From assembly GCF_030123365.1 (NCBI RefSeq), contig NZ_CP126107.1, forward strand, positions 1,969,501 to 2,033,500: a stretch of 64,000 nt of DNA, read 5' to 3'. Positions 1 to 64,000 of the stretch are shown one piece after another. The notes under the pieces are model-generated. The model was not told where the DNA came from. It was given only the letters and a program-made list of their open reading frames with translations, and did no database searches. Positions within the stretch are counted from its first letter, which is position 1. Each line of letters starts with the position of its first letter. A program made the translations under genes and the position numbers. The DNA comes from Neobacillus sp. SuZ13 (GTDB taxonomy: Bacteria; Bacillota; Bacilli; Bacillales; Cytobacillaceae).

Positions 1-790
1 AATTGCGGTCAAAATGGTGCAGGATGCCTCGATGGTGCAGCGTGAATTATGTGATTTTAGTGAGTTGATTGTCGGTACAGAATGCGGTGGGTCGGATGCA
101 TGTTCCGGCTTATCAGCGAACCCGGCAGTCGGACGCACGAGCGATATGATTGTCCAGCAGGGAGGAACCGCTATTTTAGCGGAAACGACTGAACTCATCG
201 GTGCGGAACACTTGCTCGCCAATCGTGCAGCAAACGATCAGGTTGCGAAAAAAGCTTATGCAGTTATTAAAATGATGGAAAACCGCTCAATTCAAATGGG
301 CGTCGACATCCGCACTGGCAATCCGAGTCCCGGCAACATAGAGGGAGGTCTCAGCTCGCTCGAAGAAAAATCACTTGGAGCCTCGACAAAATCAGGTACA
401 ACCCGGCTGGAAGAAGTTATAGACTATGCACAGGTGCCGACGAAAAAAGGGCTCGTGTGGATGGATACACCAGGTCACGATATTGAGCAATTGACGGGTA
501 TGGTCGCAGGCGGTGCCCAAGTCGTTCTCTTTACGAGTGGACGCGGCACACCGACGGGGTCACCAATTGCCCCTGTTATTAAAATTTCAACGAATACGCC
601 AATGTTTGAGCGGATGAATGAAAATATGGATTTAGATGCAGGTACGATTGTCGATGGAATAGAAACCGTTGATGACGTCGGCCAGCGAATCATGAATGAA
701 ATTCAACACGTTTCAAACGGCAAACTCACAAAAGCAGAAATTTTAAAGCAGCATGACTTTGGGATCTGGAGAATTGGACCAACATTTTAA
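1..790 (+). CDS. UxaA-family sugar-acid dehydratase, C-terminal part (5' end outside window)
   Basis: The reading frame is already open at base 2 and runs to TAA, so only the last ~260 residues are present. The visible part matches the C-terminal catalytic region of the altronate/galactarate dehydratase (UxaA/GarD) family: a GTECGGSD motif near the start, ASTKSGTT in the middle and a [12 protein letters not shown] motif with [10 protein letters not shown] near the end. Family members dehydrate hexonates or hexarates to 2-keto-3-deoxy acids using a metal. The next gene starts 24 bp downstream, followed by galactonate dehydratase, which supports a sugar-acid substrate. Whether the N-terminal SAF domain is fused upstream or separate cannot be seen. 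Altronate, galactarate or another aldonate are all possible substrates. Confidence 0.85.
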
Positions 791-813
791 TTAAAAAGGA
801 GCTAAAAAAATTT

Positions 814-2280
814 ATGTCAACGACATTTGCAACGAAAACATATAAAAACTTTATTAACAATGAATGGGTGGACGCTTCTTTCGAGAAGACGATCGCAAGC
901 ATTAATCCAGCGGACAAAGAACCGGTTGGCTACGTGCAAAGCTCAACGGAAGATGATTTAAACAAAGCAGTAGAAGCAGCGCACAGTGCCAAAAAATCAT
1001 GGCGTAAGCTCGGTCAATCAGCGCGTGGTCAAATTCTTTTCAAGGCAGCAAATATTATTGAAGAAAACCTTGATGAAATTGCTGAAACAATGACGCGCGA
1101 AATGGGTAAAACGCTTCCAGAGGCAAAAGGCGAAACAGCACGCGGTATCGCGATTCTTCGTTACTATGCAGGAGAAGGGATGCGTAAAGACGGTGATGTT
1201 ATTCCATCATCGGATAAAGATGCGCTTATGTTTACGAAACGGACACCACTTGGAGTTGTTGGCGTGATCACACCGTGGAATTTTCCCGTTGCGATTCCAA
1301 TTTGGAAAATGGCTCCGGCACTCGTATACGGCAATACAGTTGTTTGGAAGCCTGCTACTGAAGGAGCCGTTACAGCAGCGAAAGTAGCGGAATGCTTTGC
1401 AAAAGCCGGGTTCCCAGCAGGTGTTTTAAACTTCATCACTGGTTCCGGATCCGTGATTGGTCAGGGACTTATTGATCACCCGCTTTTAAATGCCATTACT
1501 TTTACTGGTTCTGAAAATGTCGGCCAGGGTGTGGCGAAATCAGCCTCTGCACGTGGCATTAAATATCAGCTTGAAATGGGCGGCAAAAACCCGGTTATCG
1601 TCACGAAAGAGGCGAATATCGATCAAGCGGTGGAAGCGGTCATCAGCGGCGGATTCCGTTCTTCCGGCCAAAAATGCACTGCCTCAAGCCGCGTTATCGT
1701 CGAATCATCGATCTATGACGAATTTAAACAAAAGCTTGTTGAAGCAGCGAAAAAAATTACTGTCGGCAACGGGTTGCAAGAAGGTATCTGGATGGGTCCT
1801 TGTGCAAGCGAAAGCCAGTTTAATACTGTTATAGAATACATTGAGAAAGGAAAACAAGAAGGCGCAAAACTCGTACACGGTGGTGAGGTGTTAATAGGCG
1901 GCGAATACAATAATGGCTTTTTCGTCACACCTGCGGTTTTTGAAGATGTGACAACGGATATGGCAATTGCTCAGGAAGAAATTTTCGGTCCAGTCATTGC
2001 ACTTATTAAGGCAGCTGATCTTGAAGAAGCAATTGAGATGGCGAACAATACAAAATACGGATTGAGTGCATCTATCTTTACCTCTAACATTAACTCAATT
2101 CTTGAGTTTATAGATGAAATCGAAGTGGGACTTGTCCGCATCAATGCCGAAAGTGCGGGCGTTGAGCTGCAAGCACCGTTCGGCGGTATGAAAGCATCGA
2201 GCTCCGGTTCACGCGAGCAAGGAGAAGCGGCGAAAGAATTTTTCACAGCAATCAAAACGGTCTTCATTAAAGGTTCATAA
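814..2280 (+). CDS. Aldehyde dehydrogenase, 2,5-dioxovalerate (alpha-ketoglutarate semialdehyde) dehydrogenase-like
   Basis: 488 residues, the usual ALDH length. ITPWNFP and GSENVG (Rossmann/NAD) motifs, the ELEMGGKNP-type Glu motif and the catalytic Cys in [10 protein letters not shown] are all present, and the C-terminus has SSSGSREQG. That last motif is characteristic of the GucD/YcbD group, which oxidises alpha-ketoglutaric semialdehyde to 2-oxoglutarate in glucarate/galactarate breakdown. It sits between a dehydratase and dgoD with an AAAAGGAGC ribosome binding site 12 bp before ATG, so it likely belongs to the operon. The sequence resembles the second aldehyde dehydrogenase at 30802-32244 in the same motifs. 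Exact substrate specificity is inferred. Confidence 0.85.
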
Positions 2281-2294
2281 TCACAAACTGAAAA

Positions 2295-2321
2295 AGAGGT
2301 TTCCTGATCAGGAAATCTCCT
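2295..2321 (+). other. RNA hairpin between the aldehyde dehydrogenase and dgoD
   Basis: The bases form a near-perfect stem around the centre TGATCA (arms GAGGTTTCC and GGAAATCTC, one G-T wobble). There is no T-run after it, so it is more likely an mRNA-stabilising or processing hairpin than a terminator. Confidence 0.45.
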
Positions 2322-2344
2322 TCCACAAAAATTGCGAGGTGCTT

Positions 2345-3493
2345 ATGAAAATTACAAAAGTTTCGCTGTTTAAAGTTCCGCCACGCTGGCTGTTTTTGAA
2401 AATCGATACAGATGAAGGCATTTCAGGCTGGGGAGAGCCTGTCGTTGAAGGCCGCGCTGAAACGGTGAAAGCAGCAGTAAACGAACTGGCTGATTACTTA
2501 ATCGGCCGCGATCCGAACGACATTGAAGACATCTGGCAAACGCTGTACCGGGGCGGTTTTTACCGGGGTGGTCCAATTTTAATGAGTGCCATTTCAGGCA
2601 TTGAGCAGGCACTATGGGACATTAAAGGTAAATATTATAATATTCCTGTATACCAAATGCTTGGCGGCAAAGCACGACAAAAAATTAAAGTGTACTCATG
2701 GGTCGGCGGCGATCGTCCGGATGATGTCGTTGCTGCGGCAAAAGAAAAACAGGATCAGGGCTTCCTTGCTATTAAAATGAACGCATCAGAAGAAATGAAC
2801 TACATAGACAGCTTTTCGAAAGTAGAAGCAGTCATTGAACGTGTGGCGTCAATTCGTGAAGCGGTTGGCAAAGACTTTGGCATTGGCGTTGATTTTCATG
2901 GGCGCATTCATAAAACGATGGCGAAAGCGATTGTGAAAGAACTCGAACCATACCACCCAATGTTCATTGAAGAGCCGGTTCTGCCGGAAAACAATGACGC
3001 GCTTCGTGAGATTGCCTGGCACACAACGTGCCCGATTGCAACGGGTGAAAGAATGTATACGCGCTGGGGCTTTAAACAGCTCCTTCAAGACGGCTATGTC
3101 GATATTATTCAGCCGGATCTGTCTCATGCAGGCGGTATTTTAGAAGGGAAAAAAATTGCTGCGATGGCAGAAGCGTATGATGTAGCCGTTGCGCCCCACT
3201 GTCCGCTCGGTCCGATGACACTCGCTTCATCGATTCACCTGGACGCAACGACGCCAAACTTCATTATACAAGAGCAAAGCCTGGGCATTCACTATAACGA
3301 AGGAATGGACATTCTCGACTATATGAAAAATCCAGAATTATTTGACTTTGAAAATGGTTATGTAAACGTTTCTGATAAACCCGGTCTTGGGGTAGAGATT
3401 GATGAAGAAAAAGTAAAGCAGGCAGCAGAACTCGGACATGACTGGAAAAACCCAATATGGCGGCATGAAGATGGCAGTATCGCCGAATGGTAA
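2345..3493 (+). CDS. dgoD: D-galactonate dehydratase (enolase superfamily)
   Basis: Dehydrates D-galactonate to 2-keto-3-deoxy-D-galactonate with Mg2+. The protein aligns by eye end to end with E. coli DgoD, including [31 protein letters not shown] and the C-terminal WRHEDxSxAEW. Counting from ATG 2345, metal ligands fall at D183, E209 and E235 and the catalytic histidines at H185 and H285, the same numbers as in the E. coli enzyme. A GTG at 2339 would add two residues, but ATG 2345 gives the conserved MKIT start behind GCGAGGTG. It lies 64 bp after the aldehyde dehydrogenase and 18 bp before the aldolase gene. Altered stereospecificity towards a related aldonate cannot be excluded. Confidence 0.92.
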
Positions 3494-3511
3494 TAACGAG
3501 GGGAGAGAACA

Positions 3512-4435
3512 ATGAACTTTCATGGTATTATTCCACCGGTTGTCACATTGTTTGACGAAGCTGGGAATTTGGATTTAGCGCTGAACAGAAGCTATATTGA
3601 TCAATTAATTTCACGGAATATTAACGGTATTTTATTAATGGGGAGTTCAGGGGAGTTCTCGTCACTCACAACAGAAGAACACAAGCTGTATGTGAGGGAA
3701 ATGCTCAAGCATATTAACGGCCGTATACCCGTTATGGTCGGTGTCGGGCATACCGCGTTAAAAGAAGTACTTGAACTGACGTCTTATGCAGAAAAGCACG
3801 GAGCAGACGGTGTTCTTGTCGTCAGCCCGTATTACTGGAAGCTATCTGATGAGCAGCTATACCGTTTTTATTCGATCGTCGCGAACCATACAAAGCTGCA
3901 AGTGTTCATTTATAACATTCCGCTCTTAACAGGACAAAATCTGCCGGTCGAGTTGATCAAAAAATTAGCCGAAGCGCATCCAAACATTGCCGGTATTAAA
4001 GAAACAGTCAGTGATTTTGGCCACCTTCGTCAGGTTCTAAAGGATGTGAAAAAAGTGCGCAGTGACTTCCGCGTCTTCTCTGCATTTGACGAACATCTGC
4101 TTCCAGCTCAAATGATTGGCGCAGCGGGAAGCATAAACGGAAGCGCTGTCTTCGCGCTGGAAATATCTGTTAATTTATATCAATCGTATCAAAAAGGTGA
4201 TTTGGCTGAAGCGCAGAAAAATCATCAAGTGATTTCAAAGCTGATGGATGTGTACACATTCGGACCTACATTTTTTACAGCAATGAAAGAAGCCGTTCAC
4301 CAGCGCTGGTTTGACGTGCCAGCTGGACACCGTGCTCCGTGCGATGTATATCCGGCTGATTTGCGTGACAATGTAGAAGCTCTTTTGAAAAATATTGAAA
4401 TGAAAGAAGGTACCAAATATGAAAGAATCACGTGA
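3512..4435 (+). CDS. DapA-family (class I) 2-keto-3-deoxy-aldonate aldolase, YagE-like
   Basis: 307 residues of the dihydrodipicolinate synthase/N-acetylneuraminate lyase family. The pyruvate-binding GSSGEF (44-49), the Tyr in FIYNIP (Y134) and the Schiff-base lysine in GIKET (K163) are all present, so the enzyme should be active. The N-terminus (FxGIIPPVVTLF) and overall pattern are closest to E. coli YagE/YjhH, which cleave 2-keto-3-deoxy-gluconate or -pentonates to pyruvate plus an aldehyde. In this operon it would split the DgoD product without phosphorylation, in parallel with the KdgK/Eda branch downstream. 5-keto-4-deoxyglucarate dehydratase is a less likely alternative. It overlaps the next gene by 17 bp. 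Confidence 0.82.
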   Translation: MNFHGIIPPVVTLFDEAGNLDLALNRSYIDQLISRNINGILLMGSSGEFSSLTTEEHKLYVREMLKHINGRIPVMVGVGHTALKEVLELTSYAEKHGADGVLVVSPYYWKLSDEQLYRFYSIVANHTKLQVFIYNIPLLTGQNLPVELIKKLAEAHPNIAGIKETVSDFGHLRQVLKDVKKVRSDFRVFSAFDEHLLPAQMIGAAGSINGSAVFALEISVNLYQSYQKGDLAEAQKNHQVISKLMDVYTFGPTFFTAMKEAVHQRWFDVPAGHRAPCDVYPADLRDNVEALLKNIEMKEGTKYERIT

Positions 4436-5366
4436 CTTGCTCGAAAAATTAGGCTACCCATCTACCGATTTTCAAGAATTGCCAACATCAACAAAAACAT
4501 TTCCTGATGGCGCACAGTATCGTATTGAACTTCCCAGTGTAGAAGGTCCGGTCGCATTAAAAGAAACATTGAAAGAAATTGACCGCCTCGGCTTGACGAT
4601 TCACCGTATATCTCAAGGAAGCGGCATCATGCTTCAAACGGATGAAGAAATTAAAGAAATGTGCGAAATGACAGCAGAACGTGGCATGGAGCTTAGCTTG
4701 TTTGTTGGCCCTCGCGGTACATGGGATGTTAGTGCAGGACCGCTTACACCTGGTGGCAAATCACAGGGGATCCGCCATGAAGGTGCCGACCAGCTTGTGT
4801 ATGCAATGGAAGACTTGAAAAGAGGAGCAGCACTTGGACTTCGTGGTGCATTAGTTGGCGATGAAGGACTTCTTCTTTTAACGAAAGAAATGAAAAAACA
4901 CGGACAGCTACCGGAAGATTTTGTTGTTAAAGTATCGGTTCAAATGGGTTCAGCTAATCCAGTATCCGTTAAATTAATGGAAGACATCGGTGCGGATACA
5001 TACAACGTGCCACCTGCACTGACGCTGTCTAAACTTGCAGCGATCCGTCAGGCAATTGATATTCCGATTGATTTGTACGTAGAAGTGCCGGACACATTCG
5101 GCGGCTTTCTTCGCTATTATGAAATACCAGAAATTATCCGTGTATTGGCGCCAGTTTACATCAAATTTGGGCTTCGTAATCACCCTGATGTATACCCTTC
5201 TGGAAAACAGTGGGAAAGTACAAACATTTCACTCGCTCAGGAACGTGTACGTCGTGCCTCGATTGGTATTCAAATGATTGAACGTTACTATCCTGAAGCG
5301 AAAACATCGAAACTCGGTGCAGAAGGACTCGGTATTGCGAAAGTCCGAAAAGAAGCAATGAAATAA
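4419..5366 (+). CDS. Conserved TIM-barrel-like protein of sugar-acid operons (possibly U32 peptidase-like)
   Basis: 315 residues with no motif I can tie to a reaction. It has the alternating helix/strand pattern of a beta/alpha barrel with GPRGTWD, GALVGDEG and VEVPDTFGG stretches. I recall similar proteins carrying a U32-peptidase label in Bacillus sugar-acid clusters, but the collagenase signature is not visible and that label may be misleading. The ATG lies inside the end of the aldolase gene behind GAAAGAAGG, so the two are translationally coupled. A role as an isomerase or lyase on a keto-deoxy acid is only a guess from context. Confidence 0.6.
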   Translation: MKESRDLLEKLGYPSTDFQELPTSTKTFPDGAQYRIELPSVEGPVALKETLKEIDRLGLTIHRISQGSGIMLQTDEEIKEMCEMTAERGMELSLFVGPRGTWDVSAGPLTPGGKSQGIRHEGADQLVYAMEDLKRGAALGLRGALVGDEGLLLLTKEMKKHGQLPEDFVVKVSVQMGSANPVSVKLMEDIGADTYNVPPALTLSKLAAIRQAIDIPIDLYVEVPDTFGGFLRYYEIPEIIRVLAPVYIKFGLRNHPDVYPSGKQWESTNISLAQERVRRASIGIQMIERYYPEAKTSKLGAEGLGIAKVRKEAMK

Positions 5367-5441
5367 TGATTTCCATCTAAAAAGTGAGGGACCCCCTGTT
5401 CGTTTCGGGAATTTATTACAATATTTAAGGAGTGGAGCCAT

Positions 5442-6401
5442 ATGGCCTTTAAAGTATTATTAACTGATTATGAATTTGAGCATTTGCAATATGAAGAAGA
5501 CGTTTTTCAAGAAAGTGGACTAGACATTGAATTCATTAAAGCACAATGTAAAACTGAAGAAGAAGTGATTGAACAGGCAAAACATGTTGATGCAATCCTA
5601 AACCAGTATGCGCCTGTGTCACGCCGTGTAATTGAATCACTTGAAAACACAAAAATCATTTCCCGTTACGGGGTCGGCGTTAACACGATTGACTTAAATG
5701 CAGCAAAAGATAAAGGGATCACCGTTGCAAATGTACCGGACTATGGCATGGAAGAAGTATCGAATCATGCATTGGCGCTTTTGCTTTCATGGGCACGTAA
5801 AGTGACGTTGTTAAACAATGAAGTGAAAAAAGGCAACTGGGACTTTAAAGCATGTGTACCGATTCATCGCTTTAATGAACAAACGGTCGGTGTTCTCGGC
5901 TTTGGACGCATTCCGCGACGGTTTATTGAAAAAGTGAAACCGCTCGGCTTTAAAACCGCTGCGTATGATCCATTCGTATCGGCAGAAGACATGGCTGCCG
6001 TCGGTGTTCAAAAAATGGAGCTTGACGAAATTATTCGCGAATCCGATTTCTTGTCGGTACACGTACCACTTATTGATGATACGTTCCATTTAATTAACGA
6101 AGAATGTCTCAATCAAATGAAGAGAAACGCGGTCATTATTAACACAGCGCGCGGACCGATAATCGATGAAAAAGCACTTGCTGATGCACTTGAAAAAGGA
6201 ATCATTGCCGGTGCCGCACTTGATGTGACAGAAGATGAGCCGGTCAGCATCAATAGCCCGCTTCTTAGAATGGATAACGTGATCATTACACCGCACAGCG
6301 CGTGGTATTCAGAGGAAGCAATGATTGAGCTTCGCCAAAAAGCAGCGAAAAATATCGTTCACGTTCTAAGCGGTGAAAAAACACCGTACGCGTTGACATA
6401 A
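5442..6401 (+). CDS. D-isomer-specific 2-hydroxyacid dehydrogenase (CtBP/PGDH-like)
   Basis: 319 residues, typical for NAD-dependent D-2-hydroxyacid dehydrogenases. The nucleotide-binding loop is GVLGFGRIPRR, with Pro replacing the usual Gly of GxGxxG. The catalytic Arg is in NTARGPI, the Glu in DVTEDEP and the His in ITPHSAW. It should reduce a 2-keto acid or oxidise a D-2-hydroxyacid; the operon suggests a sugar-acid intermediate. The start follows TTTAAGGAGTGG. A second, decayed member of the same family lies at 14420-15247. Confidence 0.8.
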   Translation: MAFKVLLTDYEFEHLQYEEDVFQESGLDIEFIKAQCKTEEEVIEQAKHVDAILNQYAPVSRRVIESLENTKIISRYGVGVNTIDLNAAKDKGITVANVPDYGMEEVSNHALALLLSWARKVTLLNNEVKKGNWDFKACVPIHRFNEQTVGVLGFGRIPRRFIEKVKPLGFKTAAYDPFVSAEDMAAVGVQKMELDEIIRESDFLSVHVPLIDDTFHLINEECLNQMKRNAVIINTARGPIIDEKALADALEKGIIAGAALDVTEDEPVSINSPLLRMDNVIITPHSAWYSEEAMIELRQKAAKNIVHVLSGEKTPYALT

Positions 6402-6419
6402 GAAAGGAAAAAAACCTTT

Positions 6420-7283
6420 ATGAAAATAGCGGCATTTTCTGTTCAAAACAACCAACACATTGGCGTTGTGCAAAACGATCAAATCATTAGCTTAACGGTA
6501 CTAAGTGCAGATGAATTTCCTGCCAGTATCAAAACATTTATCGAACGAAGCGATGAACTGCGGCCACGCGCAGAGCAATTGATTGAGCAGCGTGACAAAG
6601 AAAATGCTGTATTTTCTCTTTCAAACGTCAAGATACAGGCGCCTATTCCCCAACCGGAAAAAATCATTTGCGTTGGACTGAATTACATTGACCATTGTAA
6701 AGAAACTGGGATGGAGCCTCCTGCTTCACCGGTCATTTTTTCAAAATATCCGAATGCGATTGTCGGTCATAATGAAGCTGTTGAAATTCCGGTTAATTCA
6801 AACGAAGTTGACTTTGAAGCAGAGCTTGCGATTGTCATTGGAAAAAAAGCGAAACGTGTAACAGAAGAAGAGGCAAATGACTATGTCTTTGGCTATACAA
6901 TTTTAAATGACATTAGCGCACGTGATTTACAATTTGCAGACGGGCAATGGTCACGCGGTAAGACGGCGGATACATTTGCCCCAACAGGGCCTGTTGTTGT
7001 CACACATGATGAAGTGGGTGACCCGCATACGCTAGCGATTTCACTAGAATTAAATGGTGAAATGATGCAAGACTCCAATACGAATAACTTAATTTTCACC
7101 GTTCCGAAAATCATTTCATTTTTATCACAGTCCATGACACTAAAGCCAGGTGATTTGATTGCAACAGGTACACCGCCGGGCGTTGGAATGGGACGGAATC
7201 CGAAAGTTTGGTTGAAAAACGGTGACCGGATAAACGTCACGATTGAAAAGATCGGCACGCTTTCGAATCACGTTAAAGGCTGA
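6420..7283 (+). CDS. Fumarylacetoacetate hydrolase (FAH)-family protein
   Basis: 287 residues with a short N-terminal domain and a C-terminal FAH fold. Conserved stretches are ICVGLNYxDHC, the metal ligands in VDFEAELAIVIG, GYTILNDISARD and LIATGTPPGVG. Members hydrolyse or dehydrate 2-oxo acids, for example 2,4-diketo-3-deoxy acids in oxidative L-fucose and L-rhamnose breakdown. Beside a 2-hydroxyacid dehydrogenase, it could open a route in which a keto-deoxy acid is oxidised to a 2,4-diketo acid and then cleaved to pyruvate and a hydroxyacid. The start lies 8 bp after the AGAAAGG binding site, 18 bp after the preceding stop. Confidence 0.8.
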   Translation: MKIAAFSVQNNQHIGVVQNDQIISLTVLSADEFPASIKTFIERSDELRPRAEQLIEQRDKENAVFSLSNVKIQAPIPQPEKIICVGLNYIDHCKETGMEPPASPVIFSKYPNAIVGHNEAVEIPVNSNEVDFEAELAIVIGKKAKRVTEEEANDYVFGYTILNDISARDLQFADGQWSRGKTADTFAPTGPVVVTHDEVGDPHTLAISLELNGEMMQDSNTNNLIFTVPKIISFLSQSMTLKPGDLIATGTPPGVGMGRNPKVWLKNGDRINVTIEKIGTLSNHVKG

Positions 7284-7299
7284 CGAAAAGAGAAAGAAG

Positions 7300-8265
7300 A
7301 TGATTGACATGGATGTTGTAACAATCGGAGAAACGATGACATTATTTACGCCGAATGAAGAAGGTCTGCTTCGCCACGCCAACTCTTTTTCTATGAAATT
7401 CGGCGGTGCGGAATCCAATGTTGCGATCGGGTTAAGCCGTCTCGGGTACAGGTCGCGCTGGATCAGCCGTCTCGGCGAGGATGAATTTGGCGATGCGATG
7501 GCGTCATTTATTCGCGGTGAAGGTGTTGATGTATCCTACGTGACACGCGACAGTGATGCGCCGACCGGCGTCTTTTTCAAAGAATTCAGGCGGCTGAATG
7601 ATACGCGCGTCTATTATTACCGGAAAAATTCGGCGGCTAGCAAAATGACAGCTGAATTACTGCCGGAAGCAGCAATTCAAGACGCCAAGTACCTTCACAT
7701 TACCGGTATTACGCCTGCACTCGGTGAATCGTGCCGTTTAATTTTAGAGAAAGCGATCCGCATCGCAAAAGAAAACGGAACAATAATCGTTTTCGATCCA
7801 AATATTCGCTTGAAAATATGGACCGATGAAGCTGAAGCACGCCACTTCATTATAAAGTACTCATCGGAAAGTGATATTGTCCTGCCGGGAGTGGCAGAAG
7901 CCGAATTTTTATTCGGCTCACATACACCAGAGCAGTTTGTCGATCATTTTCATGAACTCGGTGTTGAAACGGTCATAATGAAATTGGGTAAAGAAGGATC
8001 ACTCATTTCCGCTCCGTCTGTGCCGAAAACACGCGTACCTGGCTTTTTTGTGGAGCGTGTCGTTGATCCAATCGGTGCCGGTGACGCTTTTGCAGCCGGC
8101 GTGCTTTCCGGCCTCCTTGATGGACTGCCGCTAGAAGAAGCAGCAAGGCGCGGAAATGCCATGGGAGCCATGGTAACGATGGTGAACGGTGATGCAGAGG
8201 GTTTGCCTGTCCGCGCCGACCTCGCTTTGTTTATGAACGGCGGTGCGGATGATGTGACGAGATAG
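7300..8265 (+). CDS. kdgK: 2-dehydro-3-deoxygluconokinase (PfkB family)
   Basis: A PfkB/ribokinase-family sugar kinase that phosphorylates 2-keto-3-deoxygluconate (or the galacto form) at C6. It shows the N-terminal VVTIGETM...GGAESNVAIGLSRLG signature and the ATP/anion-hole DPIGAGDAFAAG signature with the catalytic Asp. The open frame extends upstream into the FAH gene, but ATG 7300 (or 7309) behind AAGAGAAAGAAG gives the conserved start. Its product would feed the KDPG aldolase encoded next. Specificity for galacto- versus gluco-configured substrate is not readable. Confidence 0.85.
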   Translation: MIDMDVVTIGETMTLFTPNEEGLLRHANSFSMKFGGAESNVAIGLSRLGYRSRWISRLGEDEFGDAMASFIRGEGVDVSYVTRDSDAPTGVFFKEFRRLNDTRVYYYRKNSAASKMTAELLPEAAIQDAKYLHITGITPALGESCRLILEKAIRIAKENGTIIVFDPNIRLKIWTDEAEARHFIIKYSSESDIVLPGVAEAEFLFGSHTPEQFVDHFHELGVETVIMKLGKEGSLISAPSVPKTRVPGFFVERVVDPIGAGDAFAAGVLSGLLDGLPLEEAARRGNAMGAMVTMVNGDAEGLPVRADLALFMNGGADDVTR

Positions 8266-8284
8266 ACAGATAGACAGATAGAAA
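8261..8284 (+). repeat. Three tandem octamers GATAGACA/GATAGAAA
   Basis: Two perfect copies of an 8-base unit and a third with one change. The kdgK stop codon TAG is inside the first copy and the aldolase ribosome binding site starts at the last. Copy-number slippage would change kdgK-eda spacing only. Confidence 0.7.
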
Positions 8285-8297
8285 GGTGGAAAAAAGA

Positions 8298-8930
8298 GTG
8301 AATAAACTAGAAGAGCTGAAACAAGGAAAGCTGGTGGCTGTAATTCGCGGTGCACGCCCTGATCAAATTGTACCGATCGCTCGAGCCCTGAAAGAAGGCG
8401 GCATCCGTACACTTGAGATTACAGTAGAAACACCAAAAGTGTGCGATTCCATTGAAAGAGTAAAAGAAGAGTTCGGCGATGATATCATTGCGGGTGCAGG
8501 TACAGTATTAGATCCTGAAACGGCCCGTGAGACCATTATGGCTGGAGCGGAATTTATCTTTTCGCCAACGGTCAATGTTGAAACGATTAAAATGGCGAAG
8601 CGCTATGGCGTTATCAGCATCCCCGGTGCGTTCACACCAACGGAAATTTTGACTGCTTATGAGCATGGAGCCGACATTATTAAAGTATTCCCGGCAGATG
8701 CACTTGGGGTTGGCTACTTTAAAAATATTAAAGGCCCGTTACCGCACATTCCTCTAATGCCAACAGGCGGTGTCAACCTTGACAACATCGCTTCCTTTCT
8801 AAAGGCAGGCGCTGTCGCGGCAGGACTCGGCGGTTCTTTAATCAATCCAGCGAAATTGGTTTCAGATGAAGACTACTCCGAGCTGACAGAAACAGCAAAA
8901 AAATTCTCTTATATCGTTCAAAATAGTTAA
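8298..8930 (+). CDS. eda: 2-keto-3-deoxy-6-phosphogluconate (KDPG) aldolase
   Basis: Class I aldolase that cleaves KDPG or KDPGal to pyruvate and glyceraldehyde 3-phosphate. It contains LEITVET with the catalytic Glu, the AGTVLD turn, the Schiff-base lysine in DIIKVFPAD and the phosphate-binding PTGGVN. It is about 210 residues, the family's normal size. I chose GTG 8298 because AAGGTGG ends 8 bases before it; the upstream GTG 8286 sits within that binding site. Together with kdgK it forms the phosphorylative end of the pathway. Confidence 0.88.
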   Translation: MNKLEELKQGKLVAVIRGARPDQIVPIARALKEGGIRTLEITVETPKVCDSIERVKEEFGDDIIAGAGTVLDPETARETIMAGAEFIFSPTVNVETIKMAKRYGVISIPGAFTPTEILTAYEHGADIIKVFPADALGVGYFKNIKGPLPHIPLMPTGGVNLDNIASFLKAGAVAAGLGGSLINPAKLVSDEDYSELTETAKKFSYIVQNS

Positions 8931-8985
8931 TGCAAGCCGTCGACAATTAAGAATGCGCTATAAGAAGAAAGGAGAATAAGTTGCT

Positions 8986-9801
8986 ATGTTACAAGAAAAA
9001 TATAAAAAACTTCAGGATATTCTCCTTGAAATGGAGACGGTTGTTGTCGCATTTTCAGGAGGGGTTGACAGCACATTTTTGCTTAAAGCAGCTATTGATA
9101 CATTAGGATACGACAATGTGTTAGCCATTACAGCGGATTCGGAAACCTATCCGACGAGTGAGCTGGAAGAAGCCCTTAAGCTCGCAAAATGGATTGGTGC
9201 CAGCCATCGAGTAATTGAAACTTCAGAGTTGGCCATCCCAGGATATACAGAAAATGACCAAAATCGCTGTTATTTCTGTAAAAGCAGTTTATTTGACCAC
9301 TTGCTTCCTATTCTTGATGACTATGAATTTAATAATATTATTTATGGTGTTATTGCCGATGATGCGAATGAATTTCGTCCAGGAATGAAAGCAGCGAAAG
9401 AAAAAGGCATTCGGGGTCCTCTTCAAGAAGCCGATTTATTTAAAGAAGAAATACGCACGTTGTCTAAAGAAGCTGGTTTGCCAACCTGGGATAAGCCGGC
9501 ATTTGCCTGCCTGTCATCACGCATAGCATACGGCGAAATCATTACAAAGGAAAAATTGACGAAAGTAGATAAGTCAGAAACTTATTTAAAATCATTAGAT
9601 ATTCGCCAGGTGCGCGTTCGGACACATGAGGATACTGCCCGCATTGAAGTAGAACCTGCTGATATGCCGCGCGTGCTTGAATATCGCGTGGCGATTACGA
9701 AACGGCTGAAGCAATTTGGTTATAAATATGTGTCTTTGGATCTCGCCGGCTATACAAGCGGGAGTATGAATAAAATGCTTGAAAAGGAAGAAATGGTATG
9801 A
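8986..9801 (+). CDS. larE: ATP-dependent sacrificial sulfur transferase LarE (nickel-pincer nucleotide synthesis)
   Basis: LarE adenylates a carboxylate of the pyridinium biscarboxylate mononucleotide and donates its own cysteine sulfur, forming the thioacids of the nickel-pincer nucleotide (NPN). The PP-loop SGGVDST is at residues 24-30, RCYFCKSSLF at 94-103 and the sulfur-donor cysteine in PAFACLSSR at C175 (C176 in Lactiplantibacillus). It is a single-cysteine type of ~270 residues and should be functional. The ATG follows AGAAAGGAG. It starts the larEBC block, overlaps larB by 4 bp (ATGA) and lies 55 bp after eda, so it probably shares the sugar-acid transcript. Confidence 0.92.
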   Translation: MLQEKYKKLQDILLEMETVVVAFSGGVDSTFLLKAAIDTLGYDNVLAITADSETYPTSELEEALKLAKWIGASHRVIETSELAIPGYTENDQNRCYFCKSSLFDHLLPILDDYEFNNIIYGVIADDANEFRPGMKAAKEKGIRGPLQEADLFKEEIRTLSKEAGLPTWDKPAFACLSSRIAYGEIITKEKLTKVDKSETYLKSLDIRQVRVRTHEDTARIEVEPADMPRVLEYRVAITKRLKQFGYKYVSLDLAGYTSGSMNKMLEKEEMV

Positions 9802-10565
9802 TTGACGATATTTTAGAGCAATTACAAAATGGTACATTGACAGTAGCGGAAACAAAAGAAAAACTTGCATCCTATGAAAATTTAGGGTTTGCAAAAATTG
9901 ACCATCACCGTAAAAATAGACAAGGCTTTCCTGAAATTGTGTTTGGAGAAGGGAAAACAGCTGACCACATTTTAGCGATTGTTCAATCACTGCGGGCAAG
10001 GAATGATTCTGTACTGGTTACACGTATTTCTCGGGAAAAAGCGGTATTTGTACAAAAAGAATGTCCGGATTTTGAATATAACGAGATTGCCCGGACACTC
10101 GCATGGGTGAAAGAAAAGCCGAAAAGGGATGGACCATATATCGCGATTGTGTGTGCGGGGACATCGGACTTGTCCGTTGCTGAAGAAGCAGCTGTAACAG
10201 CCGAAACGTTAGGTATTCCAGTCCGTCGTATTTACGATGTTGGTGTTGCTGGGCTGCACCGCCTCCTTGATAATATAGACGAAATACGAAGTGCGACTGT
10301 TTCGGTTTGCGTCGCTGGAATGGAAGGCGCGCTTCCGAGCGTGCTCGGAGGACTTGTCAGGAATCCGATTATTGCTGTACCGACAAGTGTCGGGTACGGT
10401 GCAAATTTCAACGGATTATCGGCACTTTTATCGATGCTCAATTCATGTGCATCAGGTGTAAGCGTCGTCAACATCGATAATGGGTTTGGTGCTGCTTACA
10501 ACGCAGCGCTCATATACAAACTTGTACATAAAGAGGAGATTAATAATGAGGACATTATATCTTGA
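9798..10565 (+). CDS. larB: LarB, pyridinium-3,5-biscarboxylic acid mononucleotide synthase
   Basis: LarB carboxylates the pyridine ring of nicotinic acid adenine dinucleotide and hydrolyses it, the first step in NPN synthesis. The C-terminal half resembles PurE, as expected: IVCAGTSDLSVAEEAA, RIYDVGVAGLHRLL, VAGMEGALPSVLGGL and PTSVGYG. The length of 255 residues is normal. The start overlaps larE (ATGA) and the end overlaps larC1 by 20 bp, indicating tight coupling. Confidence 0.92.
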   Translation: MIDDILEQLQNGTLTVAETKEKLASYENLGFAKIDHHRKNRQGFPEIVFGEGKTADHILAIVQSLRARNDSVLVTRISREKAVFVQKECPDFEYNEIARTLAWVKEKPKRDGPYIAIVCAGTSDLSVAEEAAVTAETLGIPVRRIYDVGVAGLHRLLDNIDEIRSATVSVCVAGMEGALPSVLGGLVRNPIIAVPTSVGYGANFNGLSALLSMLNSCASGVSVVNIDNGFGAAYNAALIYKLVHKEEINNEDIIS

Positions 10566-11460
10566 CTGCTTTTCCGGCATAAGCGGTGACATGGTAATCG
10601 GTGCACTTATTGATGCAGGTGCCGATCCTTTTCAAATGGAAGAAGAGTTAAAAAAGCTGAACATAGAAGAAGAATATACTCTATCCTGGGAGAAAGTCGT
10701 CAAAAACGGTATTACCAGTACAAAATTTGGTGTCATTCTCTCCGGAGAATCAGAGCATAGTCATGTTCACAGCCACAGCCATGAGCACCAGCATGAACAT
10801 AGTCATGATCACGGACATAGGCACAGCCATGAACACAACGACAGTCACAGCCATGAACACCAACATAGTCATGATCACAACCACAGTTACAGACACAGCC
10901 ATGAACACCAACACGAACAAAGCCATGATCACCACCATCATCATGAACACCGTGCGTACAAACAAATTGTCGAGATGATCAATGCGGCAAACTTTAATGA
11001 ATCGGTTAAGAACATGTCGCTCGCTATTTTTAAAAAGATCGGTGAAGCAGAAGGGCACATTCACGGTCTTCCTCTCGAAAAAGTTTACTTTCACGAAGTA
11101 GGCGCGGTGGATTCAATTATAGATATCATTGGTGCAGCGATATTAATCGATCAACTTGGTATTAAATCGATTCAGTCATCAGCTATTACAACTGGGTCCG
11201 GAAGTATTCGTATTGATCACGGCATTTATCCGGTTCCGGCACCTGCCACATTGGAAATCTTAAAAGGGGTGCCGATTGCCGCAAGCGATATTCGCTCGGA
11301 ACTGGCAACGCCGACTGGTGCTGCCATCGCCGCGGTTTTAGCAGAAATATTTTGCCCGCTCCCTGCCATGACTGTCGAATCAATCGGCTATGGTGCGGGA
11401 ACAAAAACATTTAAAGATCATCCGAACGTCCTTCGCATGATCATAGGAGAGACGCAATGA
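10546..11460 (+). CDS. larC1: LarC1, N-terminal part of the nickel-insertion enzyme (cyclometallase)
   Basis: LarC inserts nickel into the dithio pyridinium nucleotide using CTP. The start ATG 10546 lies behind AAGAGGAG and gives the typical TLYLDCFSGISGDM; the open frame from 10480 is not the real start. Residues ~70-135 form an extreme histidine-rich stretch of His-Ser/His-Glu/His-Asp repeats, a probable nickel store. After it come VYFHEVGAVDSI, SSAITTGSGS and ATPTGAAI. The frame stops at ILIGE-like sequence where larC2 begins with an ATGA overlap one frame back. Other bacteria split LarC the same way and join it by -1 ribosomal frameshifting. Confidence 0.9.
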   Translation: MRTLYLDCFSGISGDMVIGALIDAGADPFQMEEELKKLNIEEEYTLSWEKVVKNGITSTKFGVILSGESEHSHVHSHSHEHQHEHSHDHGHRHSHEHNDSHSHEHQHSHDHNHSYRHSHEHQHEQSHDHHHHHEHRAYKQIVEMINAANFNESVKNMSLAIFKKIGEAEGHIHGLPLEKVYFHEVGAVDSIIDIIGAAILIDQLGIKSIQSSAITTGSGSIRIDHGIYPVPAPATLEILKGVPIAASDIRSELATPTGAAIAAVLAEIFCPLPAMTVESIGYGAGTKTFKDHPNVLRMIIGETQ

Positions 11461-11933
11461 ACCGTCCACCGGATCAAGAGCATCTTGATGACCAGATGGT
11501 CAAAATGGAAGTGAACCTTGATGATATTTCCGGTGAATGGCTTGGCTATGTAATGAATCTGTTGTTTGAATCAGGAGCAAATGATGTATATTACACGCCG
11601 ATTTTTATGAAAAAAAATCGTCCGGGTGTACTGTTGCAGCTTCTCTGTTCACATCAGATGATTCCCAAAATGAAAAAGATTTTGTTTGCTGAAACAACGA
11701 CGCTCGGTATCCGTTACTATCCACTTATAGTGCACCGGCTTGAACGCTCTTTTTCCAAATTGCTTACACCATGGGGAGAGGTAACGGTCAAGAAAGGGTT
11801 CCATGGCAGCGAACTCATACAGCAAGCACCTGAATTTGAAGATTGCCGGAACATAGCCGTGCAGAATAATATTCCTCTTAAACGGGTGTATGAAGAAGTA
11901 TGGAAGTGTCTTGGGGAGAAGAAAGAAAAATGA
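11457..11933 (+). CDS. larC2: LarC2, C-terminal part of the nickel-insertion enzyme
   Basis: 158 residues matching the LarC C-terminal domain: MEVNLDDISGEWLGYVM, GANDVYYTPIFMKKNRPG and ETTTLGIRYY. The frame lies -1 relative to larC1 and is open from 11415, so a fused LarC could arise by a -1 slip between about 11415 and 11460. I see no canonical X-XXY-YYZ heptamer there. Reinitiation at the ATGA overlap (11457-11460) is the simplest alternative. The end overlaps the start of a nickel-permease remnant by 4 bp. Confidence 0.85.
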   Translation: MNRPPDQEHLDDQMVKMEVNLDDISGEWLGYVMNLLFESGANDVYYTPIFMKKNRPGVLLQLLCSHQMIPKMKKILFAETTTLGIRYYPLIVHRLERSFSKLLTPWGEVTVKKGFHGSELIQQAPEFEDCRNIAVQNNIPLKRVYEEVWKCLGEKKEK

Positions 11934-12257
11934 GTTTTATGTCGATATTCCCAATTGGGTTCATACACGGTCGGGCTGGAAGTGCCGCTATGGTCATTTT
12001 AGGGATGTCGAACGCTTACATAGTTGAAGGAGCTGTTTATATTATTATATTAGGCGCAGGGACGATTGCTGGCATGCTGTGCTTTACGACGATACTCGGC
12101 ATACCGTTTGCCTTTAATAGAAAAAACACGGGTTTAAACCGATCACTCATCCGAGTGGCGGGAGCCTATTAGTTGTGCATTCGGACTTTATTATATGTAT
12201 AACCTGGGTGTAACTGAAGGTTTGTTTCGCTTTGGGCAAGTTAAAAAAGTTTTCTTT
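11930..12257 (+). pseudogene. Broken UreH/NicO-type nickel permease (C-terminal half, frameshifted)
   Basis: The first frame (ATG 11930) encodes GFIHGRAGSAAMVILGMSNAY and an ILGAGTIAGMLCFTTILGIPF membrane segment, matching the second HGLAGSAA-type half of UreH-like nickel transporters. It stops at 12172 after VAGAY. One base further, the other frame continues ISCAFGLYYMYNLGVTEGLFRFG, the family's usual C-terminus, so one extra T near 12170 broke the gene. The first three or so membrane helices and the His-rich loop are missing; the remnant starts right at the larC2 stop. An intact copy would have supplied nickel for the Lar cofactor. Confidence in the family is good; whether an intact copy exists elsewhere is unknown. 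Confidence 0.75.
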
Positions 12258-12274
12258 TTAAAAAAGGAAGCTCA

Positions 12275-12306
12275 GACCGTTGGAAATATCCAGACGGTCC
12301 TTTTTA
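12275..12306 (+). terminator. Rho-independent terminator after the lar block
   Basis: Stem GACCGT...ACGGTC extended by GGA/TCC near the loop and followed by CTTTTTAT. It probably ends the sugar-acid/lar transcript. Confidence 0.85.
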
Positions 12307-12363
12307 TACTTATTTATCAAGCTGTAGATAATACACAACATGATATAGAGGAGGATAACACAA

Positions 12364-13386
12364 ATGACAATGATGAAAGCAGGTTTATTTCTCGCAGAGA
12401 AAAATGTAGCAATGGGTGAGCTGGAAAAGCCTATAACAAAGAATGGGGAAGCGCTTGTCAAAGTAAGTTTTGCTGGTATATGCGGCACAGATATGATGAT
12501 TTATTTCGGAAAGCATCCAAGAGCAAAAGTTCCACTGGCAATGGGCCATGAATTCAGCGGGGTAATTGAAAACATTAACGGGGAATCTGAATTCTCTGTG
12601 GGAGACCGGGTTGTTGTAGAGCCAACACTTAGCTGTGGAAAATGTGAAGCATGTCTTGCTGGTCAATCCCATGTTTGTAAAAACTTGAAGTTGATTGGAA
12701 TTGATAAACATGGTGGGTTTGCAGAATATACAACGGTACCCTTGGATCGTCTTCACCCAATCCCGGATGGGTTGTCGGACGCCCATGCGGCCCTTGCTGA
12801 ACCGGTTGCAGTTGCAGTTCATGCTGTGCGCCGTTCCAATTTGAAAGTAGGCGATAACGTAGCCATTTTAGGAGGAGGTCCTATTGGTTTATTGATTGGA
12901 TTAATGGCGAAGCGGGCTGGTGCAGATCAAATTATAGTATCAGATATTAGTCCTTACCGATTGGATAAAGCAAAGAAGCTTGGGCTTTTCGCGATTGACG
13001 CAAAGGAAGTTAATGTTACAGAAGAAATAAAGCAGCGGACAAATGGAGTCGGAGCTGATGTTGTTTTTGAAGTAGCTGGAACACAGATAACAGCAAATCA
13101 GATGATAGAAATAAGTAGAATACAAGGGCAGATCGTCGTAGTAAGCGTATACAAGCAGTCGCCGTTGATTGACATAGCAGCCATGCACTTCAAGGAAATA
13201 TCACTAACGACGACGAGATGCTACAGCCGGGGAGATTTTGAAAAAGCTATCCGCTTAATGGCAACAGGAATGGTTGAGGTTGCTCCATTCATTTCGCATG
13301 AACTTCCGCTTGAAGAAATTGCAAAGGGGTTCGAATTAATGGAGAACCCTGATGTGTCTTTAAAGGTTTTATTTCAACCTAATTAA
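12364..13386 (+). CDS. Zinc-dependent medium-chain alcohol/polyol dehydrogenase
   Basis: 340 residues of the sorbitol/threonine dehydrogenase branch. The catalytic-zinc residues are in GICGTD and GHEFSG, a structural-zinc set of four cysteines is in CGKCEACLAGQSHVC, and the NAD-binding loop is ILGGGPIGLL. It should oxidise a secondary alcohol of a sugar, sugar acid or amino acid with NAD(P). The start follows GAGGAGGATAACACA. It lies downstream of a terminator and 18 bp before a KduD-like gene, so the two probably form their own unit. The substrate cannot be named. Confidence 0.85.
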   Translation: MTMMKAGLFLAEKNVAMGELEKPITKNGEALVKVSFAGICGTDMMIYFGKHPRAKVPLAMGHEFSGVIENINGESEFSVGDRVVVEPTLSCGKCEACLAGQSHVCKNLKLIGIDKHGGFAEYTTVPLDRLHPIPDGLSDAHAALAEPVAVAVHAVRRSNLKVGDNVAILGGGPIGLLIGLMAKRAGADQIIVSDISPYRLDKAKKLGLFAIDAKEVNVTEEIKQRTNGVGADVVFEVAGTQITANQMIEISRIQGQIVVVSVYKQSPLIDIAAMHFKEISLTTTRCYSRGDFEKAIRLMATGMVEVAPFISHELPLEEIAKGFELMENPDVSLKVLFQPN

Positions 13387-13403
13387 TCGAAAGAGGTGCA
13401 GGT

Positions 13404-14165
13404 ATGGTCGGTAACTTATTTGTATTAGAGGGAAAAGTGGCAGCGGTGACAGGAGCTACCAGAGGAATAGGACGTTCTATGGCTTTGGCTTTAGCAGAAG
13501 CAGGTGCAGACATTGCCCTCCTCCAACGTTCGGTTGAACAAGACGATGTAAAGAACGAAATTGAAAACTTAGGAAGAAAATGTTTGGTTATTCCCTGTGA
13601 TTTGGAAAATGTGAATCAAGTAAAAGAAGCAATCCCTAGGGTCGTCGCTCACTTTGGAACGATTGATATTTTAGTGAACAATGCTGGTATTCAGCGCCGC
13701 TCCCCTTCAGTCGATTTTGAAGAGTCAGACTGGGATGATGTCATCAATGTGAATTTAAAGACAGTTTGGCTTTTATGTCAGCAGGCAGGTCGCTATATGG
13801 TTCCACAAGGAAAAGGAAAAATCATTAATATGGCTTCTCTACTGTCCTTTCAAGGAGGATTAACTGTCCCTGCTTATGCAGCAGCCAAAGGTGGTGTAGC
13901 ACAGTTAACAAAAGCCTTGTCTAATGAATGGGCTCAATACAATGTTAATGTAAATGCTATTGTTCCAGGTTATATAGCAACAGATATGAATAAAGCTCTT
14001 ATCAACGATGCTGCAAGAAACCGTCAAATACTCGAACGAATTCCCGCTGGGCGCTGGGGGAGTTCGGATGATTTTAAGGGGGCTGTGGTATTTTTAGCTT
14101 CAGATGCAGCAAATTATGTTCATGGTCACTTATTAACTATAGACGGTGGCTGGTTAGGTCGATAA
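13404..14165 (+). CDS. SDR-family oxidoreductase, 2-deoxy-D-gluconate/5-keto-4-deoxyuronate dehydrogenase-like (KduD-like)
   Basis: 253-residue classical short-chain dehydrogenase. It has the cofactor motif TGATRGIGR, the NNAG motif, Ser in NMASLLSFQGG, catalytic YxxxK (YAAAK) and a DGGWLGR C-terminus. The SLLSFQGG stretch and C-terminus are characteristic of KduD, which interconverts 2-keto-3-deoxygluconate and its 2,5-diketo form. Together with the preceding dehydrogenase it could feed hexuronate-derived compounds into the KDG pathway upstream. Confidence 0.82.
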   Translation: MVGNLFVLEGKVAAVTGATRGIGRSMALALAEAGADIALLQRSVEQDDVKNEIENLGRKCLVIPCDLENVNQVKEAIPRVVAHFGTIDILVNNAGIQRRSPSVDFEESDWDDVINVNLKTVWLLCQQAGRYMVPQGKGKIINMASLLSFQGGLTVPAYAAAKGGVAQLTKALSNEWAQYNVNVNAIVPGYIATDMNKALINDAARNRQILERIPAGRWGSSDDFKGAVVFLASDAANYVHGHLLTIDGGWLGR

Positions 14166-14419
14166 TCTTTGAGGAGATGCAATATTATCAATGCTATCTA
14201 GACCTTATGCGGGGGTATCGATTTAGAACAATTCAGGTTCAATGAGTTGGGAATAACTCGGCATTTTCAATTGTTCCTGGACCATGTTCGTTAGATGATG
14301 CCATAAGGAATTCATCTGATTGGATAACAAACCGTATTGAAGCTTTAATGAAGGTAATTGGCTATTAATAGAAATTTTTGTATAAAGACTTTAAACACAT
14401 AAAAGGGAGAGAACTCGAA
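14166..14419 (+). other. No intact gene; decayed coding-like sequence
   Basis: A ~36-codon open stretch (about 14264-14371) reads FSIVPGPCSLDDAI and then SDWITNRIEALM with no start. Neighbouring frames carry other short coding-like pieces. It looks like the 3' end of a lost gene, but I cannot name the family. Confidence 0.4.
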
Positions 14420-15247
14420 TTGAGAGCAAAAGTATATATTACGAGAAAAGTCCCCGATGAAATCATATCAAAAATGGAAAAAGATTGTGTTATCAGGATG
14501 TGGGAGGAAACGGATATACCTGTTCCAAGGGAATATTAGAAAAAGAGATTTCAGATGTAGAGGGACTTTTTTGTCTGTTGACAGAATCAATCGACAGAGA
14601 ATTACTTGAAATAGCCCCTCAGCTAAAAGTGTTAAGTAATATGGCAGTCGGCTACAATAATATTGATATTGTAGCAAAAAGAAAAAGGCATAACGGTGAC
14701 GAATACTCCCGGTGTTTTATCAGAAAGAACAGCAGACTTGACGTTTGCCCTGTTGATGGGAACAGCACGAAGACTAGTAGAATCATCAGATTATTTAAGA
14801 AAAGGAAGCTGGAAAACTTAGTCACCTATGCAATTAGCGGGACAGGATATTTATGGGGCAACCATTGGTATTATCGGTATGGGAAGAATGGGGCATCGTT
14901 AGCTAAAAGGGCTTTGATATGAATGTCCTATACTATAACTGTAGCCGAAAAATTGCATTAGAAGAAGACCTATTCTTATTAATACGGCTTGAGGCGGGAT
15001 AGTAAATGAAGATGACTTGTTCTCTGCATTAAGAGATGGGGAAATTTGGGCAGCAGGACTAGATGTTTTTGAGAAAGAGCCTATTTCCTTAAATCACCCG
15101 TTACTGACACTACCCAACGTAATGACATTGCCACACATTGGCAGCGCAAGTATTAAAACTCGAATGAAGATGGCTGAACTGGCAGCCGATAACTTGCTTT
15201 TAGCCATAAAAAAACAAACACCCAAGCATGTGGTAGTAGTCTATTAA
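14420..15247 (+). pseudogene. Decayed D-2-hydroxyacid dehydrogenase (glyoxylate reductase-like)
   Basis: The start TTG 14420 follows AAAGGGAGA and gives AKVYITRKVPDEI, typical of glyoxylate/hydroxypyruvate reductases. Family segments then appear in shifting frames: [41 protein letters not shown], and finally AAGLDVFEKEP and NVMTLPHIGSAS. At least three frameshifts, several stops and a deletion around 14930-15000 make it non-functional. A functional family member exists at 5442-6401. Confidence 0.85.
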
Positions 15248-15258
15248 TTAGAGACTCA

Positions 15259-15302
15259 TTCCACAGAAAAGAGCTCTACTAAAGAGCCCCTTTCTGTGGA
15301 AA
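15259..15302 (+). terminator. Strong hairpin terminator, possibly bidirectional
   Basis: Arms TTCCACAGAAA and TTTCTGTGGAA with an inner GCTCT/AGAGC stem. It lies between a plus-strand pseudogene and a minus-strand remnant, where a bidirectional terminator is expected. Confidence 0.75.
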
Positions 15303-15311
15303 AACTGGTGT

Positions 15312-15648
15312 TTATCCAATTGTTTTCATTTTTTTAACACGTTGAACCTTCTTAAAAGCAATTTTGCATAGAGAATAAATGCAATAGGCTTGAAGGCTAA
15401 AGATGAATAGTACGGATAAGAGAAAGATATAGAGAATTAATCCGCATAATACTAACAACATGATTATTAATAGTGTAATAGGAAAATAGGTGATTGATAA
15501 TATTAGTGAGTTTTTTATAGCACCTTTCGTTTTAACTGTTATTGAACAATGGTAGGAAAGATAAAAACGCTGCTGATTACAAAAATAAAGCCTATAACAA
15601 GTAAAATGGGAAATATAAAATTCTTATAAGGACCTGCTACTCCATTTG
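15312..15648 (-). pseudogene. Remnant of a YesL/DUF624-type membrane protein
   Basis: Read on the minus strand, two frames together give a membrane-rich C-terminal region: a VAGPYKNFIFPILLVIGF helix, then after a frameshift SITVKTKGAIKNSLIL and two more hydrophobic helices ending in KKMKTIG and TAA. The TxKxAIKNSL block between helices is typical of DUF624 proteins from sugar and pectin uptake operons. The N-terminus is absent. Family assignment is by pattern and moderate. Confidence 0.5.
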
Positions 15649-15864
15649 GTGAGGATTATGGCCAATCCCAGCTCTTGGTATTGGTTATGGGGAAACTAAA
15701 ATTATCGAAATCTATGATTTCTTTAAAGAAATTGTAGAAGCTTATACAAGCTTCACCAAACTTCAATGATGGCTACCGTATTGAAGTTTGGTGAAGGAAT
15801 TCTTGAATCAGCTCAAAAAGGTGAATGGGTAAAACTTGAAAAAACCCACGCGTCTGTAAAATAA
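15649..15864 (+). pseudogene. C-terminal remnant of a Gfo/Idh/MocA-family sugar oxidoreductase
   Basis: Across frames the plus strand reads PIPALGIGYGETKIIEIYDF, then SPNFNDGYRIE, then FGEGILESAQKGEWVKLE and a stop. This is the usual C-terminal layout of Gfo/Idh/MocA dehydrogenases (a SPxFxDGYR block before the last helix). There is no upstream part, and frameshifts occur at about 15748 and 15785. The second arm of a 17-bp perfect inverted repeat replaces part of the expected coding sequence. Confidence 0.65.
15751..15796. repeat. 17-bp perfect inverted repeat inside the Gfo/Idh remnant
   Basis: Arms CTTCACCAAACTTCAAT (15751-15767) and ATTGAAGTTTGGTGAAG (15780-15796) around a 12-base loop. 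It is not followed by a T-run. Confidence 0.9.
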
Positions 15865-16277
15865 TAGAAAAAGAGGCTTTTCAGTGAGGGGTTTCTTTGA
15901 TTTGTCTAGTTGTATGATAATTTATAGGGGTATGGAAAAAATTGTTTAACACCACCTGTAATCTTTATCTCTGGCTTGAAGGCTATAGCAGTAGGAAAAT
16001 AGGACAATAGAGCCTTTTTAGTGAATTATTTAGAATTTAAAATTAAGGAAATTTCAAACATAGGGCGTCGTGGTTTGGATAAAAATACGCCGAACAAACT
16101 GGGAGATTGAAACCATTACGAAGCATACTCTCGATATCATTAATCATTGTCGACCAAAACAACTGGTATAGTTTGTTAAACCTTCCTTCGAAACTATAAT
16201 GGGTTGTAGATCCAAAGGTGATTTTCAAAGAAATACGTCGAAAGTATTAGTCTAAAAGACTCTTGGAGGAGATTACT
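15865..16277. other. Gene-free stretch
   Basis: Only short open frames without ribosome binding sites or recognisable motifs are visible on either strand. It is probably decayed sequence. Confidence 0.6.
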
Positions 16278-16403
16278 ATGAAGGTTGTGAAGGTTGTTAT
16301 TTTATTCATTTTTTTAACAGGATGTAGCAATGCAAATGTTTCTTCAAATCCTCCAAAAAATGTACTGCTGTTACAAAGACTATTGAGGAGAAAAAGAATG
16401 TAA
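16278..16403 (+). pseudogene. Truncated small lipoprotein
   Basis: ATG 16278 follows TTGGAGGAG at good spacing. The product begins with a basic residue pair, a hydrophobic stretch and the lipobox LTGC, giving a 15-residue lipoprotein signal. The frame stops after 41 residues, but an alternative frame continues with hydrophilic sequence (TIEEKKNVIKFTDVEQAEAI), so a frameshift near 16365 likely truncated it. Function unknown. Confidence 0.55.
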
Positions 16404-16590
16404 TAAAATTTACAGATGTTGAACAGGCAGAAGCAATACATGTATGAGTCGATCTAGTATATCTTTTGGTTCATATAGAGGTAAATGAGTTATTTCTCTC
16501 CATTATGATACAAGACATTGAATACCATTAAATATACTGGTTCATGCTTCGCCGCAGCTTCACCCTATCTGAAAAAAACTGAAAATCTGC

Positions 16591-16773
16591 TCATAACAGC
16601 CTGAAATTTGGTTTCCCAAAAACATCTGTGATCACCACTTCCCCATCGAGGACGGTCCCTTTTGGAATGTTTAAATCTAATAGCCGAGGAAAACGATTGG
16701 TGACATCGGTTTTATGGCGGGTATAAAGTTTTTTATCTTCTATATTGGAATAGATGAGGAGGAACACATCCAT
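16591..16773 (-). pseudogene. Remnant of an ATP-dependent DNA ligase (LigD-type ligase domain)
   Basis: The 60-residue minus-strand frame contains LYTRHKTDVTNRFPRLLDL and IPKGTVLDGEVV, the region around motif Ia and motif III of ATP-dependent DNA ligases used in non-homologous end joining. The nucleotidyl-lysine motif upstream and the rest of the domain are missing, so this is a fragment. Confidence 0.65.
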
Positions 16774-17330
16774 TTTAGCTCCGAAAAATAATCATCATTA
16801 TTGGACAGTTCATCCGTTTTTATGGAGCAACATTGGGCTAATAAACATTTTTTTACCTCTATTTTATGATACTACGGAAACGGTTTACAGAAATTAGGTG
16901 GTTGTGGGAAGGTTTCTTTTCGGTGTATGGCAGGTTCAGCACCGGAATAGAAATGGAAAGAGATATCTGATATTAGTGCAATAAAAGTAACAAAGAACTA
17001 GAATTATCACTTTGCTAATCGATCCCCCAATAGTCACAAAAGCTCCGCAATTAATCCTAGTCAAAGAGCGATTTACTAATTTTAATTTCTTCTTGATTTC
17101 ATCATATGCTGTTACATGAGAATAAGGGGATTTCTTTGATGCTGTAGATGTTATGAAAGGAAAATCTAAAAGTTATGAGGTATACTTAATACTAGTGGAT
17201 TAGACATTAATACTAGTGATTAAATTAGAAAAATACTTGTGACACTTTCTTAATAAAACTAATTTGAAGTTGATTTGGTGAGGATTAAACTGTTTTAGGT
17301 GGTCAAGAAGATAATCAAAAAAAGGACGTC
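16774..17330. other. Gene-free stretch before the tRNA-Sec fragment
   Basis: No coding frame with a ribosome binding site is visible. A short direct repeat (TTAATACTAGTG twice, around 17187-17220) is the only structure I see. Confidence 0.6.
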
Positions 17331-17398
17331 CAGTCTTCAAAACTGCTTGAGACCTGCGTGCCAGGTCTGGTGGGTTCGATTCCCACGCAGTCCCGCCA
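17331..17398 (+). tRNA. selC: 3' fragment of tRNA-Sec (anticodon TCA, CCA encoded)
   Basis: The anticodon arm is CAGT-CTTCAAA-ACTG with loop anticodon TCA (17337-17339). A 7-bp long variable stem AGACCTG/CAGGTCT follows, then a T arm GTGGG-TTCGATT-CCCAC and an 8-base 3' acceptor strand GCAGTCCC plus GCCA. The long variable arm, 8-base acceptor and TCA anticodon identify selenocysteine tRNA. The matching 5' acceptor strand (GGGACTGC) and D arm are absent upstream, so this copy cannot fold into a full tRNA. Such 3' duplicates are the usual footprint of elements integrating into tRNA genes, and a truncated integrase follows 140 bp later. Confidence 0.8.
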
Positions 17399-17434
17399 AT
17401 ACTGACTTTCTTGTCAAACGAACAATTTCAAACA

Positions 17435-17496
17435 CACACAGTCTTTTGGTCATTTTAAACGAAACTGTGTGAAACCGAGAATACGAAACTGTGTGA
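17435..17496. repeat. Repeated ACGAAACTGTGTGA motif near the attachment-site fragment
   Basis: Two direct 14-base copies (17459-17472 and 17483-17496, 24 bp apart) and one inverted core CACACAGT (17435-17442). They lie between the tRNA fragment and the integrase, where arm-type integrase or excisionase sites are often found. That role is inference. Confidence 0.6.
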
Positions 17497-17512
17497 GTTC
17501 AGAACCTTCAAA

Positions 17513-17533
17513 TACTATATTTGGAGGTTTTTT
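17513..17533 (+). terminator. Hairpin with T-run before the integrase remnant
   Basis: AACCTTCAAATA/TATTTGGAGGTT forms a stem with one mismatch and a CTA loop, followed by TTTTTTAT. Confidence 0.6.
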
Positions 17534-17535
17534 AT

Positions 17536-18233
17536 ATGCGGAAAGGTGTTAGAAAACATGGTAAAGTCATAGCAACGAGGAAGGTAACAAGTCGTTTACA
17601 ATAGTTGAAATGTTCGAGAGGTTCATGTGGTTTAAGAACTCTGAAGGTAATGTACCTAGAACTGTTGAAGAATACGAGATACACTTCCAGTGGCTTTGTG
17701 ATTACTTTGGGAAAGATTTATCACGAGAAGAAATCACAACTGAAGCTTTCCTTGGTTGGACTGATTTTATGACCCACGAGAAGCAATTGAAACCCAACAC
17801 GGTCAACATAAGAATTAGAACAATGAGAGCTTTCCTTCGATATTGCTTCATGGAGAATATGATAGACGAACCAATTCACGAGAAATTTAAACCAGTTAAG
17901 GTTGCAGAGGAAGTAATTGAAGCTCTTTCTGTTGCAGAAATTAAGAGTCTGTTGAACGCTTTTGACGAGTCTACATTTGCTGGGTATCGTGACAAGGTAA
18001 TGGTATTGGTCTTACTTGATACAATGGTGAGAATATCAGAATTACTAGCAATGAAGCGGCCAAATGTGGACTTTAAAGCTGGTACAATCAAACTGGAAGC
18101 AATGAATACAAAGACTCGTAAAGCTCGTGAAGTTCCACTCTCGATAAAGACAATAAAACTCTTGAAAGAATACATGAACGAGTCCGAGGACTTGGAGAAG
18201 ACCTTTTACTCCTTCAGACCTCAAGGAATTTAG
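17536..18233 (+). pseudogene. Truncated tyrosine recombinase (phage/ICE integrase)
   Basis: A short frame from ATG 17536 (MRKGVRKHGKVIAT) continues, after an apparent frameshift near 17577, into the 207-residue frame from 17610. That frame has the SAM-like core-binding domain (RTVEEYEIHFQWLCDYFG, NTVNIRIRTMRAFLRYC) and the first part of the catalytic domain with the first catalytic Arg in MVRISELLAM. It ends before the HxxR, H/W and Tyr motifs, so it is inactive. Intact relatives are ~320-380 residues. It lies next to a tRNA-Sec 3' fragment, consistent with an element that used selC as its target. Confidence 0.8.
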
Positions 18234-18592
18234 AAGTAAGAAGGTATAAAAAAGACTATGACCATGAAGAAGAAGTGAATATTACCGAGAAGGAGGTCTC
18301 ACTGGTCTTCTTTTGCCTAACCTTTTTTAGGTTGTCAATTCCAAGGTGGCTATATAGAATATCAAATAATTTTGCAAAATTATAAATTTGATTTGCTGTT
18401 TAACAATCAAATAAAAGGAAGCTTTGAATGGAAATTGTAAATCAATGGTTATCCAAACATGTACGTTTTAATTAATCACCTTTTCGTGAGTTCATGACCA
18501 GTTTACATGTTATGTATAATCCCGCACACCACCTGACGAGGTTAGAATGGGCGGAGAAAATAAAAAAGTAACATGTCAACTTCTTGGGATAA
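18234..18592. other. Gene-free stretch
   Basis: I see no supported gene. The stretch separates the integrase remnant from two hairpins. Confidence 0.6.
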
Positions 18593-18625
18593 TGGGGTCA
18601 GACACATTTTTAAGACCCCATTTTT
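18593..18625 (+). terminator. Hairpin TGGGGTC/GACCCCA with T-run
   Basis: Seven-base perfect stem followed by TTTTTA. Similar GGGGTCAGAC-type hairpins are common intergenic elements in Bacillaceae, so this may be a repeat as well as a terminator. Confidence 0.6.
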
Positions 18626-18638
18626 AGATAACAGGTTC

Positions 18639-18668
18639 GGCACTCAAAACATTGTGAGAGCCTTTTTT
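18639..18668 (+). terminator. Hairpin GGC-CTCA/TGAG-GCC with T6
   Basis: GGC-A-CTCA pairs with TGAG-A-GCC with an A/A mismatch, then TTTTTT. Both hairpins here point rightward, towards the 3' end of the convergent regulator gene. Confidence 0.65.
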
Positions 18669-18729
18669 GAAAAAAGATTAAAATTCGGAGTACTTTTTAG
18701 GCTTTTTGCCGCATAGTTAAATTGGAATC

Positions 18730-20100
18730 TCAATCCTCCGACATGTCCTGACAATATTCTCTAATCAATCTAGACGCATATGTTTGGCTGATTTGCAGAT
18801 CCTTAGCCACGCGCCTAGAGCTTTTATTTACTTTATAGGATTTACGAATCATCTCTTTTTTTGCCAATTCGACGGCCTCGTTAAGGGTAGCGGGGGCAGT
18901 ATTTTCAATTTGGGCCAGTCCTTGGTTATAAATGCCTTCGGGCAGGTCATCGATACCGATGACATCATTGCTTACAATGACAAGCTTTTCTATTAGGTTT
19001 TCTAATTGTCTAATATTTCCGGGCCATGAATAATGGGTAAGCCATTCGAGGCAATCTTTAGAAATTAATTTGTTCATTTCAAGGATTCGATTAAATTTGT
19101 ATAAGAAATTATAGATGAGCGGGACTATATCTTCTTGCCTTTCCCGAAGCGGAGGCATTTTGATATCCACTACGTTCAGCCGATAATATAAATCTTCTCT
19201 AAACATTTTGTTTTTTACCATTTTGTTTAAATCTTTATTGGTCGCGGCAATAATTCGGATATCGACTGACTTTTCTTTATTGCTGCCAATGGGAATGAAT
19301 TTTTTCTCCTGAATAACTTGCAATATTTTAGCCTGAAGAGGCAAAGGCATGTCCCCAATTTCATCAAGAAATACCGTCCCCCCCTCTGCGCATTCCAGTA
19401 TCCCTTTTTTACCGGAACGGTTTGCATTAGTGAAAGAACCAGGTGTATAACCAAAAAGCTCGGACTCCATTAATTCAGCAGGGATTGCAGCACAATTGAT
19501 GGTTAAAAATGGGCCGTTCCCTCTATTTCCGTTTTCGTGAATATATTGGGCTAAGAGGCTTTTACCTGTTCCGGACTCACCTAAAATTAATATAGTAGAG
19601 TTTGCTGCTGCCACCTTCTTGGCAAACTTCAACACATTTTTTACCTTTTCATTATTTGTAATAATGCTGCCAAATGGATCTTCAGCTTCTTTACTTTTTT
19701 TTGAATCCCTTTCTTTTACTTTCAGCATTTTGTAGCTTTGTAATTCCCTTGCTGTCGTTACGATTAATTCCACTTCTTTTTGATCATTTAAAATAGGGAC
19801 GACAGAGGTGAGCAGTTCCGCACCAAGGATTGTGGTTTGTTTAATCGTAATTGGCTCTTTTCTTTCCAAAACATCGGGGAAAATGGAGGGATACCAATAG
19901 CCTTTATCAGCCAATTCCATGCTCGCTTTACCTATAACTTCTTCCTTATTTAACCCATAATGCTTCTTACAGGCATCATTTACATAGATAATTTTCTTAT
20001 CCTTATTTAAAACAAAGATTTCGTCAGAAGAATAATCTAAAATTTTTATAAGCGCTTCCATATTTAAATCTAAATCGGTTAGAAAATTGGATAATGTCAT
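18730..20100 (-). CDS. Sigma-54-dependent transcriptional activator (PAS-AAA-HTH) with GSFTNA loop
   Basis: 456 residues. The N-terminal PAS domain is at ~15-120 (SSDEIFVLNKDKKIIYVN), and the AAA+ domain has Walker A GESGTGKS (174-181) and Walker B GGTVFLDEIGD (240-250). Arginine-finger sequence FREDLYYRLNV and SWPGNIRQLENL follow, with a C-terminal Fis-type HTH (RRVAKDLQISQTYASRLI). The sigma-54 contact loop, normally GAFTGA, reads GSFTNA (221-226). It is divergent from the Rieske operon, which starts at a perfect -24/-12 promoter, so it is almost certainly that operon's activator, with PAS probably sensing substrate or redox state. Confidence 0.93.
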   Translation of the reverse strand: MTLSNFLTDLDLNMEALIKILDYSSDEIFVLNKDKKIIYVNDACKKHYGLNKEEVIGKASMELADKGYWYPSIFPDVLERKEPITIKQTTILGAELLTSVVPILNDQKEVELIVTTARELQSYKMLKVKERDSKKSKEAEDPFGSIITNNEKVKNVLKFAKKVAAANSTILILGESGTGKSLLAQYIHENGNRGNGPFLTINCAAIPAELMESELFGYTPGSFTNANRSGKKGILECAEGGTVFLDEIGDMPLPLQAKILQVIQEKKFIPIGSNKEKSVDIRIIAATNKDLNKMVKNKMFREDLYYRLNVVDIKMPPLRERQEDIVPLIYNFLYKFNRILEMNKLISKDCLEWLTHYSWPGNIRQLENLIEKLVIVSNDVIGIDDLPEGIYNQGLAQIENTAPATLNEAVELAKKEMIRKSYKVNKSSRRVAKDLQISQTYASRLIREYCQDMSED

Positions 20101-20125
20101 GAAGTGACCTCCCTATAAACATAAT

Positions 20126-20145
20126 CTGAGTTCGATGGAGCTCAG
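20126..20145. promoter_or_regulatory. Inverted repeat CTGAG-N10-CTCAG, possible activator site
   Basis: Arms at 20126-20130 and 20141-20145, just upstream of the regulator gene and ~220 bp upstream of the sigma-54 promoter. It may serve as an upstream activating or autoregulatory site. Confidence 0.4.
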
Positions 20146-20189
20146 AGTGAGTTTGGTTGTATTCAGAAAAGTGTTACAATAGGCAAAAG

Positions 20190-20205
20190 TGTGATACTAA
20201 TCACA
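20190..20205. promoter_or_regulatory. Palindrome TGTGAT-ACTA-ATCACA (enhancer site or Fnr/Crp-like box)
   Basis: A perfect 6+6 inverted repeat fitting TGTGA-N6-TCACA. It is ~170 bp upstream of the -24/-12 promoter, a usual distance for bound sigma-54 activators, but the sequence also fits the Crp/Fnr-family consensus. Either the divergent activator or Fnr could bind here. Confidence 0.5.
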
Positions 20206-20365
20206 TCCATTTTAATAATAGTCTAAATATTTCGAATTGTAAACAGCCCAAGAAGTGTCTAAAATAGGAAAATGTCCATGGGAAAGTAAGCCGGTGAACA
20301 CTAAAGAACTCACTTCCCACTTTTAAAAATCCTATTAATCTAGGCTTTTTAGATAAAAAGATAGT

Positions 20366-20382
20366 TGGCACGAAATTTGCAT
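20366..20382 (+). promoter_or_regulatory. Sigma-54 (-24/-12) promoter of the Rieske operon
   Basis: TGGCAC-GAAAT-TTGCAT matches the sigma-54 consensus exactly, with 10 bases between GG (-24) and GC (-12). Predicted transcription start is near 20392, 48 bp before the Rieske gene. Confidence 0.9.
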
Positions 20383-20439
20383 TTAATAAAATATGAAAAG
20401 TACAATAAAGGATTTGAATGACAAAAGGAGGAATGACAA

Positions 20440-21498
20440 ATGAAGCCGTTTACAGAGAATACCCTGGAGAACACTCTCCCGTACGATAATTATGTGAATC
20501 CGCACATATTTGAAGAGGAAAAGAAAAAGATTTTTCAAGATAGCTGGGTTTTAGCTGGACATATAAGCCAGGTGGAAAAACCGGGGGATTTCTTTACTTT
20601 TGATATAGCAGATCAGCCAATAATCATTAGCCGGGATAAAAACAATGAATTGAATGCCCTTTACAATATTTGCCCGCATAGAGGAACCAAAGTGGAAAAA
20701 AACGAGTGTGGAAATAAAAAGGTTTTCACCTGTACCTATCATGGCTGGACATTCCATATGAACGGGAAGTTGAATAAAGCGCCAAACTTCGGTACAAATG
20801 AATTAGGAAACCATAGCTGTATGCCACAAGTAAAGCTAGAAGTATTCCAGTCCATGATCTTCATAAATTTGAACCCAGAAGCAAGACCAATGGAAGAAAC
20901 GTACGGAGAATTTATGGCCAACCTGGAAAGATACACCTTCCTGGATTCTTTGAAAAAGGTTCGGGTAACCCAAAGGATCATTGATGCTAACTGGAAAGCG
21001 GTTATTGATAATTACCTGGAGTGCGATCATTGTAAAATTGCCCATCCTGAGTTTTCAAAAACATTTGATATGAAGAATTACCACATCGACTTACATGGCA
21101 ATTTCTCTTGTCAATATTCAGAATTAACCAATAAATCGAATGAACAACAAGAAGATCACGCCAATTTCTATTGGGTATGGCCTAACTTGATGGTTAGCAT
21201 TTATCCTGGAAAAGAAGGGAATATGACTACAAGTCAAATTTTGCCGCTGGCACCAGATAAATCACTTGCCATCTATAGCTACTACTTTAAATCGGATGAA
21301 ATTATAGAAGAGCAAGAGGAACTGATTCGTTTTGTCGATCAGGTAAGATTAGAGGATTTCGACCTTGTAGAGTTATTGCAAAAAGGCTTCCATACGAATG
21401 CCTTCAAGCATGGGGTGTATTCACCGACTGAGTATGCACTCAAATTTTTTCACAACCTTTATGAAGAAGCTATGAACGTGAAAGAAGGCATGCTATAG
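20440..21498 (+). CDS. Rieske non-heme iron oxygenase, alpha subunit (quaternary-amine type)
   Basis: 352 residues. The Rieske [2Fe-2S] ligands are C78-x-H80 and C98-x2-H101 (CPHRG, CTYHGW). The mononuclear iron ligands are H197 and H202 in ECDHCKIAH, with D306 a likely third ligand. The residue bridging the two sites is Glu (E194, pattern E-x2-H-x4-H) where most ring hydroxylases have Asp. Glu at this position is known from carnitine monooxygenase CntA and is, to my knowledge, shared by related quaternary-ammonium oxygenases. I infer C-N cleavage or demethylation of a betaine-like compound. No dedicated ferredoxin reductase is seen nearby. It is the first gene behind the sigma-54 promoter. 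Confidence 0.88.
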   Translation: MKPFTENTLENTLPYDNYVNPHIFEEEKKKIFQDSWVLAGHISQVEKPGDFFTFDIADQPIIISRDKNNELNALYNICPHRGTKVEKNECGNKKVFTCTYHGWTFHMNGKLNKAPNFGTNELGNHSCMPQVKLEVFQSMIFINLNPEARPMEETYGEFMANLERYTFLDSLKKVRVTQRIIDANWKAVIDNYLECDHCKIAHPEFSKTFDMKNYHIDLHGNFSCQYSELTNKSNEQQEDHANFYWVWPNLMVSIYPGKEGNMTTSQILPLAPDKSLAIYSYYFKSDEIIEEQEELIRFVDQVRLEDFDLVELLQKGFHTNAFKHGVYSPTEYALKFFHNLYEEAMNVKEGML

Positions 21499-21568
21499 CG
21501 TACCCCTTCGTTTATATGAAAATAGATTTATATAGAAATATATTACTAGACATATTTGGAGGATTAAA

Positions 21569-23287
21569 ATGAATAATCAAACAGAATTTACAGCCGTTGC
21601 AGAACCAAATGTTAAAGGTTACCAAACAGAATTCACCGTTGCGGACGCAATAGTAAAAGAGCTCCTGCAAGCAGGAGTGGAAGCGGTATTTGGAATCGTT
21701 AGTATCCACAATATGCCGATATATGACGCGATCCTAAGGGATGGGAATATCCGCACCGTTACTGCCCGTGGCGAAAGTGGAGCGGTTAACATGGCTGATG
21801 CCTATGCCCGTGCTACAGGAAAATTGGGTGTTGTCATCACAAGTACTGGTACTGGAGCAGGTAATGGGGCAGGTTCCTTGTCAGAAACATGGAACTCAGG
21901 GACTCCTGTTCTGCACATTACTGGGGAAGCGGATTCTAATTATATTGGAACAGACCAACGTTATATTCACGAAGCTAAAGACCAGTTAAAAGCGATGGAG
22001 GGCGTGAACAAAGCAGCCTATCTATTGAAGCGTCCAAAGCAAATCATTCCGTTTATGCGTAAAGCGATCAAAGAAGCACTGACTGTACCAACAGGTCCGG
22101 TAACTGTTTCCATTCCAACGAATTTCCAGGCACAGATTATTCCTAACAATCAATTGATTCAAATGGAAGCGCTTCAAAACAAGGAGGTAAAGCTCAATAT
22201 TCCAGCTGATGCTATCGAAAGGATCGTCTTAGCAAAAAGACCAATCATTTGGGCAGGAAATGGGGTAATTGCGTCAGGTGCATCAGAGGAACTGCAAAGA
22301 CTGGTAAATAAAATTCAGCCTGCGGTCGTTACAAGTGAATCTGGAAAAGGGTCTATCCCTGAAAACCACCCGCTTTGCATCGGTAACTTTACGTTATCCC
22401 CTCAAGTGGAGGAACTATTGAAAAAGTCGGATTTACTTATTAGTGTCGGGGTCCGTTTCCGTGGTAGTGAAACGAATGGATGGACACTTCCGGTACCGGA
22501 AAATCACATCAATATTGATTTGAACCCTAATGCCTTTAATCGTAACTTTGATACATTGTATACACTGAATGGAGATGCCAAGGCAGTTTTACAAGAGATT
22601 AATAGTCTTTTGGCCAATAAGGAGATCCATCCGGATGCAGATTATGTCGATGAAGTGCAGTCAGTCCGTCAGGCTGTACGTGATGATCTTCGAAGCCAAA
22701 TTGGGCCTTATGGTGAAGTGGCGGATATTATGCGTGAACAGCTGCCTGAGAATACAGTATTGGTGACGGACGTAACGATCCCTGGATACACTTGGGGGAA
22801 TAAATTGTTCGATATTTATGAACCAAGAGACTACCTCTACATGACAGGCGGCGGCATCGGACAAGGTTTGCCAATGGCGATTGGCGCCCAAATCGGTCAG
22901 CCGGAAAAGAAAGTCGTTCTCATTGCTGGTGATGGTGGATTCATGGTGAATTCAAGTGAGATGATCTCAGCGATTCAGGAGGATGCGCCGATTATCGTTC
23001 TATTATTCGATGATGGTGGATATGGAATCTTACGATACTATCAAGAAGCGGCATATGGTCGACGTATATCTGTAGACTTGAAAAACCCTGATTTCGTCCT
23101 GCTGGCAAAATCAATGGGCTTCGAATCAGAGAAAGTTCGCTCGGTTGAAGAGTTCAAGGCAGGATTAGCGAATGCAATCGCAAGCAGAAAGCCTTATATG
23201 GTTGTAGTAGATGTAGAAGCAGTTGGAGTATTGGAATACAAGGATTCGGATGAATACATCGCTTCTTTCCGTCCAAAACAGGGATAG
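21569..23287 (+). CDS. ThDP-dependent 2-oxoacid decarboxylase (acetolactate synthase-like fold)
   Basis: 572 residues with the Pyr, central and PP domains. The catalytic Glu is E69 in ARGESGAVNMADAYAR, and the PP motif runs from GDG (455-457) to FDDGGYG (480-486), where the usual metal-binding Asn is Asp481. No FAD-binding sequence stands out. Position in the operon, between a Rieske oxygenase and an aldehyde dehydrogenase and with an amino acid dehydrogenase nearby, points to non-oxidative decarboxylation of a 2-keto acid from an amino acid. AruI acting on 2-ketoarginine is a known analogous reaction. A carboligase role is the main alternative. The RBS is TTTGGAGG. Confidence 0.82.
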   Translation: MNNQTEFTAVAEPNVKGYQTEFTVADAIVKELLQAGVEAVFGIVSIHNMPIYDAILRDGNIRTVTARGESGAVNMADAYARATGKLGVVITSTGTGAGNGAGSLSETWNSGTPVLHITGEADSNYIGTDQRYIHEAKDQLKAMEGVNKAAYLLKRPKQIIPFMRKAIKEALTVPTGPVTVSIPTNFQAQIIPNNQLIQMEALQNKEVKLNIPADAIERIVLAKRPIIWAGNGVIASGASEELQRLVNKIQPAVVTSESGKGSIPENHPLCIGNFTLSPQVEELLKKSDLLISVGVRFRGSETNGWTLPVPENHINIDLNPNAFNRNFDTLYTLNGDAKAVLQEINSLLANKEIHPDADYVDEVQSVRQAVRDDLRSQIGPYGEVADIMREQLPENTVLVTDVTIPGYTWGNKLFDIYEPRDYLYMTGGGIGQGLPMAIGAQIGQPEKKVVLIAGDGGFMVNSSEMISAIQEDAPIIVLLFDDGGYGILRYYQEAAYGRRISVDLKNPDFVLLAKSMGFESEKVRSVEEFKAGLANAIASRKPYMVVVDVEAVGVLEYKDSDEYIASFRPKQG

Positions 23288-23459
23288 GTTTTAGCTAATG
23301 AACCGCTCGCTCTTAGAGAGCCTATGTGTCTATTAAAAGTGAGATAGAATTGGTGGCCATATGAAGTAATATGGCCAGTAATTCACTATATTGGAATTAT
23401 TATTCCGATGCAATGAATGGTTATATTCAGAAAACATAATCTGAAAAATAAGGACGGTC

Positions 23460-24629
23460 ATGTTAAAGGTGAAAGATATACTTAAACTTGAATTAGATAA
23501 AATAAAGTCAAAGTTATGGGAAATCAGCGGTCAGATGTACAGAAATCCTGAACTTGGTGACAAGGAATTTGAATCAATGCAACTATTGACAAACTTTTTG
23601 TCTGCACACGATTTTCGGATTGAATCAGGATTGGTTGACCGACCAACTTCTTTTAAAGCTGAATTTAAAGGTGAAAAAGCGGGTCCTACAATCGCCTTTT
23701 TAGCAGAATATGATGCTTTGCCTGAAATTGGCCATGGGTGCGGACATAATTTGATTGGCACGATGAGTATGGGCGCTGGTATTATTCTTAGCAAGCTGAT
23801 AAGTGAAATAGGGGGAAGCGTTGTCGTATTAGGTACCCCGGCAGAGGAAACGAATGGTGCTAAAGTGCCGATGAGTCAAGAAGGAGTATTCGAAAGTGTA
23901 GATGTTGCGATGATTCTCCATCCTAATAATGTATCCGTTGCAAGTGGAACAACTTTGGCGGTAGATGCACTTCAATTCAAATATAAAGGAAAAGCATCGC
24001 ATGCAGCGGCGGCTCCTGAACATGGAATTAATGCACTAGATAGTGTTATCCAACTTTTTAATGGTATAAATGCACTTCGTGAGCATTTGCCGACAGATGT
24101 TCGTGTGCACGGGATTATTTCTGAAGGTGGTCAAGCCCCGAATATTGTTCCAAATTTAGCAGTCGCTCAATTTTATATTAGAGCAAAACAACGTTCTACT
24201 TTAGATGAAGTTGTAAAAAAAGTAAAAAATATCGCAAATGGTGCTGCCCTAATGACGGGTTCACAGCTTGAAATATTAAATTATCAAATAAGCTATGACA
24301 ATATGGTTACAAATCAATATCTATCCCACGCTTTCACTAAGAATTTAAAAGAAATCACCGATCAACCGGTTCTAGCTTCTGAACATAGTAATGGATCTAT
24401 GGATATGGGGAATGTAAGTCGTGTCGTACCTGCAATTCATCCATTTATTGGATTGAATGATTCAGAGTTAGTATTGCATACCCAGGAATTTGCTGATAGT
24501 ACAGTATCAGAAAAAGGACGTCAAGCACTTGTTAATGGTGCATTAGCATTAGCTTGTACGGGATACGATGTTTTAACAGATAAAAACTTATTGGAAAATA
24601 TTAAGACAGAATTTAAAAAGAATAAATAG
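23460..24629 (+). CDS. M20-family amidohydrolase/dipeptidase (PM20D2/AbgB-like)
   Basis: 389 residues. Metal-ligand motifs are AFLAEYDALPEIGHGCGHN, GTPAEETNG and the later ASEHSNGSMDMGNVS block, and the dimerisation domain holds KGKASHAAAAPEHG. It resembles the M20D subgroup that includes p-aminobenzoyl-glutamate hydrolase and the beta-alanyl-lysine dipeptidase PM20D2. In this cluster it could free an amino acid from an N-acyl or dipeptide form before deamination. A TTG/ATG choice is not critical: ATG 23460 follows AAGGACGG. A 172-bp gap precedes it. Confidence 0.8.
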   Translation: MLKVKDILKLELDKIKSKLWEISGQMYRNPELGDKEFESMQLLTNFLSAHDFRIESGLVDRPTSFKAEFKGEKAGPTIAFLAEYDALPEIGHGCGHNLIGTMSMGAGIILSKLISEIGGSVVVLGTPAEETNGAKVPMSQEGVFESVDVAMILHPNNVSVASGTTLAVDALQFKYKGKASHAAAAPEHGINALDSVIQLFNGINALREHLPTDVRVHGIISEGGQAPNIVPNLAVAQFYIRAKQRSTLDEVVKKVKNIANGAALMTGSQLEILNYQISYDNMVTNQYLSHAFTKNLKEITDQPVLASEHSNGSMDMGNVSRVVPAIHPFIGLNDSELVLHTQEFADSTVSEKGRQALVNGALALACTGYDVLTDKNLLENIKTEFKKNK

Positions 24630-24776
24630 TTTGTTCGCTTTTGATCGTGATCAGAATAGCTAAATTCAGCAGAGTCCTAAAGCCTATCAAAGATTGTGTA
24701 TTGTTTATTATTTTGATAGAACGCTTACATTTGATGATAATAAGTCAACCAAGGCAAGTGGGGAGGAAACAAAGTT

Positions 24777-26249
24777 ATGACAATAGAATTGAAACAATAT
24801 ATAAATGGGCAATGGGTAGAATCAAGTGACCCGAAAAAACTTAATATCATTAATCCTGCTACACAGGAAGTCATTGCCAGAGCCCCGAAAGCAACAAAAG
24901 AAGAAACGGAAGAAACAATCAAAATAGCTAAGAGAACATTTGAAAGTGGTGTCTGGTCTGACCGTTCTCCGCAAGAAAGAGCGGCGGTTTTACTACAAAT
25001 TGCTGATAAATTGCAGGAAAACATTGATGAGTTAACAGAGTTGGAAGTACAAAATAACGGAAAAACGAGAAGAGAAGCACGGTCGGATGCTGAAGAGGCC
25101 GCTCATACATTTCGTTATTATGCAGGTCTGCTTACTATGCCTAATGGCCAAGCGTATGAAGCCTCTGGGGATATGCAGACATTGATTGTAAAGGAACCGA
25201 TGGGTGTTGCCGGATTGATTGTTCCTTGGAATTTTCCCTTATTGATGAGTGTATGGAAGATTGCACCGGCGCTTGCGGCCGGTAATAGCATTCTTCTAAA
25301 GCCGGCAGAAATTACTCCGATGACAGCAGTAAAATTGTTTGAACTGATTGATCAGTCCGATTTACCAAAGGGAGTAGCTAACCTCATTATGGGAATTGGA
25401 TCGGTCGTAGGGCAGACGATTGCTGAGAGCGATGATGTGGACGTTGTTTCTTTTACTGGAAGTACAGAGGTCGGCCGTCGGATCATGCAGGCGGCAGCAG
25501 GTAATTTGAAAAAAGTGTCCCTTGAGTTAGGAGGGAAATCTCCGAACATTATCTTTGATGATGCGGATTTAGAAACAGCCGTTGATTATGCCCTATTTGG
25601 CATTTTTATGGGCTCTGGGCAAGTTTGTTCTTCGGGGAGCCGTCTTCTTGTCCAAGAGGGAATCTACGACACATTTGTGGAGAAATATGTAGAAAAGGCA
25701 AAAGGGATTAGGGTTGGTCCCGGAAATGATGGACATTACCAAATGGGTGCCATTGTCGGCAAAAAGCATTTTGAAAGTATACTAGACTACATTCGAATTG
25801 GGAAAGAAGAAGGAGCGAAACTTGCTCTAGGTGGTAATCGAATAGAGAAAGATGGGCTGGAAAAGGGATTTTTCATTGAGCCTACCGTCTTTACTCATGT
25901 AACAAGCGATATGCGGATTGTCAGAGAAGAAATCTTTGGTCCCGTTGTTGCTATTCAGAAATTCAAAGATGAAGAAGAAGCAGTCAAGATTGCCAACGAC
26001 TCAGACTTTGGACTTGCAGGGGCGGTTTTCTCTACAGATCAAAACAAGGCAATAAGAGTCATCAAAAAAGTCCGCGCCGGTATTACATGGGTGAACGCTT
26101 ACCACCTCACGAATATTCAAGCGCCGTGGGGGGGCTATAAACAAAGCGGCATCGGCAGAAGCCTTAGTACTTATGGACTGGATGAATACCAGGAAACGAA
26201 ACAGATTAACGTTAATTTGAATCCAAAGCCTATTCGGTGGTTTGAATAG
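24777..26249 (+). CDS. Aldehyde dehydrogenase (betaine-/amino-aldehyde dehydrogenase-like)
   Basis: 490 residues. It has VPWNFPLLM, the Glu motif LELGGKSPNII, the catalytic Cys in GSGQVCSSGSR, EEIFGPV and the C-terminal GGYKQSGIGRS typical of the betaine aldehyde and aminoaldehyde dehydrogenase group. It is a good candidate for oxidising the omega-ammonio aldehyde made by the ThDP decarboxylase. The RBS is GTGGGGAGG, 9 bp before ATG. Confidence 0.85.
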   Translation: MTIELKQYINGQWVESSDPKKLNIINPATQEVIARAPKATKEETEETIKIAKRTFESGVWSDRSPQERAAVLLQIADKLQENIDELTELEVQNNGKTRREARSDAEEAAHTFRYYAGLLTMPNGQAYEASGDMQTLIVKEPMGVAGLIVPWNFPLLMSVWKIAPALAAGNSILLKPAEITPMTAVKLFELIDQSDLPKGVANLIMGIGSVVGQTIAESDDVDVVSFTGSTEVGRRIMQAAAGNLKKVSLELGGKSPNIIFDDADLETAVDYALFGIFMGSGQVCSSGSRLLVQEGIYDTFVEKYVEKAKGIRVGPGNDGHYQMGAIVGKKHFESILDYIRIGKEEGAKLALGGNRIEKDGLEKGFFIEPTVFTHVTSDMRIVREEIFGPVVAIQKFKDEEEAVKIANDSDFGLAGAVFSTDQNKAIRVIKKVRAGITWVNAYHLTNIQAPWGGYKQSGIGRSLSTYGLDEYQETKQINVNLNPKPIRWFE

Positions 26250-26268
26250 CAGCTTAATTTTTTAAGGT

Positions 26269-26304
26269 ATTAACAACATATTCACAGTGTTAATAGTGTT
26301 TTTT
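26269..26304 (+). terminator. Weak terminator-like hairpin
   Basis: ATTAACA/TGTTAAT with a 12-base loop, followed shortly by a T7 run. It may partly terminate or balance expression before the amino acid dehydrogenase. Confidence 0.35.
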
Positions 26305-26351
26305 TAAAATAGCAGCTGCATGAGAAAATAAAATTCTTAGGAGGTATTGAA

Positions 26352-27527
26352 ATGACTAAACCATATTTAGTTGTAGAGTGGAATGATACGGAAACGGATG
26401 CACAGGGGTGGCTTGTTGTTCATAATTTCGTGAAGGGATATACAGGCGGCGGTACGAGAATGCATCCATCAGTAACAAAAGAAGAGGTTGAAAGATTGGC
26501 CCATGCAATGGCTTATAAGTATGTAGCGAGTGATAGCGGAACGACCGGAGGATGTAAAGCTGGTATTAAGTATGATTACAAAGCTCCGGATGCTAATAAA
26601 GTCTTAAGAAGATTTTTAATTGCCATGATGCCTTATATTGATAGCGGCGTATCTTTAGGAAGTGACCTCGGTACGAAGTATGAAGATGTCCTTCAAATCT
26701 TTAATGAATTCGGCATTGATATCCCTCTAACAAAGACAATGAAACAAGATCCTGCAATTCTTCAAGGGATAAAGGATTTTGATGGACTGATGAAAACAAG
26801 AATTGATGGATTGCTTTTAAATGATGCTGTGACAGGATATGGTGTCGCCTTTTCGGCAGATGAAGCTTGGAAGTTTAAAAATGGCAGGGACGGAGCGGAG
26901 GTTGTCATTCAAGGCTTCGGGTGTGTAGGAGCAAGCTGCGCATTAAAACTGTCTCAATTAGGTTATAAAATCGTCGGAATTTCAGATGCGAACTTGTTAG
27001 TCAAATGTGAAGAAGGATTGGATATTCAAACCCTTATTGACCATAAGAATGTATTTGGAGAAATGGATACCAATTATTTTGAACCGAACTATACGGTAAG
27101 GCCAAACTCCGACTGGCTTGATGTAGATTGTGATATTCTCATCCCGTCTGCATTAGAGGATGTTATTAACCAGTCTAATGCTGAGATGGTAAAGGCCAGC
27201 TTGATTGTTGAAGCGGCTAATATCCCAGTATCTTCCGAAGGAGATGAAATCATTAAACAAAGAGGAATTGACATCGTCAATGATTTTGTTGCCAACCTAG
27301 GGGCCATAAGATTTTATGACGCTGTGATTTTTGGACTGGTCAAACCAGACCCTCAGGCTGTAATGGATGATATTGAAAAGCTATGCCGAAAAAATACCAA
27401 TCAACTATTTTCAGAAGCGAAAAAACAAAACAGATATCAGCGAGATGTTGCGTATGAAATTTTTAAACCAGAAGTCAGTGATTTATTAGAGTTTGCTGAA
27501 CCATCTGAAAAAGCAGCAGTCAGATAA
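26352..27527 (+). CDS. Glu/Leu/Phe/Val-family amino acid dehydrogenase
   Basis: 391 residues. The N-terminal substrate domain holds the GGGTRM and TGGCKAGI catalytic-lysine motifs, and the NAD domain holds IQGFGCVGA. The end (PEVSDLLEF) differs from classical glutamate and leucine dehydrogenases, and overall identity to those groups looks low. It would reversibly deaminate an L-amino acid to its 2-keto acid and NH3. Given its neighbours I infer a substrate whose keto acid is decarboxylated by the ThDP enzyme, but specificity cannot be read directly. Confidence 0.8.
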   Translation: MTKPYLVVEWNDTETDAQGWLVVHNFVKGYTGGGTRMHPSVTKEEVERLAHAMAYKYVASDSGTTGGCKAGIKYDYKAPDANKVLRRFLIAMMPYIDSGVSLGSDLGTKYEDVLQIFNEFGIDIPLTKTMKQDPAILQGIKDFDGLMKTRIDGLLLNDAVTGYGVAFSADEAWKFKNGRDGAEVVIQGFGCVGASCALKLSQLGYKIVGISDANLLVKCEEGLDIQTLIDHKNVFGEMDTNYFEPNYTVRPNSDWLDVDCDILIPSALEDVINQSNAEMVKASLIVEAANIPVSSEGDEIIKQRGIDIVNDFVANLGAIRFYDAVIFGLVKPDPQAVMDDIEKLCRKNTNQLFSEAKKQNRYQRDVAYEIFKPEVSDLLEFAEPSEKAAVR

Positions 27528-27569
27528 TCTGTTAATTCATATGGATAGAGAAAATAAAGGAGGAATTGG

Positions 27570-28988
27570 ATGAAACCAGATCAGGGAAGTCAACCGAAAG
27601 AATTAAAACGTTCGATGAAAAGCAGGCATTTATTTATGCTTTCTATAGGTGGAGTCATTGGTACGGGTCTTTTCCTAGGATCGGGGTATGCGATTGGCGA
27701 GGCCGGACCTTTCGGAGCTATTACTGCCTATTTATTCGGAGGCTTGCTTATGTACTTGGTCATGGTTTGTCTTGGGGAGCTATCCGTCGTAATGCCGGTT
27801 TCCGGTTCATTTCAGGCCCATGCAGAGCGGTTTATCGGCCCTGCCTCTGGGTTTATGATTGGCTGGACTTACTGGCTAAGCTGGGCAATTTATGTAGGAC
27901 TAGAGTTTATTGCAGCCGGTTTGTTGATGGCCAGGTGGTTTCCAGATGTACCGGTATGGGTATGGTGTACCGTTTTCTCCTTACTTTTATTCGGTATAAA
28001 TGCCTTGACTACAAGAAGCTTTGCTGAGATGGAGTACTGGTTCTCAGCCATTAAAGTATTAGCTGTTCTCTTTTTTATTGTCGTTGGTGGGGCAGCGATT
28101 TTCGGTTTGGTTCCTATAAAGGGACAATCGGCCCCCCACCTTTCAAACTTTTTCGGTGACGGATTATTTCCAACAGGTTTCATCGGCGTCTTTATATCAG
28201 TGATGACAGTCGTTTATTCCTTTATGGGTTCAGAAATTATGGGAGTTGCAGCGGGTGAGACAGAGGATCCTGAAAAGAGTATCCCAAAAGCTATCCGGAG
28301 TATCATCGTCCGTATTTTACTTTTCTATGTACTGGCAACTTTTGTCTTATCAGCCATTGTTCCGTGGAAGAAGGCGGGTGTGCTCGAAAGCCCATTTGTA
28401 ACTGTATTCGATATGACAGGAATTCCTTATGCGGCTGATATTATGAACTTTGTTATATTAACAGCGATACTTTCAGTGGGAAATACAGGTTTGTTTGCTT
28501 GTACGAGAATCCTTTTTTCACTTTCCCAAAGCGGTCAGGCTCCGCTAGCCTTCGGTAAGGTAAACAAACGCGGTGTTCCTATGAACGCCTTACTTGTGAC
28601 ACTTGCCTTTGCTTTACTTTCCTTGCTTACCAGTGTTATAGCAGAAGAAACATTATTTGTTGTCCTGCTTGCGATCAGTGGTGTTGGAGGGGTAGTTACG
28701 TGGATGGCAATTGCGTTTGCACAGTATAAATTCCGTAAACAGTATATGGCGGATGGGGGAAAGCTTGCGGATTTGAAATTTAAAGTTCCTTTCTTCCCGC
28801 TAGTTCCAATTGTCTGCCTTATCATGTGCGTAGGAATCGTCGTGTTTACTGCTTTCGATCCGGCACAGCGGACATCACTGTATATAGGATTCGGCTTTGT
28901 TGTCGCTTGTTATGTTTTTTACTACTTTAAATTTACAAGAAAGAGAATGGATACAACCGTCCTAACAAATGGGGAGCAGATTAACTAG
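27570..28988 (+). CDS. APC-family amino acid permease (AAT/GabP-like)
   Basis: 472 residues with about 12 hydrophobic segments. The N-terminal signature is MLSIGGVIGTGLFLGSG, followed by a GAIxAYL region and the conserved EMEYWFSAIKVLAV. It belongs to the AAT group that imports amino acids and GABA with protons. It likely imports the amino acid substrate of this cluster. ATG 27570 follows AAGGAGGAATTGG. Confidence 0.88.
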   Translation: MKPDQGSQPKELKRSMKSRHLFMLSIGGVIGTGLFLGSGYAIGEAGPFGAITAYLFGGLLMYLVMVCLGELSVVMPVSGSFQAHAERFIGPASGFMIGWTYWLSWAIYVGLEFIAAGLLMARWFPDVPVWVWCTVFSLLLFGINALTTRSFAEMEYWFSAIKVLAVLFFIVVGGAAIFGLVPIKGQSAPHLSNFFGDGLFPTGFIGVFISVMTVVYSFMGSEIMGVAAGETEDPEKSIPKAIRSIIVRILLFYVLATFVLSAIVPWKKAGVLESPFVTVFDMTGIPYAADIMNFVILTAILSVGNTGLFACTRILFSLSQSGQAPLAFGKVNKRGVPMNALLVTLAFALLSLLTSVIAEETLFVVLLAISGVGGVVTWMAIAFAQYKFRKQYMADGGKLADLKFKVPFFPLVPIVCLIMCVGIVVFTAFDPAQRTSLYIGFGFVVACYVFYYFKFTRKRMDTTVLTNGEQIN

Positions 28989-29085
28989 AGGAAAATGGTT
29001 AAATGGAGTTTTAATTATCAGAAGGTTCAAATAGTGGATATCCAACTGTATTACATTTATGTATTCTAAACTGGGATGGTGAAAT

Positions 29086-29277
29086 ATGAAGAAGGTTTTT
29101 CTATTAACTTTAATACCAGCCTTGGGTTCACTTTTTGTCATTAATCGAGTGGAACCCTATGTACTTGGATTGCCATTTGTCCTTTTTTGGGCTATATGCT
29201 GGGTTGGCCTGACATCTTTGTTCCTGATCATTGCTAATAAGCTGGATCCTGCGAATAAGGAGGAAGAAGAATTATGA
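29086..29277 (+). CDS. Small membrane protein, DUF3311-type partner of a sodium symporter
   Basis: 63 residues with two predicted membrane helices and an acidic tail (NKEEEEL). Small DUF3311 proteins usually sit directly before SSS-family symporters, as here, with a 4-bp ATGA overlap. It is comparable to the YhdT/YhjB-type accessory subunits. Confidence 0.75.
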   Translation: MKKVFLLTLIPALGSLFVINRVEPYVLGLPFVLFWAICWVGLTSLFLIIANKLDPANKEEEEL

Positions 29278-30755
29278 ACGCAGCCCTTCTAGTCATCCTT
29301 TTTTTTCTAGGATTGTGTATTTGGTTAGGGCTTCAAGCCCGAAAAGGCAAAGAAATGAATATGGAGCAGTGGTCTGTCGGGGGACGGGGTTTTGGAAGTC
29401 TTTTGATGTTCTTTTTATTAGCAGGTGAGATGTTTACTACCTATACATTCCTGGGGGCAAGTGGTGGTACTTATCGATCCGGCATGCCTCCCGCCCTATA
29501 CGCATTCAATTGCTTTTACTTTGTAATCGGCTACTGGCTGCTGCCGCCTGTTTGGAAGTATGCTAAGGAAAATAAAGTCCTATCCCAATCAGATTTTTAC
29601 GAGAAAAAGTATAATAGCCCGGCTCTCGGCGTTCTAGTAGCAATAATAAGTGTTATTGCCATTATCCCGTATTTGGTGATGCAGTTAAAAGGGTTAGGAA
29701 TTATTGTATCCCAAGCATCCTATGGTTCGATTTCTCCCAACATGGCGATAGTGGTAGGGGTGATTGCCATCACAATTTATGTAACGGTATCAGGGATGCA
29801 TGGGGCCGCATGGACAGCGATTATTAAAGATATTCTAATCCTGGCTGTCGTCGTCTTTATGGGATTTTATTTTCCTTTTCATTATTACGGCGGAATACAG
29901 CCGATGTTTGAAGCAATCAATACGGCAAAAAGTGGATTTTTACTTTTCCCTGAACAAGGGTTGAGTATATCATGGTTTGTTTCTGCAACGATCATGACGG
30001 CACTAGGCTTTTACATGTTTCCACATATGCTAGCGGGGGTGTTCTCGGCTAAAAGTGCTAAATCACTGCGTGTGAATGCGGGGGTAATGCCCATTTATCA
30101 GATTATTATCGTTTTTTCCTTGCTTATCGGTTTTTCCGCTATTATTCAAGTTCCAGATTTAAATGGTACAGATGCAGATTTAGCCTTGTTTAAAATGGCG
30201 AAAATGTCTTTTGATCCTTGGTTTGTTGGTGTGATTGGGGCAGCTGGAGCAATGGCCGCTCTTATCCCAAGTTCATTAATATTGACGGCAACTGCAACGC
30301 TTCTTTCTAAAAATATCTATAAAGTATGGAAACCAAACACAACGGATCAACAGTTGGTAAAGTTGAGCAAGATGTTGGTGCCTGTCATTGCTTTGGTGGG
30401 ACTTTACTTTTCATTCAATGGCGGAAACTCCGTTCTTACGCTATATATCATGTCTTATAGTTTTATGGTTCAGTTGTTTCCTGCTTTGTTTTTTAGCCTT
30501 TGGAAAAGCAACCCAGTTACCGTTCAAGGGGCCTTCGCTGGAATGATTGTTAGTAGTATAATCGTCATTTATTCAACCATTACAGAAATGTCACTTGCAA
30601 CGTTATTCCCGTCATTACCAAATGTCATTAAGGATTTAGATCTAGGATTAGCCGTATTAATGATCAATATTGCTGTAACGTTGGGAGTAAGTGTTGTAAC
30701 GAAGAAATCGGCTGCTAGTGTGGATGATGACACTAATATTAGTAATCTAGCATGA
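29274..30755 (+). CDS. Sodium:solute symporter (SSS family)
   Basis: 493 residues with 13 or so hydrophobic segments. The SSS-typical start is SVGGRGFGSLLMFFLLAGEMFTTYTFLGASG. Members move solutes such as proline, pantothenate, acetate or betaines with Na+. Co-transcription with a Rieske quaternary-amine-type oxygenase makes a betaine or carboxylate substrate plausible. A second permease in the same operon suggests two different substrates are imported. Confidence 0.87.
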   Translation: MNAALLVILFFLGLCIWLGLQARKGKEMNMEQWSVGGRGFGSLLMFFLLAGEMFTTYTFLGASGGTYRSGMPPALYAFNCFYFVIGYWLLPPVWKYAKENKVLSQSDFYEKKYNSPALGVLVAIISVIAIIPYLVMQLKGLGIIVSQASYGSISPNMAIVVGVIAITIYVTVSGMHGAAWTAIIKDILILAVVVFMGFYFPFHYYGGIQPMFEAINTAKSGFLLFPEQGLSISWFVSATIMTALGFYMFPHMLAGVFSAKSAKSLRVNAGVMPIYQIIIVFSLLIGFSAIIQVPDLNGTDADLALFKMAKMSFDPWFVGVIGAAGAMAALIPSSLILTATATLLSKNIYKVWKPNTTDQQLVKLSKMLVPVIALVGLYFSFNGGNSVLTLYIMSYSFMVQLFPALFFSLWKSNPVTVQGAFAGMIVSSIIVIYSTITEMSLATLFPSLPNVIKDLDLGLAVLMINIAVTLGVSVVTKKSAASVDDDTNISNLA

Positions 30756-30801
30756 AATAAAAGTAAAAAAGATTGATAGAAGAGTTTAGGAGGATCTATT
30801 G

Positions 30802-32244
30802 ATGCGCCATTTGAATTACATTAACGGTAAATGGAAAGAACCAACTACAAATGAATATAAAGAGAATCTAAGTCCACATAATGGAGAAGGCTTGGGGGAA
30901 TTCCCATCCAGTGCAGCAGCTGATGTTTACGACGCAGTAGCTGCTGCAAAAAGTGCATTTCCTGCCTGGAAAAAACTCTCTATTCAACAAAGGGCCGTTT
31001 ATTTACAAAAGGCTGCGGCAATTTTGAAAGAAAACATAGAGGAAATAGGACGGGATCTGATTAAGGAAGAAGGAAAAGCGTTTTTGGAAGGGATGGGGGA
31101 GGCGAATCGCTCAGTTAGCATTCTCGAATATTATGCAGCTGAAGCACGGCAGCCGCTTGGAGATGTCATTCCGTCTGCGAGTGAGAAAACATTTTTGTAT
31201 ACGACCCGTACCCCACTAGGTCCTATTGGGTTAATTACACCATGGAATTTTCCCATTGCCATTCCAGTATGGAAGATGGCACCAGCACTTATATACGGAA
31301 ATACAGTGGTGATTAAGCCTGCTGATTTAACACCGAAATCTGTCTATCACGTTATGAAAGCTTTTGATGAAGCTGGTCTGCCAGCAGGTGTCCTTAATTG
31401 TGTATTTGGCCGAGGATCTGTTATTGGGAATGAATTGGTGAACCATCCAGATATAAAAGCCATTTCTTTCACCGGTTCGAACCAAGTTGGACGGCAGATT
31501 CAAAAACAGGCTGTAGAACACGGAAAAAAGGTACAGATGGAAATGGGAGGAAAGAATCCGCTAGTTGTACTAAATGATGCAGATCTTGAAAGAGCGGTTG
31601 AAATAGCTGTAGGTGGAGCATTTAAATCTATCGGTCAAAAATGTACAGCAACGAGTCGTGTGATTGTCGAAGAAGGGATTTACGAGTCATTCCGTGATCA
31701 GCTTGTAAAGCGTACGAAGGAATTAACAATTGGTAACCCGCTTCACGAGGGAACCGTTATCGGTCCGGCCGTATCAAAAGCACAGCTTGATGGGGTGCTC
31801 GAAATGATCGAAACGGGGAAATCAGAAGCAACACTGCTTTGCGGTGGAGAGATCCCGGAAGATGAAGAATTAAAAAATGGTTTTTATGTAAAACCAACAA
31901 TCTTTGAAAACGTGCCTAAAGATGCTCGGATTGCCCGTGAGGAAATTTTCGGTCCAGTTCTTGCCTTGTTTAAAGCCAAAGATTACGAGGAAGCAGTGGA
32001 AATGGCAAATGATACTGAATTTGGTCTTAGCGCAGCCATTTGCACAAACAACTTAACATTGGCCCGCCGTTTCATTGAAGATGCGGAAGTAGGACTTGTA
32101 CATGTGAACTCGGAAACTTCGGGAGCAGAACCACAAATGCCTTTTGGCGGATGTAAAAATTCTAGTTCAGGCAGTCGTGAACAAGGAAAAGCTGCTATTG
32201 AGTTTTATACAGAAGTGAAGACTGTTTATATGGATCCAATGTAA
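30802..32244 (+). CDS. Aldehyde dehydrogenase, semialdehyde type (glutarate or alpha-ketoglutarate semialdehyde)
   Basis: 480 residues. Motifs are [26 protein letters not shown], catalytic Cys in SIGQKCTATS and C-terminal SSSGSREQG. It is strikingly similar to the GucD-like enzyme at 814-2280, a group acting on C5 dicarboxylate semialdehydes. Directly before lhgO, it is the best candidate for glutarate semialdehyde to glutarate. The start is ATG 30802 behind TAGGAGG; the TTG one codon upstream is unlikely. Succinate semialdehyde is an alternative. Confidence 0.83.
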   Translation: MRHLNYINGKWKEPTTNEYKENLSPHNGEGLGEFPSSAAADVYDAVAAAKSAFPAWKKLSIQQRAVYLQKAAAILKENIEEIGRDLIKEEGKAFLEGMGEANRSVSILEYYAAEARQPLGDVIPSASEKTFLYTTRTPLGPIGLITPWNFPIAIPVWKMAPALIYGNTVVIKPADLTPKSVYHVMKAFDEAGLPAGVLNCVFGRGSVIGNELVNHPDIKAISFTGSNQVGRQIQKQAVEHGKKVQMEMGGKNPLVVLNDADLERAVEIAVGGAFKSIGQKCTATSRVIVEEGIYESFRDQLVKRTKELTIGNPLHEGTVIGPAVSKAQLDGVLEMIETGKSEATLLCGGEIPEDEELKNGFYVKPTIFENVPKDARIAREEIFGPVLALFKAKDYEEAVEMANDTEFGLSAAICTNNLTLARRFIEDAEVGLVHVNSETSGAEPQMPFGGCKNSSSGSREQGKAAIEFYTEVKTVYMDPM

Positions 32245-32288
32245 TTCTTACTACTCAACAAGGAAAATCAAAATGGAGAGGGGTCCTA

Positions 32289-33509
32289 ATGAAAATGTAT
32301 GATTTTGCAATAGTTGGCGGAGGAATTGTTGGTTTATCAACAGGGATGGCCATTTATGAGCGTTTTCCTAATGCGAAGGTAGTCGTCATTGAGAAGGAAT
32401 CCGTTGTTGCGGAACATCAAACAGGGCATAACAGCGGTGTGATTCATTCGGGCATTTATTATAAGCCCGGTAGTTTCAAAGCTCGTTTTGCCCGCCAAGG
32501 AAGTAAATCGATGACGGCATTCTGCCAAACACATGGAATAGACCATGATATTTGCGGAAAAGTAATTGTTGCAACCAAACAAGAGGAAATACCGATTCTT
32601 GAGAATTTATATCAACGCGGGCTGGAAAATGAATTAGCTATTCATAGAATCGGGACAGATGAATTAAAGGAAATTGAACCACATGTTAATGGTTTAGGCG
32701 CAATCCGTGTTCCGATGGCCGGCATCGTAAATTACAGACAAGTTAGTGAAAAGTTCGCCGAAATTATCCGAGGGAGTGGCGGAGAGATTCGTCTAAATAC
32801 CAAAGTGGAGAAAATGTTAGAAGAATCGGATCAAGTAATCATTGAAACGAATCGCGGAACATTAAAAGCTGGAATAGTCATTAACTGTGCTGGGCTTCAC
32901 AGTGATCGTGTAGCACTAGCAACAGGATATAAAACAGATATGAAGATTTTGCCTTTTAGAGGCGAGTATTACAAATTAAAACCTGAAAAGCGCTATCTAG
33001 TAAAAAATTTAATTTACCCTGTTCCAAATCCAAAGTTCCCATTTCTGGGGGTCCATTTCACCCGAATGATCAGCGGTGAAGTCGATGCGGGACCAAATGC
33101 AGTGCTTAGCTTTAAACGGGAAGGATACAGAAAGACAGATTTTAATGCAAAGGATATAATAGAATCATTAAGCTTTCCTGGATTATGGAAAATGGCAGGG
33201 AAATTTGCGAAGGAGGGGTTTGATGAATATATTCGCTCCTTCAGTAAGAAACAATTTACAAAGAGCCTTCAGGAACTGATTCCGGAAATCCAAGAAGAGG
33301 ATTTAATCCCCGCACCTGCTGGAGTACGCGCTCAAGCATTAAGGAGCGATGGAAATATGGTAGATGACTTCCATATTATTCAAGGAAAACGAACGATCCA
33401 TGTATGTAATGCGCCATCTCCTGCTGCAACGGCTTCCATCGAAATTGGAAAAGAAGTGGTGAATAGAATACCAGAACAAACAAACTTAAAGGAAGCTAAC
33501 ATTGTTTAA
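32289..33509 (+). CDS. lhgO: L-2-hydroxyglutarate oxidase/dehydrogenase
   Basis: A FAD-dependent enzyme oxidising L-2-hydroxyglutarate to 2-oxoglutarate. It has the dinucleotide motif IVGGGIVGLSTG near the N-terminus and the family block GHNSGVIHSGIYYKPGS. APAGVRAQAL and the C-terminal NAPSPAATASIEIG are also characteristic of LhgO. 406 residues is the usual size. The CsiD gene 700 bp downstream makes its substrate, as in the E. coli csiD-lhgO glutarate route. Confidence 0.92.
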   Translation: MKMYDFAIVGGGIVGLSTGMAIYERFPNAKVVVIEKESVVAEHQTGHNSGVIHSGIYYKPGSFKARFARQGSKSMTAFCQTHGIDHDICGKVIVATKQEEIPILENLYQRGLENELAIHRIGTDELKEIEPHVNGLGAIRVPMAGIVNYRQVSEKFAEIIRGSGGEIRLNTKVEKMLEESDQVIIETNRGTLKAGIVINCAGLHSDRVALATGYKTDMKILPFRGEYYKLKPEKRYLVKNLIYPVPNPKFPFLGVHFTRMISGEVDAGPNAVLSFKREGYRKTDFNAKDIIESLSFPGLWKMAGKFAKEGFDEYIRSFSKKQFTKSLQELIPEIQEEDLIPAPAGVRAQALRSDGNMVDDFHIIQGKRTIHVCNAPSPAATASIEIGKEVVNRIPEQTNLKEANIV

Positions 33510-33536
33510 ATAATTCTTTCGAGAGGTAGGTCCATT

Positions 33537-33875
33537 ATGCTAAATGGAAAAACAATTTTTATTGCAGGCCACGCTCGTCTGCCGCAAGGAATGGCAGCAA
33601 AAAGTGTCTTCGATACGTTAACGATTACAGCTGAAGTAGATATTAAATATGGTGTGATTTTAGAGGCGTCTTGTACTCTAGCAACCGAACAGGGGCGCGA
33701 CTTTATCGGCCGTATATTAAGGGGCATTAGTTTAAAAGATGGAGTAGAAGATGCAATCGAAGAAATTGAAACCTACTACCGAGGCAAGGCGACAAATGCT
33801 ATTGTTGCGGCATTAAAGGATCTGGGCCTTCATTTCCATCAAATAAAAACTGAAGAAAAGCAGAAGGTACTATAA
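33537..33875 (+). CDS. DUF3870 protein, copy 1
   Basis: 112 residues, cytosolic, with IFIAGHARLPQGMAA, TLTITAEVD and VILEASCTLATEQGRDFI. The conserved His and Cys suggest a small-molecule or metal site, but no activity is known to me. It lies 27 bp after lhgO behind GAGAGGTAGG. A clear paralogue is at 39811-40131 on the opposite strand, so both flank the csiD/CoA-branch genes. Confidence 0.75.
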   Translation: MLNGKTIFIAGHARLPQGMAAKSVFDTLTITAEVDIKYGVILEASCTLATEQGRDFIGRILRGISLKDGVEDAIEEIETYYRGKATNAIVAALKDLGLHFHQIKTEEKQKVL

Positions 33876-33902
33876 TCATTTCCAAATTATTCAAAAAAAC
33901 AA

Positions 33903-33931
33903 TTGACAATCTAGCAAATACAAAGTATACT
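33903..33931 (+). promoter_or_regulatory. Sigma-A promoter upstream of the csiD leader
   Basis: TTGACA (33903-33908), 17-base spacer, TATACT (33926-33931). This gives csiD and its followers a vegetative promoter separate from the sigma-54 unit. Confidence 0.75.
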
Positions 33932-33937
33932 AAGAGT

Positions 33938-34199
33938 ATTCAAAATATTTCTAATACTTCCACTCTCTGAATAACACCCTTTCAGATCCGTGGATAGATT
34001 ATAAATACTTGGAAACAGGAAATATAAATAACAATTAACTGCTAATTCATTGTGACTCTATTAGCCATAGAGCTGTGAAGTGAATATAAGCCAGTTGTAC
34101 ATTGGGTCCCGCTATTATAGGGTACTTTGTGCAGCTGGCTTTTTATATTCCCTGACTTCCATATTTTAACTATCTCACACAAAACTGGAGGAATAAAAA
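33938..34199 (+). ncRNA. Structured 5' leader of csiD, possible attenuator or riboswitch
   Basis: About 260 transcribed bases lie between the promoter and csiD, containing no supported gene. The last third folds into a long terminator hairpin before the coding sequence. I find no T-box or known riboswitch signature (no AGGGTGG, no lysine L-box core). Control by premature termination is inferred. Confidence 0.4.
34088..34145 (+). terminator. Long intrinsic terminator in the csiD leader
   Basis: AAGCCAG/CTGGCTT with a further TTGTACA/TTGTGCA section (two wobbles) and a T-rich tail TTTTTAT. Outer bases GAATATA/TATATTC can extend the stem. It ends 55 bp before csiD, placing it in that gene's leader. 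Confidence 0.8.
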
Positions 34200-35138
34200 A
34201 TGGTAATCGCAGAAAAACAAAGAGGGAAATTCGAAACAAAAACAAACATGTATGAAGTAAAAGTTCATCAGCAAACAGACCGTCTATACCACATTCAACT
34301 TTCGAAAGAGGCAATTCAAGGGTTTTTAAATGCCGTCAAATCAGAAAACTATTCTGTCCAGCATTTAGAATATACACCATATGCTCGTCTTATTGTCGCT
34401 TCCATGCTATTAGACCAGGTTGGTGAAGAATTCGGCGAGTTGCTTCCAAACATCGTTCATGACCGTGAATCAGGCGGATTTACGATTGGATTGGATGGTG
34501 TTACAAATAATACAGATGAATACGTTATTTTCTCCACTGCTATTTCTTATTTGTTAGGTTCATCAAATTTTGATTCGATGTCAGGTAAATATTACGCACG
34601 CTTTTCTGTCAAACATACCGATAACAGTGACTCTTATCTCCGTCAAGCCTATCGCTTATTTACACTTCATACTGATGGGACATTTGTAGATGAGCCGACA
34701 GATTGGCTGTTAATGATGAAAATAGTTGAAGAAAATGCACGCGGTGGTGAATCTCGATTATTACACCTTGATGATTGGAAAGACCTTGATAAGTTTTCAA
34801 ATCATCCATTGGCAAGCCATAAGTTTACTTACAAAGCACCATCTAGTAAAAATGTAGACCAGGAAATCCAGCGCTTAACCTTCTTCAATTACAATAATAA
34901 GCCTGGTGCATGTTTCATCGACCAATTTGTTTGTCCTGAAACCATTGAAGAAGCTAAATATCTTCGTGACCTTTCACATTCAATGGAAACCGATGAAAGC
35001 GTTACAGAACTCGAACTTCCAGTCGGAGATTTAGTCGTTGTTAACAATATATTCTGGTTACATGGGCGTGCAGCCTTTGAGGTAAATCCCAACTTAAACC
35101 GCGAATTACTACGTCAGCGAGGACGTTTTCATCAGTAA
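34200..35138 (+). CDS. csiD: Glutarate 2-hydroxylase CsiD (Fe(II)/2-oxoglutarate dioxygenase)
   Basis: Hydroxylates glutarate to L-2-hydroxyglutarate, consuming 2-oxoglutarate and O2. The facial triad is H157-x-D159 (LHTDGT) and H288 (NIFWLHGR), and the C-terminal RELLRQRG gives the 2-oxoglutarate arginine. DAMSG-type SNFDSMSGKYYARF and KNVDNSDSYLRQ-like blocks match E. coli CsiD. 312 residues, close to the family norm. The product is used by LhgO, regenerating 2-oxoglutarate. ATG 34200 follows CTGGAGG. Confidence 0.93.
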   Translation: MVIAEKQRGKFETKTNMYEVKVHQQTDRLYHIQLSKEAIQGFLNAVKSENYSVQHLEYTPYARLIVASMLLDQVGEEFGELLPNIVHDRESGGFTIGLDGVTNNTDEYVIFSTAISYLLGSSNFDSMSGKYYARFSVKHTDNSDSYLRQAYRLFTLHTDGTFVDEPTDWLLMMKIVEENARGGESRLLHLDDWKDLDKFSNHPLASHKFTYKAPSSKNVDQEIQRLTFFNYNNKPGACFIDQFVCPETIEEAKYLRDLSHSMETDESVTELELPVGDLVVVNNIFWLHGRAAFEVNPNLNRELLRQRGRFHQ

Positions 35139-35210
35139 AAAGTTCCAAGTGACAAGCACCATCGGAATTATGTCAAAAGGCCAATTATCTTTTTCTGGGA
35201 GTGATTATGA

Positions 35211-37229
35211 ATGACACAGTTTAAACATTTATTTAGTCCAGTTGAAATTGGCCATACAGAATTGAAAAATAGGATTCTAAGTACGGCACATCAAACAAAT
35301 CATGTTATGAATGGAATCCCTACATTGGATATGACTGCCTATCATGTAGAACGTGCCAAGGGCGGCGCTGGATTACTTATACTAGAAGCCGCCGCTGCAC
35401 ATCCATCGGGGATGCTGACAACCAAAACAATTGCTGGATATGATAAAAAGATTGTCCCCGCTTACCTGGAGCTTTCCAATGAAGTGAATAAATATGGAAC
35501 GAAAGTATTTTCACAATTATTCCATGGTGGCAGGGAAGTAGTTTCAAGTGAGTACCGGAATGCGGCCTGGGCACCGTCAGCGATTCCGAGCCTAAGATTC
35601 AGTACGATGCCCAAACCGATGAGTATTGAGGAAATTAAAGATGTAATTGAAGGATTTGCGTTGTCTGCTAAATTGGCGAAGGAAGGCGGACTGGATGGTG
35701 TAGAAATCTGTTGCTCACACGGATACCTGCCTGCACAGTTTTGGTCGGCGCAGACTAATCATCGAACCGATGAATATGGGGGATCGTTTGAAAACAGAAT
35801 GCGGTTTATTATTGAAGTGATGGAGCGGGTCTGGCAGGAAGTTGGGGGGGACTTTACGGTTGGACTCCGTATGAGTGCAGATGAAATGACCATGGATGGA
35901 ACAACCGTAAAAGATGCCGTACAAATTGTTGAATATTTGGTCGAAAGAGTAAGAGTGGATTTTATTGATATCACCTCTGGAGATTCCAGTACATTTAACG
36001 GATCCACACATATTGTGCCGCCATCTCCAATGAAGCATGGATATAACACACCCAATGCATTTAAAATTAGAATGGCTGGCGCTGTGCCGGTTTTCGTCGG
36101 CTCGCGTATTGTAGATCCGGCAGAAGGGGATAAGATTGTGGCAACAGGAAAAGCAGATGTTGTCGGCATGACCCGTGCCTTAATTGTAGATCCTTACATG
36201 CCTAACAAGGCAAAGTCAGGCAATCTTCAACAAATTGATGCCTGTTTAGGCTGTTTACAGGCTTGTATTGGGCATTATCACAATGGTTTAACCATCGGCT
36301 GTGTCCAAAACCCCTCAGCAGGCAAGGAAAATGAAGTGCAAGCTCTTAAGGATAGCCATAGAGACAAGAAGAAAGTTCTTGTGATCGGTGCTGGACCAGC
36401 AGGAATGCAAACGGCGGCTACATTAGATGAACTTGGCCATAGGGTTATTCTGGCCGATAAAGCGGACAAAATCGGCGGATTATTGAATACATTAAAAAAG
36501 ATGCCAATGAGACATGAACTTGCGGAATCGATGCTTGATAATTATATGCGAAAAATATCTACTAGTAACGTGAAAGTTACACTTGGAGTGGCTGTACAAC
36601 CAGAAGATATTAACAAAATTTCACCGGATGCCATTATCTGCGCCACAGGATCAAGACCGTATATTCCCGATATTCCAGGGATTCATGATCACCGTGTAAT
36701 GACGGTGGAAGAGGTGTTTCATCATCCGAATAACCATATAGGGAAAAATGTTTTGGTATTTGATTTTGCAGGTGATTGGCCAGCCATAGAAGCGGCGATT
36801 GATTTGGCGGAAAAAGAGCATATCGTCTCGCTTATTACTGCAAGGCTGCATGTGGGTGAAGGTGTGCCTCAATACTTACGAAATGAATATTTAAAAAAGC
36901 TTTATCAACTAAACGTAAAAATAATGCCTCATTATGATTTAGGAGAAATTAAAGGGGATTCTGTTGTCATTAGAAATCTATTCTCATATGAAAAAGAGAC
37001 AATGGAAAATTGGGATTCTATTATTCTTTCGCACGGTCGTGTACCAAATAGTGAACTATATGAACAAATGAAGAAATTAGCACCTGAAGTATGGCAAATC
37101 GGTGATTGCTTGGCGCCGAGAACAATAGAAGAGGCAACTTTTGAAGGTATGTCTATAAGTTTGCGATTAGGAGTCCAAGACAATGGAAATCTTCCCATTT
37201 CAACTATTAAAGGGCTTCTAACGAAATAA
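35211..37229 (+). CDS. Old-yellow-enzyme-type FMN/4Fe-4S/FAD oxidoreductase (dienoyl-CoA reductase/amine demethylase family)
   Basis: 672 residues. An N-terminal FMN barrel with SHGYLPAQF and HRTDEYGGSFENR is followed by a Fe-S cluster CLGCLQACIG...GC, and then a FAD/NAD domain starting KKVLVIGAGPAGMQTAA. This three-part layout is shared by 2,4-dienoyl-CoA reductase, trimethylamine and dimethylamine dehydrogenase, and demethylases of N-methylproline and dimethylglycine catabolism. The SHGYLPAQF block looks closer to the amine group than to FadH (SEGYLINEF), but the Tyr of the trimethylamine dehydrogenase site is Cys here. It might handle a methylamine released by the Rieske enzyme. The alternative is an enoyl reductase in the CoA branch. 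Confidence 0.8.
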   Translation: MTQFKHLFSPVEIGHTELKNRILSTAHQTNHVMNGIPTLDMTAYHVERAKGGAGLLILEAAAAHPSGMLTTKTIAGYDKKIVPAYLELSNEVNKYGTKVFSQLFHGGREVVSSEYRNAAWAPSAIPSLRFSTMPKPMSIEEIKDVIEGFALSAKLAKEGGLDGVEICCSHGYLPAQFWSAQTNHRTDEYGGSFENRMRFIIEVMERVWQEVGGDFTVGLRMSADEMTMDGTTVKDAVQIVEYLVERVRVDFIDITSGDSSTFNGSTHIVPPSPMKHGYNTPNAFKIRMAGAVPVFVGSRIVDPAEGDKIVATGKADVVGMTRALIVDPYMPNKAKSGNLQQIDACLGCLQACIGHYHNGLTIGCVQNPSAGKENEVQALKDSHRDKKKVLVIGAGPAGMQTAATLDELGHRVILADKADKIGGLLNTLKKMPMRHELAESMLDNYMRKISTSNVKVTLGVAVQPEDINKISPDAIICATGSRPYIPDIPGIHDHRVMTVEEVFHHPNNHIGKNVLVFDFAGDWPAIEAAIDLAEKEHIVSLITARLHVGEGVPQYLRNEYLKKLYQLNVKIMPHYDLGEIKGDSVVIRNLFSYEKETMENWDSIILSHGRVPNSELYEQMKKLAPEVWQIGDCLAPRTIEEATFEGMSISLRLGVQDNGNLPISTIKGLLTK

Positions 37230-37299
37230 TAGTGTAACCTTCAAAGTGTTTTTTCAAATAAGAGCTTGAATGTATGGAATGAGTAGGAGGTGGGAGTTT

Positions 37300-38514
37300 T
37301 TGAAAGGAGCTTTGGAAGGTATAAAAGTATTGGATTTATCGAGGGTACTGGCGGGTCCATACTGTACGATGATTCTTGGGGACCTTGGAGCAGATATCAT
37401 GAAAGTGGAGGCCCCGGGAGGCAGTGATGAAACGCGGGGCTGGGGGCCGCCGTTCCAAAATGGTGTAAGTGCCTATTATTTATGTGCTAACCGCAATAAG
37501 CGTAGCATCACCGTAAATCTGAAAACTGAAGAGGGAAGGGAAATCATTCGCACTTTAGCCAAAGATGCGGACGTAGTGATTAATAACTTCAAAACCGGTT
37601 CGATGGAAAATTGGGCCTTGGACTATGACTCTTTGAAAGCGATCAACCCGAGGCTGGTATATTGCTCCATCACAGGCTTTGGCGAAACGGGACCATATTC
37701 TCATTTGCCGGGCTATGATTACATTATTCAGGGAATGAGTGGACTGATGAGCATTACCGGGAATGATGGAAGTGGGCCAATGAAAATTGGCGTAGCAATG
37801 GTTGATATTTTAACAGGTTTGTATTCTGCCATTTCGATTGAAGCAGCATTACTGGAAAGAGAGAAATCCGGACAAGGGCAAAAAATAGATATGTCGCTTA
37901 TGGATACGGCCGTAAGCTCACTCGCCAATGTAGCAAGCAATTATCTTATATCTGGAGCAATCCCAAGAAGACTTGGTAACGACCATCCAAATATTGTTCC
38001 ATACTCAACATTCAGGGCAATGGATGGAGAATTGATTATTGCAGTTGGTAACAACCGGCAGTTTGCTACCCTTTGTGAAGTAATGGGAATAAGTGAAATT
38101 GCAGCAGATGAACGGTTCCTTACGAATGAAGCAAGGGTTAATAATAAACGTGAACTCACGGGTATTTTAGAAACCCGGCTGAAAATCAAACCAGTCAATG
38201 AGTGGATGGAGCTGTTTTCACAGCATAATATTCCGTGCGGTCCTATTGCGATGATGGATCAGGTATTTAACCATCCACAAGTATTGGCCCGGGAGATGGT
38301 CGTTGAAGTGGATCACCCGGAAGCAGGTTCAGTCAAGCTAGTCGGCTCGCCCATTAAACTGTCAAGAACGAAGACAAAAATAGAACGTCATCCCCCGATT
38401 GCTGGGGAACATACCGTTGAAATCTTGCAGCAGGTGGGATATTCACATGTGGAAATTGAACAATTACAAAAGAATAATATTATTCAAATTTACCTGGAGG
38501 CCTATACGCTATGA
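37300..38514 (+). CDS. CaiB/BaiF-family (family III) CoA-transferase, succinyl-CoA:glutarate type
   Basis: ~404 residues. The family hallmarks are LDLSRVLAGPYCTMILGDLGADIMKVE, NRNKRSITVNLK, and PGYDYIIQGMSGLMSITG carrying the catalytic Asp. Near the C-terminus, VGSPIKLSRTKTKIERHPP resembles human SUGCT (succinyl-CoA:glutarate CoA-transferase). TTG 37300 follows AGGAGGTG by 7 bp and is preferred to ATG 37270, which lies upstream of that site. Its stop overlaps the acyl-CoA dehydrogenase start (ATGA). It would activate glutarate to glutaryl-CoA. Confidence 0.82.
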   Translation: MKGALEGIKVLDLSRVLAGPYCTMILGDLGADIMKVEAPGGSDETRGWGPPFQNGVSAYYLCANRNKRSITVNLKTEEGREIIRTLAKDADVVINNFKTGSMENWALDYDSLKAINPRLVYCSITGFGETGPYSHLPGYDYIIQGMSGLMSITGNDGSGPMKIGVAMVDILTGLYSAISIEAALLEREKSGQGQKIDMSLMDTAVSSLANVASNYLISGAIPRRLGNDHPNIVPYSTFRAMDGELIIAVGNNRQFATLCEVMGISEIAADERFLTNEARVNNKRELTGILETRLKIKPVNEWMELFSQHNIPCGPIAMMDQVFNHPQVLAREMVVEVDHPEAGSVKLVGSPIKLSRTKTKIERHPPIAGEHTVEILQQVGYSHVEIEQLQKNNIIQIYLEAYTL

Positions 38515-39722
38515 ATTTTGAATTTTCGGAAGAGCAGGTAATGTTAAGAAAAATGGTTAGAAGTTTCGTAGATAAAGAAATTATTCCAAATATGAAAGAA
38601 TGGGACGAGCAAGGGAAATTCGATCCGATTATTTGGAAACGATTAAGTGAGCTGGATCTTATGGGTGTTTGTATTCCTGAAGAATATGGCGGCAGCGGCA
38701 TGGATTACAATTCACTCGCCATTGTTTGTGAAGAAATGGAAAGAGGCGATACTACTTTCCGTACCGCTGTATCCGTTCACATCGGCTTAAACAGTTTAAC
38801 ACTACTGCAATGGGGTAATGAGGAACAAAAACAAAAATATCTCGTTCCGCAGGCAAAAGGTGAAAAAATCGGCGCTTTCGGGTTAACGGAACCGGGGGCT
38901 GGTTCAGACGTGGCAGCCCTTCAGACCACTGCAGTAAAAGACGGGGATGACTATATTTTAAATGGTTCGAAAACGTGGATTTCCCTTTGCGATGTAGCGG
39001 ATCATTTCATTGTGTTCGCCTATACGGATAAATCGAAAAAACACCACGGTATTTCCGCATTTATTGTGGAGCGCACCATGCCTGGTTTCTCATCAAAAGC
39101 AATAAAAGGCAAAATGGGTATCCGTTCTGGAAATACAGGAGAGTTATTCTTTGATAATGTAAGGGTTCCAAAGGAAAACCTATTAGGTTTAGAGGGCGAA
39201 GGGTTTAAAATCGCTATGGCCGCACTTGATAACGGTCGCTTTACCGTTGCAGCAGGAGCTGTAGGCCTGATTATGGCGAGCTTGGAGGAAAGCGTAAAGT
39301 ATTGTCATGAGCGTAAAACATTCGGCAAAGAAATCGGCCGGCACCAGCTTGTACAGCAAATGATTGCAAATATGGAAGCTGGATTGCAAATGAGCAGCTT
39401 ACTCGTGTACCGTGCCGGTGAGCTTAAAAATAGGGGAGTACGTAACACAAGAGAAACATCACTCGCTAAATGGCAGGCTTGTGATTTTGCCAACAAAGCA
39501 GCTGATGACGCTGTTCAAATTCATGGGGCTTACGGGTTTTCAAGCGAATATCCTGTTGAACGATTCTTAAGAAACTCAAAAGCACCTGTTATTTACGAAG
39601 GAACAAGGGAAGTTCATACGATTATGCAGGCTGAATATGTTCTTGGTTATCGTGTAGATAAGTCGTTAAATAAAAAACTGCCGGCGTGGCCGTATGAAAA
39701 AGAAACGGTAAAGAGTAGGTAA
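38511..39722 (+). CDS. Acyl-CoA dehydrogenase, glutaryl-CoA dehydrogenase-like role
   Basis: 403 residues with a full acyl-CoA dehydrogenase fold: FGLTEPGAGSD, the GSKTWIS FAD block, GRFTVAAGAVG, QIHGAYGFSSEYPVERFLRN and the catalytic Glu in VIYEGTREVH. It overlaps the CoA-transferase gene by 4 bp. The pair matches a glutarate to glutaryl-CoA to crotonyl-CoA route, but glutaryl-CoA specificity cannot be read. Butyryl-CoA or another short chain remains possible. Confidence 0.82.
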   Translation: MNFEFSEEQVMLRKMVRSFVDKEIIPNMKEWDEQGKFDPIIWKRLSELDLMGVCIPEEYGGSGMDYNSLAIVCEEMERGDTTFRTAVSVHIGLNSLTLLQWGNEEQKQKYLVPQAKGEKIGAFGLTEPGAGSDVAALQTTAVKDGDDYILNGSKTWISLCDVADHFIVFAYTDKSKKHHGISAFIVERTMPGFSSKAIKGKMGIRSGNTGELFFDNVRVPKENLLGLEGEGFKIAMAALDNGRFTVAAGAVGLIMASLEESVKYCHERKTFGKEIGRHQLVQQMIANMEAGLQMSSLLVYRAGELKNRGVRNTRETSLAKWQACDFANKAADDAVQIHGAYGFSSEYPVERFLRNSKAPVIYEGTREVHTIMQAEYVLGYRVDKSLNKKLPAWPYEKETVKSR

Positions 39723-39752
39723 AGGAATTCACAATGAAAGCATAGAATGAAT

Positions 39753-39789
39753 GTAATAGACTTCCCTTGTTAACAGGGAAGTCTATTAC
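39753..39789. terminator. Bidirectional hairpin terminator
   Basis: A perfect 15-bp stem GTAATAGACTTCCCT/AGGGAAGTCTATTAC with a 7-base loop, between convergent genes. There is no strong T-run. Confidence 0.7.
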
Positions 39790-39810
39790 GGCTTTGGTCG
39801 AACGGGTCCC

Positions 39811-40131
39811 TTAAAGTACCGAATTATAGATTAAGGATTCATATTGTTTATACAAATCCTTTAACGCTGCAACTAGCGCGTGATTGGCTTTTCCTAAATA
39901 ACCCTCTTTTAACTCTTCAAGAGGCATGTCAATCCCATTTCTCAAACTATGGCCTTTTAGCAGTCTTGAAATAAAATCTCTCCTATGTTCAGTTGCCAGC
40001 GTACAAGAGGCATCCACAATTACCCCATAATATTTATCAATTTCTGCCGTAATAGTCAGTGTTTCATAAATACTTCTAACTGCCATTCCTGTAGGTAGTT
40101 TCGCATGTCCATCGATAAAAATGGTATTCAT
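39811..40131 (-). CDS. DUF3870 protein, copy 2
   Basis: ~106 residues from ATG 40131: TIFIDGHAKLPTGMAVRSIY, TLTITAEID, VIVDASCTLATEHRRDFI. It is a clear paralogue of the 33537-33875 product, with the same His, Cys and spacing. The frame extends upstream to 40209 but only the internal Met gives the conserved N-terminus. It is convergent with the acyl-CoA dehydrogenase. Function unknown. Confidence 0.7.
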   Translation of the reverse strand: MNTIFIDGHAKLPTGMAVRSIYETLTITAEIDKYYGVIVDASCTLATEHRRDFISRLLKGHSLRNGIDMPLEELKEGYLGKANHALVAALKDLYKQYESLIYNSVL

Positions 40132-40332
40132 TTGAACTCTCTTAAATGAAGTTTTACTTTTAGAATAATATAAAATCGAAGTAATAGTAAGGATAATTAC
40201 TTCACTCAATATATAATATATAGTTTTTTAGTGTATGTAGAAAGAATTGTAAGAGTGGAAACGATAAAATAAGTTGCAATTGAAAAAATTGTTTAGGAAC
40301 CGTGTTCAAAGTATCCTAAACGCAAAAATAAG

Positions 40333-40563
40333 ATTTACTTCAACGTTGCAACTGGGTGAGCCCATGAAGGAGAGTTTGCACAAGATATTGATAATTTGGC
40401 TGGTAAGATTTTAAGAATGAATTAAATGGTACAATACCAGAGGATAATCCTATTTCCTGACTCGTATGTATATTCATACGGTCATCGGAATCCCCAAGGG
40501 ATAGCTTGGAATAGTGACGGAACAATAATGTACAACTCTGAGCACGGTGAACATGAAGCGTAA
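40333..40563 (+). pseudogene. Remnant of a PQQ-type glucose/sorbosone dehydrogenase
   Basis: Across frames the region reads FNVATG, FAQDIDNLAGKILRM, NGTIPEDNP, then YVYSYGHRNPQGIAWNSDGT and YNSEHGEHEA. This is the calcium/PQQ-site region of soluble aldose-sugar dehydrogenases (YliI-like). Several frameshifts and the absence of both ends show it is dead. Confidence 0.7.
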
Positions 40564-40623
40564 AGGATAGGCAGGAAGTTGAAAATATAGATTTATAATT
40601 ATGCCAAAGAGGATGACCATAAT

Positions 40624-40675
40624 AAAGCTGACCCCAAAGGTCGTTTAAAAAACGATTTTTAGGGTCAGCTTTTTC
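40624..40675. terminator. Strong terminator hairpin
   Basis: AAAGCTGACCC/GGGTCAGCTTT with an inner GTCGTTT/AACGATT section and T-run on the plus strand. It lies just beyond the 3' end of the minus-strand Lrp gene and can act both ways. Confidence 0.8.
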
Positions 40676-40701
40676 CATTTCTCGCTCGCATTGCACCAAG
40701 T

Positions 40702-41160
40702 TTACTTTGTTTCTTCCTTAATGGAATTCGCGGTGACGCAGCGATATGAGAGGGGGGATGATAAAACGATTGATGTATTTACATTTCCATAAGGAGTTAG
40801 CCGGTCGATAAGCCTGCTCAAATGATCCATCCCTGTAACAGCAGCTTTAAGTAAATAGCTAACCGAGCCGGTTAACCGATGACATTCAACGATGTCGGGG
40901 TCATCGAAAATCCACTTCTCAAATTCAGTATAAGATAATACCTTGAGTTCACTTACCTGAATGTAAACTATTACATCCCTTCCCATGGCTTTGAGCGATA
41001 CCCTGGCACTGAATCCTTCAATAATTTCCCTATCTTGAAGCCGTTTTAAACGTTCCGTAATACTTGGACGACTTAAGGATAATTTCTTCGATAATTCACT
41101 TAAAGTCATCCGCCCGTCCATTTGCAGAAGTTCCAGCAGACGAATATCTAATTGGTCCAT
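40702..41160 (-). CDS. Lrp/AsnC-family transcriptional regulator
   Basis: 152 residues. The N-terminal winged HTH reads LDIRLLELLQMDGRMTLSELSKKLSLSRPSITERLKRL and a C-terminal RAM domain holds RVSLKAMGRDV and CHRLTGSVSYLLKA. Lrp/AsnC proteins sense amino acids. It is divergent from phenylalanine dehydrogenase with a 300-bp AT-rich spacer, so phenylalanine (or another amino acid) control of that operon is likely. Confidence 0.88.
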   Translation of the reverse strand: MDQLDIRLLELLQMDGRMTLSELSKKLSLSRPSITERLKRLQDREIIEGFSARVSLKAMGRDVIVYIQVSELKVLSYTEFEKWIFDDPDIVECHRLTGSVSYLLKAAVTGMDHLSRLIDRLTPYGNVNTSIVLSSPLSYRCVTANSIKEETK

Positions 41161-41387
41161 AGAAATATCCCCTTTTTAAAAATGAAGTTAAATACTTAAA
41201 AAGTTATGCAAAATATAATGATTAGCCCTAAAACTTATGCAGTTTGATATGTTTTTCAATTTTATTATAGCTTATCATTAAATGGAAGCGTAATCTTTTT
41301 AATTTTAAAACAAATTAGAAGATTAAATATTCGAGAGGAAGAGTCAAGCAAATCATCGAAAATGAAACTCCTTCATCATTAACTTCG

Positions 41388-41415
41388 GAAAAAACGTTGT
41401 TTTTTCTCTTTTTTT
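41388..41415 (+). terminator. Hairpin with T-run 46 bp before phenylalanine dehydrogenase
   Basis: GAAAAAAC-GTT-GTTTTTTC followed by TCTTTTTTT. Its position upstream of the operon's first gene suggests either a leader attenuator or a leftover terminator. Confidence 0.4.
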
Positions 41416-41461
41416 AAAATGTATTTCTACTATTATCACAGTGCTAATGGAGGTTAATTAA

Positions 41462-42601
41462 ATGAACGTGTTAGAACATTCTGTACAAACAACTGAATCA
41501 GTTATTGAAAAAATGCATGAGCATGAACAAATTGTTTTTTGCAATGACCCGACAACAGGGTTGAAAGCGATTATCGCCATCCATAATACAACACTCGGAC
41601 CTGCATTGGGGGGCTGCCGTATGCGCCCGTATCGTACAATGGATGAGGCCTTAGAAGATGTACTGCGTTTATCTAAAGGGATGACATATAAATGCGCTGC
41701 TGCCGATGTCGATTTCGGTGGAGGAAAAGCGGTAATCTTCGGTGATCCTGCAACGGATAAAACACCGGCTATGTTTAGAGCTTTCGGCCAATTTGTTGAT
41801 TCTTTAAACGGCCGTTTCTATACAGGAACGGATATGGGTACTTCAATGGATGACTTTATCCATGCCTCAAAAGAGACAAATAACATCGTTGGAATTCCTG
41901 AAGCTTACGGAGGAGGCGGTGATTCATCCATTCCGACTGCGCTTGGAGTCATTTACGGTTTAAAAGCTACGAATAAAGTCGTTTTTGGCACAGATGATCT
42001 TTCCGGAAAGACATTCACGATCCAAGGTCTTGGAAAAGTGGGATTCAAAGTAGCCGAACAATTGCTTGAATCCGGCGCTGATTTATACGTAAGTGATATT
42101 AATGAAGAATCCGTAAAAGCCATTCAAGAACGGGCAAAACAGTTAGGAAGCATTGCTCGTATAGTTAGCGGAAATGATGTGTATTCGGCAGAAGCAGATG
42201 TATTTGTTCCTTGTGCTTTTGGCGGAATTATCAACGATGAAACGATCGAACTGTTAAAAGTGAAAGCGGTGTCAGGTTCGGCAAACAATCAGCTTCTTAC
42301 GGAGAAACACGGAGAAGTACTGAAACAAAAAGGAATTTTATATGCTCCAGATTATATTGTAAATGCTGGCGGTCTAATTCAAGTAGCAGATGAACTATAC
42401 GGCTACAATAAAGAGCGTGTGTTATCGAAAACAAGATCTATTTACACGTCGTTATTGGAGGTTTACAGACAGGCAGAATTGGATGATATCACGACCATTC
42501 AAGCGGCAAACCGGCTATGTGAAAAACGAATAGAAGACCGGAAAAAGCATAATAGCTTTTTCACTCCTATCAAACGTCCTAAATGGGATATTCGAAAATA
42601 A
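41462..42601 (+). CDS. pdh: L-phenylalanine dehydrogenase
   Basis: NAD-dependent oxidative deamination of L-Phe to phenylpyruvate. The 379-residue sequence is close by eye to Lysinibacillus phenylalanine dehydrogenase across its length: [35 protein letters not shown] (K77 and K89), [12 protein letters not shown] and a C-terminal [15 protein letters not shown] is the phenylalanine-dehydrogenase form; leucine dehydrogenases have GNPSPVT-like sequence here. It heads a 2-oxoacid dehydrogenase operon. RBS AATGGAGG. Confidence 0.88.
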
Positions 42602-42627
42602 TTAATTTCTGTATATGAGGTGATGAC

Positions 42628-43695
42628 ATGTCAACAGAATTTCCTATATTTCAAATTGTCGATGAAAACGGCCAATTAATAAATGAGGATTACAAAGATA
42701 AAATAACCGAAGATCTTGTAAAAAAATTCTACTATAATATGGTTCGCATTCGTACCTTTGATCGAAAAGCCATTAGTTTGCAACGTCAAGGAAGACTTGG
42801 AACGTATGCCCCGTTTGAGGGTCAGGAAGCTTCTCAAGTTGGAAGTGCACTGGCGCTTATTAAAGATGACTGGGTATTCCCTACATATCGTGACCATGGT
42901 GCTACGTTAACGTTTGGTGCTGGCATGGCCCGTACGTATTTATACTGGAATGGGCGTGTGGAGGGGTGCGTGCCTGAAGAAGGGAAAAAGATTTTCCCTC
43001 CAGCTGTGCCCATTGCAACACAAATCCCGCATGCAGCAGGGGCTGCTATGGCGGAAAAAAGAAAAGGAACGAAAAATGCAGCGATTGCCTATTTTGGAGA
43101 CGGTGCCACTTCAGAGGGAGATTTCCATGAAGGATTGAATTTTGCCAGTGTGTTTAAAGCTCCAGTAATCTTCTTTAATCAAAATAACGGCTTTGCCATT
43201 TCCGTTCCGATTGAAAAACAAATGAATTCTAAAACGATTGCCCAAAAAGCACTTGCCTATGATATGCCGGGTGTCCGTGTTGATGGAAACGATATTTTTG
43301 CTGTGTATTTCCAAACGATGGAAGGGCTTGGCCGTGCCCGTAAAGGAGAAGGCCCAACTTTAATTGAAGCAATGACATGGAGATATGGTGCCCATACAAC
43401 GGCAGATGACCCGACGAAATATCGCGATCAGTCCCAGAGTGACATAATGCGAGAAAATCGAGATCCTCTTCTTCGTGTAGAACGCTACATGAAAGCAAAC
43501 AACTTCTGGGATGAAGATTGGGTGATGAAGGTCAAAGAAGAAACCGCAACCGAAGTCGAACTGGCGGTAAAAGATATGGAAAGCTATCCAAAACCAAATA
43601 TCAATGACTTATTCGATAATGTATTTGAAAAGCCGACTTGGACGATTGCAAAACAGAAAGAAGAATATTTTCAATTGATCGGGAGGGAAGCTTGA
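42628..43695 (+). CDS. 2-oxoacid dehydrogenase E1 alpha subunit (phenylpyruvate/branched-chain type)
   Basis: 355 residues. The ThDP motif GDGATSEGDFHEGLNFASVFKAPVIFFNQNNG and the TYAPFEGQEASQVGSA and YRDHG motifs are present, with the regulatory-loop TWRYGAHTTADDPTKYR. It matches PdhA/BkdAA E1alpha. Between phenylalanine dehydrogenase and Paa genes, I infer it decarboxylates phenylpyruvate, giving phenylacetyl-CoA with E1beta and E2. Branched-chain keto acids may also be used. The stop TGA overlaps the E1beta start by one base. Confidence 0.85.
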   Translation: MSTEFPIFQIVDENGQLINEDYKDKITEDLVKKFYYNMVRIRTFDRKAISLQRQGRLGTYAPFEGQEASQVGSALALIKDDWVFPTYRDHGATLTFGAGMARTYLYWNGRVEGCVPEEGKKIFPPAVPIATQIPHAAGAAMAEKRKGTKNAAIAYFGDGATSEGDFHEGLNFASVFKAPVIFFNQNNGFAISVPIEKQMNSKTIAQKALAYDMPGVRVDGNDIFAVYFQTMEGLGRARKGEGPTLIEAMTWRYGAHTTADDPTKYRDQSQSDIMRENRDPLLRVERYMKANNFWDEDWVMKVKEETATEVELAVKDMESYPKPNINDLFDNVFEKPTWTIAKQKEEYFQLIGREA

Positions 43696-44717
43696 TGATT
43701 TTAAGTGTAGATAGACCGACAGAGAACCAAACTGGAAAAACTAACGAGTTTACACTCGTTCAAGCCGTAACAGATGGGTTGCGCACAATGTTAAAAGAGG
43801 ATGAGCAAGTTCTTTTGCTTGGTGAAGATATCGGTAAAAACGGCGGTGTATTCCGTGCTACTGAGGGTTTGCAAAAAGAGTTTGGGGAAGATCGCGTTAT
43901 TGATACGCCGCTGAGCGAAGCAGGGATTATCGGAACCTCTATCGGAATGGCTGTCAATGGATTCAAACCAGTAGCGGAGATGCAGTTTTTTGGTTTTATT
44001 TATCCTGCGTATGAGCAGATCATGACACATGTATCACGCATTCGTATGCGAACGATGGGAAGCTATACAGTTCCAATGGTCATCCGTGCTCCATACGGTG
44101 CCGGCATCCGTGCTCCGGAGGTCCATTCAGACAGTGTGGAAGCATTGTTTACACATATGCCTGGAATAAAAGTGGTTTGCCCTTCATCTGCATACGATGC
44201 AAAGGGGCTGATCATTGCGGCTATCGAAGATCCGGATCCCGTCTTATTTTTAGAGTCCATGAGAATCTACCGTGCTAACCGTGAAGAGGTTCCAGAAGGA
44301 AAGTATATAGTCGAAATTGGGAAAGGGAAAAGGCTCAAAGAAGGAAATGACGTTTCTGTTCTTGCATGGGGGGCGATGGTACCGGTAGCCATGAAAGCAG
44401 CGGAACAGGCCGAAAAATACGGCATTACCTGTGATGTCATTGATTTAAGGACCCTATATCCACTTGATAAGGACATTATTGCAGAATCTGTTCAAAAAAC
44501 AGGACGTGCGGTTATTGTTCATGAAGCCCATGCTACAGGCGGAGTGGGTAATGATATTGTTTCCATTATAAATGATACATCATTTTTGTATATGAAATCT
44601 CCGATTGAGCGTGTGACAGGTTTTGATGTACCGGTGCCATTATTTGCGCTCGAAGAACATTATTTACCTACACCAAAGCGGGTATTTAACTCAATCGAAA
44701 AAGTTATGCATTTTTAG
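43695..44717 (+). CDS. 2-oxoacid dehydrogenase E1 beta subunit
   Basis: 340 residues from ATG 43695, which follows GGGAGGGAAG; the longer frame from 43638 lies inside E1alpha. It contains LLGEDIGKNGGVFRATEGL, DTPLSEAGIIGT, EMQFFGFIYPA and HEAHATGGVGNDIVS, the standard E1beta pattern. It forms the alpha2beta2 E1 with the preceding gene. Confidence 0.88.
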   Translation: MILSVDRPTENQTGKTNEFTLVQAVTDGLRTMLKEDEQVLLLGEDIGKNGGVFRATEGLQKEFGEDRVIDTPLSEAGIIGTSIGMAVNGFKPVAEMQFFGFIYPAYEQIMTHVSRIRMRTMGSYTVPMVIRAPYGAGIRAPEVHSDSVEALFTHMPGIKVVCPSSAYDAKGLIIAAIEDPDPVLFLESMRIYRANREEVPEGKYIVEIGKGKRLKEGNDVSVLAWGAMVPVAMKAAEQAEKYGITCDVIDLRTLYPLDKDIIAESVQKTGRAVIVHEAHATGGVGNDIVSIINDTSFLYMKSPIERVTGFDVPVPLFALEEHYLPTPKRVFNSIEKVMHF

Positions 44718-44729
44718 GAGGGGAAAACA

Positions 44730-46016
44730 TTGGTTGAAGTAAAACTTCATGATATTGGTGAAGGGATGACAGAAGGAGAAATTATCCACTATTTCGTCAA
44801 AGTGGGGGATTCGGTCAAGGTGGACCAGCCTCTTGTAGAGGTACAAACAGATAAAATGGTGGCTGAGCTTCCTTCCCCAGCTTCAGGGAAAGTAAAGGAA
44901 ATTGTAGTGGATTATGGTAATACAGTCTCCGTTGGTACTACTCTTCTTGTACTGGAAACAGAAGGAGCAAAAGCGGTTGATACAGATAAGAAACTTGCAG
45001 AAGCAGCTTCTAAAAAGGTAGAGGCGTTACAATCACAACCGCAGCAAACGGCAGTGACCGAACAAAAAGGAGAAAAAAAATTCATCATGGCGGCGCCTTA
45101 CACAAGAAAAATTGCACGAGAGTTCCGTGTAGATATCAACGAAATTTCAGGTACTGGTACTTTTGGGCGCATCACTGTTGAAGATATATACAACTTTGTG
45201 AAAAAACGTGATGAGATCCAATCTCCTAAGGAAATGAAAGCGACTTCAACCGAAGTGGCCGAAGTAAAAACAGAATCTAAACAAGTGATTCAAAAGCAGG
45301 AAGTTCGGAACATAAATGAAACAAATGCAGAAGTGATTCCGTTTAGAGGCCGTCGGAAGCAAATTGCGAAGAAAATGACACAGTCACTTTATACGATTCC
45401 TCATGTGACACATTTTGAAGAGGCAGATTTAACTGAGCTGCTCGCCTATCGAACCGCTTTAAAAGAAATGAATATCCATGTTTCGGCTGTTGCTTTCTTT
45501 ATCAAAGCAATCGCAGTAGCCTTAAAACAATTCCCAGTATTCAATGCCAAGCTTGATGAAGAAAACGAAGTGATTCGTTTAGAAAAAGAATATAACATTG
45601 GAATTGCCACGGATACAGAAAACGGTTTAATTGTGCCTATCATTCATCATGCTGACCAATTATCCGTTCGCCAAATTCATGACAAATTAAAAGAGTTAAC
45701 GAAAAAAGCGCAAGAGGATAAGCTGACGCCGGCTGAGTTAAAAGGTGGAACATTTACCATCAGTAATGTCGGTCCATTAGGAAGTATCGGCGCTACTCCT
45801 ATTATTAATCATCCGGAAACAGGGTTAATTGCCTTTCATAAGACGAAAAAAATGCCTGTTGTGATGGAAAACGATGAGATTGCGATCCGCTCGATCATGA
45901 CCATGTCGATGGCTTTTGACCACCGCGTAGCAGACGGTGCCACAGCAGTAGCCTTTACGAACCGTTTTAAACAATTGATTGAAAACCCTAAGTTGTGGCC
46001 AATAGAACTTGCATAG
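44730..46016 (+). CDS. Dihydrolipoamide acyltransferase (E2) of the 2-oxoacid dehydrogenase
   Basis: 428 residues. A single N-terminal lipoyl domain has its lipoyl lysine at K42 (VQTDKMVAELPSP). The E1/E3-binding domain is MAAPYTRKIAREF...GTGTFGRITVEDI, and the C-terminal catalytic domain holds GTFTISNVG and the active-site AFDHRVADG. Flexible linkers separate them. The start is TTG 44730 behind AGGAGGGG. No E3 gene follows, so lipoamide dehydrogenase must come from elsewhere. Confidence 0.88.
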   Translation: MVEVKLHDIGEGMTEGEIIHYFVKVGDSVKVDQPLVEVQTDKMVAELPSPASGKVKEIVVDYGNTVSVGTTLLVLETEGAKAVDTDKKLAEAASKKVEALQSQPQQTAVTEQKGEKKFIMAAPYTRKIAREFRVDINEISGTGTFGRITVEDIYNFVKKRDEIQSPKEMKATSTEVAEVKTESKQVIQKQEVRNINETNAEVIPFRGRRKQIAKKMTQSLYTIPHVTHFEEADLTELLAYRTALKEMNIHVSAVAFFIKAIAVALKQFPVFNAKLDEENEVIRLEKEYNIGIATDTENGLIVPIIHHADQLSVRQIHDKLKELTKKAQEDKLTPAELKGGTFTISNVGPLGSIGATPIINHPETGLIAFHKTKKMPVVMENDEIAIRSIMTMSMAFDHRVADGATAVAFTNRFKQLIENPKLWPIELA

Positions 46017-46092
46017 TACACTTACAATCCACTAAACTTCAAGAATATAACTAGTAAGTCCGTCACGCTCAGCGACAATAGGACACTAAATT

Positions 46093-46158
46093 AGGAAGAC
46101 TACTCCACATCATTTTGGTAATGGATCATCATTGTCATAGATTGGTCGAGGTCTTCCT
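46093..46158. repeat. Inverted repeat AGGAAGAC/GTCTTCCT in the 376-bp gap after E2
   Basis: Eight-base perfect arms separated by 50 bases. The rest of the gap 46017-46392 shows no gene, only the cre box described separately. Confidence 0.4.
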
Positions 46159-46265
46159 ATCTCAAAAGCAGATAAGATGGGGAAACAGTTCTCCCGAAAA
46201 TAAACCGGACCTTACCAGAGGCAAGGGATGGAGGGGGGAATTTCCAATAAGAACAACAGTAAATT

Positions 46266-46279
46266 TGTAAGCGTTTGCT
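46266..46279 (+). promoter_or_regulatory. CcpA cre box upstream of the amino acid permease
   Basis: TGTAAGCGTTTGCT fits the cre consensus TGWAARCGYTWNCW at every position. It lies 114 bp before the permease start, so carbon catabolite control is likely. Confidence 0.7.
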
Positions 46280-46392
46280 TTTAAGGGTTTTCAGTTTGGA
46301 CAAGTTCGTTTCCATCTTGTAAACTCGTTGATAGTTCATTTTGATCTTTTTGTTTACGTATAGTAATTAATAGAGTTTAGGAGGACTAATGA

Positions 46393-47769
46393 ATGAAAGA
46401 TGCATCATTGCAAAAGAAGTTGTTGCCGCGGCATATAAGTTTGATGGCCATGGGAGGAGCAATAGGTACCGGGATTTTTAAAGGGAGTGCCGAAACTGTA
46501 TCATTAGCAGGACCGGGAGTGATCTTGACTTATTTGTTCGCAGGTCTATTGCTTCTCGTTGTTATGGGTGCCATAGCAGAAATGTCCATCGTCTACCCGA
46601 ACACAAATATGAAAGGGTTTGTTCAGAAAGCATTTGGTAAGCGCGCTTCCTTTGTTATGGGCTGGATGTATTGTTTCATGTGGCTGGCCGTATGTGTCAT
46701 TGAGATTGTCGTGGCAGGGAGTTTCCTGCAATACTGGTTTCCCTCCATTCCACTTTGGGAATTAAGTTTAGGCTGTGCCGCTTTAGTTATTGGAATTAAT
46801 ATGATGAATGTTAAAAATTATGGGGAATTTGAATTTTGGTTTGCAGGCATCAAAATCACAATGATTATCGTATTTATCATATTAGGTGCAGGTATTTTAT
46901 TTGGAGTCATTTCAAGCAATCAATCCAACAATCTACATAATCTTACAGAGCATGGCGGTTTTTTCCCAAAAGGGTGGATGTCAATCTTTTCAGCGCTGAT
47001 CATTGTTATGTTTTCTTATGGAGGCTCTGAATTAATAGGATTAACAATAACTGAAGTAAAAGATGGAGAACGGATTTTACCTAAGGTGATTAAAAGTTTT
47101 GTTTGGAGAATTGTTTTGTTTTACACGCTGCCCATTCTGGTTATCTGCGGTTTAATTCCTTGGAATGAAATTGCAAGCAGTGATGCGAGTCCGTTTGTCC
47201 AGGTGTTATCCATGGCCGGCTTTAAAGGGGGGGCACACCTAATGAACTTTATTTTAATTACAGCTGTCTTATCTGCAGCCAACTCTGGTATATATGGTTG
47301 TACACGGATGCTGCATTCCCTAGCGGTTGAAGGGGAAGCTCCGAAGTCTTTCTCTTTTGTATCAAAAAAGGGTGTTCCGTTGTATAGTTTAATATTAACT
47401 TCAGTTGTATTAGTCCTCGGCTCCATGATTGCCTTTGTTGCGCAGGAAAAGGTATTTACTTTATTAATGGCAGTTCCAGGTTTTGTCGTATCGTTGGTCT
47501 GGATTGGTATTTGTCTAGCACATTTAAAACTTCGCAATTCCTATCCTAAAGAACCAAGCTTTAAATTGTGGGCCTTCCCATATATAACTGGGATTACAGT
47601 CGTTACGTTAAGTATCATATCAGTAATATTTTTGTTTGATCAACAGAATCGAACGAGCATTATTACTTGTCTCGTTGTTTTAGCAGTACTATTTTTGATC
47701 TCCATCTTTAAGTTTAAAAATGTGGATGAAAAAGATACCATGATAGTAAAAAAGAATAAAATAGTATAG
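46393..47769 (+). CDS. APC-family amino acid permease, probably for phenylalanine
   Basis: 458 residues with 12 hydrophobic segments and the AAT-family start LLPRHISLMAMGGAIGTGIF. GPGVILTYLFAGLL and the NYGEFEFWFAGIK block follow. It sits after the phenylalanine dehydrogenase/2-oxoacid dehydrogenase genes and before paaI-paaK, so aromatic amino acid uptake is the best inference. Its own cre box and terminator suggest separate transcription. Confidence 0.83.
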   Translation: MKDASLQKKLLPRHISLMAMGGAIGTGIFKGSAETVSLAGPGVILTYLFAGLLLLVVMGAIAEMSIVYPNTNMKGFVQKAFGKRASFVMGWMYCFMWLAVCVIEIVVAGSFLQYWFPSIPLWELSLGCAALVIGINMMNVKNYGEFEFWFAGIKITMIIVFIILGAGILFGVISSNQSNNLHNLTEHGGFFPKGWMSIFSALIIVMFSYGGSELIGLTITEVKDGERILPKVIKSFVWRIVLFYTLPILVICGLIPWNEIASSDASPFVQVLSMAGFKGGAHLMNFILITAVLSAANSGIYGCTRMLHSLAVEGEAPKSFSFVSKKGVPLYSLILTSVVLVLGSMIAFVAQEKVFTLLMAVPGFVVSLVWIGICLAHLKLRNSYPKEPSFKLWAFPYITGITVVTLSIISVIFLFDQQNRTSIITCLVVLAVLFLISIFKFKNVDEKDTMIVKKNKIV

Positions 47770-47800
47770 TCATATATATATGGGAATAGGAAATCTATTA

Positions 47801-47841
47801 AAAAAATGATATGGGCCATTTTGGCTCATATCATTTTTTTA
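47801..47841 (+). terminator. Rho-independent terminator after the permease
   Basis: AAAAAATGATATGGGCC/GGCTCATATCATTTTTTT with a short loop, a strong stem with a T-run. Confidence 0.9.
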
Positions 47842-47865
47842 CATTTGGCTGTGTTAAACTTGTCT

Positions 47866-47996
47866 GTTGATTTCCGCTCCAGGCGCTTCGCTTTCTGCGG
47901 GCGTGCCGGGAAGCCTCCTCGGCGCTTAAGCGCCTGTGGAGTCTCCACTGCCCCGTACTCCCGCAGGAGTCTTCGCGCCTTCCGCTACAATCAACA
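47866..47996. repeat. GC-rich Bacillaceae intergenic repeat element
   Basis: Starts GTTGATTTCCGCTCC, ends CCGCTACAATCAAC, and holds the internal palindromic GGCGCTTAAGCGCC. It is much richer in GC than its surroundings. I recognise close relatives of this ~130-bp element between genes in many Bacillaceae. A 32-bp derivative with the same ends lies at 58645-58676. Confidence 0.75.
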
Positions 47997-48047
47997 GAGT
48001 GGCAAAATCAACAATATACCTTAACACAGTCTTACATTTATAAATAC

Positions 48048-48497
48048 TTAATCTTCTGTTTTAATAAAGGACTGATTTTTACGATAAACCATTGCTTCCA
48101 TAGTAGCAATCAATTCTTTGTTGCTATATACACGAATGTAATACCAGCCGAGACGATGGTTTTTCTTAATCTCTTCAGCCGTTGCGGTGAGTGTTTCACC
48201 TAATTTTCCAGCTGACATAAAATTGACGTTGGTTGTTACGCCTACCGCTGTTTTTCCATATGAGTTACTTGCTGCGGCAAATACATAATCTGCTAAAGAA
48301 AAGATTACTCCTCCATGAACGGTTCCATGGTTGTTTACCATGTTTTCGTCTGGGGTTAATTCAGCGGTTGCCGTGCCTGGACCTAGTTGTGTCAGCTTTA
48401 TGCCTAGAAATCGACCATAGGGCTCGTTTTTCATAATGTTGAGAATTTGGTCATAATGTCGTTCGAGAAGTGTTTGATCATCTAGTTGAGTCGTCAT
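48048..48497 (-). CDS. paaI: Hydroxyphenylacetyl-CoA thioesterase PaaI (hotdog fold)
   Basis: 149 residues. The hotdog signature NHGTVHGGVIFSLADYVFAAASN carries the HGG and the catalytic Asp. VGVTTNVNFMSAGKLGETL follows. PaaI releases CoA from hydroxylated phenylacetyl-CoA intermediates and protects the CoA pool when the pathway stalls. It is divergent from paaK, unlike the plus-strand paa operon. Confidence 0.85.
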   Translation of the reverse strand: MTTQLDDQTLLERHYDQILNIMKNEPYGRFLGIKLTQLGPGTATAELTPDENMVNNHGTVHGGVIFSLADYVFAAASNSYGKTAVGVTTNVNFMSAGKLGETLTATAEEIKKNHRLGWYYIRVYSNKELIATMEAMVYRKNQSFIKTED

Positions 48498-48714
48498 AAT
48501 ATTCCCCCCCTTTTTACTTACCGTTTTTTGATAAAACGTTTTTAAAGTGTTATAGAATATATTTGAAATATAACATTTTCGATGATTATTATCAATTTTT
48601 TAAATAGGTGAAAATATATTTTAATGTCAAGATTAATAGAAAAATCGCCTTGTTTCAGTGGAAACACCTGAAAATAAGATGATTCTTTATAATTAAAATT
48701 TTCAGTTTTCAATA

Positions 48715-48743
48715 TTGACACAGTGAAAATGAGGTATTAATCT
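48715..48743 (+). promoter_or_regulatory. Sigma-A promoter of paaK
   Basis: TTGACA (48715-48720), 17-base spacer, TAATCT (48738-48743), about 95 bp before the paaK start. Confidence 0.7.
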
Positions 48744-48837
48744 ATAAGTATGTTACATTAATTTTAACTTCCGTAGTTTTTTTGTTATTAGAAGGCTATC
48801 TATACTATTTATGGAATTAATAAGGAGGATTAGAGGT

Positions 48838-50163
48838 ATGTACAATCCGGAGATTGAAACGATGAACCGTAAAGAATTGGAAGCATTACAAGTAGCGCGT
48901 CTTCAACAGACAGTAAAAAGGGTTTATGAAAATGTTCCTTTTTACAAAGCAAAATTCGATGAGTTAGGGATCACACCAGAGGATATTCTATCGTTAGACG
49001 ACCTCAAAAAGCTTCCTTTTACAATGAAAAAAGATTTGCGGGATCAATATCCATTTGGATTATTTGCCGTTTCGATGGAAGAAGTAAATCGAATCCATGG
49101 ATCATCTGGAACGAGTGGTAAACCGACAGTTGTTGGCTATACCAAAAATGATATTAGGAATTGGGCTTCGATTGTTGCACGGGCAATTGCAACTGCTGGG
49201 GGAAGAAAATCAGATATTTTCCATAATGCTTATGGATATGGTCTTTTTACAGGCGGACTTGGCCTTCATTATGGTGCGGAAGAACTTGGAGTGGCAACGG
49301 TTCCTATTTCAGGCGGTAATACAGAAAGACAAATCACCATTATACAAGATTTTAAACCAAGAGGAATTTGTGGTACTCCATCCTATATTTTAAATATTGT
49401 TGAACAAATGGAACAAATGGGCATGGATCCGCGTGAGACAAGTCTTGAATATGGAATATTTGGCGCCGAACCTTGGACAGAGGAAATGCGTGCTACACTT
49501 GAGGAAAAGCTGAATATTAAAGCAATTGATATTTATGGTTTGAGTGAAGTTATGGGTCCTGGGGTAGCCATTGAGTGCATTGAGGCTCAAGATGGTTTGC
49601 ATATCGCTGACGATCACTTTTTGATAGAAGTCCTTAATCCTGAAACATTGGAACGAGTTGAAGATGGTCAGGATGGTGAGCTAGTATTTACTAGCTTAAC
49701 AAAGGAAGCGCTGCCAATTATCCGTTACCGTACAGGGGATATTGCCTCCATTACGCGTGAAAAATGTATGTGTGGCAGAACACACACGCGTATGTCTCGA
49801 TTAAAGGGACGAACTGATGACATGCTGATTATCCGTGGTGTAAACGTTTTTCCTTCCGAGATTGAGAGAGTACTCTTCCAAATTGAGGGACTGGTTCCAA
49901 ATTACCAAATTCACTTGATTAAAAAAGGAAGCTTAGACAGTGTGGAACTCCATGTTGAAATCGAAAAGCAGCGTTATCAGGAAATTGGAGAAGATTTAGG
50001 ACATGCTGACATTCAAAAGTTAAAACGGAATATTCAACACCATATGAAATCTAGCTGTCTAGTGACAATGGATACTATTATCAATAAACCTGGAAGCCTT
50101 CCACGTTCGGATGGAAAAGCAAAGAGAGTTGTAGATAAAAGGAATCCCGTGCCAGTAGTGTAA
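48838..50163 (+). CDS. paaK: Phenylacetate-CoA ligase
   Basis: Activates phenylacetate to phenylacetyl-CoA with ATP. The adenylate-forming motif is HGSSGTSGKPTVVGYT. YGYGLFTGGLGLHYGAE, IYGLSEVMGPGVA, RYRTGD and a C-terminal INKPGSLPRSDGKAKRV are typical PaaK blocks. ATG 48838 follows AAGGAGG at 9 bp; the open frame begins at 48811. In this cluster it would salvage free phenylacetate, while the 2-oxoacid dehydrogenase makes the CoA ester directly. Confidence 0.93.
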   Translation: MYNPEIETMNRKELEALQVARLQQTVKRVYENVPFYKAKFDELGITPEDILSLDDLKKLPFTMKKDLRDQYPFGLFAVSMEEVNRIHGSSGTSGKPTVVGYTKNDIRNWASIVARAIATAGGRKSDIFHNAYGYGLFTGGLGLHYGAEELGVATVPISGGNTERQITIIQDFKPRGICGTPSYILNIVEQMEQMGMDPRETSLEYGIFGAEPWTEEMRATLEEKLNIKAIDIYGLSEVMGPGVAIECIEAQDGLHIADDHFLIEVLNPETLERVEDGQDGELVFTSLTKEALPIIRYRTGDIASITREKCMCGRTHTRMSRLKGRTDDMLIIRGVNVFPSEIERVLFQIEGLVPNYQIHLIKKGSLDSVELHVEIEKQRYQEIGEDLGHADIQKLKRNIQHHMKSSCLVTMDTIINKPGSLPRSDGKAKRVVDKRNPVPVV

Positions 50164-50293
50164 TAAGTTATTAATAGATAAAATGAAAGCGAATTCACCT
50201 GTGCTGCAAAGTCTATCTTGTTCTATGACAGATCGACTGCATGGGTGATTGGCTAAGAAAATACTATTAAAACAATGATAATAGAAAATATTC

Positions 50294-50341
50294 TTGCCAT
50301 TCATATAACAATAAAATATAATAACGTTAAATACACGTTAT
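50294..50341 (+). promoter_or_regulatory. paaA promoter with overlapping palindromic operator
   Basis: TTGCCA (50294-50299), 17-base spacer, TATAAT (50317-50322). The palindrome ATAACGT-N7-ACGTTAT (50321-50341) overlaps the -10 box and start site, an ideal place for a repressor such as PaaX. A cre-like TGAAAGCGAATTCA with one mismatch lies at 50184-50197. Confidence 0.75.
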
Positions 50342-50361
50342 ATTTAAAAGGTGGTATTAAC

Positions 50362-51318
50362 ATGAGCAGCCTGGAAAAAGATTTAACTGAACAAGAAGAA
50401 TTGGCAAAATTTGTTGCTCGAATTGAAGCGGGCGATAAAATAGAAGCGGATGACTGGATGCCGGAAGAGTACCGGGTCGCACTTATAAAATTAATTTCAC
50501 AGCACGGAATCAGTGAAATTATGGGGGCACTGCCAGAAAAGGAATGGGTTCCAAAAGCGCCATCACTAAGAAGGAAATTAGGAATTATGGCTAAAGTGCA
50601 GGATGAAATGGGGCATGGACAACTGCTCCTTCGTGTAGCAGAGGATTTATTAAAACCTTATGGAAAAGATCGCGGCGATTTAATGCAGGATCTCTTTAAA
50701 GGAGATTTAAAGTTTCATAATGTGTTCCATATGGAAACCAAAACATGGGCTGACGCTGGAATGATTGGCTGGCTCGTTGATGGTGCTGCTATTATCACTC
50801 AAACAAACATGCTTGGTGCATCTTATGGTCCATATGCAAGAGCACTGCAACGCATTTGCGCAGAGGAAGTGTTTCATGCACAGCACGGAGAAGCGATTAT
50901 CATGGCACTTGCGGAAGGAACAGACCAACAAAAACATATGATTCAGGAATCGTTAAATGACTGGTGGGAAGCTCTTCTGATGTTCTTCGGCCCGGCAAGC
51001 AGTTCAACTACCGGTACAAGTAAACAGGATGTAACGATTAAGTATCGAATCCGCACAAGTACAAACGAAGAATTACGACAAAGCTTCTTTACGAAGTACA
51101 TTCCGCGAATTTTATCATTAGGCTTAACCATTCCGGATCCAACTCTTCATTTTGACGAAGAGCAGCAGCTTTGGGTTTACCAGCAGCCTGATTGGAATAA
51201 ATTTAAGCAAATTATTAAAAACAATGGCCCGCGCTCACAAGCACGCTTGAACTTACGGAGAGTCTCTTATGAAAACAATGCTTGGGTGCGCGATGCCTTA
51301 AGTGCGGCAGTTAATTAA
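50362..51318 (+). CDS. paaA: Phenylacetyl-CoA 1,2-epoxidase catalytic subunit PaaA
   Basis: 318 residues of the di-iron epoxidase that converts phenylacetyl-CoA to its ring 1,2-epoxide. Di-iron ligand motifs KVQDEMGHGQ and CAEEVFHAQHGE are present, as are WMPEEYRVALIKLISQH and PSLRRKLG. ATG 50362 follows AAAAGGTGG; the frame is open from 50275 but has no binding site there. It heads the main paa operon. Confidence 0.94.
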   Translation: MSSLEKDLTEQEELAKFVARIEAGDKIEADDWMPEEYRVALIKLISQHGISEIMGALPEKEWVPKAPSLRRKLGIMAKVQDEMGHGQLLLRVAEDLLKPYGKDRGDLMQDLFKGDLKFHNVFHMETKTWADAGMIGWLVDGAAIITQTNMLGASYGPYARALQRICAEEVFHAQHGEAIIMALAEGTDQQKHMIQESLNDWWEALLMFFGPASSSTTGTSKQDVTIKYRIRTSTNEELRQSFFTKYIPRILSLGLTIPDPTLHFDEEQQLWVYQQPDWNKFKQIIKNNGPRSQARLNLRRVSYENNAWVRDALSAAVN

Positions 51319-51336
51319 GGAAAGGGGAAGGGAAAC

Positions 51337-51687
51337 ATGGAGCAAAAGAAGACATTTTATCAGGAATTTGAAGTTTTCAGCAAACGGACACCTTCTGCAC
51401 CCTTTCAGCACCAATTCAGTTTATTGGCACCAAATGCTGAAATGGCGATGGTGATGGCCCAAGAAAACTTTATGCGCCGTGATCCGGTTGCAGATATTTG
51501 GGTAGTGAATCGTGAACATATACGTGGAATGACAAAGGAAGAAAAGCTTACATTGCAACGTTTGGACAATAAGGAATACCGTACAACGAAGGGATACGGA
51601 TACTTAAAGAAAAAATGGCGTCATTACGAACAAGCGATGTTGGATGAAAAGGAAATCCTTTCATGGGCAGGAGGGGACAAAAAATGA
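51337..51687 (+). CDS. paaB: Phenylacetyl-CoA epoxidase subunit PaaB
   Basis: 116 residues, the small bridging subunit: YQEFEVFSKRTPSAPFQHQFSLLAPNAEMAMVMAQENFMRRDPVADIWVV is the family pattern (shown here only as the block 6-55: FEVFSKRTPS...ENFMRRDPV). It overlaps paaC by 4 bp. Confidence 0.9.
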   Translation: MEQKKTFYQEFEVFSKRTPSAPFQHQFSLLAPNAEMAMVMAQENFMRRDPVADIWVVNREHIRGMTKEEKLTLQRLDNKEYRTTKGYGYLKKKWRHYEQAMLDEKEILSWAGGDKK

Positions 51688-52496
51688 CGGAACAAAATGT
51701 AACCAACAATTCTGAATTAAAGGATGCAGTGGTAAATTTATTATTTCAACTTGCAGACGATGACTTCTTTTATTCCTACCGTGGCTCTGAATGGCTTGGG
51801 TTGGCACCGCATATTGAAGAGGATGTTTCTTCTTCCTCGATCAGCCAAGACAGCATGGGCCATGCCGCAATGTTCTATCAATTGTTAGAAGAAATCGGAA
51901 TCGGAAATGCGGATGCACTCGCCCACTTGCGACCAGCAAATGAGAGAAAGAATAGTATTTTAGTAGAACGTCCAAATGGTGAAGGATATTACATGGAAGT
52001 TCCAAAATATGACTGGGCCTACGCCGTCGTTCGAAATTACTTTTACACCGCCGCAAAGAAAGTGAAAATCGACTCTTTGAAAAACAGTTCCTATGAGCCG
52101 CTAGCCAACGTGGCGACTAAGGTCAATATGGAATTGTATTATCACTTGCTTCACTGGAAAACATGGTTTGTCCAGCTTCTAAGTTCAACAGAAGAAGCAA
52201 AACAAAGAATGCAATCTTCGATTGAACAAGTCATGAAAGATTTTACCGATGTTTTCTCATTCGGTACGGATGGGGAAAAAATTATCGCAGCTGGATTAAT
52301 TGAAAATGAGGATGTCCTTAGCGGGCGATGGAAACAACTTTTAGAGCCTGTTTTCCAATCGATCGGTTTAACTGTTCCAGCAATTCCGGTAAATGGAGAA
52401 AGAAATGGCCGTAATTTTGAACATACAGAAGATTTAGTATCAACGATTGAGACACTTTCAGAAGTTTATCGAATAGATACTGCTGCAACTTGGTAA
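51684..52496 (+). CDS. paaC: Phenylacetyl-CoA epoxidase structural subunit PaaC
   Basis: 270 residues from ATG 51684 behind GGAGGGG, overlapping paaB (ATGA). It has LLFQLADDDFFYSYRGSEWLG, SSISQDSMGHAAMFYQLLEE and the later MELYYHLLHWKTW, the PaaC pattern. PaaC supports PaaA folding and substrate binding in the complex. Confidence 0.9.
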   Translation: MTEQNVTNNSELKDAVVNLLFQLADDDFFYSYRGSEWLGLAPHIEEDVSSSSISQDSMGHAAMFYQLLEEIGIGNADALAHLRPANERKNSILVERPNGEGYYMEVPKYDWAYAVVRNYFYTAAKKVKIDSLKNSSYEPLANVATKVNMELYYHLLHWKTWFVQLLSSTEEAKQRMQSSIEQVMKDFTDVFSFGTDGEKIIAAGLIENEDVLSGRWKQLLEPVFQSIGLTVPAIPVNGERNGRNFEHTEDLVSTIETLSEVYRIDTAATW

Positions 52497-52522
52497 TGAA
52501 CATATAGAAAAGAGGTGTGATC

Positions 52523-53023
52523 ATGCAAATGTCTGTAATTTCACTGGAAAAGCAGGTATTAGGAGTACTGGATGAAGTGAAAGATCCTGAAATCGATACA
52601 GTGAGTATTATCGACCTAGGTATGGTAGAGGAAGTAATGGCCGAAAACGGTGTAGTTGAAATAAAAATCCTGCCAACCTTTTTAGGCTGCCCGGCACTTA
52701 GCATTATAAAGAATAATATCGAAAAGGCAGTTAATGCCATAGAGGAAGTACAAAAGGTTGAGGTGAAATTTATTAACCACCCGCCCTGGACGTCCGACCG
52801 TATATCTGAAAAAGGGAGACAAGGGCTAAAGGCATTCGGAATTGCTCCTCCACCTCGTTTTCTGGACAGTGACGGATCGTGGCATGTTGACTGCCCGTAT
52901 TGCGGTTCCACCTATGTGACCATGGACAATATCTTTGGACCAACGGCTTGCAGAAGTATTTTGTATTGTAAAAGTTGTAAAAACCCTTTTGAAGCAATGA
53001 AACCGATTTCAACTTTAATGTAA
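52523..53023 (+). CDS. paaD: PaaD, Fe-S/di-iron assembly factor for the epoxidase
   Basis: 166 residues. The N-terminal MIP18/DUF59 domain has VKDPEIDTVSIIDLGMV and PTFLGCPALS, and the C-terminal zinc domain has CPYCGS...CRSILYCKSCKNPFEAMKP. PaaD matures the epoxidase cluster. ATG 52523 follows AAGAGGTG; the GTG at 52517 lies inside that site. Confidence 0.9.
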   Translation: MQMSVISLEKQVLGVLDEVKDPEIDTVSIIDLGMVEEVMAENGVVEIKILPTFLGCPALSIIKNNIEKAVNAIEEVQKVEVKFINHPPWTSDRISEKGRQGLKAFGIAPPPRFLDSDGSWHVDCPYCGSTYVTMDNIFGPTACRSILYCKSCKNPFEAMKPISTLM

Positions 53024-53050
53024 ATAAAGAGAATGTGAGGAGAAACGATT

Positions 53051-53353
53051 ATGGCAAAACTAATTGCATTATATAAACAACCAGAAGACAAGGCTGCATT
53101 TGATGAACATTATTTTAACGTGCACGTACCGATTACAGAAAAAATTCCTGGCCTTCGTGAAATGAAAGTAACAAAGTTTACAGGAACGCCAATGGGCGGA
53201 GAAGCTCCTTATTATTTAATGTGCGAGATGCGTTATGACAGCCATGAGGATTTACAAAATGGCTTACGCTCTGAGGAAGGAAAAGCCTCCGGAAAAGACC
53301 TTATGAAATTTGCCGGCAAGCTGGTTACTTTGGTTATTGGGGAAGACGATTAA
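53051..53353 (+). CDS. EthD-family ferredoxin-like protein in the paa operon
   Basis: 100 residues with the EthD dimeric alpha/beta-barrel pattern: LIALYKQPEDKAAFDEHYFNVHVPI and EAPYYLMCEMRY. EthD proteins assist or belong to oxygenase systems but their chemistry is often unknown. Its stop overlaps the paaF start (TAATG), so it is clearly part of the operon. It replaces paaE in the usual gene order. Confidence 0.75.
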   Translation: MAKLIALYKQPEDKAAFDEHYFNVHVPITEKIPGLREMKVTKFTGTPMGGEAPYYLMCEMRYDSHEDLQNGLRSEEGKASGKDLMKFAGKLVTLVIGEDD

Positions 53354-54129
53354 TGAAAGCGTTTGAATTTATTGAAGCTTCACATCTGGACGGTGTAGCG
53401 CTTATTGAGCTAAACAGACCAGCACAATATAATGCATTGAACCGAAAAATGGTCCGTGAAATTTTGGATGCGATAGAAGCCCTTGATCGAGATGATGAAG
53501 TGAGGGTGATCGTGATTACAGGTAAAGGGCGTGCGTTTTCAGCCGGTGCAGATATTGATGAGATGGCAGGGGATGATCCGGTCCAGTTGGAGTTATTAAA
53601 TCAATTCGCAGATTGGGACCGTTTATCGTTAATCAAAAAGCCTATCATTGGTGCGGTAAAAGGATTTGTTTTTGGCGGGGGATTTGAGTTGGCCCTGTGC
53701 TGTGATTTATTAATTGCAGCCAATAGTACGGAATTTTCATTCCCGGAAGTGAACCTTGGAGTCATGCCGGGAGCTGGCGGTACCCAGCGTTTAACAAAAA
53801 TTGTCGGCAGGACGAAAGCGTTAGAATGGCTATGGAGCGGCACTAGAATCACAACAGAAACGGCCCTGCACCATGGACTCATTAATCGTGTCGTTTCTCC
53901 TGAATTATTAATGGAAGAAACGATGAAAACAGCTAGATTTATCGCAAACCAAGCACCGCTTTCGATTCGTTTAATTAAAGACGCTGTCAATAAAGCAGTC
54001 GATTATTCGCTTTATGAGGGGATGCAATACGAACGGAAAAATTTCTATTTATTGTTTGCATCAGAGGATCAAAAAGAAGGTATGAGCGCATTTATCGAAA
54101 AACGGAAGCCAGAATATAAAGGGAGATAA
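53353..54129 (+). CDS. paaF: Enoyl-CoA hydratase (PaaF-like)
   Basis: 258-residue crotonase-fold enzyme. GRAFSAGADIDEM is the oxyanion-hole block, and GFVFGGGFELALCCDLLIAA and EVNLGVMPGAGGTQRL carry the two catalytic glutamates of a hydratase. PaaF hydrates 2,3-dehydroadipyl-CoA late in the pathway. Confidence 0.82.
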   Translation: MKAFEFIEASHLDGVALIELNRPAQYNALNRKMVREILDAIEALDRDDEVRVIVITGKGRAFSAGADIDEMAGDDPVQLELLNQFADWDRLSLIKKPIIGAVKGFVFGGGFELALCCDLLIAANSTEFSFPEVNLGVMPGAGGTQRLTKIVGRTKALEWLWSGTRITTETALHHGLINRVVSPELLMEETMKTARFIANQAPLSIRLIKDAVNKAVDYSLYEGMQYERKNFYLLFASEDQKEGMSAFIEKRKPEYKGR

Positions 54130-54133
54130 CCAT

Positions 54134-54907
54134 ATGTATGAAACGATTTTCTATTCTGTCGAAAACGGTGTAGCGCGGATTAAGTTAAATAGACCCAATA
54201 CATTAAATGCGTTCGTGGGCCTAATGAATAAGGAAATAACGAAAGCGATTAAAGCCGCTTCCTCTTCTGAAGAGGTCCGCTGCATCGTCATTACCGGAGA
54301 GGGACGGGGTTTTTGCTCTGGCCAGGATTTGTCGGAAGTGGATGAAAATATGGACCATGGCCAAGTCTTAAGGGAGAAATACGGCCCGATGATCAAGCAA
54401 ATTTATCAATGTGAGAAGCCAATTATTGCAGCAGTCAACGGGGTTGCTGCCGGTGCAGGCTTTAGTCTTGCTCTTGCGTGTGATTTTCGCCTTTTATCAG
54501 ACCGTGCCAGCTTTTTAAATGCCTTTATCCACATTGGTTTAATCCCTGATTCAGGAAATAGCTATTTTCTTACAAGATTAGTAGGAGAAGCAAAAGCATT
54601 AGAAATATCGGTGTTAGGTGAAAAAATACCTGCGGACCAGGCTTTGGCACTGGGACTAGCGACAAAAGTGGTTTCGTCCGATAATTGGGACTCTGAAGTG
54701 AATCAGTTTGCGGAGCGAATTGCTGCCTTACCAACCAAAGCAGTTGGTTTAATCAAACGGACGATTAAAGCTGCCGGAGAACTAACTTTCACCGACTATT
54801 TAGAAGAAGAAGCCCAAGGGCAACGAATTGCTGGTTTAACAAAAGATCACCGTGAAGGTGTTCAAGCATTCATGGAAAAAAGAAAACCAACTTATATAGG
54901 CAAATAA
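54134..54907 (+). CDS. paaG: Ring-1,2-epoxyphenylacetyl-CoA isomerase (PaaG-like)
   Basis: 257-residue crotonase. GEGRGFCSGQDLSEV and GAGFSLALACDFRLLSD are typical of PaaG. At FIHIGLIPDSGNSYFLTRLVG the usual second catalytic Glu is Asp (PDSG), matching the isomerase that turns the epoxide into the oxepin. Confidence 0.85.
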   Translation: MYETIFYSVENGVARIKLNRPNTLNAFVGLMNKEITKAIKAASSSEEVRCIVITGEGRGFCSGQDLSEVDENMDHGQVLREKYGPMIKQIYQCEKPIIAAVNGVAAGAGFSLALACDFRLLSDRASFLNAFIHIGLIPDSGNSYFLTRLVGEAKALEISVLGEKIPADQALALGLATKVVSSDNWDSEVNQFAERIAALPTKAVGLIKRTIKAAGELTFTDYLEEEAQGQRIAGLTKDHREGVQAFMEKRKPTYIGK

Positions 54908-54922
54908 GAGGAGGATAACGAG

Positions 54923-56434
54923 ATGTCAACACAACAACTAACGGAAGCAGTTTCATTAAAAAGAGACTATTTTCACCTCATCATTAACGGTGAAAAAGTA
55001 GAAAGCTCAAACGGACAAACAATTAAAACCTATAATCCTGCTACTGGGGAACTGGTTGCCGAAGTGGCAAAAGCTTCAAAGGAAGATACAGAAAAAGCGG
55101 TACAGGCTGCCCGTCAAGCATTTGATCATGGAAAATGGCGCAAATACCCAATTAACCGCCGTTCACAAGTTTTGAATAAAATTGCTGCAATTATGCGTTC
55201 CCGTTTTAATGAGATTGTAGAATTAGAGATTTTGGATACTGGTAAATCATTGGCTGCGGCTCAAGGCCAAGTAACCCAAGCTATTGAAGATTTTGAATTT
55301 TATGCGGCTGCCATTGTTGGCCATCGCGGTGTAGTGAACAATATGCCAGGCCAGTTTCATAATTTCACAGAAAAAGAGCCTGTTGGGGTTTGTGCGCAAA
55401 TCATTCCTTGGAACTATCCATTAATGATGGCTGCCTGGAAAATTGCTCCAGCTATTGCGGTTGGTTGTTCTGTAGTTGTAAAACCAGCAAGCTTAACTCC
55501 TCTTACTGCGATTATTCTTGGAGAAATCTGCTTAGAGGCAGGAGTTCCTGCCGGAGTAGTAAACATTGTTCCTGGATCAGGTTCAGAGGTTGGAAACTAC
55601 CTAGTTGAACATCCAAACGTAAATAAAGTGGCTTTCACCGGTTCTACGCCAATCGGAAAAGATATTATGGCAAAAGCATCCGAAACATTAAAGCGTGTCA
55701 CTCTTGAATTAGGCGGAAAGTCTCCTAATCTCGTGTTTGAAGATGCGGATATTGATGCTGCTGTTGATGGATCTCTTTTCGGTATCTTCTACAATTCAGG
55801 ACAATCCTGTGAAGCCCGTTCTCGTTTGTACGTACATGAAGATATTTACGATGAATTCGTGACTAAATTTGTTGAAAAAACTAAGAAGTTAGTCCTTGCA
55901 AATCCATTTGATAAAGGCACGCATGTTGGTGCAATCATTGACCAAGGACAAGTGGATGTTATTGATGGTTATGTAAAGTCAGCGATTGAAGAAGGAGCAG
56001 AGATTTTAGCCGGTGGGAAGCCAGCTATAGTTGAAGGCTTTGAAGGCGGATTTTGGTATGAGCCTACTGTCATTGCGAACGTTGACCATAATATGACCGT
56101 TGTAAAAGAAGAAATCTTTGGCCCTGTCGTCGTTATTATGAAATTTAAGGATGAAAAAGAAGCGATTATGCTTGCCAATGATACGGAATTCGGACTAGGT
56201 TCAGCAATTTGGTCAAAGGATGGTGCCCGTGCAACCCGTGTGGCGAAGCAAATCGAAGCAGGCATTGTAATGGTGAACTGCCCATTCTCTGCATTCCCTG
56301 GTACACCATTTGGCGGTTATAAACAATCTGGATTCGGCCGTGAACTTTGCATTGAAACACTTGACCTTTATACCGAAACAAAGAGCATTATTTCATACTT
56401 TGGAAGTCGTCCATTAAATCCACTAGGTGTTTAA
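54923..56434 (+). CDS. Aldehyde dehydrogenase of the paa operon (PaaZ dehydrogenase role?)
   Basis: 503 residues, ALDH fold only: IIPWNYPLMMAAWK, the LELGGKSPNLVF Glu motif, the catalytic Cys in NSGQSCEARS and GGYKQSGFGREL. PaaZ of E. coli has this domain fused to a MaoC hydratase that opens the oxepin ring; that second domain is absent here. It may oxidise the ring-opened semialdehyde with a separate ring hydrolase, or oxidise phenylacetaldehyde. The context supports the former. Confidence 0.8.
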   Translation: MSTQQLTEAVSLKRDYFHLIINGEKVESSNGQTIKTYNPATGELVAEVAKASKEDTEKAVQAARQAFDHGKWRKYPINRRSQVLNKIAAIMRSRFNEIVELEILDTGKSLAAAQGQVTQAIEDFEFYAAAIVGHRGVVNNMPGQFHNFTEKEPVGVCAQIIPWNYPLMMAAWKIAPAIAVGCSVVVKPASLTPLTAIILGEICLEAGVPAGVVNIVPGSGSEVGNYLVEHPNVNKVAFTGSTPIGKDIMAKASETLKRVTLELGGKSPNLVFEDADIDAAVDGSLFGIFYNSGQSCEARSRLYVHEDIYDEFVTKFVEKTKKLVLANPFDKGTHVGAIIDQGQVDVIDGYVKSAIEEGAEILAGGKPAIVEGFEGGFWYEPTVIANVDHNMTVVKEEIFGPVVVIMKFKDEKEAIMLANDTEFGLGSAIWSKDGARATRVAKQIEAGIVMVNCPFSAFPGTPFGGYKQSGFGRELCIETLDLYTETKSIISYFGSRPLNPLGV

Positions 56435-56444
56435 TATCCTACCC

Positions 56445-56475
56445 GTACGAATGAGACTTCTGGTCTCATTCGTAC
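56445..56475 (+). terminator. Intra-operon hairpin
   Basis: Perfect 13-bp stem GTACGAATGAGAC/GTCTCATTCGTAC followed by TTCTTT. Probably a partial terminator or stabiliser between the aldehyde dehydrogenase and paaH. Confidence 0.6.
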
Positions 56476-56502
56476 TTCTTTAATCAGGAAAAGGAGTGAT
56501 CG

Positions 56503-57375
56503 ATGATGAAGAGCATCGTTGTTGTTGGTTCCGGTGTAATGGGAAGAGGAATTGCTTATGTGTCTGCACTCGGGGGATTTTCCGTTGCATTGGTAGATGT
56601 GAATGAAAATGCGCTAAAAAGCGCCGAAGATGAGCTACATTCAATTTTTGCAAAAGGTCTTGCGAGAGGGAAAATTTCTGCTGAACTGGAGCAAATGGCA
56701 AAAGCAAACCTCTCCTTTGTTAGTGATTTACCGCAGGCTTGTTCTTCCGCCGATTTAATTATTGAAGCCGTGCCTGAAAAAGCTGAAATCAAAAAGCAAG
56801 TTTTTGAAACAATGGAGCAATATGCACCGGAACATTGTCTTTTTGCTACGAATACTTCTACAATGAGTCCAACTGAAATTGCTTCTTATGGAAAACGTGC
56901 GGAGCGGACCATTGCTATGCACTTCTTTAATCCAGTTCACAAAATGCCGCTTATTGAAATCGTTCGTGGCCTTGAAACGAGTGATGAAACGGCAGAAAAG
57001 ATTAAAAAAGTAGCTGAACGAATGGGAAAAGAAACCGTTGTAATCAATGAATTCCCGGGCTTCGTGACAAGCCGAATTAGCTGTTTAGTTGGAAATGAAG
57101 CCTTTTATATGCTTCAAGAAGGTCTCGGCACCCCTGAGGACATTGATAAAGCCATTAAATTAGGTTTGAATTTCCCAATGGGCCCATTTGAGCTGGTCGA
57201 CCTTGTCGGGTTGGATGCACGTTTGAATAACTTGAAATATTTACATGAAAAATTAGGTGAAAAATACCGTCCGGCACCATTGCTTGAACAATATGTTCGC
57301 GCAGGCAGACTAGGCCGGAAAACCGGAAAAGGTGTTTATGATTATACCAAAAGAGAAGAGTTGGTGAGAAAATGA
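56503..57375 (+). CDS. paaH: 3-hydroxyadipyl-CoA dehydrogenase
   Basis: 290 residues. The NAD motif VVGSGVMGRGIAYVSA, MHFFNPVHKMPLIEIVRG with the catalytic His, and NEFPGFVTSRI identify the 3-hydroxyacyl-CoA dehydrogenase family. PaaH oxidises 3-hydroxyadipyl-CoA. Either of two adjacent ATGs (56503, 56506) may be used behind AAAGGAGTG. It overlaps paaJ by 4 bp. Confidence 0.88.
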   Translation: MMKSIVVVGSGVMGRGIAYVSALGGFSVALVDVNENALKSAEDELHSIFAKGLARGKISAELEQMAKANLSFVSDLPQACSSADLIIEAVPEKAEIKKQVFETMEQYAPEHCLFATNTSTMSPTEIASYGKRAERTIAMHFFNPVHKMPLIEIVRGLETSDETAEKIKKVAERMGKETVVINEFPGFVTSRISCLVGNEAFYMLQEGLGTPEDIDKAIKLGLNFPMGPFELVDLVGLDARLNNLKYLHEKLGEKYRPAPLLEQYVRAGRLGRKTGKGVYDYTKREELVRK

Positions 57376-58577
57376 AAGAAGTAGTAATTGTCGATGCTGT
57401 TAGAACGCCAATTGGAAAATATAAGGGCGCTTTAAAAAGTGTTCGCCCAGATGATCTAGGTGCCATCGTGATTAAAGCTCTTCTTGATAGAAACCCAAAT
57501 CTTTCACCGGAACAAATTGAAGATGTCATTTTTGGTAATGCCAATCAAGCTGGGGAAGATAATCGAAATGTTGCCAGGATGTCGGCCTTGCTTGCCGGCT
57601 TACCGATTACTGTAGGTGGAACAACGATAAACCGGCTTTGCGGTTCTGGTTTGGATGCGGTGCTTTATGCAGCTAGATCGATTGCGGTAGGTGAAGGGGA
57701 TATTTATATTGCCGGAGGCACCGAAAGCATGACAAGAGCACCATACGTTATGGGCAAGCCTGAGGTTGATTTTCCAAGAGGTTCCATGGAACTTCAGGAT
57801 ACGACGATTGGCTGGCGCTTTACAAATAAAAAATTAGCAGAGATGTACGGGGCAGAATCCATGCCGCAAACAGCGGAAAACGTGGCAAAGCGCTATTCAA
57901 TCACTCGAGAAGAACAAGATGATTTTGCTCTTCGAAGTCAACAAAAAGCAAAAGCCGCAATGGAAAACGAACGTTTTGCCAATGAAATTGTTCCCGTCCG
58001 CTTTAAAGATCGTAAAGGGAACGAGGTAGTGATTTCTCAGGATGAGCATCCACGCCCAGATTCTTCCTTGGAAAATCTGGGAAAACTAAAACCTATATTT
58101 GAAGGCGGTACTGTCACGGCAGGAAACGCATCAGGTGTTAATGATGGTGCGTCTGCCTTATTATTAATGAGTGCTGAAAAAGCGAAGGAATTTGGATTTA
58201 AGCCCCTTGCAAAATATGTGGTGGGAGCAGTTGCGGGTCTTGAACCATCGGTAATGGGGCTTGGACCTATCTATGCTTCAAGAAAAGCCCTTACTAGAGC
58301 GAATTTATCAATTGATAAGATCGGCTTAGTGGAATTAAACGAAGCCTTTGCCTCTCAATCAATAGAATGTATGAGACAGCTGGAGCTTGATGCAGAGAAA
58401 GTAAATGTCAATGGTGGTGCCATTGCCTTCGGACATCCACTTGGTGCAAGTGGAGCCCGCATCTTAACTACACTTGTCCATGAGATGAAAAAGCAAAAGG
58501 TTCAATATGGCCTGGCAACGATGTGCATTGGCGTCGGTCAAGGGATTGCAGCGATTATAGAAAACATCGAAAATTAA
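57372..58577 (+). CDS. paaJ: 3-oxoadipyl-CoA/3-oxo-5,6-dehydrosuberyl-CoA thiolase
   Basis: 401-residue thiolase. The nucleophilic Cys is in [12 protein letters not shown], the second-half His in [15 protein letters not shown] and the last catalytic Cys in TMCIGVGQG. PaaJ cleaves both the C8 and C6 3-oxoacyl-CoA intermediates to acetyl-CoA and succinyl-CoA. A terminator follows directly. Confidence 0.9.
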
Positions 58578-58584
58578 ACGTAAA

Positions 58585-58621
58585 AGCCCTTAAATAGCAT
58601 GACTATTAAGGGCTATTTTTC
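58585..58621 (+). terminator. Rho-independent terminator after paaJ
   Basis: AGCCCTTAA-TAG/CTA-TTAAGGGCT with one bulge, followed by ATTTTTC. Confidence 0.85.
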
Positions 58622-58644
58622 AAATTGGCTTGTTAAACGATATT

Positions 58645-58676
58645 GTTGATTTTTATACTCTGTAGCGGAAATCAAC
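58645..58676. repeat. Short derivative of the Bacillaceae intergenic repeat
   Basis: Ends GTTGATTT and AAATCAAC with GTAGCGG inside, matching both ends of the 47866-47996 element. It looks like an internal deletion of that repeat. Confidence 0.55.
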
Positions 58677-58721
58677 AGCCAAATTAAAAAGAGCTTTCAA
58701 ATTAAAGGAGCGGAATTGTTT

Positions 58722-59498
58722 ATGGTAAATGTGCTATATAAAGTAGAAAATCATATTGGATATGTTACTGTCAATCGTCCTGACGTTCTCAATTGTTTTA
58801 ATTATGAAACACTATTTGAACTTCAAGAAGTTGTGAATACTATTTCTTTAAGTCAAGATGTACACGTCGTTATTTTTACTGGAGCCGGTGAAAAGGCTTT
58901 TAGTGCTGGCGCAGATTTGAAGGAAAGAAAAACGTTAACGGAAACAGAAGTTAGAAGGAATGTAAAAGCGATTCGCGATGTGTTTAACAGCATTGCTTTA
59001 CTTCCACAGCCAACGATTGCTGCTGTTAATGGCTATGCACTTGGCGGAGGCTTCGAATGGCTGCTATCTTGTGATTTTGCCATTGCTGCTGAAGGAATCA
59101 CTTTAGGACTGACAGAAACTAGCTGGGCAATTATCCCTGGTGCAGGCGGTACGCAGCGTTTGCCAAGGTTAATCGGAGAGACGAAGGCAAAAGAATTAAT
59201 TTTCACAGCAAAAAAATTGACTGCAAAAGAAGCTCTTCATTTAGGGATTGTCCTGGAGGTAGTACAACGAAATCAGTTGATTCCGGCTTGCGAGGAATTT
59301 GCGTCAAAAATAATGAAAAATGGACCTGTAGCTATTCGGCAGGCGAAATATGCGATTACAAGAGGGCTTAACACAGACTTACAAACAGGGCTTGAAATTG
59401 AAGCAAAAGCATATGAAATAACGATTCCAACAGAAGATCGAATCGAAGCCTTAAATGCGTTTAGTGAAAAAAGAGTTCCCCATTTTTCTGGGAAATAG
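58722..59498 (+). CDS. Enoyl-CoA hydratase/isomerase family protein
   Basis: ~258-residue crotonase. It has AFSAGADLKERKTL, GYALGGGFEWLLSCDFAIAA and ETSWAIIPGAGGTQRLPRLIG, with hydratase-type glutamates except that the first appears as LTETSW. It is cut off from paaABCD-J by a terminator and followed by paaX. It may be the separate ring hydrolase or a methylglutaconyl-CoA-type hydratase. The start is ATG 58722; a TTG at 58716 is closer to AAAGGAGCGG and cannot be excluded. Confidence 0.75.
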   Translation: MVNVLYKVENHIGYVTVNRPDVLNCFNYETLFELQEVVNTISLSQDVHVVIFTGAGEKAFSAGADLKERKTLTETEVRRNVKAIRDVFNSIALLPQPTIAAVNGYALGGGFEWLLSCDFAIAAEGITLGLTETSWAIIPGAGGTQRLPRLIGETKAKELIFTAKKLTAKEALHLGIVLEVVQRNQLIPACEEFASKIMKNGPVAIRQAKYAITRGLNTDLQTGLEIEAKAYEITIPTEDRIEALNAFSEKRVPHFSGK

Positions 59499-59577
59499 AT
59501 TTGTTTTTGCTGAACTATATAATAATATTAACGCTCGTATAAAATTTGTGATATAAAAAGAAATGGGGGTGAAGATC

Positions 59578-60459
59578 TTGAGTGAAAATTCACGTTCAAT
59601 GATTTTTACAATATATGGTGATTATATTCACCATTATGGAAATAAAATTTGGATCGGCAGTTTAATACGTCTTTTAAAGGAATTCGGTCATAATGAGCAG
59701 GCGGCCCGGGTTGCTGTCTCCCGCATGATGAAGCAGGGATGGCTCCAATCTGAAAAGCGAGATAATCGCAGCTATTATTATCTGACGGATCAGGGGATAA
59801 GCCGTATAGAAGAAGCAGGGCATCGCATTTTTAAGCTTAATCCCAATGAATGGGATGGGAAATGGCGGGTCCTCATGTATTCCATTCCAGAAGAAAAAAG
59901 ACATATTCGCGATGAGCTTCGTCAAGAGTTATTGTGGAGCGGCTTTGGCAGTTTTTCTAATGCCTGTTGGATTTCTCCTAATAATTTAGAGAAAGAGGTT
60001 AAACTCCTCATTGAAAAATATGACATCAGTGAGTATGTCGACTTTTTCGTTTCTGAATATATAGGTCCAAAAGACAACCATTCTCTTGTGGAAAAAAGCT
60101 GGCCGTTAGAACAAGTCGTGGAAAAATACGAAGAATTTATTATCAAGTATAGCAAGCAGTTCATTGCCAATCAGGAGATTATTAATCGCGGCGAAATGTC
60201 GGATGCCGATTGTTTCGTTGAGCGGACAAAACTTATCCATGAATACCGAAAATTCTTGTTTATTGATCCAGGTCTTCCGAAGGAACTGCTGCCGGAAAAT
60301 TGGAATGGAACTCTAGCCGCTACATTATTTAACCAATATTATAAAGTTCTTGCTGAACCAGCTAGTCGCTTTTTCGAAAGCATTTTTCAAGAAAACAATG
60401 ATCTTTGCAAAAAAGATGACTCCTATGATGCCAAACAACATCCGTTTATGATTCAGTAA
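59578..60459 (+). CDS. paaX: PaaX-type transcriptional repressor
   Basis: 293 residues. An N-terminal winged HTH (RVAVSRMMKQGWL) follows the PaaX block IFTIYGDYIHHYG, and the C-terminal regulatory region includes DGKWRVLMYSIPEEKR and WSGFGSFSNACWISP. PaaX proteins are released from DNA by phenylacetyl-CoA. TTG 59578 behind GGGGGTG is the probable start. The upstream TTAACGCTCGTATAA partly resembles the paaA operator, suggesting autoregulation. Confidence 0.88.
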   Translation: MSENSRSMIFTIYGDYIHHYGNKIWIGSLIRLLKEFGHNEQAARVAVSRMMKQGWLQSEKRDNRSYYYLTDQGISRIEEAGHRIFKLNPNEWDGKWRVLMYSIPEEKRHIRDELRQELLWSGFGSFSNACWISPNNLEKEVKLLIEKYDISEYVDFFVSEYIGPKDNHSLVEKSWPLEQVVEKYEEFIIKYSKQFIANQEIINRGEMSDADCFVERTKLIHEYRKFLFIDPGLPKELLPENWNGTLAATLFNQYYKVLAEPASRFFESIFQENNDLCKKDDSYDAKQHPFMIQ

Positions 60460-60550
60460 GCAGCAAAGAAGCTTTTCCGGTTCCATGAGAAGAGCTGTTT
60501 GGTTGAAATTGAATCGGGTGAATTTCCTTTAGAAGAGGGGAGAAATTCGA

Positions 60551-61501
60551 GTGAAATATGTTACTGAGGTGCTTTCCATAAATTATCCGATAATTCAGGG
60601 CGGAATGGGGAATATAAGCAATTCACAGCTTACAGCCGCAGTTTCAAATGCTGGCGGGCTTGGGACCATTGGATGTGGAACCATGACCCCGGAGCAAGTC
60701 GAAACGATTATATTGGAAACAAAGGAAAAGACGGATAAACAATTTGCAATTAATATACCAATTAATGTAAGTCCATATACGGAAGAATTAATTCAACTGG
60801 TGATTAACTATCAAATCCCCATTGTGTCATTGTCTGCAGGAAATCCGGCGCCATATATTCCTCTTTTACATCAACATAATATTAAGGTCATTGTCATTGT
60901 CGCCGCCGTTAAACATGCGCAAAAGGCAGAAGAGGCCGGGGCCGATGTGTTGGTTGCGGAAGGCTTTGAAGCTGCAGGGATAAATTCAAATTTGGAGCTG
61001 ACAACCTTTACGCTCATTCCGCAAATCTGTAAACATGTTTCTATTCCGGTTCTGGCTGCAGGGGGAATTGGCGATGGACAGGGTTTGGCAGCAGCATTGA
61101 TGTTGGGGGCATCAGGAGTGCAGCTTGGGACACGGTTGATTGCCACAAAGGATGCCCCATTTCATGCGAACTATAAGCAAAGACTTATGGAGGCTGATGG
61201 TAATGAAACTGTTATTTTAGGCCGATCGCTTGGGCATGTTAGACGGGTGTTAAAATCACCTTATGCAAAACAAATTATCGAATTAGAACGCGCAGGTTTG
61301 TCAGAAGAACAATATCGTCATATGACATCCGAAGATTTTCATCTTATTGGTGCATTAAAAGGTGACGGTGAAAATGGCTTTATGAACAGTGGACAAGTTT
61401 CTGGGCTTATTGAAGATATTCCTTCAGTGCAAGAATTATTTGACAAAATGATGAGCGATGCACGAGCCGTCATGGAGGATCGCTTACGGTTTTTCACCTA
61501 G
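60551..61501 (+). CDS. Nitronate monooxygenase/FabK-like flavoprotein
   Basis: 316 residues, an FMN-binding barrel: YPIIQGGMGNISN start, SAGNP, VAEGFEAAG and AAGGIGDGQGLAAALMLGASGVQLGTRL. Members are nitronate monooxygenases or enoyl reductases (FabK). GTG 60551 follows GAGGGGAG. In many catabolic clusters such proteins have unproven roles, and here none can be assigned. Confidence 0.8.
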   Translation: MKYVTEVLSINYPIIQGGMGNISNSQLTAAVSNAGGLGTIGCGTMTPEQVETIILETKEKTDKQFAINIPINVSPYTEELIQLVINYQIPIVSLSAGNPAPYIPLLHQHNIKVIVIVAAVKHAQKAEEAGADVLVAEGFEAAGINSNLELTTFTLIPQICKHVSIPVLAAGGIGDGQGLAAALMLGASGVQLGTRLIATKDAPFHANYKQRLMEADGNETVILGRSLGHVRRVLKSPYAKQIIELERAGLSEEQYRHMTSEDFHLIGALKGDGENGFMNSGQVSGLIEDIPSVQELFDKMMSDARAVMEDRLRFFT

Positions 61502-61540
61502 TAGTTCAGAAGATCATTAACAGGTAAAGGAGGATTTGTA

Positions 61541-61963
61541 TTGGAAAAAGAAAAAAAAGGTGTAGACCTTATGAAGGTCATTGCGCACGAGGCATCTCCT
61601 CCCCCATGTGATAGAACATTACAAATTGAAGTGACTGAAGCTCATGATGGAATAGCGCGTGGGTTATGGAAAGTGGATGAAAGGTTTATGAATGGAATAG
61701 GTGTGGCAATGGGGGGGTTTGTGTCATCTGCAGCGGATATTATGATGGCATATGCCATTGCTACTAAATTAAGTGGTGAACAAAGCTTTACCTCAATTGA
61801 TTTGCACACGACTTTTCATAGACCTGTTCTAATGGGAGAAGTGATGGTTGTGGCCAAAGTTGAAAGGATGGGAAGAAAGGTCGGCTATGTTCTAGCAGAC
61901 TTATTCCAAAACGAAAAGAAGGCGGCAAGTGTTGTTTCTTCTGTGATGATTCTAGATCAATAA
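61541..61963 (+). CDS. Hotdog-fold thioesterase (PaaI/ACOT13-like)
   Basis: 140 residues. GVAMGGFVSSAADIMMAYAIAT carries a GGF in place of the HGG of PaaI, and FTSIDLHTTFHRPVLMGE follows. It likely hydrolyses an acyl-CoA linked to the Paa pathway. TTG 61541 follows AAAGGAGG at 7 bp; ATG 61571 is an alternative. It ends the plus-strand gene run. Confidence 0.72.
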   Translation: MEKEKKGVDLMKVIAHEASPPPCDRTLQIEVTEAHDGIARGLWKVDERFMNGIGVAMGGFVSSAADIMMAYAIATKLSGEQSFTSIDLHTTFHRPVLMGEVMVVAKVERMGRKVGYVLADLFQNEKKAASVVSSVMILDQ

Positions 61964-62105
61964 AACTCTAAATAGGAAAGGTACGGATTATGTAAAGACA
62001 TGAACCTTATTGTTAAATAGGTTTAAGATTACTTGATAAATCCGGAGCCCGACCTTCGTTTATTTAAAATATAGCTGAAGAAATGGAAACCTTTAATCAG
62101 TAAAA

Positions 62106-62138
62106 ATTCCTAGGAGCAATGCTCCTAGGAATCTTTTT
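62106..62138 (+). terminator. Rho-independent terminator ending the paa region
   Basis: Perfect 12-bp stem ATTCCTAGGAGC/GCTCCTAGGAAT with a 3-base loop and CTTTTTATT. Confidence 0.92.
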
Positions 62139-62325
62139 ATTTATTAAGGATTTCCTTAAATTCATAACCTTTCTGTACGTAAGTATCGATGGATAGTTGA
62201 ATTAGCTCCAAATCTTTGTCATTTATTTCACGAACTACTTTTCCAGGGGATCCCATTACGAGAGAACGAGGCGGAATCTTCTTTCCGGATGGAATTAGTG
62301 TATTGGCACCTATGATACATTCTTC
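62137..62325 (-). pseudogene. C-terminal remnant of a PaaY/gamma-carbonic-anhydrase-like protein
   Basis: On the minus strand: ECIIGANTLIPSGKKIPPRSL and GSPGKVVREINDKD, the last turns of a left-handed beta helix and the C-terminal helix of PaaY-type hexapeptide proteins. The N-terminal two-thirds is missing and the frame runs straight into a sigma-54 activator fragment. Confidence 0.75.
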
Positions 62326-62610
62326 ACAAGTCGTTCTACAAGATTTTTTAGTTCTCGTATGTTTCCTGGCCATTCATACGATAAAAGTAAATCGATTAAG
62401 GATGGTGAAAACGTTTTGGTCTTCTTGTACCTTTTATTAAACACTTCAGAAAATGCATGAGAAGTGCAAAAATATCTTCCCATGAACGGTCGCGAAGAGA
62501 AGGAACTTGAATGGATAAAACGTTTAAGCGAAAGAACAGATCACTCGAAATAATTTTTCTTTTATCAGCTTTTCTAGGTTCGCATTAGTTGCAGATATCA
62601 CTCGGACCTT
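62320..62610 (-). pseudogene. Internal fragment of a sigma-54-dependent activator
   Basis: Minus-strand frames read VRVISATNANLEKLIKEKLF, then FFRLNVLSIQVPSLRDR, and SLIDLLLSYEWPGNIRELKN with LVERLV. That is the second half of an AAA+ sigma-54 activator, with two or more frameshifts. Walker A, GAFTGA and the HTH are absent. It is fused at its 3' end to the PaaY remnant. Confidence 0.75.
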
Positions 62611-62697
62611 TTTTTTCAAGTTTCACAGCTTTTCAACATGCTGAATAAACTAGTTTAACGGAAGCTTATTTAAAAAGGCATGGTGGAGGGAAAGAGC

Positions 62698-63132
62698 TTG
62701 AAGATATACCAATTGAAAGGGTCGCCAGATAGTTTAATGGAATTGTTGGAAATCACAGCGAATGGGAAAGTGAAGGTTAGGGATATCAACAATGATAAGG
62801 TCATTGAAACAACAGTGCAAGCCTTTGAAATGGCATTTGAACCATCATCAGAGTATTCCTTTATTGCAAAACAACAAGAAAAGGCACATATGATAAATCA
62901 AAACGAACCAGTGTATATCAATGAAATGATCGAAAATTCTCAGGTTAAAGTTGTTAAGGTTTTTGATCGATGCACAACGGTTGCTGTCAAGTTGCCTAAT
63001 GGGTTTATCATCACCGAATCGATATCCAGTGTAGATGAGGCTTCCTATAACGAAGAAACAAACACTCAGATTTGTTTGGAACGGATTAAACATAAAATTA
63101 GTGAGTTTGAAGCTTACAAAACTCAAGTCTAG
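62698..63132 (+). CDS. Phage gp49/Sf6-gene-66-like small protein
   Basis: 144 residues. The C-terminal part, TTVAVKLPNGFIITESISSVDEAS...ICLERIKHKISEFEAY, resembles the phage N4 gp49/Sf6 gene 66 family. TTG 62698 follows GTGGAGGG and is preferred to ATG 62680, which lies upstream of that site. No other phage genes are adjacent. Role unknown. Confidence 0.55.
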   Translation: MKIYQLKGSPDSLMELLEITANGKVKVRDINNDKVIETTVQAFEMAFEPSSEYSFIAKQQEKAHMINQNEPVYINEMIENSQVKVVKVFDRCTTVAVKLPNGFIITESISSVDEASYNEETNTQICLERIKHKISEFEAYKTQV

Positions 63133-63157
63133 AGATACAGTCAAGTTATAAGAATTA

Positions 63158-63293
63158 GGGAAAGTTATGGCTGCGACGGACCCTATCTAACCCAAAAATT
63201 CAATGAATATGACTACTCTGCAAAGAGAAAATGGATTGATTCTCTTGATATTCCTGATTACCTACTCACCAACATCTCATGTGTTGCCACATA
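63158..63293 (+). pseudogene. Unidentified coding remnant
   Basis: A 45-codon stretch without a start reads SYGCDGPYLTQKFNEYDY then WIDSLDIPDYLLTNISC before TAA. The composition is coding-like, but I do not recognise the family. Confidence 0.35.
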
Positions 63294-63494
63294 AAATCGG
63301 CACACGTTTAGTGCATCTCGCAGATAATTTTTAAAGAAGCAGCAGACACCAAATAGGGGATTGATATGCCCCGTAAATGTTCTTGCACGTGAAAAACACG
63401 ACAAGCGATTTGAAGAGACCTAGTTAAATGAGACAAAGGAAAAAACACCCCTTGAGTCGTAATTATTATTTGACTTGCAGGAGGTGTTTTTCTT

Positions 63495-63788
63495 ATGGGG
63501 GAGATCTAAGAATTTTTACCCGTATGAGACAAAAATGAAAGCAATTGAAATGAAAATGTCAGGACAATACTCCAATAGTGAAATCATGAAGGAATTGGGT
63601 ATTGTAAATGACTCTCAAATAAGGATATGGATGATGTGGTATCGTAAGGGCGAAATGCATCGTTTTGCACAACCTATCGGTAAACAATATAGCTATGGAA
63701 AAGGACCTGAAGGGCTGACTGAGGTTGAGCAGCAAAGAGAGAAAACCACCATTTACAAATTCAGGTCGAGATATTAAAAAAGTACTAG
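63495..63788 (+). pseudogene. IS3-family OrfA (frameshifted)
   Basis: The HTH block NFYPYETKMKAIEMKMSGQYSN, then DSQIRIWMMWYRKGE and QPIGKQYSYGKGPEG, is typical OrfA. The expected ATG 63495 is out of frame because of a G5 run (G4 would restore GRSKNFYPYE), and a 1-base loss near 63738 shifts the leucine-zipper end (LQIQVEILKKY) into another frame. The intact 3' end has the slippery heptamer AAAAAAG (63776-63782) just before TAG, the normal -1 frameshift site. Confidence 0.75.
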
Positions 63789-63802
63789 GAAATCGAAAGG
63801 GG

Positions 63803-64000
63803 TTGGTACCAGAGGTTGTTCTAGAATTAGTGGAAGTCTTAAAAGGGAAATACTCCATATCTTCTATTTGTGATTGTATTGGGGTTTCACGTTCGACCTA
63901 TTATCGATGGAAGAAACGAGAATTTTGTAAACCTAATGAATTAGAACTCCAAATTAAAGAGCTGTGTGAAAGTCATAAATTTCGTATCGGATATCGAACA
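63803..64000 (+). CDS. IS3-family transposase OrfB, N-terminal part (cut by window edge)
   Basis: In the -1 frame after the slippery site: LVPEVVLELVEVLKGKYSIS, CIGVSRSTYYRWKKRE and ELCESHKFRIGYRT, the HTH_21 region preceding the DDE domain. No disruption is visible before the window ends. Confidence 0.8.
   Translation, partial: MVPEVVLELVEVLKGKYSISSICDCIGVSRSTYYRWKKREFCKPNELELQIKELCESHKFRIGYRT

Follow-up and report, generated by a model that had tools for sequence, protein, structure and literature searches.

A candidate phenylpyruvate dehydrogenase complex encoded with phenylalanine dehydrogenase beside the paa genes of a Neobacillus strain

Does a 2-oxoacid dehydrogenase complex encoded together with a phenylalanine dehydrogenase (PheDH) carry phenylalanine directly into the phenylacetyl-CoA (Paa) pathway? 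The question is raised by an operon within a 64,000-nucleotide stretch of the Neobacillus sp. SuZ13 genome (called the window here), for which an earlier note had proposed that phenylalanine is converted to phenylpyruvate and then straight to phenylacetyl-CoA. The proposal is supported by evidence that is comparative throughout: a PheDH-type pocket, a third complex apart from the pyruvate dehydrogenase (PDH) and branched-chain (BKD) complexes of the same genome, co-occurrence with PaaA, and PaaA genomes that have the complex with no close PaaK found. Judged from sequence, the operon likely encodes a catabolic phenylpyruvate (arylpyruvate) dehydrogenase system feeding the Paa pathway, and phenylpyruvate would be the substrate of its E1 and E2 components.

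The genes for PheDH, E1alpha, E1beta and E2 are present at 41462-46016, all on the forward strand, with open reading frames as the earlier note had placed them and Pfam domains over the cut-offs. PheDH (41462-42601, 379 aa) contains ELFV_dehydrog_N and ELFV_dehydrog (PF02812 and PF00208), while E1alpha of the proposed phenylpyruvate dehydrogenase (42628-43695) contains E1_dh (PF00676) and the GDG...NN thiamine motif. E1beta, with Transket_pyr and Transketolase_C domains, occupies 43695-44717 within an open frame of 43638-44717; the ATG at 43695, which overlaps the E1alpha stop codon (TGATGA) and has GGGAGGG ahead of it, is most likely its start. E2 (44730-46016) is an acyltransferase with lipoyl (Biotin_lipoyl, PF00364), E3-binding (PF02817) and catalytic (2-oxoacid_dh, PF00198) domains, and it has the motifs DKM (residue 41) and HRVADG (residue 398). 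The E1 thiamine motif, the lipoyl and E3-binding domains and the acyltransferase motif, which mark a complex of this type, were thus found. An Rfam scan of the window gave no match; between 40600 and 48900, a promoter scan was uninformative (25 sites, 21.9 expected) and a terminator scan gave a weak excess (12, 6.8 expected).

The operon is flanked by a divergent Lrp/AsnC-type regulator (40702-41160, reverse strand; Pfam AsnC_trans_reg and HTH_AsnC-type over cut-off), which occupies the same place in close relatives (e.g., L006, L007 and L013) and may control the operon. Downstream lies a forward-strand APC-family amino acid permease (46393-47769; PF00324), probably for aromatic amino acid uptake. 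The paa genes follow, as the earlier note had stated, and profile scores identify paaK, paaA-D and paaX downstream in the window: paaK, paaA, paaC, paaD and paaX exceed NCBIfam cut-offs and paaB a Pfam cut-off. A PaaI-like hotdog thioesterase gene on the reverse strand (48048-48497; TIGR02286 110.1 bits, below the cut-off of 118.9, with TIGR00369 over its cut-off) precedes the phenylacetate-CoA ligase gene paaK (48811-50163, forward; TIGR02155 654.5 bits, cut-off 646.3). The forward-strand cluster at 50275-58577 comprises paaA-paaB-paaC-paaD, an EthD-domain reading frame, paaF-like and paaG-like hydratase genes (for the frame at 54134-54907 PaaG is the best match, yet below cut-off), and genes for an aldehyde dehydrogenase, a 3-hydroxyacyl-CoA dehydrogenase and a thiolase. 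The aldehyde dehydrogenase (54923-56434) has 44 NCBIfam matches, of which the best 25 do not reach their cut-offs; it may have a PaaZ-like role. A second enoyl-CoA hydratase-like gene and paaX complete the island (58716-60459, forward; paaX at 59563-60459, TIGR02277 330.5 bits, cut-off 264.55). PaaK is encoded in the same island and therefore probably serves external phenylacetate.

The pocket of the dehydrogenase is of the phenylalanine and not of the leucine type. Its sequence matches all 14 published active-site residues, pocket and catalytic, of the Bacillus badius enzyme (BbPheDH), while the leucine dehydrogenase (LeuDH) of the same genome has L/A/T/V where PheDH has F85/G122/V143/L305. 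G122 and L305, which we take to be the switch between phenylalanine and leucine specificity, align with A113 and V291 of the leucine dehydrogenase 6acf. The fetched loci contain, counting duplicates, 136 homologous reading frames of at least 60% identity; 135 of them show G and L at these positions and one shows G and I.

The gene order is conserved. Among 80 named loci, the best 80 of 260 relatives and thus chosen for closeness to the window PheDH, 75 contain PheDH, E1alpha, E1beta and E2, and in 72 these form a contiguous run; three (L020, L029 and L041) contain the full set split over more than one run, and in five (L037, L058, L061, L065 and L083) at least one of the genes is missing. The grouping is more than chance. 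A paa gene is found in 62 of the 80 loci and an ABC importer in 45. As had been claimed, the window has no E3 gene downstream of E2, where the next gene is the permease; an E3 gene is present in 60 of the 80 loci, and its absence characterises mainly the clade to which the window belongs. E3 is often common to several 2-oxoacid dehydrogenase complexes, which is why an E3 gene in the operon is not a strict requirement for membership. The permease, at 70% identity or more, occurs in 12 of the 80 loci, none of which has an E3 gene. In L150 and L151, the permease (80%) and the Lrp-type protein (63-64%) are kept beside a complex with an E1alpha of just 55% identity.

Across genomes, the complex travels with PaaA. 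A scan of the order covered 348 genomes, of which 136 yielded both E1alpha and PaaA, eight only E1alpha, 11 only PaaA and 193 neither (phi 0.89), so that the complex occurs in 144 genomes, roughly two in five of those sampled; in a family scan, the corresponding counts for E1-PheDH were 80, 2, 2 and 109 (phi 0.96), with shared ancestry inflating phi in both scans. Absences in the order scan are weaker because only the best four to six first-look candidates per genome were scored; in the family scans, E1alpha matches at 43-50% identity were dropped as PDH-like by identity and PaaK matches at 33-40% were dropped, while G066, with its E1alpha split in two, and G162, a partial case, counted as positive.

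PaaK is less constant. When both scans are combined, 227 genomes have PaaA, and 44 of these carry the complex with no close PaaK found. Among genomes with both the complex and PaaA, no close PaaK was found in 20 of 81 (family scan) and 25 of 136 (order scan); in the order scan, PaaK is missing no more often from PaaA genomes that have the complex than from those that do not (3 of 11). Twenty of the 44 were searched with TIGR02155 (E ≤ 1e-20), a search confined to PaaK among the CoA ligases: 11 gave no match, six gave 112-131 bits and three, which have a distant PaaK-like ligase, gave 295-314 bits, against 619-654 bits in five PaaK-bearing genomes searched alongside. No paaK was found in the 20 fetched loci of these genomes, 18 of which contain paaA together with PheDH-E1alpha-E1beta (L126 is without paaA on its 9.4-kb stretch, and L132 without PheDH). 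Three genomes (G295, G317 and G432) have PaaA with neither the complex nor a close PaaK found, so there is either a further entry or something that the searches overlooked.

Could the complex simply duplicate one that the cell already has? An automatic annotation would call it a spare PDH with PheDH as a mere neighbour, and the E1alpha does pass the NCBIfam PDH E1alpha model TIGR03181 (473.6 bits, cut-off 411.35), with PDH E1 subunits (1w85/3duf) as the best PDB matches of both E1alpha and E1beta, between which the E1 active site lies at the interface. However, the genome's PDH reaches a similar TIGR03181 score (476.9 bits) and is encoded with its own E3 at a separate locus, and the linkage to PheDH and paa is conserved; this reading is extremely improbable. 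A second BKD, with the neighbouring dehydrogenase acting on leucine-type substrates, is also very unlikely. It draws on the best PDB match of PheDH, the leucine dehydrogenase 6acf (385.6 bits), and on genome G234, which has three E1alpha of the window's group, one of them, 75-76% identical to the window's, adjoining phosphate-butyryltransferase- and butyrate-kinase-like genes in a bkd-like context. Against it stand a ptb-LeuDH-buk-lpdV-bkdAA-AB-B operon at another locus of the same genome, the PheDH pocket of the adjoining dehydrogenase, and PaaA as the co-occurrence partner. The E1alpha tree bears on both readings. Built from 72 of 125 distinct E1alpha rows, with PheDH-linked rows sampled, plus the window's, it sets seven PDH rows on one side of a branch (100/100), nine BKD rows on one side of another (98/90; among them L180, a very long branch), and the remaining 57 rows, including the window's, on the far side of a third (95/86); the operon is confirmed for L001 (BKD) and L002 (PDH) only, the other labels following identity and length. 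The window E1alpha falls beside, not inside, the PDH rows and outside the BKD rows. With a separate E1 group and both known complexes found elsewhere in the genome, a second BKD or PDH was rejected as the main reading.

A wider substrate range deserves more weight, but is still unlikely: the enzyme may be a broader arylpyruvate dehydrogenase (phenylpyruvate, 4-hydroxyphenylpyruvate, indolepyruvate), or mainly a maker of arylacetyl-CoA or arylacetate rather than a feeder of Paa. A HisC-like aminotransferase gene lies within 7 kb in all eight loci from the eight genomes that have the complex without PaaA, PheDH and such a gene are both within 7 kb in 27 of 168 E1alpha rows (duplicates included), and the nearest model for the importer's binding protein in relatives is the tryptophan-binding TrpX, below cut-off. 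On the other hand, both aminotransferases that were scanned score above the HisC cut-off, so they may simply serve histidine synthesis; PaaA is present in 136 of the 144 complex-bearing genomes of the order scan, and the complex directly follows PheDH in 72 of the 80 named loci.

Under the phenylpyruvate reading, PheDH would oxidatively deaminate phenylalanine to phenylpyruvate, which E1 (alpha and beta) would decarboxylate on thiamine diphosphate, loading the lipoyl arm of E2 with the phenylacetyl group. E2 would then transfer this group to CoA, and E3, whose gene adjoins that of E2 in most named relatives and which may be borrowed from PDH or BKD in the window's clade, would reoxidise the lipoyl arm. 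The phenylacetyl-CoA would enter the Paa pathway directly, bypassing the PaaK step. Points against this reading are the TIGR03181 result, the Ptb- and Buk-like neighbours of the close homologue in G234, the eight genomes that have the complex without PaaA, and the three with PaaA in which neither the complex nor a close PaaK was found. A biopterin-dependent hydroxylase-like protein encoded in the genome might also offer phenylalanine a different route, and an aldehyde route may be an alternative.

The chemistry itself is already known. Conversion of phenylpyruvate to phenylacetyl-CoA by PglB/PglC has been proposed in the pristinamycin biosynthesis of Streptomyces pristinaespiralis (PMC7089894, PMC10685826). 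As described there, these proteins are, like E1 of the window complex, a PDH-like alpha/beta pair, a likeness drawn from the published description; they are biosynthetic, for phenylglycine, whereas the window complex comes with PheDH and E2 (and E3 in relatives) beside paa. For Phaeobacter inhibens, which makes tropodithietic acid, a direct conversion of phenylalanine to phenylacetyl-CoA via phenylpyruvate has been described (PMC7497051). Phenylacetate is thereby skipped, as in the route proposed here. None of 21 genomes searched here has an indolepyruvate oxidoreductase over the TIGR03336 cut-off, with weak matches in all 21 (best 129.5 bits); in P. inhibens a ferredoxin-dependent enzyme of this kind is reportedly responsible. 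A phenylethylamine route (PMC9239090) and an alternative oxepin-CoA hydrolase (PMC9007349) have also been proposed. Closer to home, the Bacillus ptb-bcd-buk-lpdV-bkd operon likewise unites an amino acid dehydrogenase with a 2-oxoacid dehydrogenase complex, but with LeuDH and Ptb/Buk, and the window's genome has it as a separate copy. The B. badius PheDH is known as a biocatalyst, with no physiological partner named in the accessible text of PMC8543943. At locus L017 of B. badius NBRC 15713, a protein 73% identical to the window PheDH has paa genes, E1alpha, E1beta, E2 and E3 as neighbours; Neobacillus mesonae is another named relative that has the operon. Among the titles and abstract openings listed in searches of the openly licensed literature, there was no report of a PheDH-linked phenylpyruvate dehydrogenase complex in Bacillus, nor of a catabolic version of the pristinamycin reaction.

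With less assurance, we think it somewhat more likely than not that these operons represent an undescribed, single-origin class of arylpyruvate dehydrogenase complexes through which phenylalanine normally enters the Paa pathway in the genomes that carry them. PaaK would then be dispensable, and the presence in these bacilli of the PheDHs that biotechnology has long exploited would be accounted for; in one lineage, a close homologue may be coupled to Ptb/Buk with a gain of ATP. Simple growth and deletion tests could address the question in those genomes that contain paa and the complex and in which no close paaK was found. If the reading is true, it would set right the pyruvate dehydrogenase label that annotation pipelines would probably assign, supply the well-known bacillar phenylalanine dehydrogenases with a physiological partner, and provide an ATP-sparing entry to the phenylacetyl-CoA pathway that avoids the usual ATP-costing PaaK step.

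The earlier note had recognized, at 41462-46016, genes for a phenylalanine dehydrogenase (PheDH) and for E1alpha, E1beta and E2 of a 2-oxoacid dehydrogenase complex, and all four of these reading frames, on the + strand, proved to be genuine and uninterrupted. PheDH is 379 aa long and E1alpha begins 26 bases further on; the ATG of E1beta (43695), preceded by GGGAGGG, overlaps the E1alpha stop, and E2 starts from a TTG (44730) with AGGAGGGG ahead of it. A domain search found full domain sets in the operon proteins, including the E3-binding domain of E2. An Lrp/AsnC-type gene lies upstream in divergent orientation, and an amino acid permease gene comes next after the operon. The adjacency to a paa island also holds: a block beginning at 48048 encodes a PaaI-like thioesterase, paaK, paaABCD, hydratases, an aldehyde dehydrogenase, a 3-hydroxyacyl-CoA dehydrogenase, a thiolase and paaX. 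A small EthD-domain ORF (53051-53353) sits between paaD and a paaF-like gene, and a nitronate monooxygenase (NMO)-like gene (60551-61501) is located downstream of paaX. The upstream stretch 26352-39722, which we take to resemble a lysine/glutarate catabolic island, carries an ELFV dehydrogenase, an amino acid permease, an SSF symporter, an aldehyde dehydrogenase, a DAO-type oxidoreductase, CsiD, an old-yellow-enzyme-type flavoprotein, a CaiB-type CoA transferase and an acyl-CoA dehydrogenase.

The closest named matches of PheDH come from Bacillus sp., Neobacillus and Priestia; with the Bacillus badius NBRC 15713 protein it shares 73% identity. Four catalytic and ten hydrophobic pocket residues of the B. 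badius enzyme are given in excerpts of a published study (PMC8543943), and 14/14 are identical in the window protein, with the numbering shifted by one. The leucine dehydrogenase (LeuDH) of the same genome is 48% identical to PheDH, and at four of these 14 positions L, A, T and V replace F85, G122, V143 and L305. Among homologous ORFs in the fetched loci (at least 60% identity, duplicates counted), the first key position is G in 136/136, and the second is L in 135 and I in one. The best NCBIfam match, tryptophan dehydrogenase ScyB, scores 374 bits and does not reach its cut-off of 600.

The window complex is the third one in the source genome, in which five E1_dh matches were found: those of the branched-chain 2-oxoacid dehydrogenase (BKD), pyruvate dehydrogenase (PDH) and window loci, plus two others inside long ORFs (961 and 672 aa). 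An E3 of its own is encoded at the PDH locus; the BKD locus comprises a sigma-54-type regulator, Ptb, a LeuDH-type dehydrogenase, Buk, dihydrolipoyl dehydrogenase, E1alpha, E1beta and E2. A tree was built from 73 E1alpha rows, of which nine carry the label BKD and seven the label PDH, assigned by identity and length except for the source genome's own two; each of these two sets falls on one side of its own branch. A branch supported at 95/86 separates off the remaining 57, the window's among them. The tree carries a long-branch attraction warning, and one BKD-labelled row (L180) is very long. The window E1alpha (42628-43695) scores above the cut-off of NCBI's pyruvate dehydrogenase model, so an annotation pipeline would be likely to give the complex the wrong name.

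Among 80 named loci, which rank highest for PheDH similarity out of 260, 75 contain all four genes, in a single contiguous run in 72. An E3 gene, recognized through its match to a segment of the L128 E3, occurs in 60/80 and the window-type permease in 12/80, never together; both are missing from three of the 75. The fetched stretch includes one or more paa genes (at least 55% identity) in 62/80 and at least three in 46/80; an NMO-like gene is found in 60/80 and an ABC importer in 45/80. The closest model for the binding protein of this importer is TrpX, at 277 bits and thus below the cut-off of 390. A frequent order is paa genes, paaX, NMO-like gene, ABC importer, PheDH, E1alpha, E1beta, E2 and E3. 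Loci L150/L151 combine counterparts of the window's permease (80%) and of its Lrp-type protein with a complex whose E1alpha is only 55% identical.

Across 348 genomes of the order, with only the best 4-6 first-look candidates per genome scored, E1alpha (E<=1e-115) was detected in 144, PaaA (E<=1e-80) in 147 and phenylacetate-CoA ligase, PaaK (E<=1e-110), in 120. E1alpha and PaaA occur together in 136 genomes, E1alpha alone in eight, PaaA alone in 11 and neither in 193 (phi 0.89, a value that, like all these co-occurrences, is inflated by shared ancestry). The family scan (193 genomes) gave 81 with both, one with E1alpha alone, 11 with PaaA alone and 100 with neither; for E1alpha and PheDH, the counts were 80 with both, two and two with one alone, and 109 with neither.

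Among genomes with PaaA and the complex, no PaaK of at least 60% identity was found in 20/81 (family scan) and none at the scan threshold in 25/136 (order scan). In the union of the scans there are 227 PaaA genomes: 44 have the complex and no close PaaK, 161 have the complex together with PaaK, 19 have only PaaK and three have neither. A PaaK profile search (E<=1e-20), which covered the 20 family-scan genomes of these 44, gave no match in 11, 112-131 bits in six and 295-314 bits in three; five PaaK-bearing genomes scored 619-654 bits, and only the window's own PaaK passed the model cut-off. The fetched loci of the 20 genomes contain paaK in 0/20 and paaA with PheDH-E1alpha-E1beta in 18/20. PaaK is lacking in 25/136 genomes with the complex vs. 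3/11 without it in the order scan, and is not more commonly absent with the complex; the argument is therefore that these genomes retain the pathway along with this way into it, and does not extend to mutual exclusion of the complex and PaaK. Indolepyruvate ferredoxin oxidoreductase was over its cut-off of 650.9 bits in 0/21 genomes (the 20 and the source genome), although each of the 21 gave weak matches, the highest at 129.5 bits. Biopterin-hydroxylase matches occur in three of the 21 (G000, the source genome, G029 and G030); that of the source genome is a 583-aa protein outside the window (L183, 806-2557, two such stretches), possibly a second phenylalanine route.

Some findings speak against the route proposed in the earlier note, among them the three PaaA genomes in which neither the complex nor a close PaaK was found. 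In eight genomes the complex was found and PaaA was not, and 8/8 of their loci (L136-L143) have a gene for a HisC-like aminotransferase no more than 7 kb away. Both such aminotransferases scanned, one of them from these loci, pass the HisC model and may therefore simply belong to histidine synthesis; several of the loci have an adjacent membrane transporter, presumably NhaC-like. Genome G234 carries three E1alpha of the window group, in addition to one that groups with PDH and one that groups with BKD; these findings, too, count against the route. Of the three, the copy closest to the window's has Ptb- and Buk-like genes alongside, and may possibly represent an ATP-yielding variant.

In the proposed mechanism, whose enzyme steps are assigned from protein families, PheDH would produce phenylpyruvate, E1 would decarboxylate it and pass the phenylacetyl group to E2, and E2 would form phenylacetyl-CoA, with the E3 of PDH or BKD closing the cycle in the window's clade. 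Phenylacetyl-CoA would then enter the Paa pathway, sparing the PaaK reaction, which converts ATP to AMP and pyrophosphate (PMC7497051, in excerpt). PglB/PglC is described as a PDH-like complex yielding phenylacetyl-CoA (excerpts of PMC7089894) and is named phenylpyruvate dehydrogenase in excerpts of PMC10685826; in Phaeobacter, a direct conversion that skips phenylacetate is reported in the excerpted PMC7497051. At title and abstract level, no report of a catabolic PheDH-linked complex was found among the openly licensed papers listed. The system is genuine and widespread and, considering the PheDH pocket, the separate E1alpha group, the paa linkage and the co-occurrence with PaaA, the direct conversion of phenylalanine to phenylacetyl-CoA proposed in the earlier note is very probably right.
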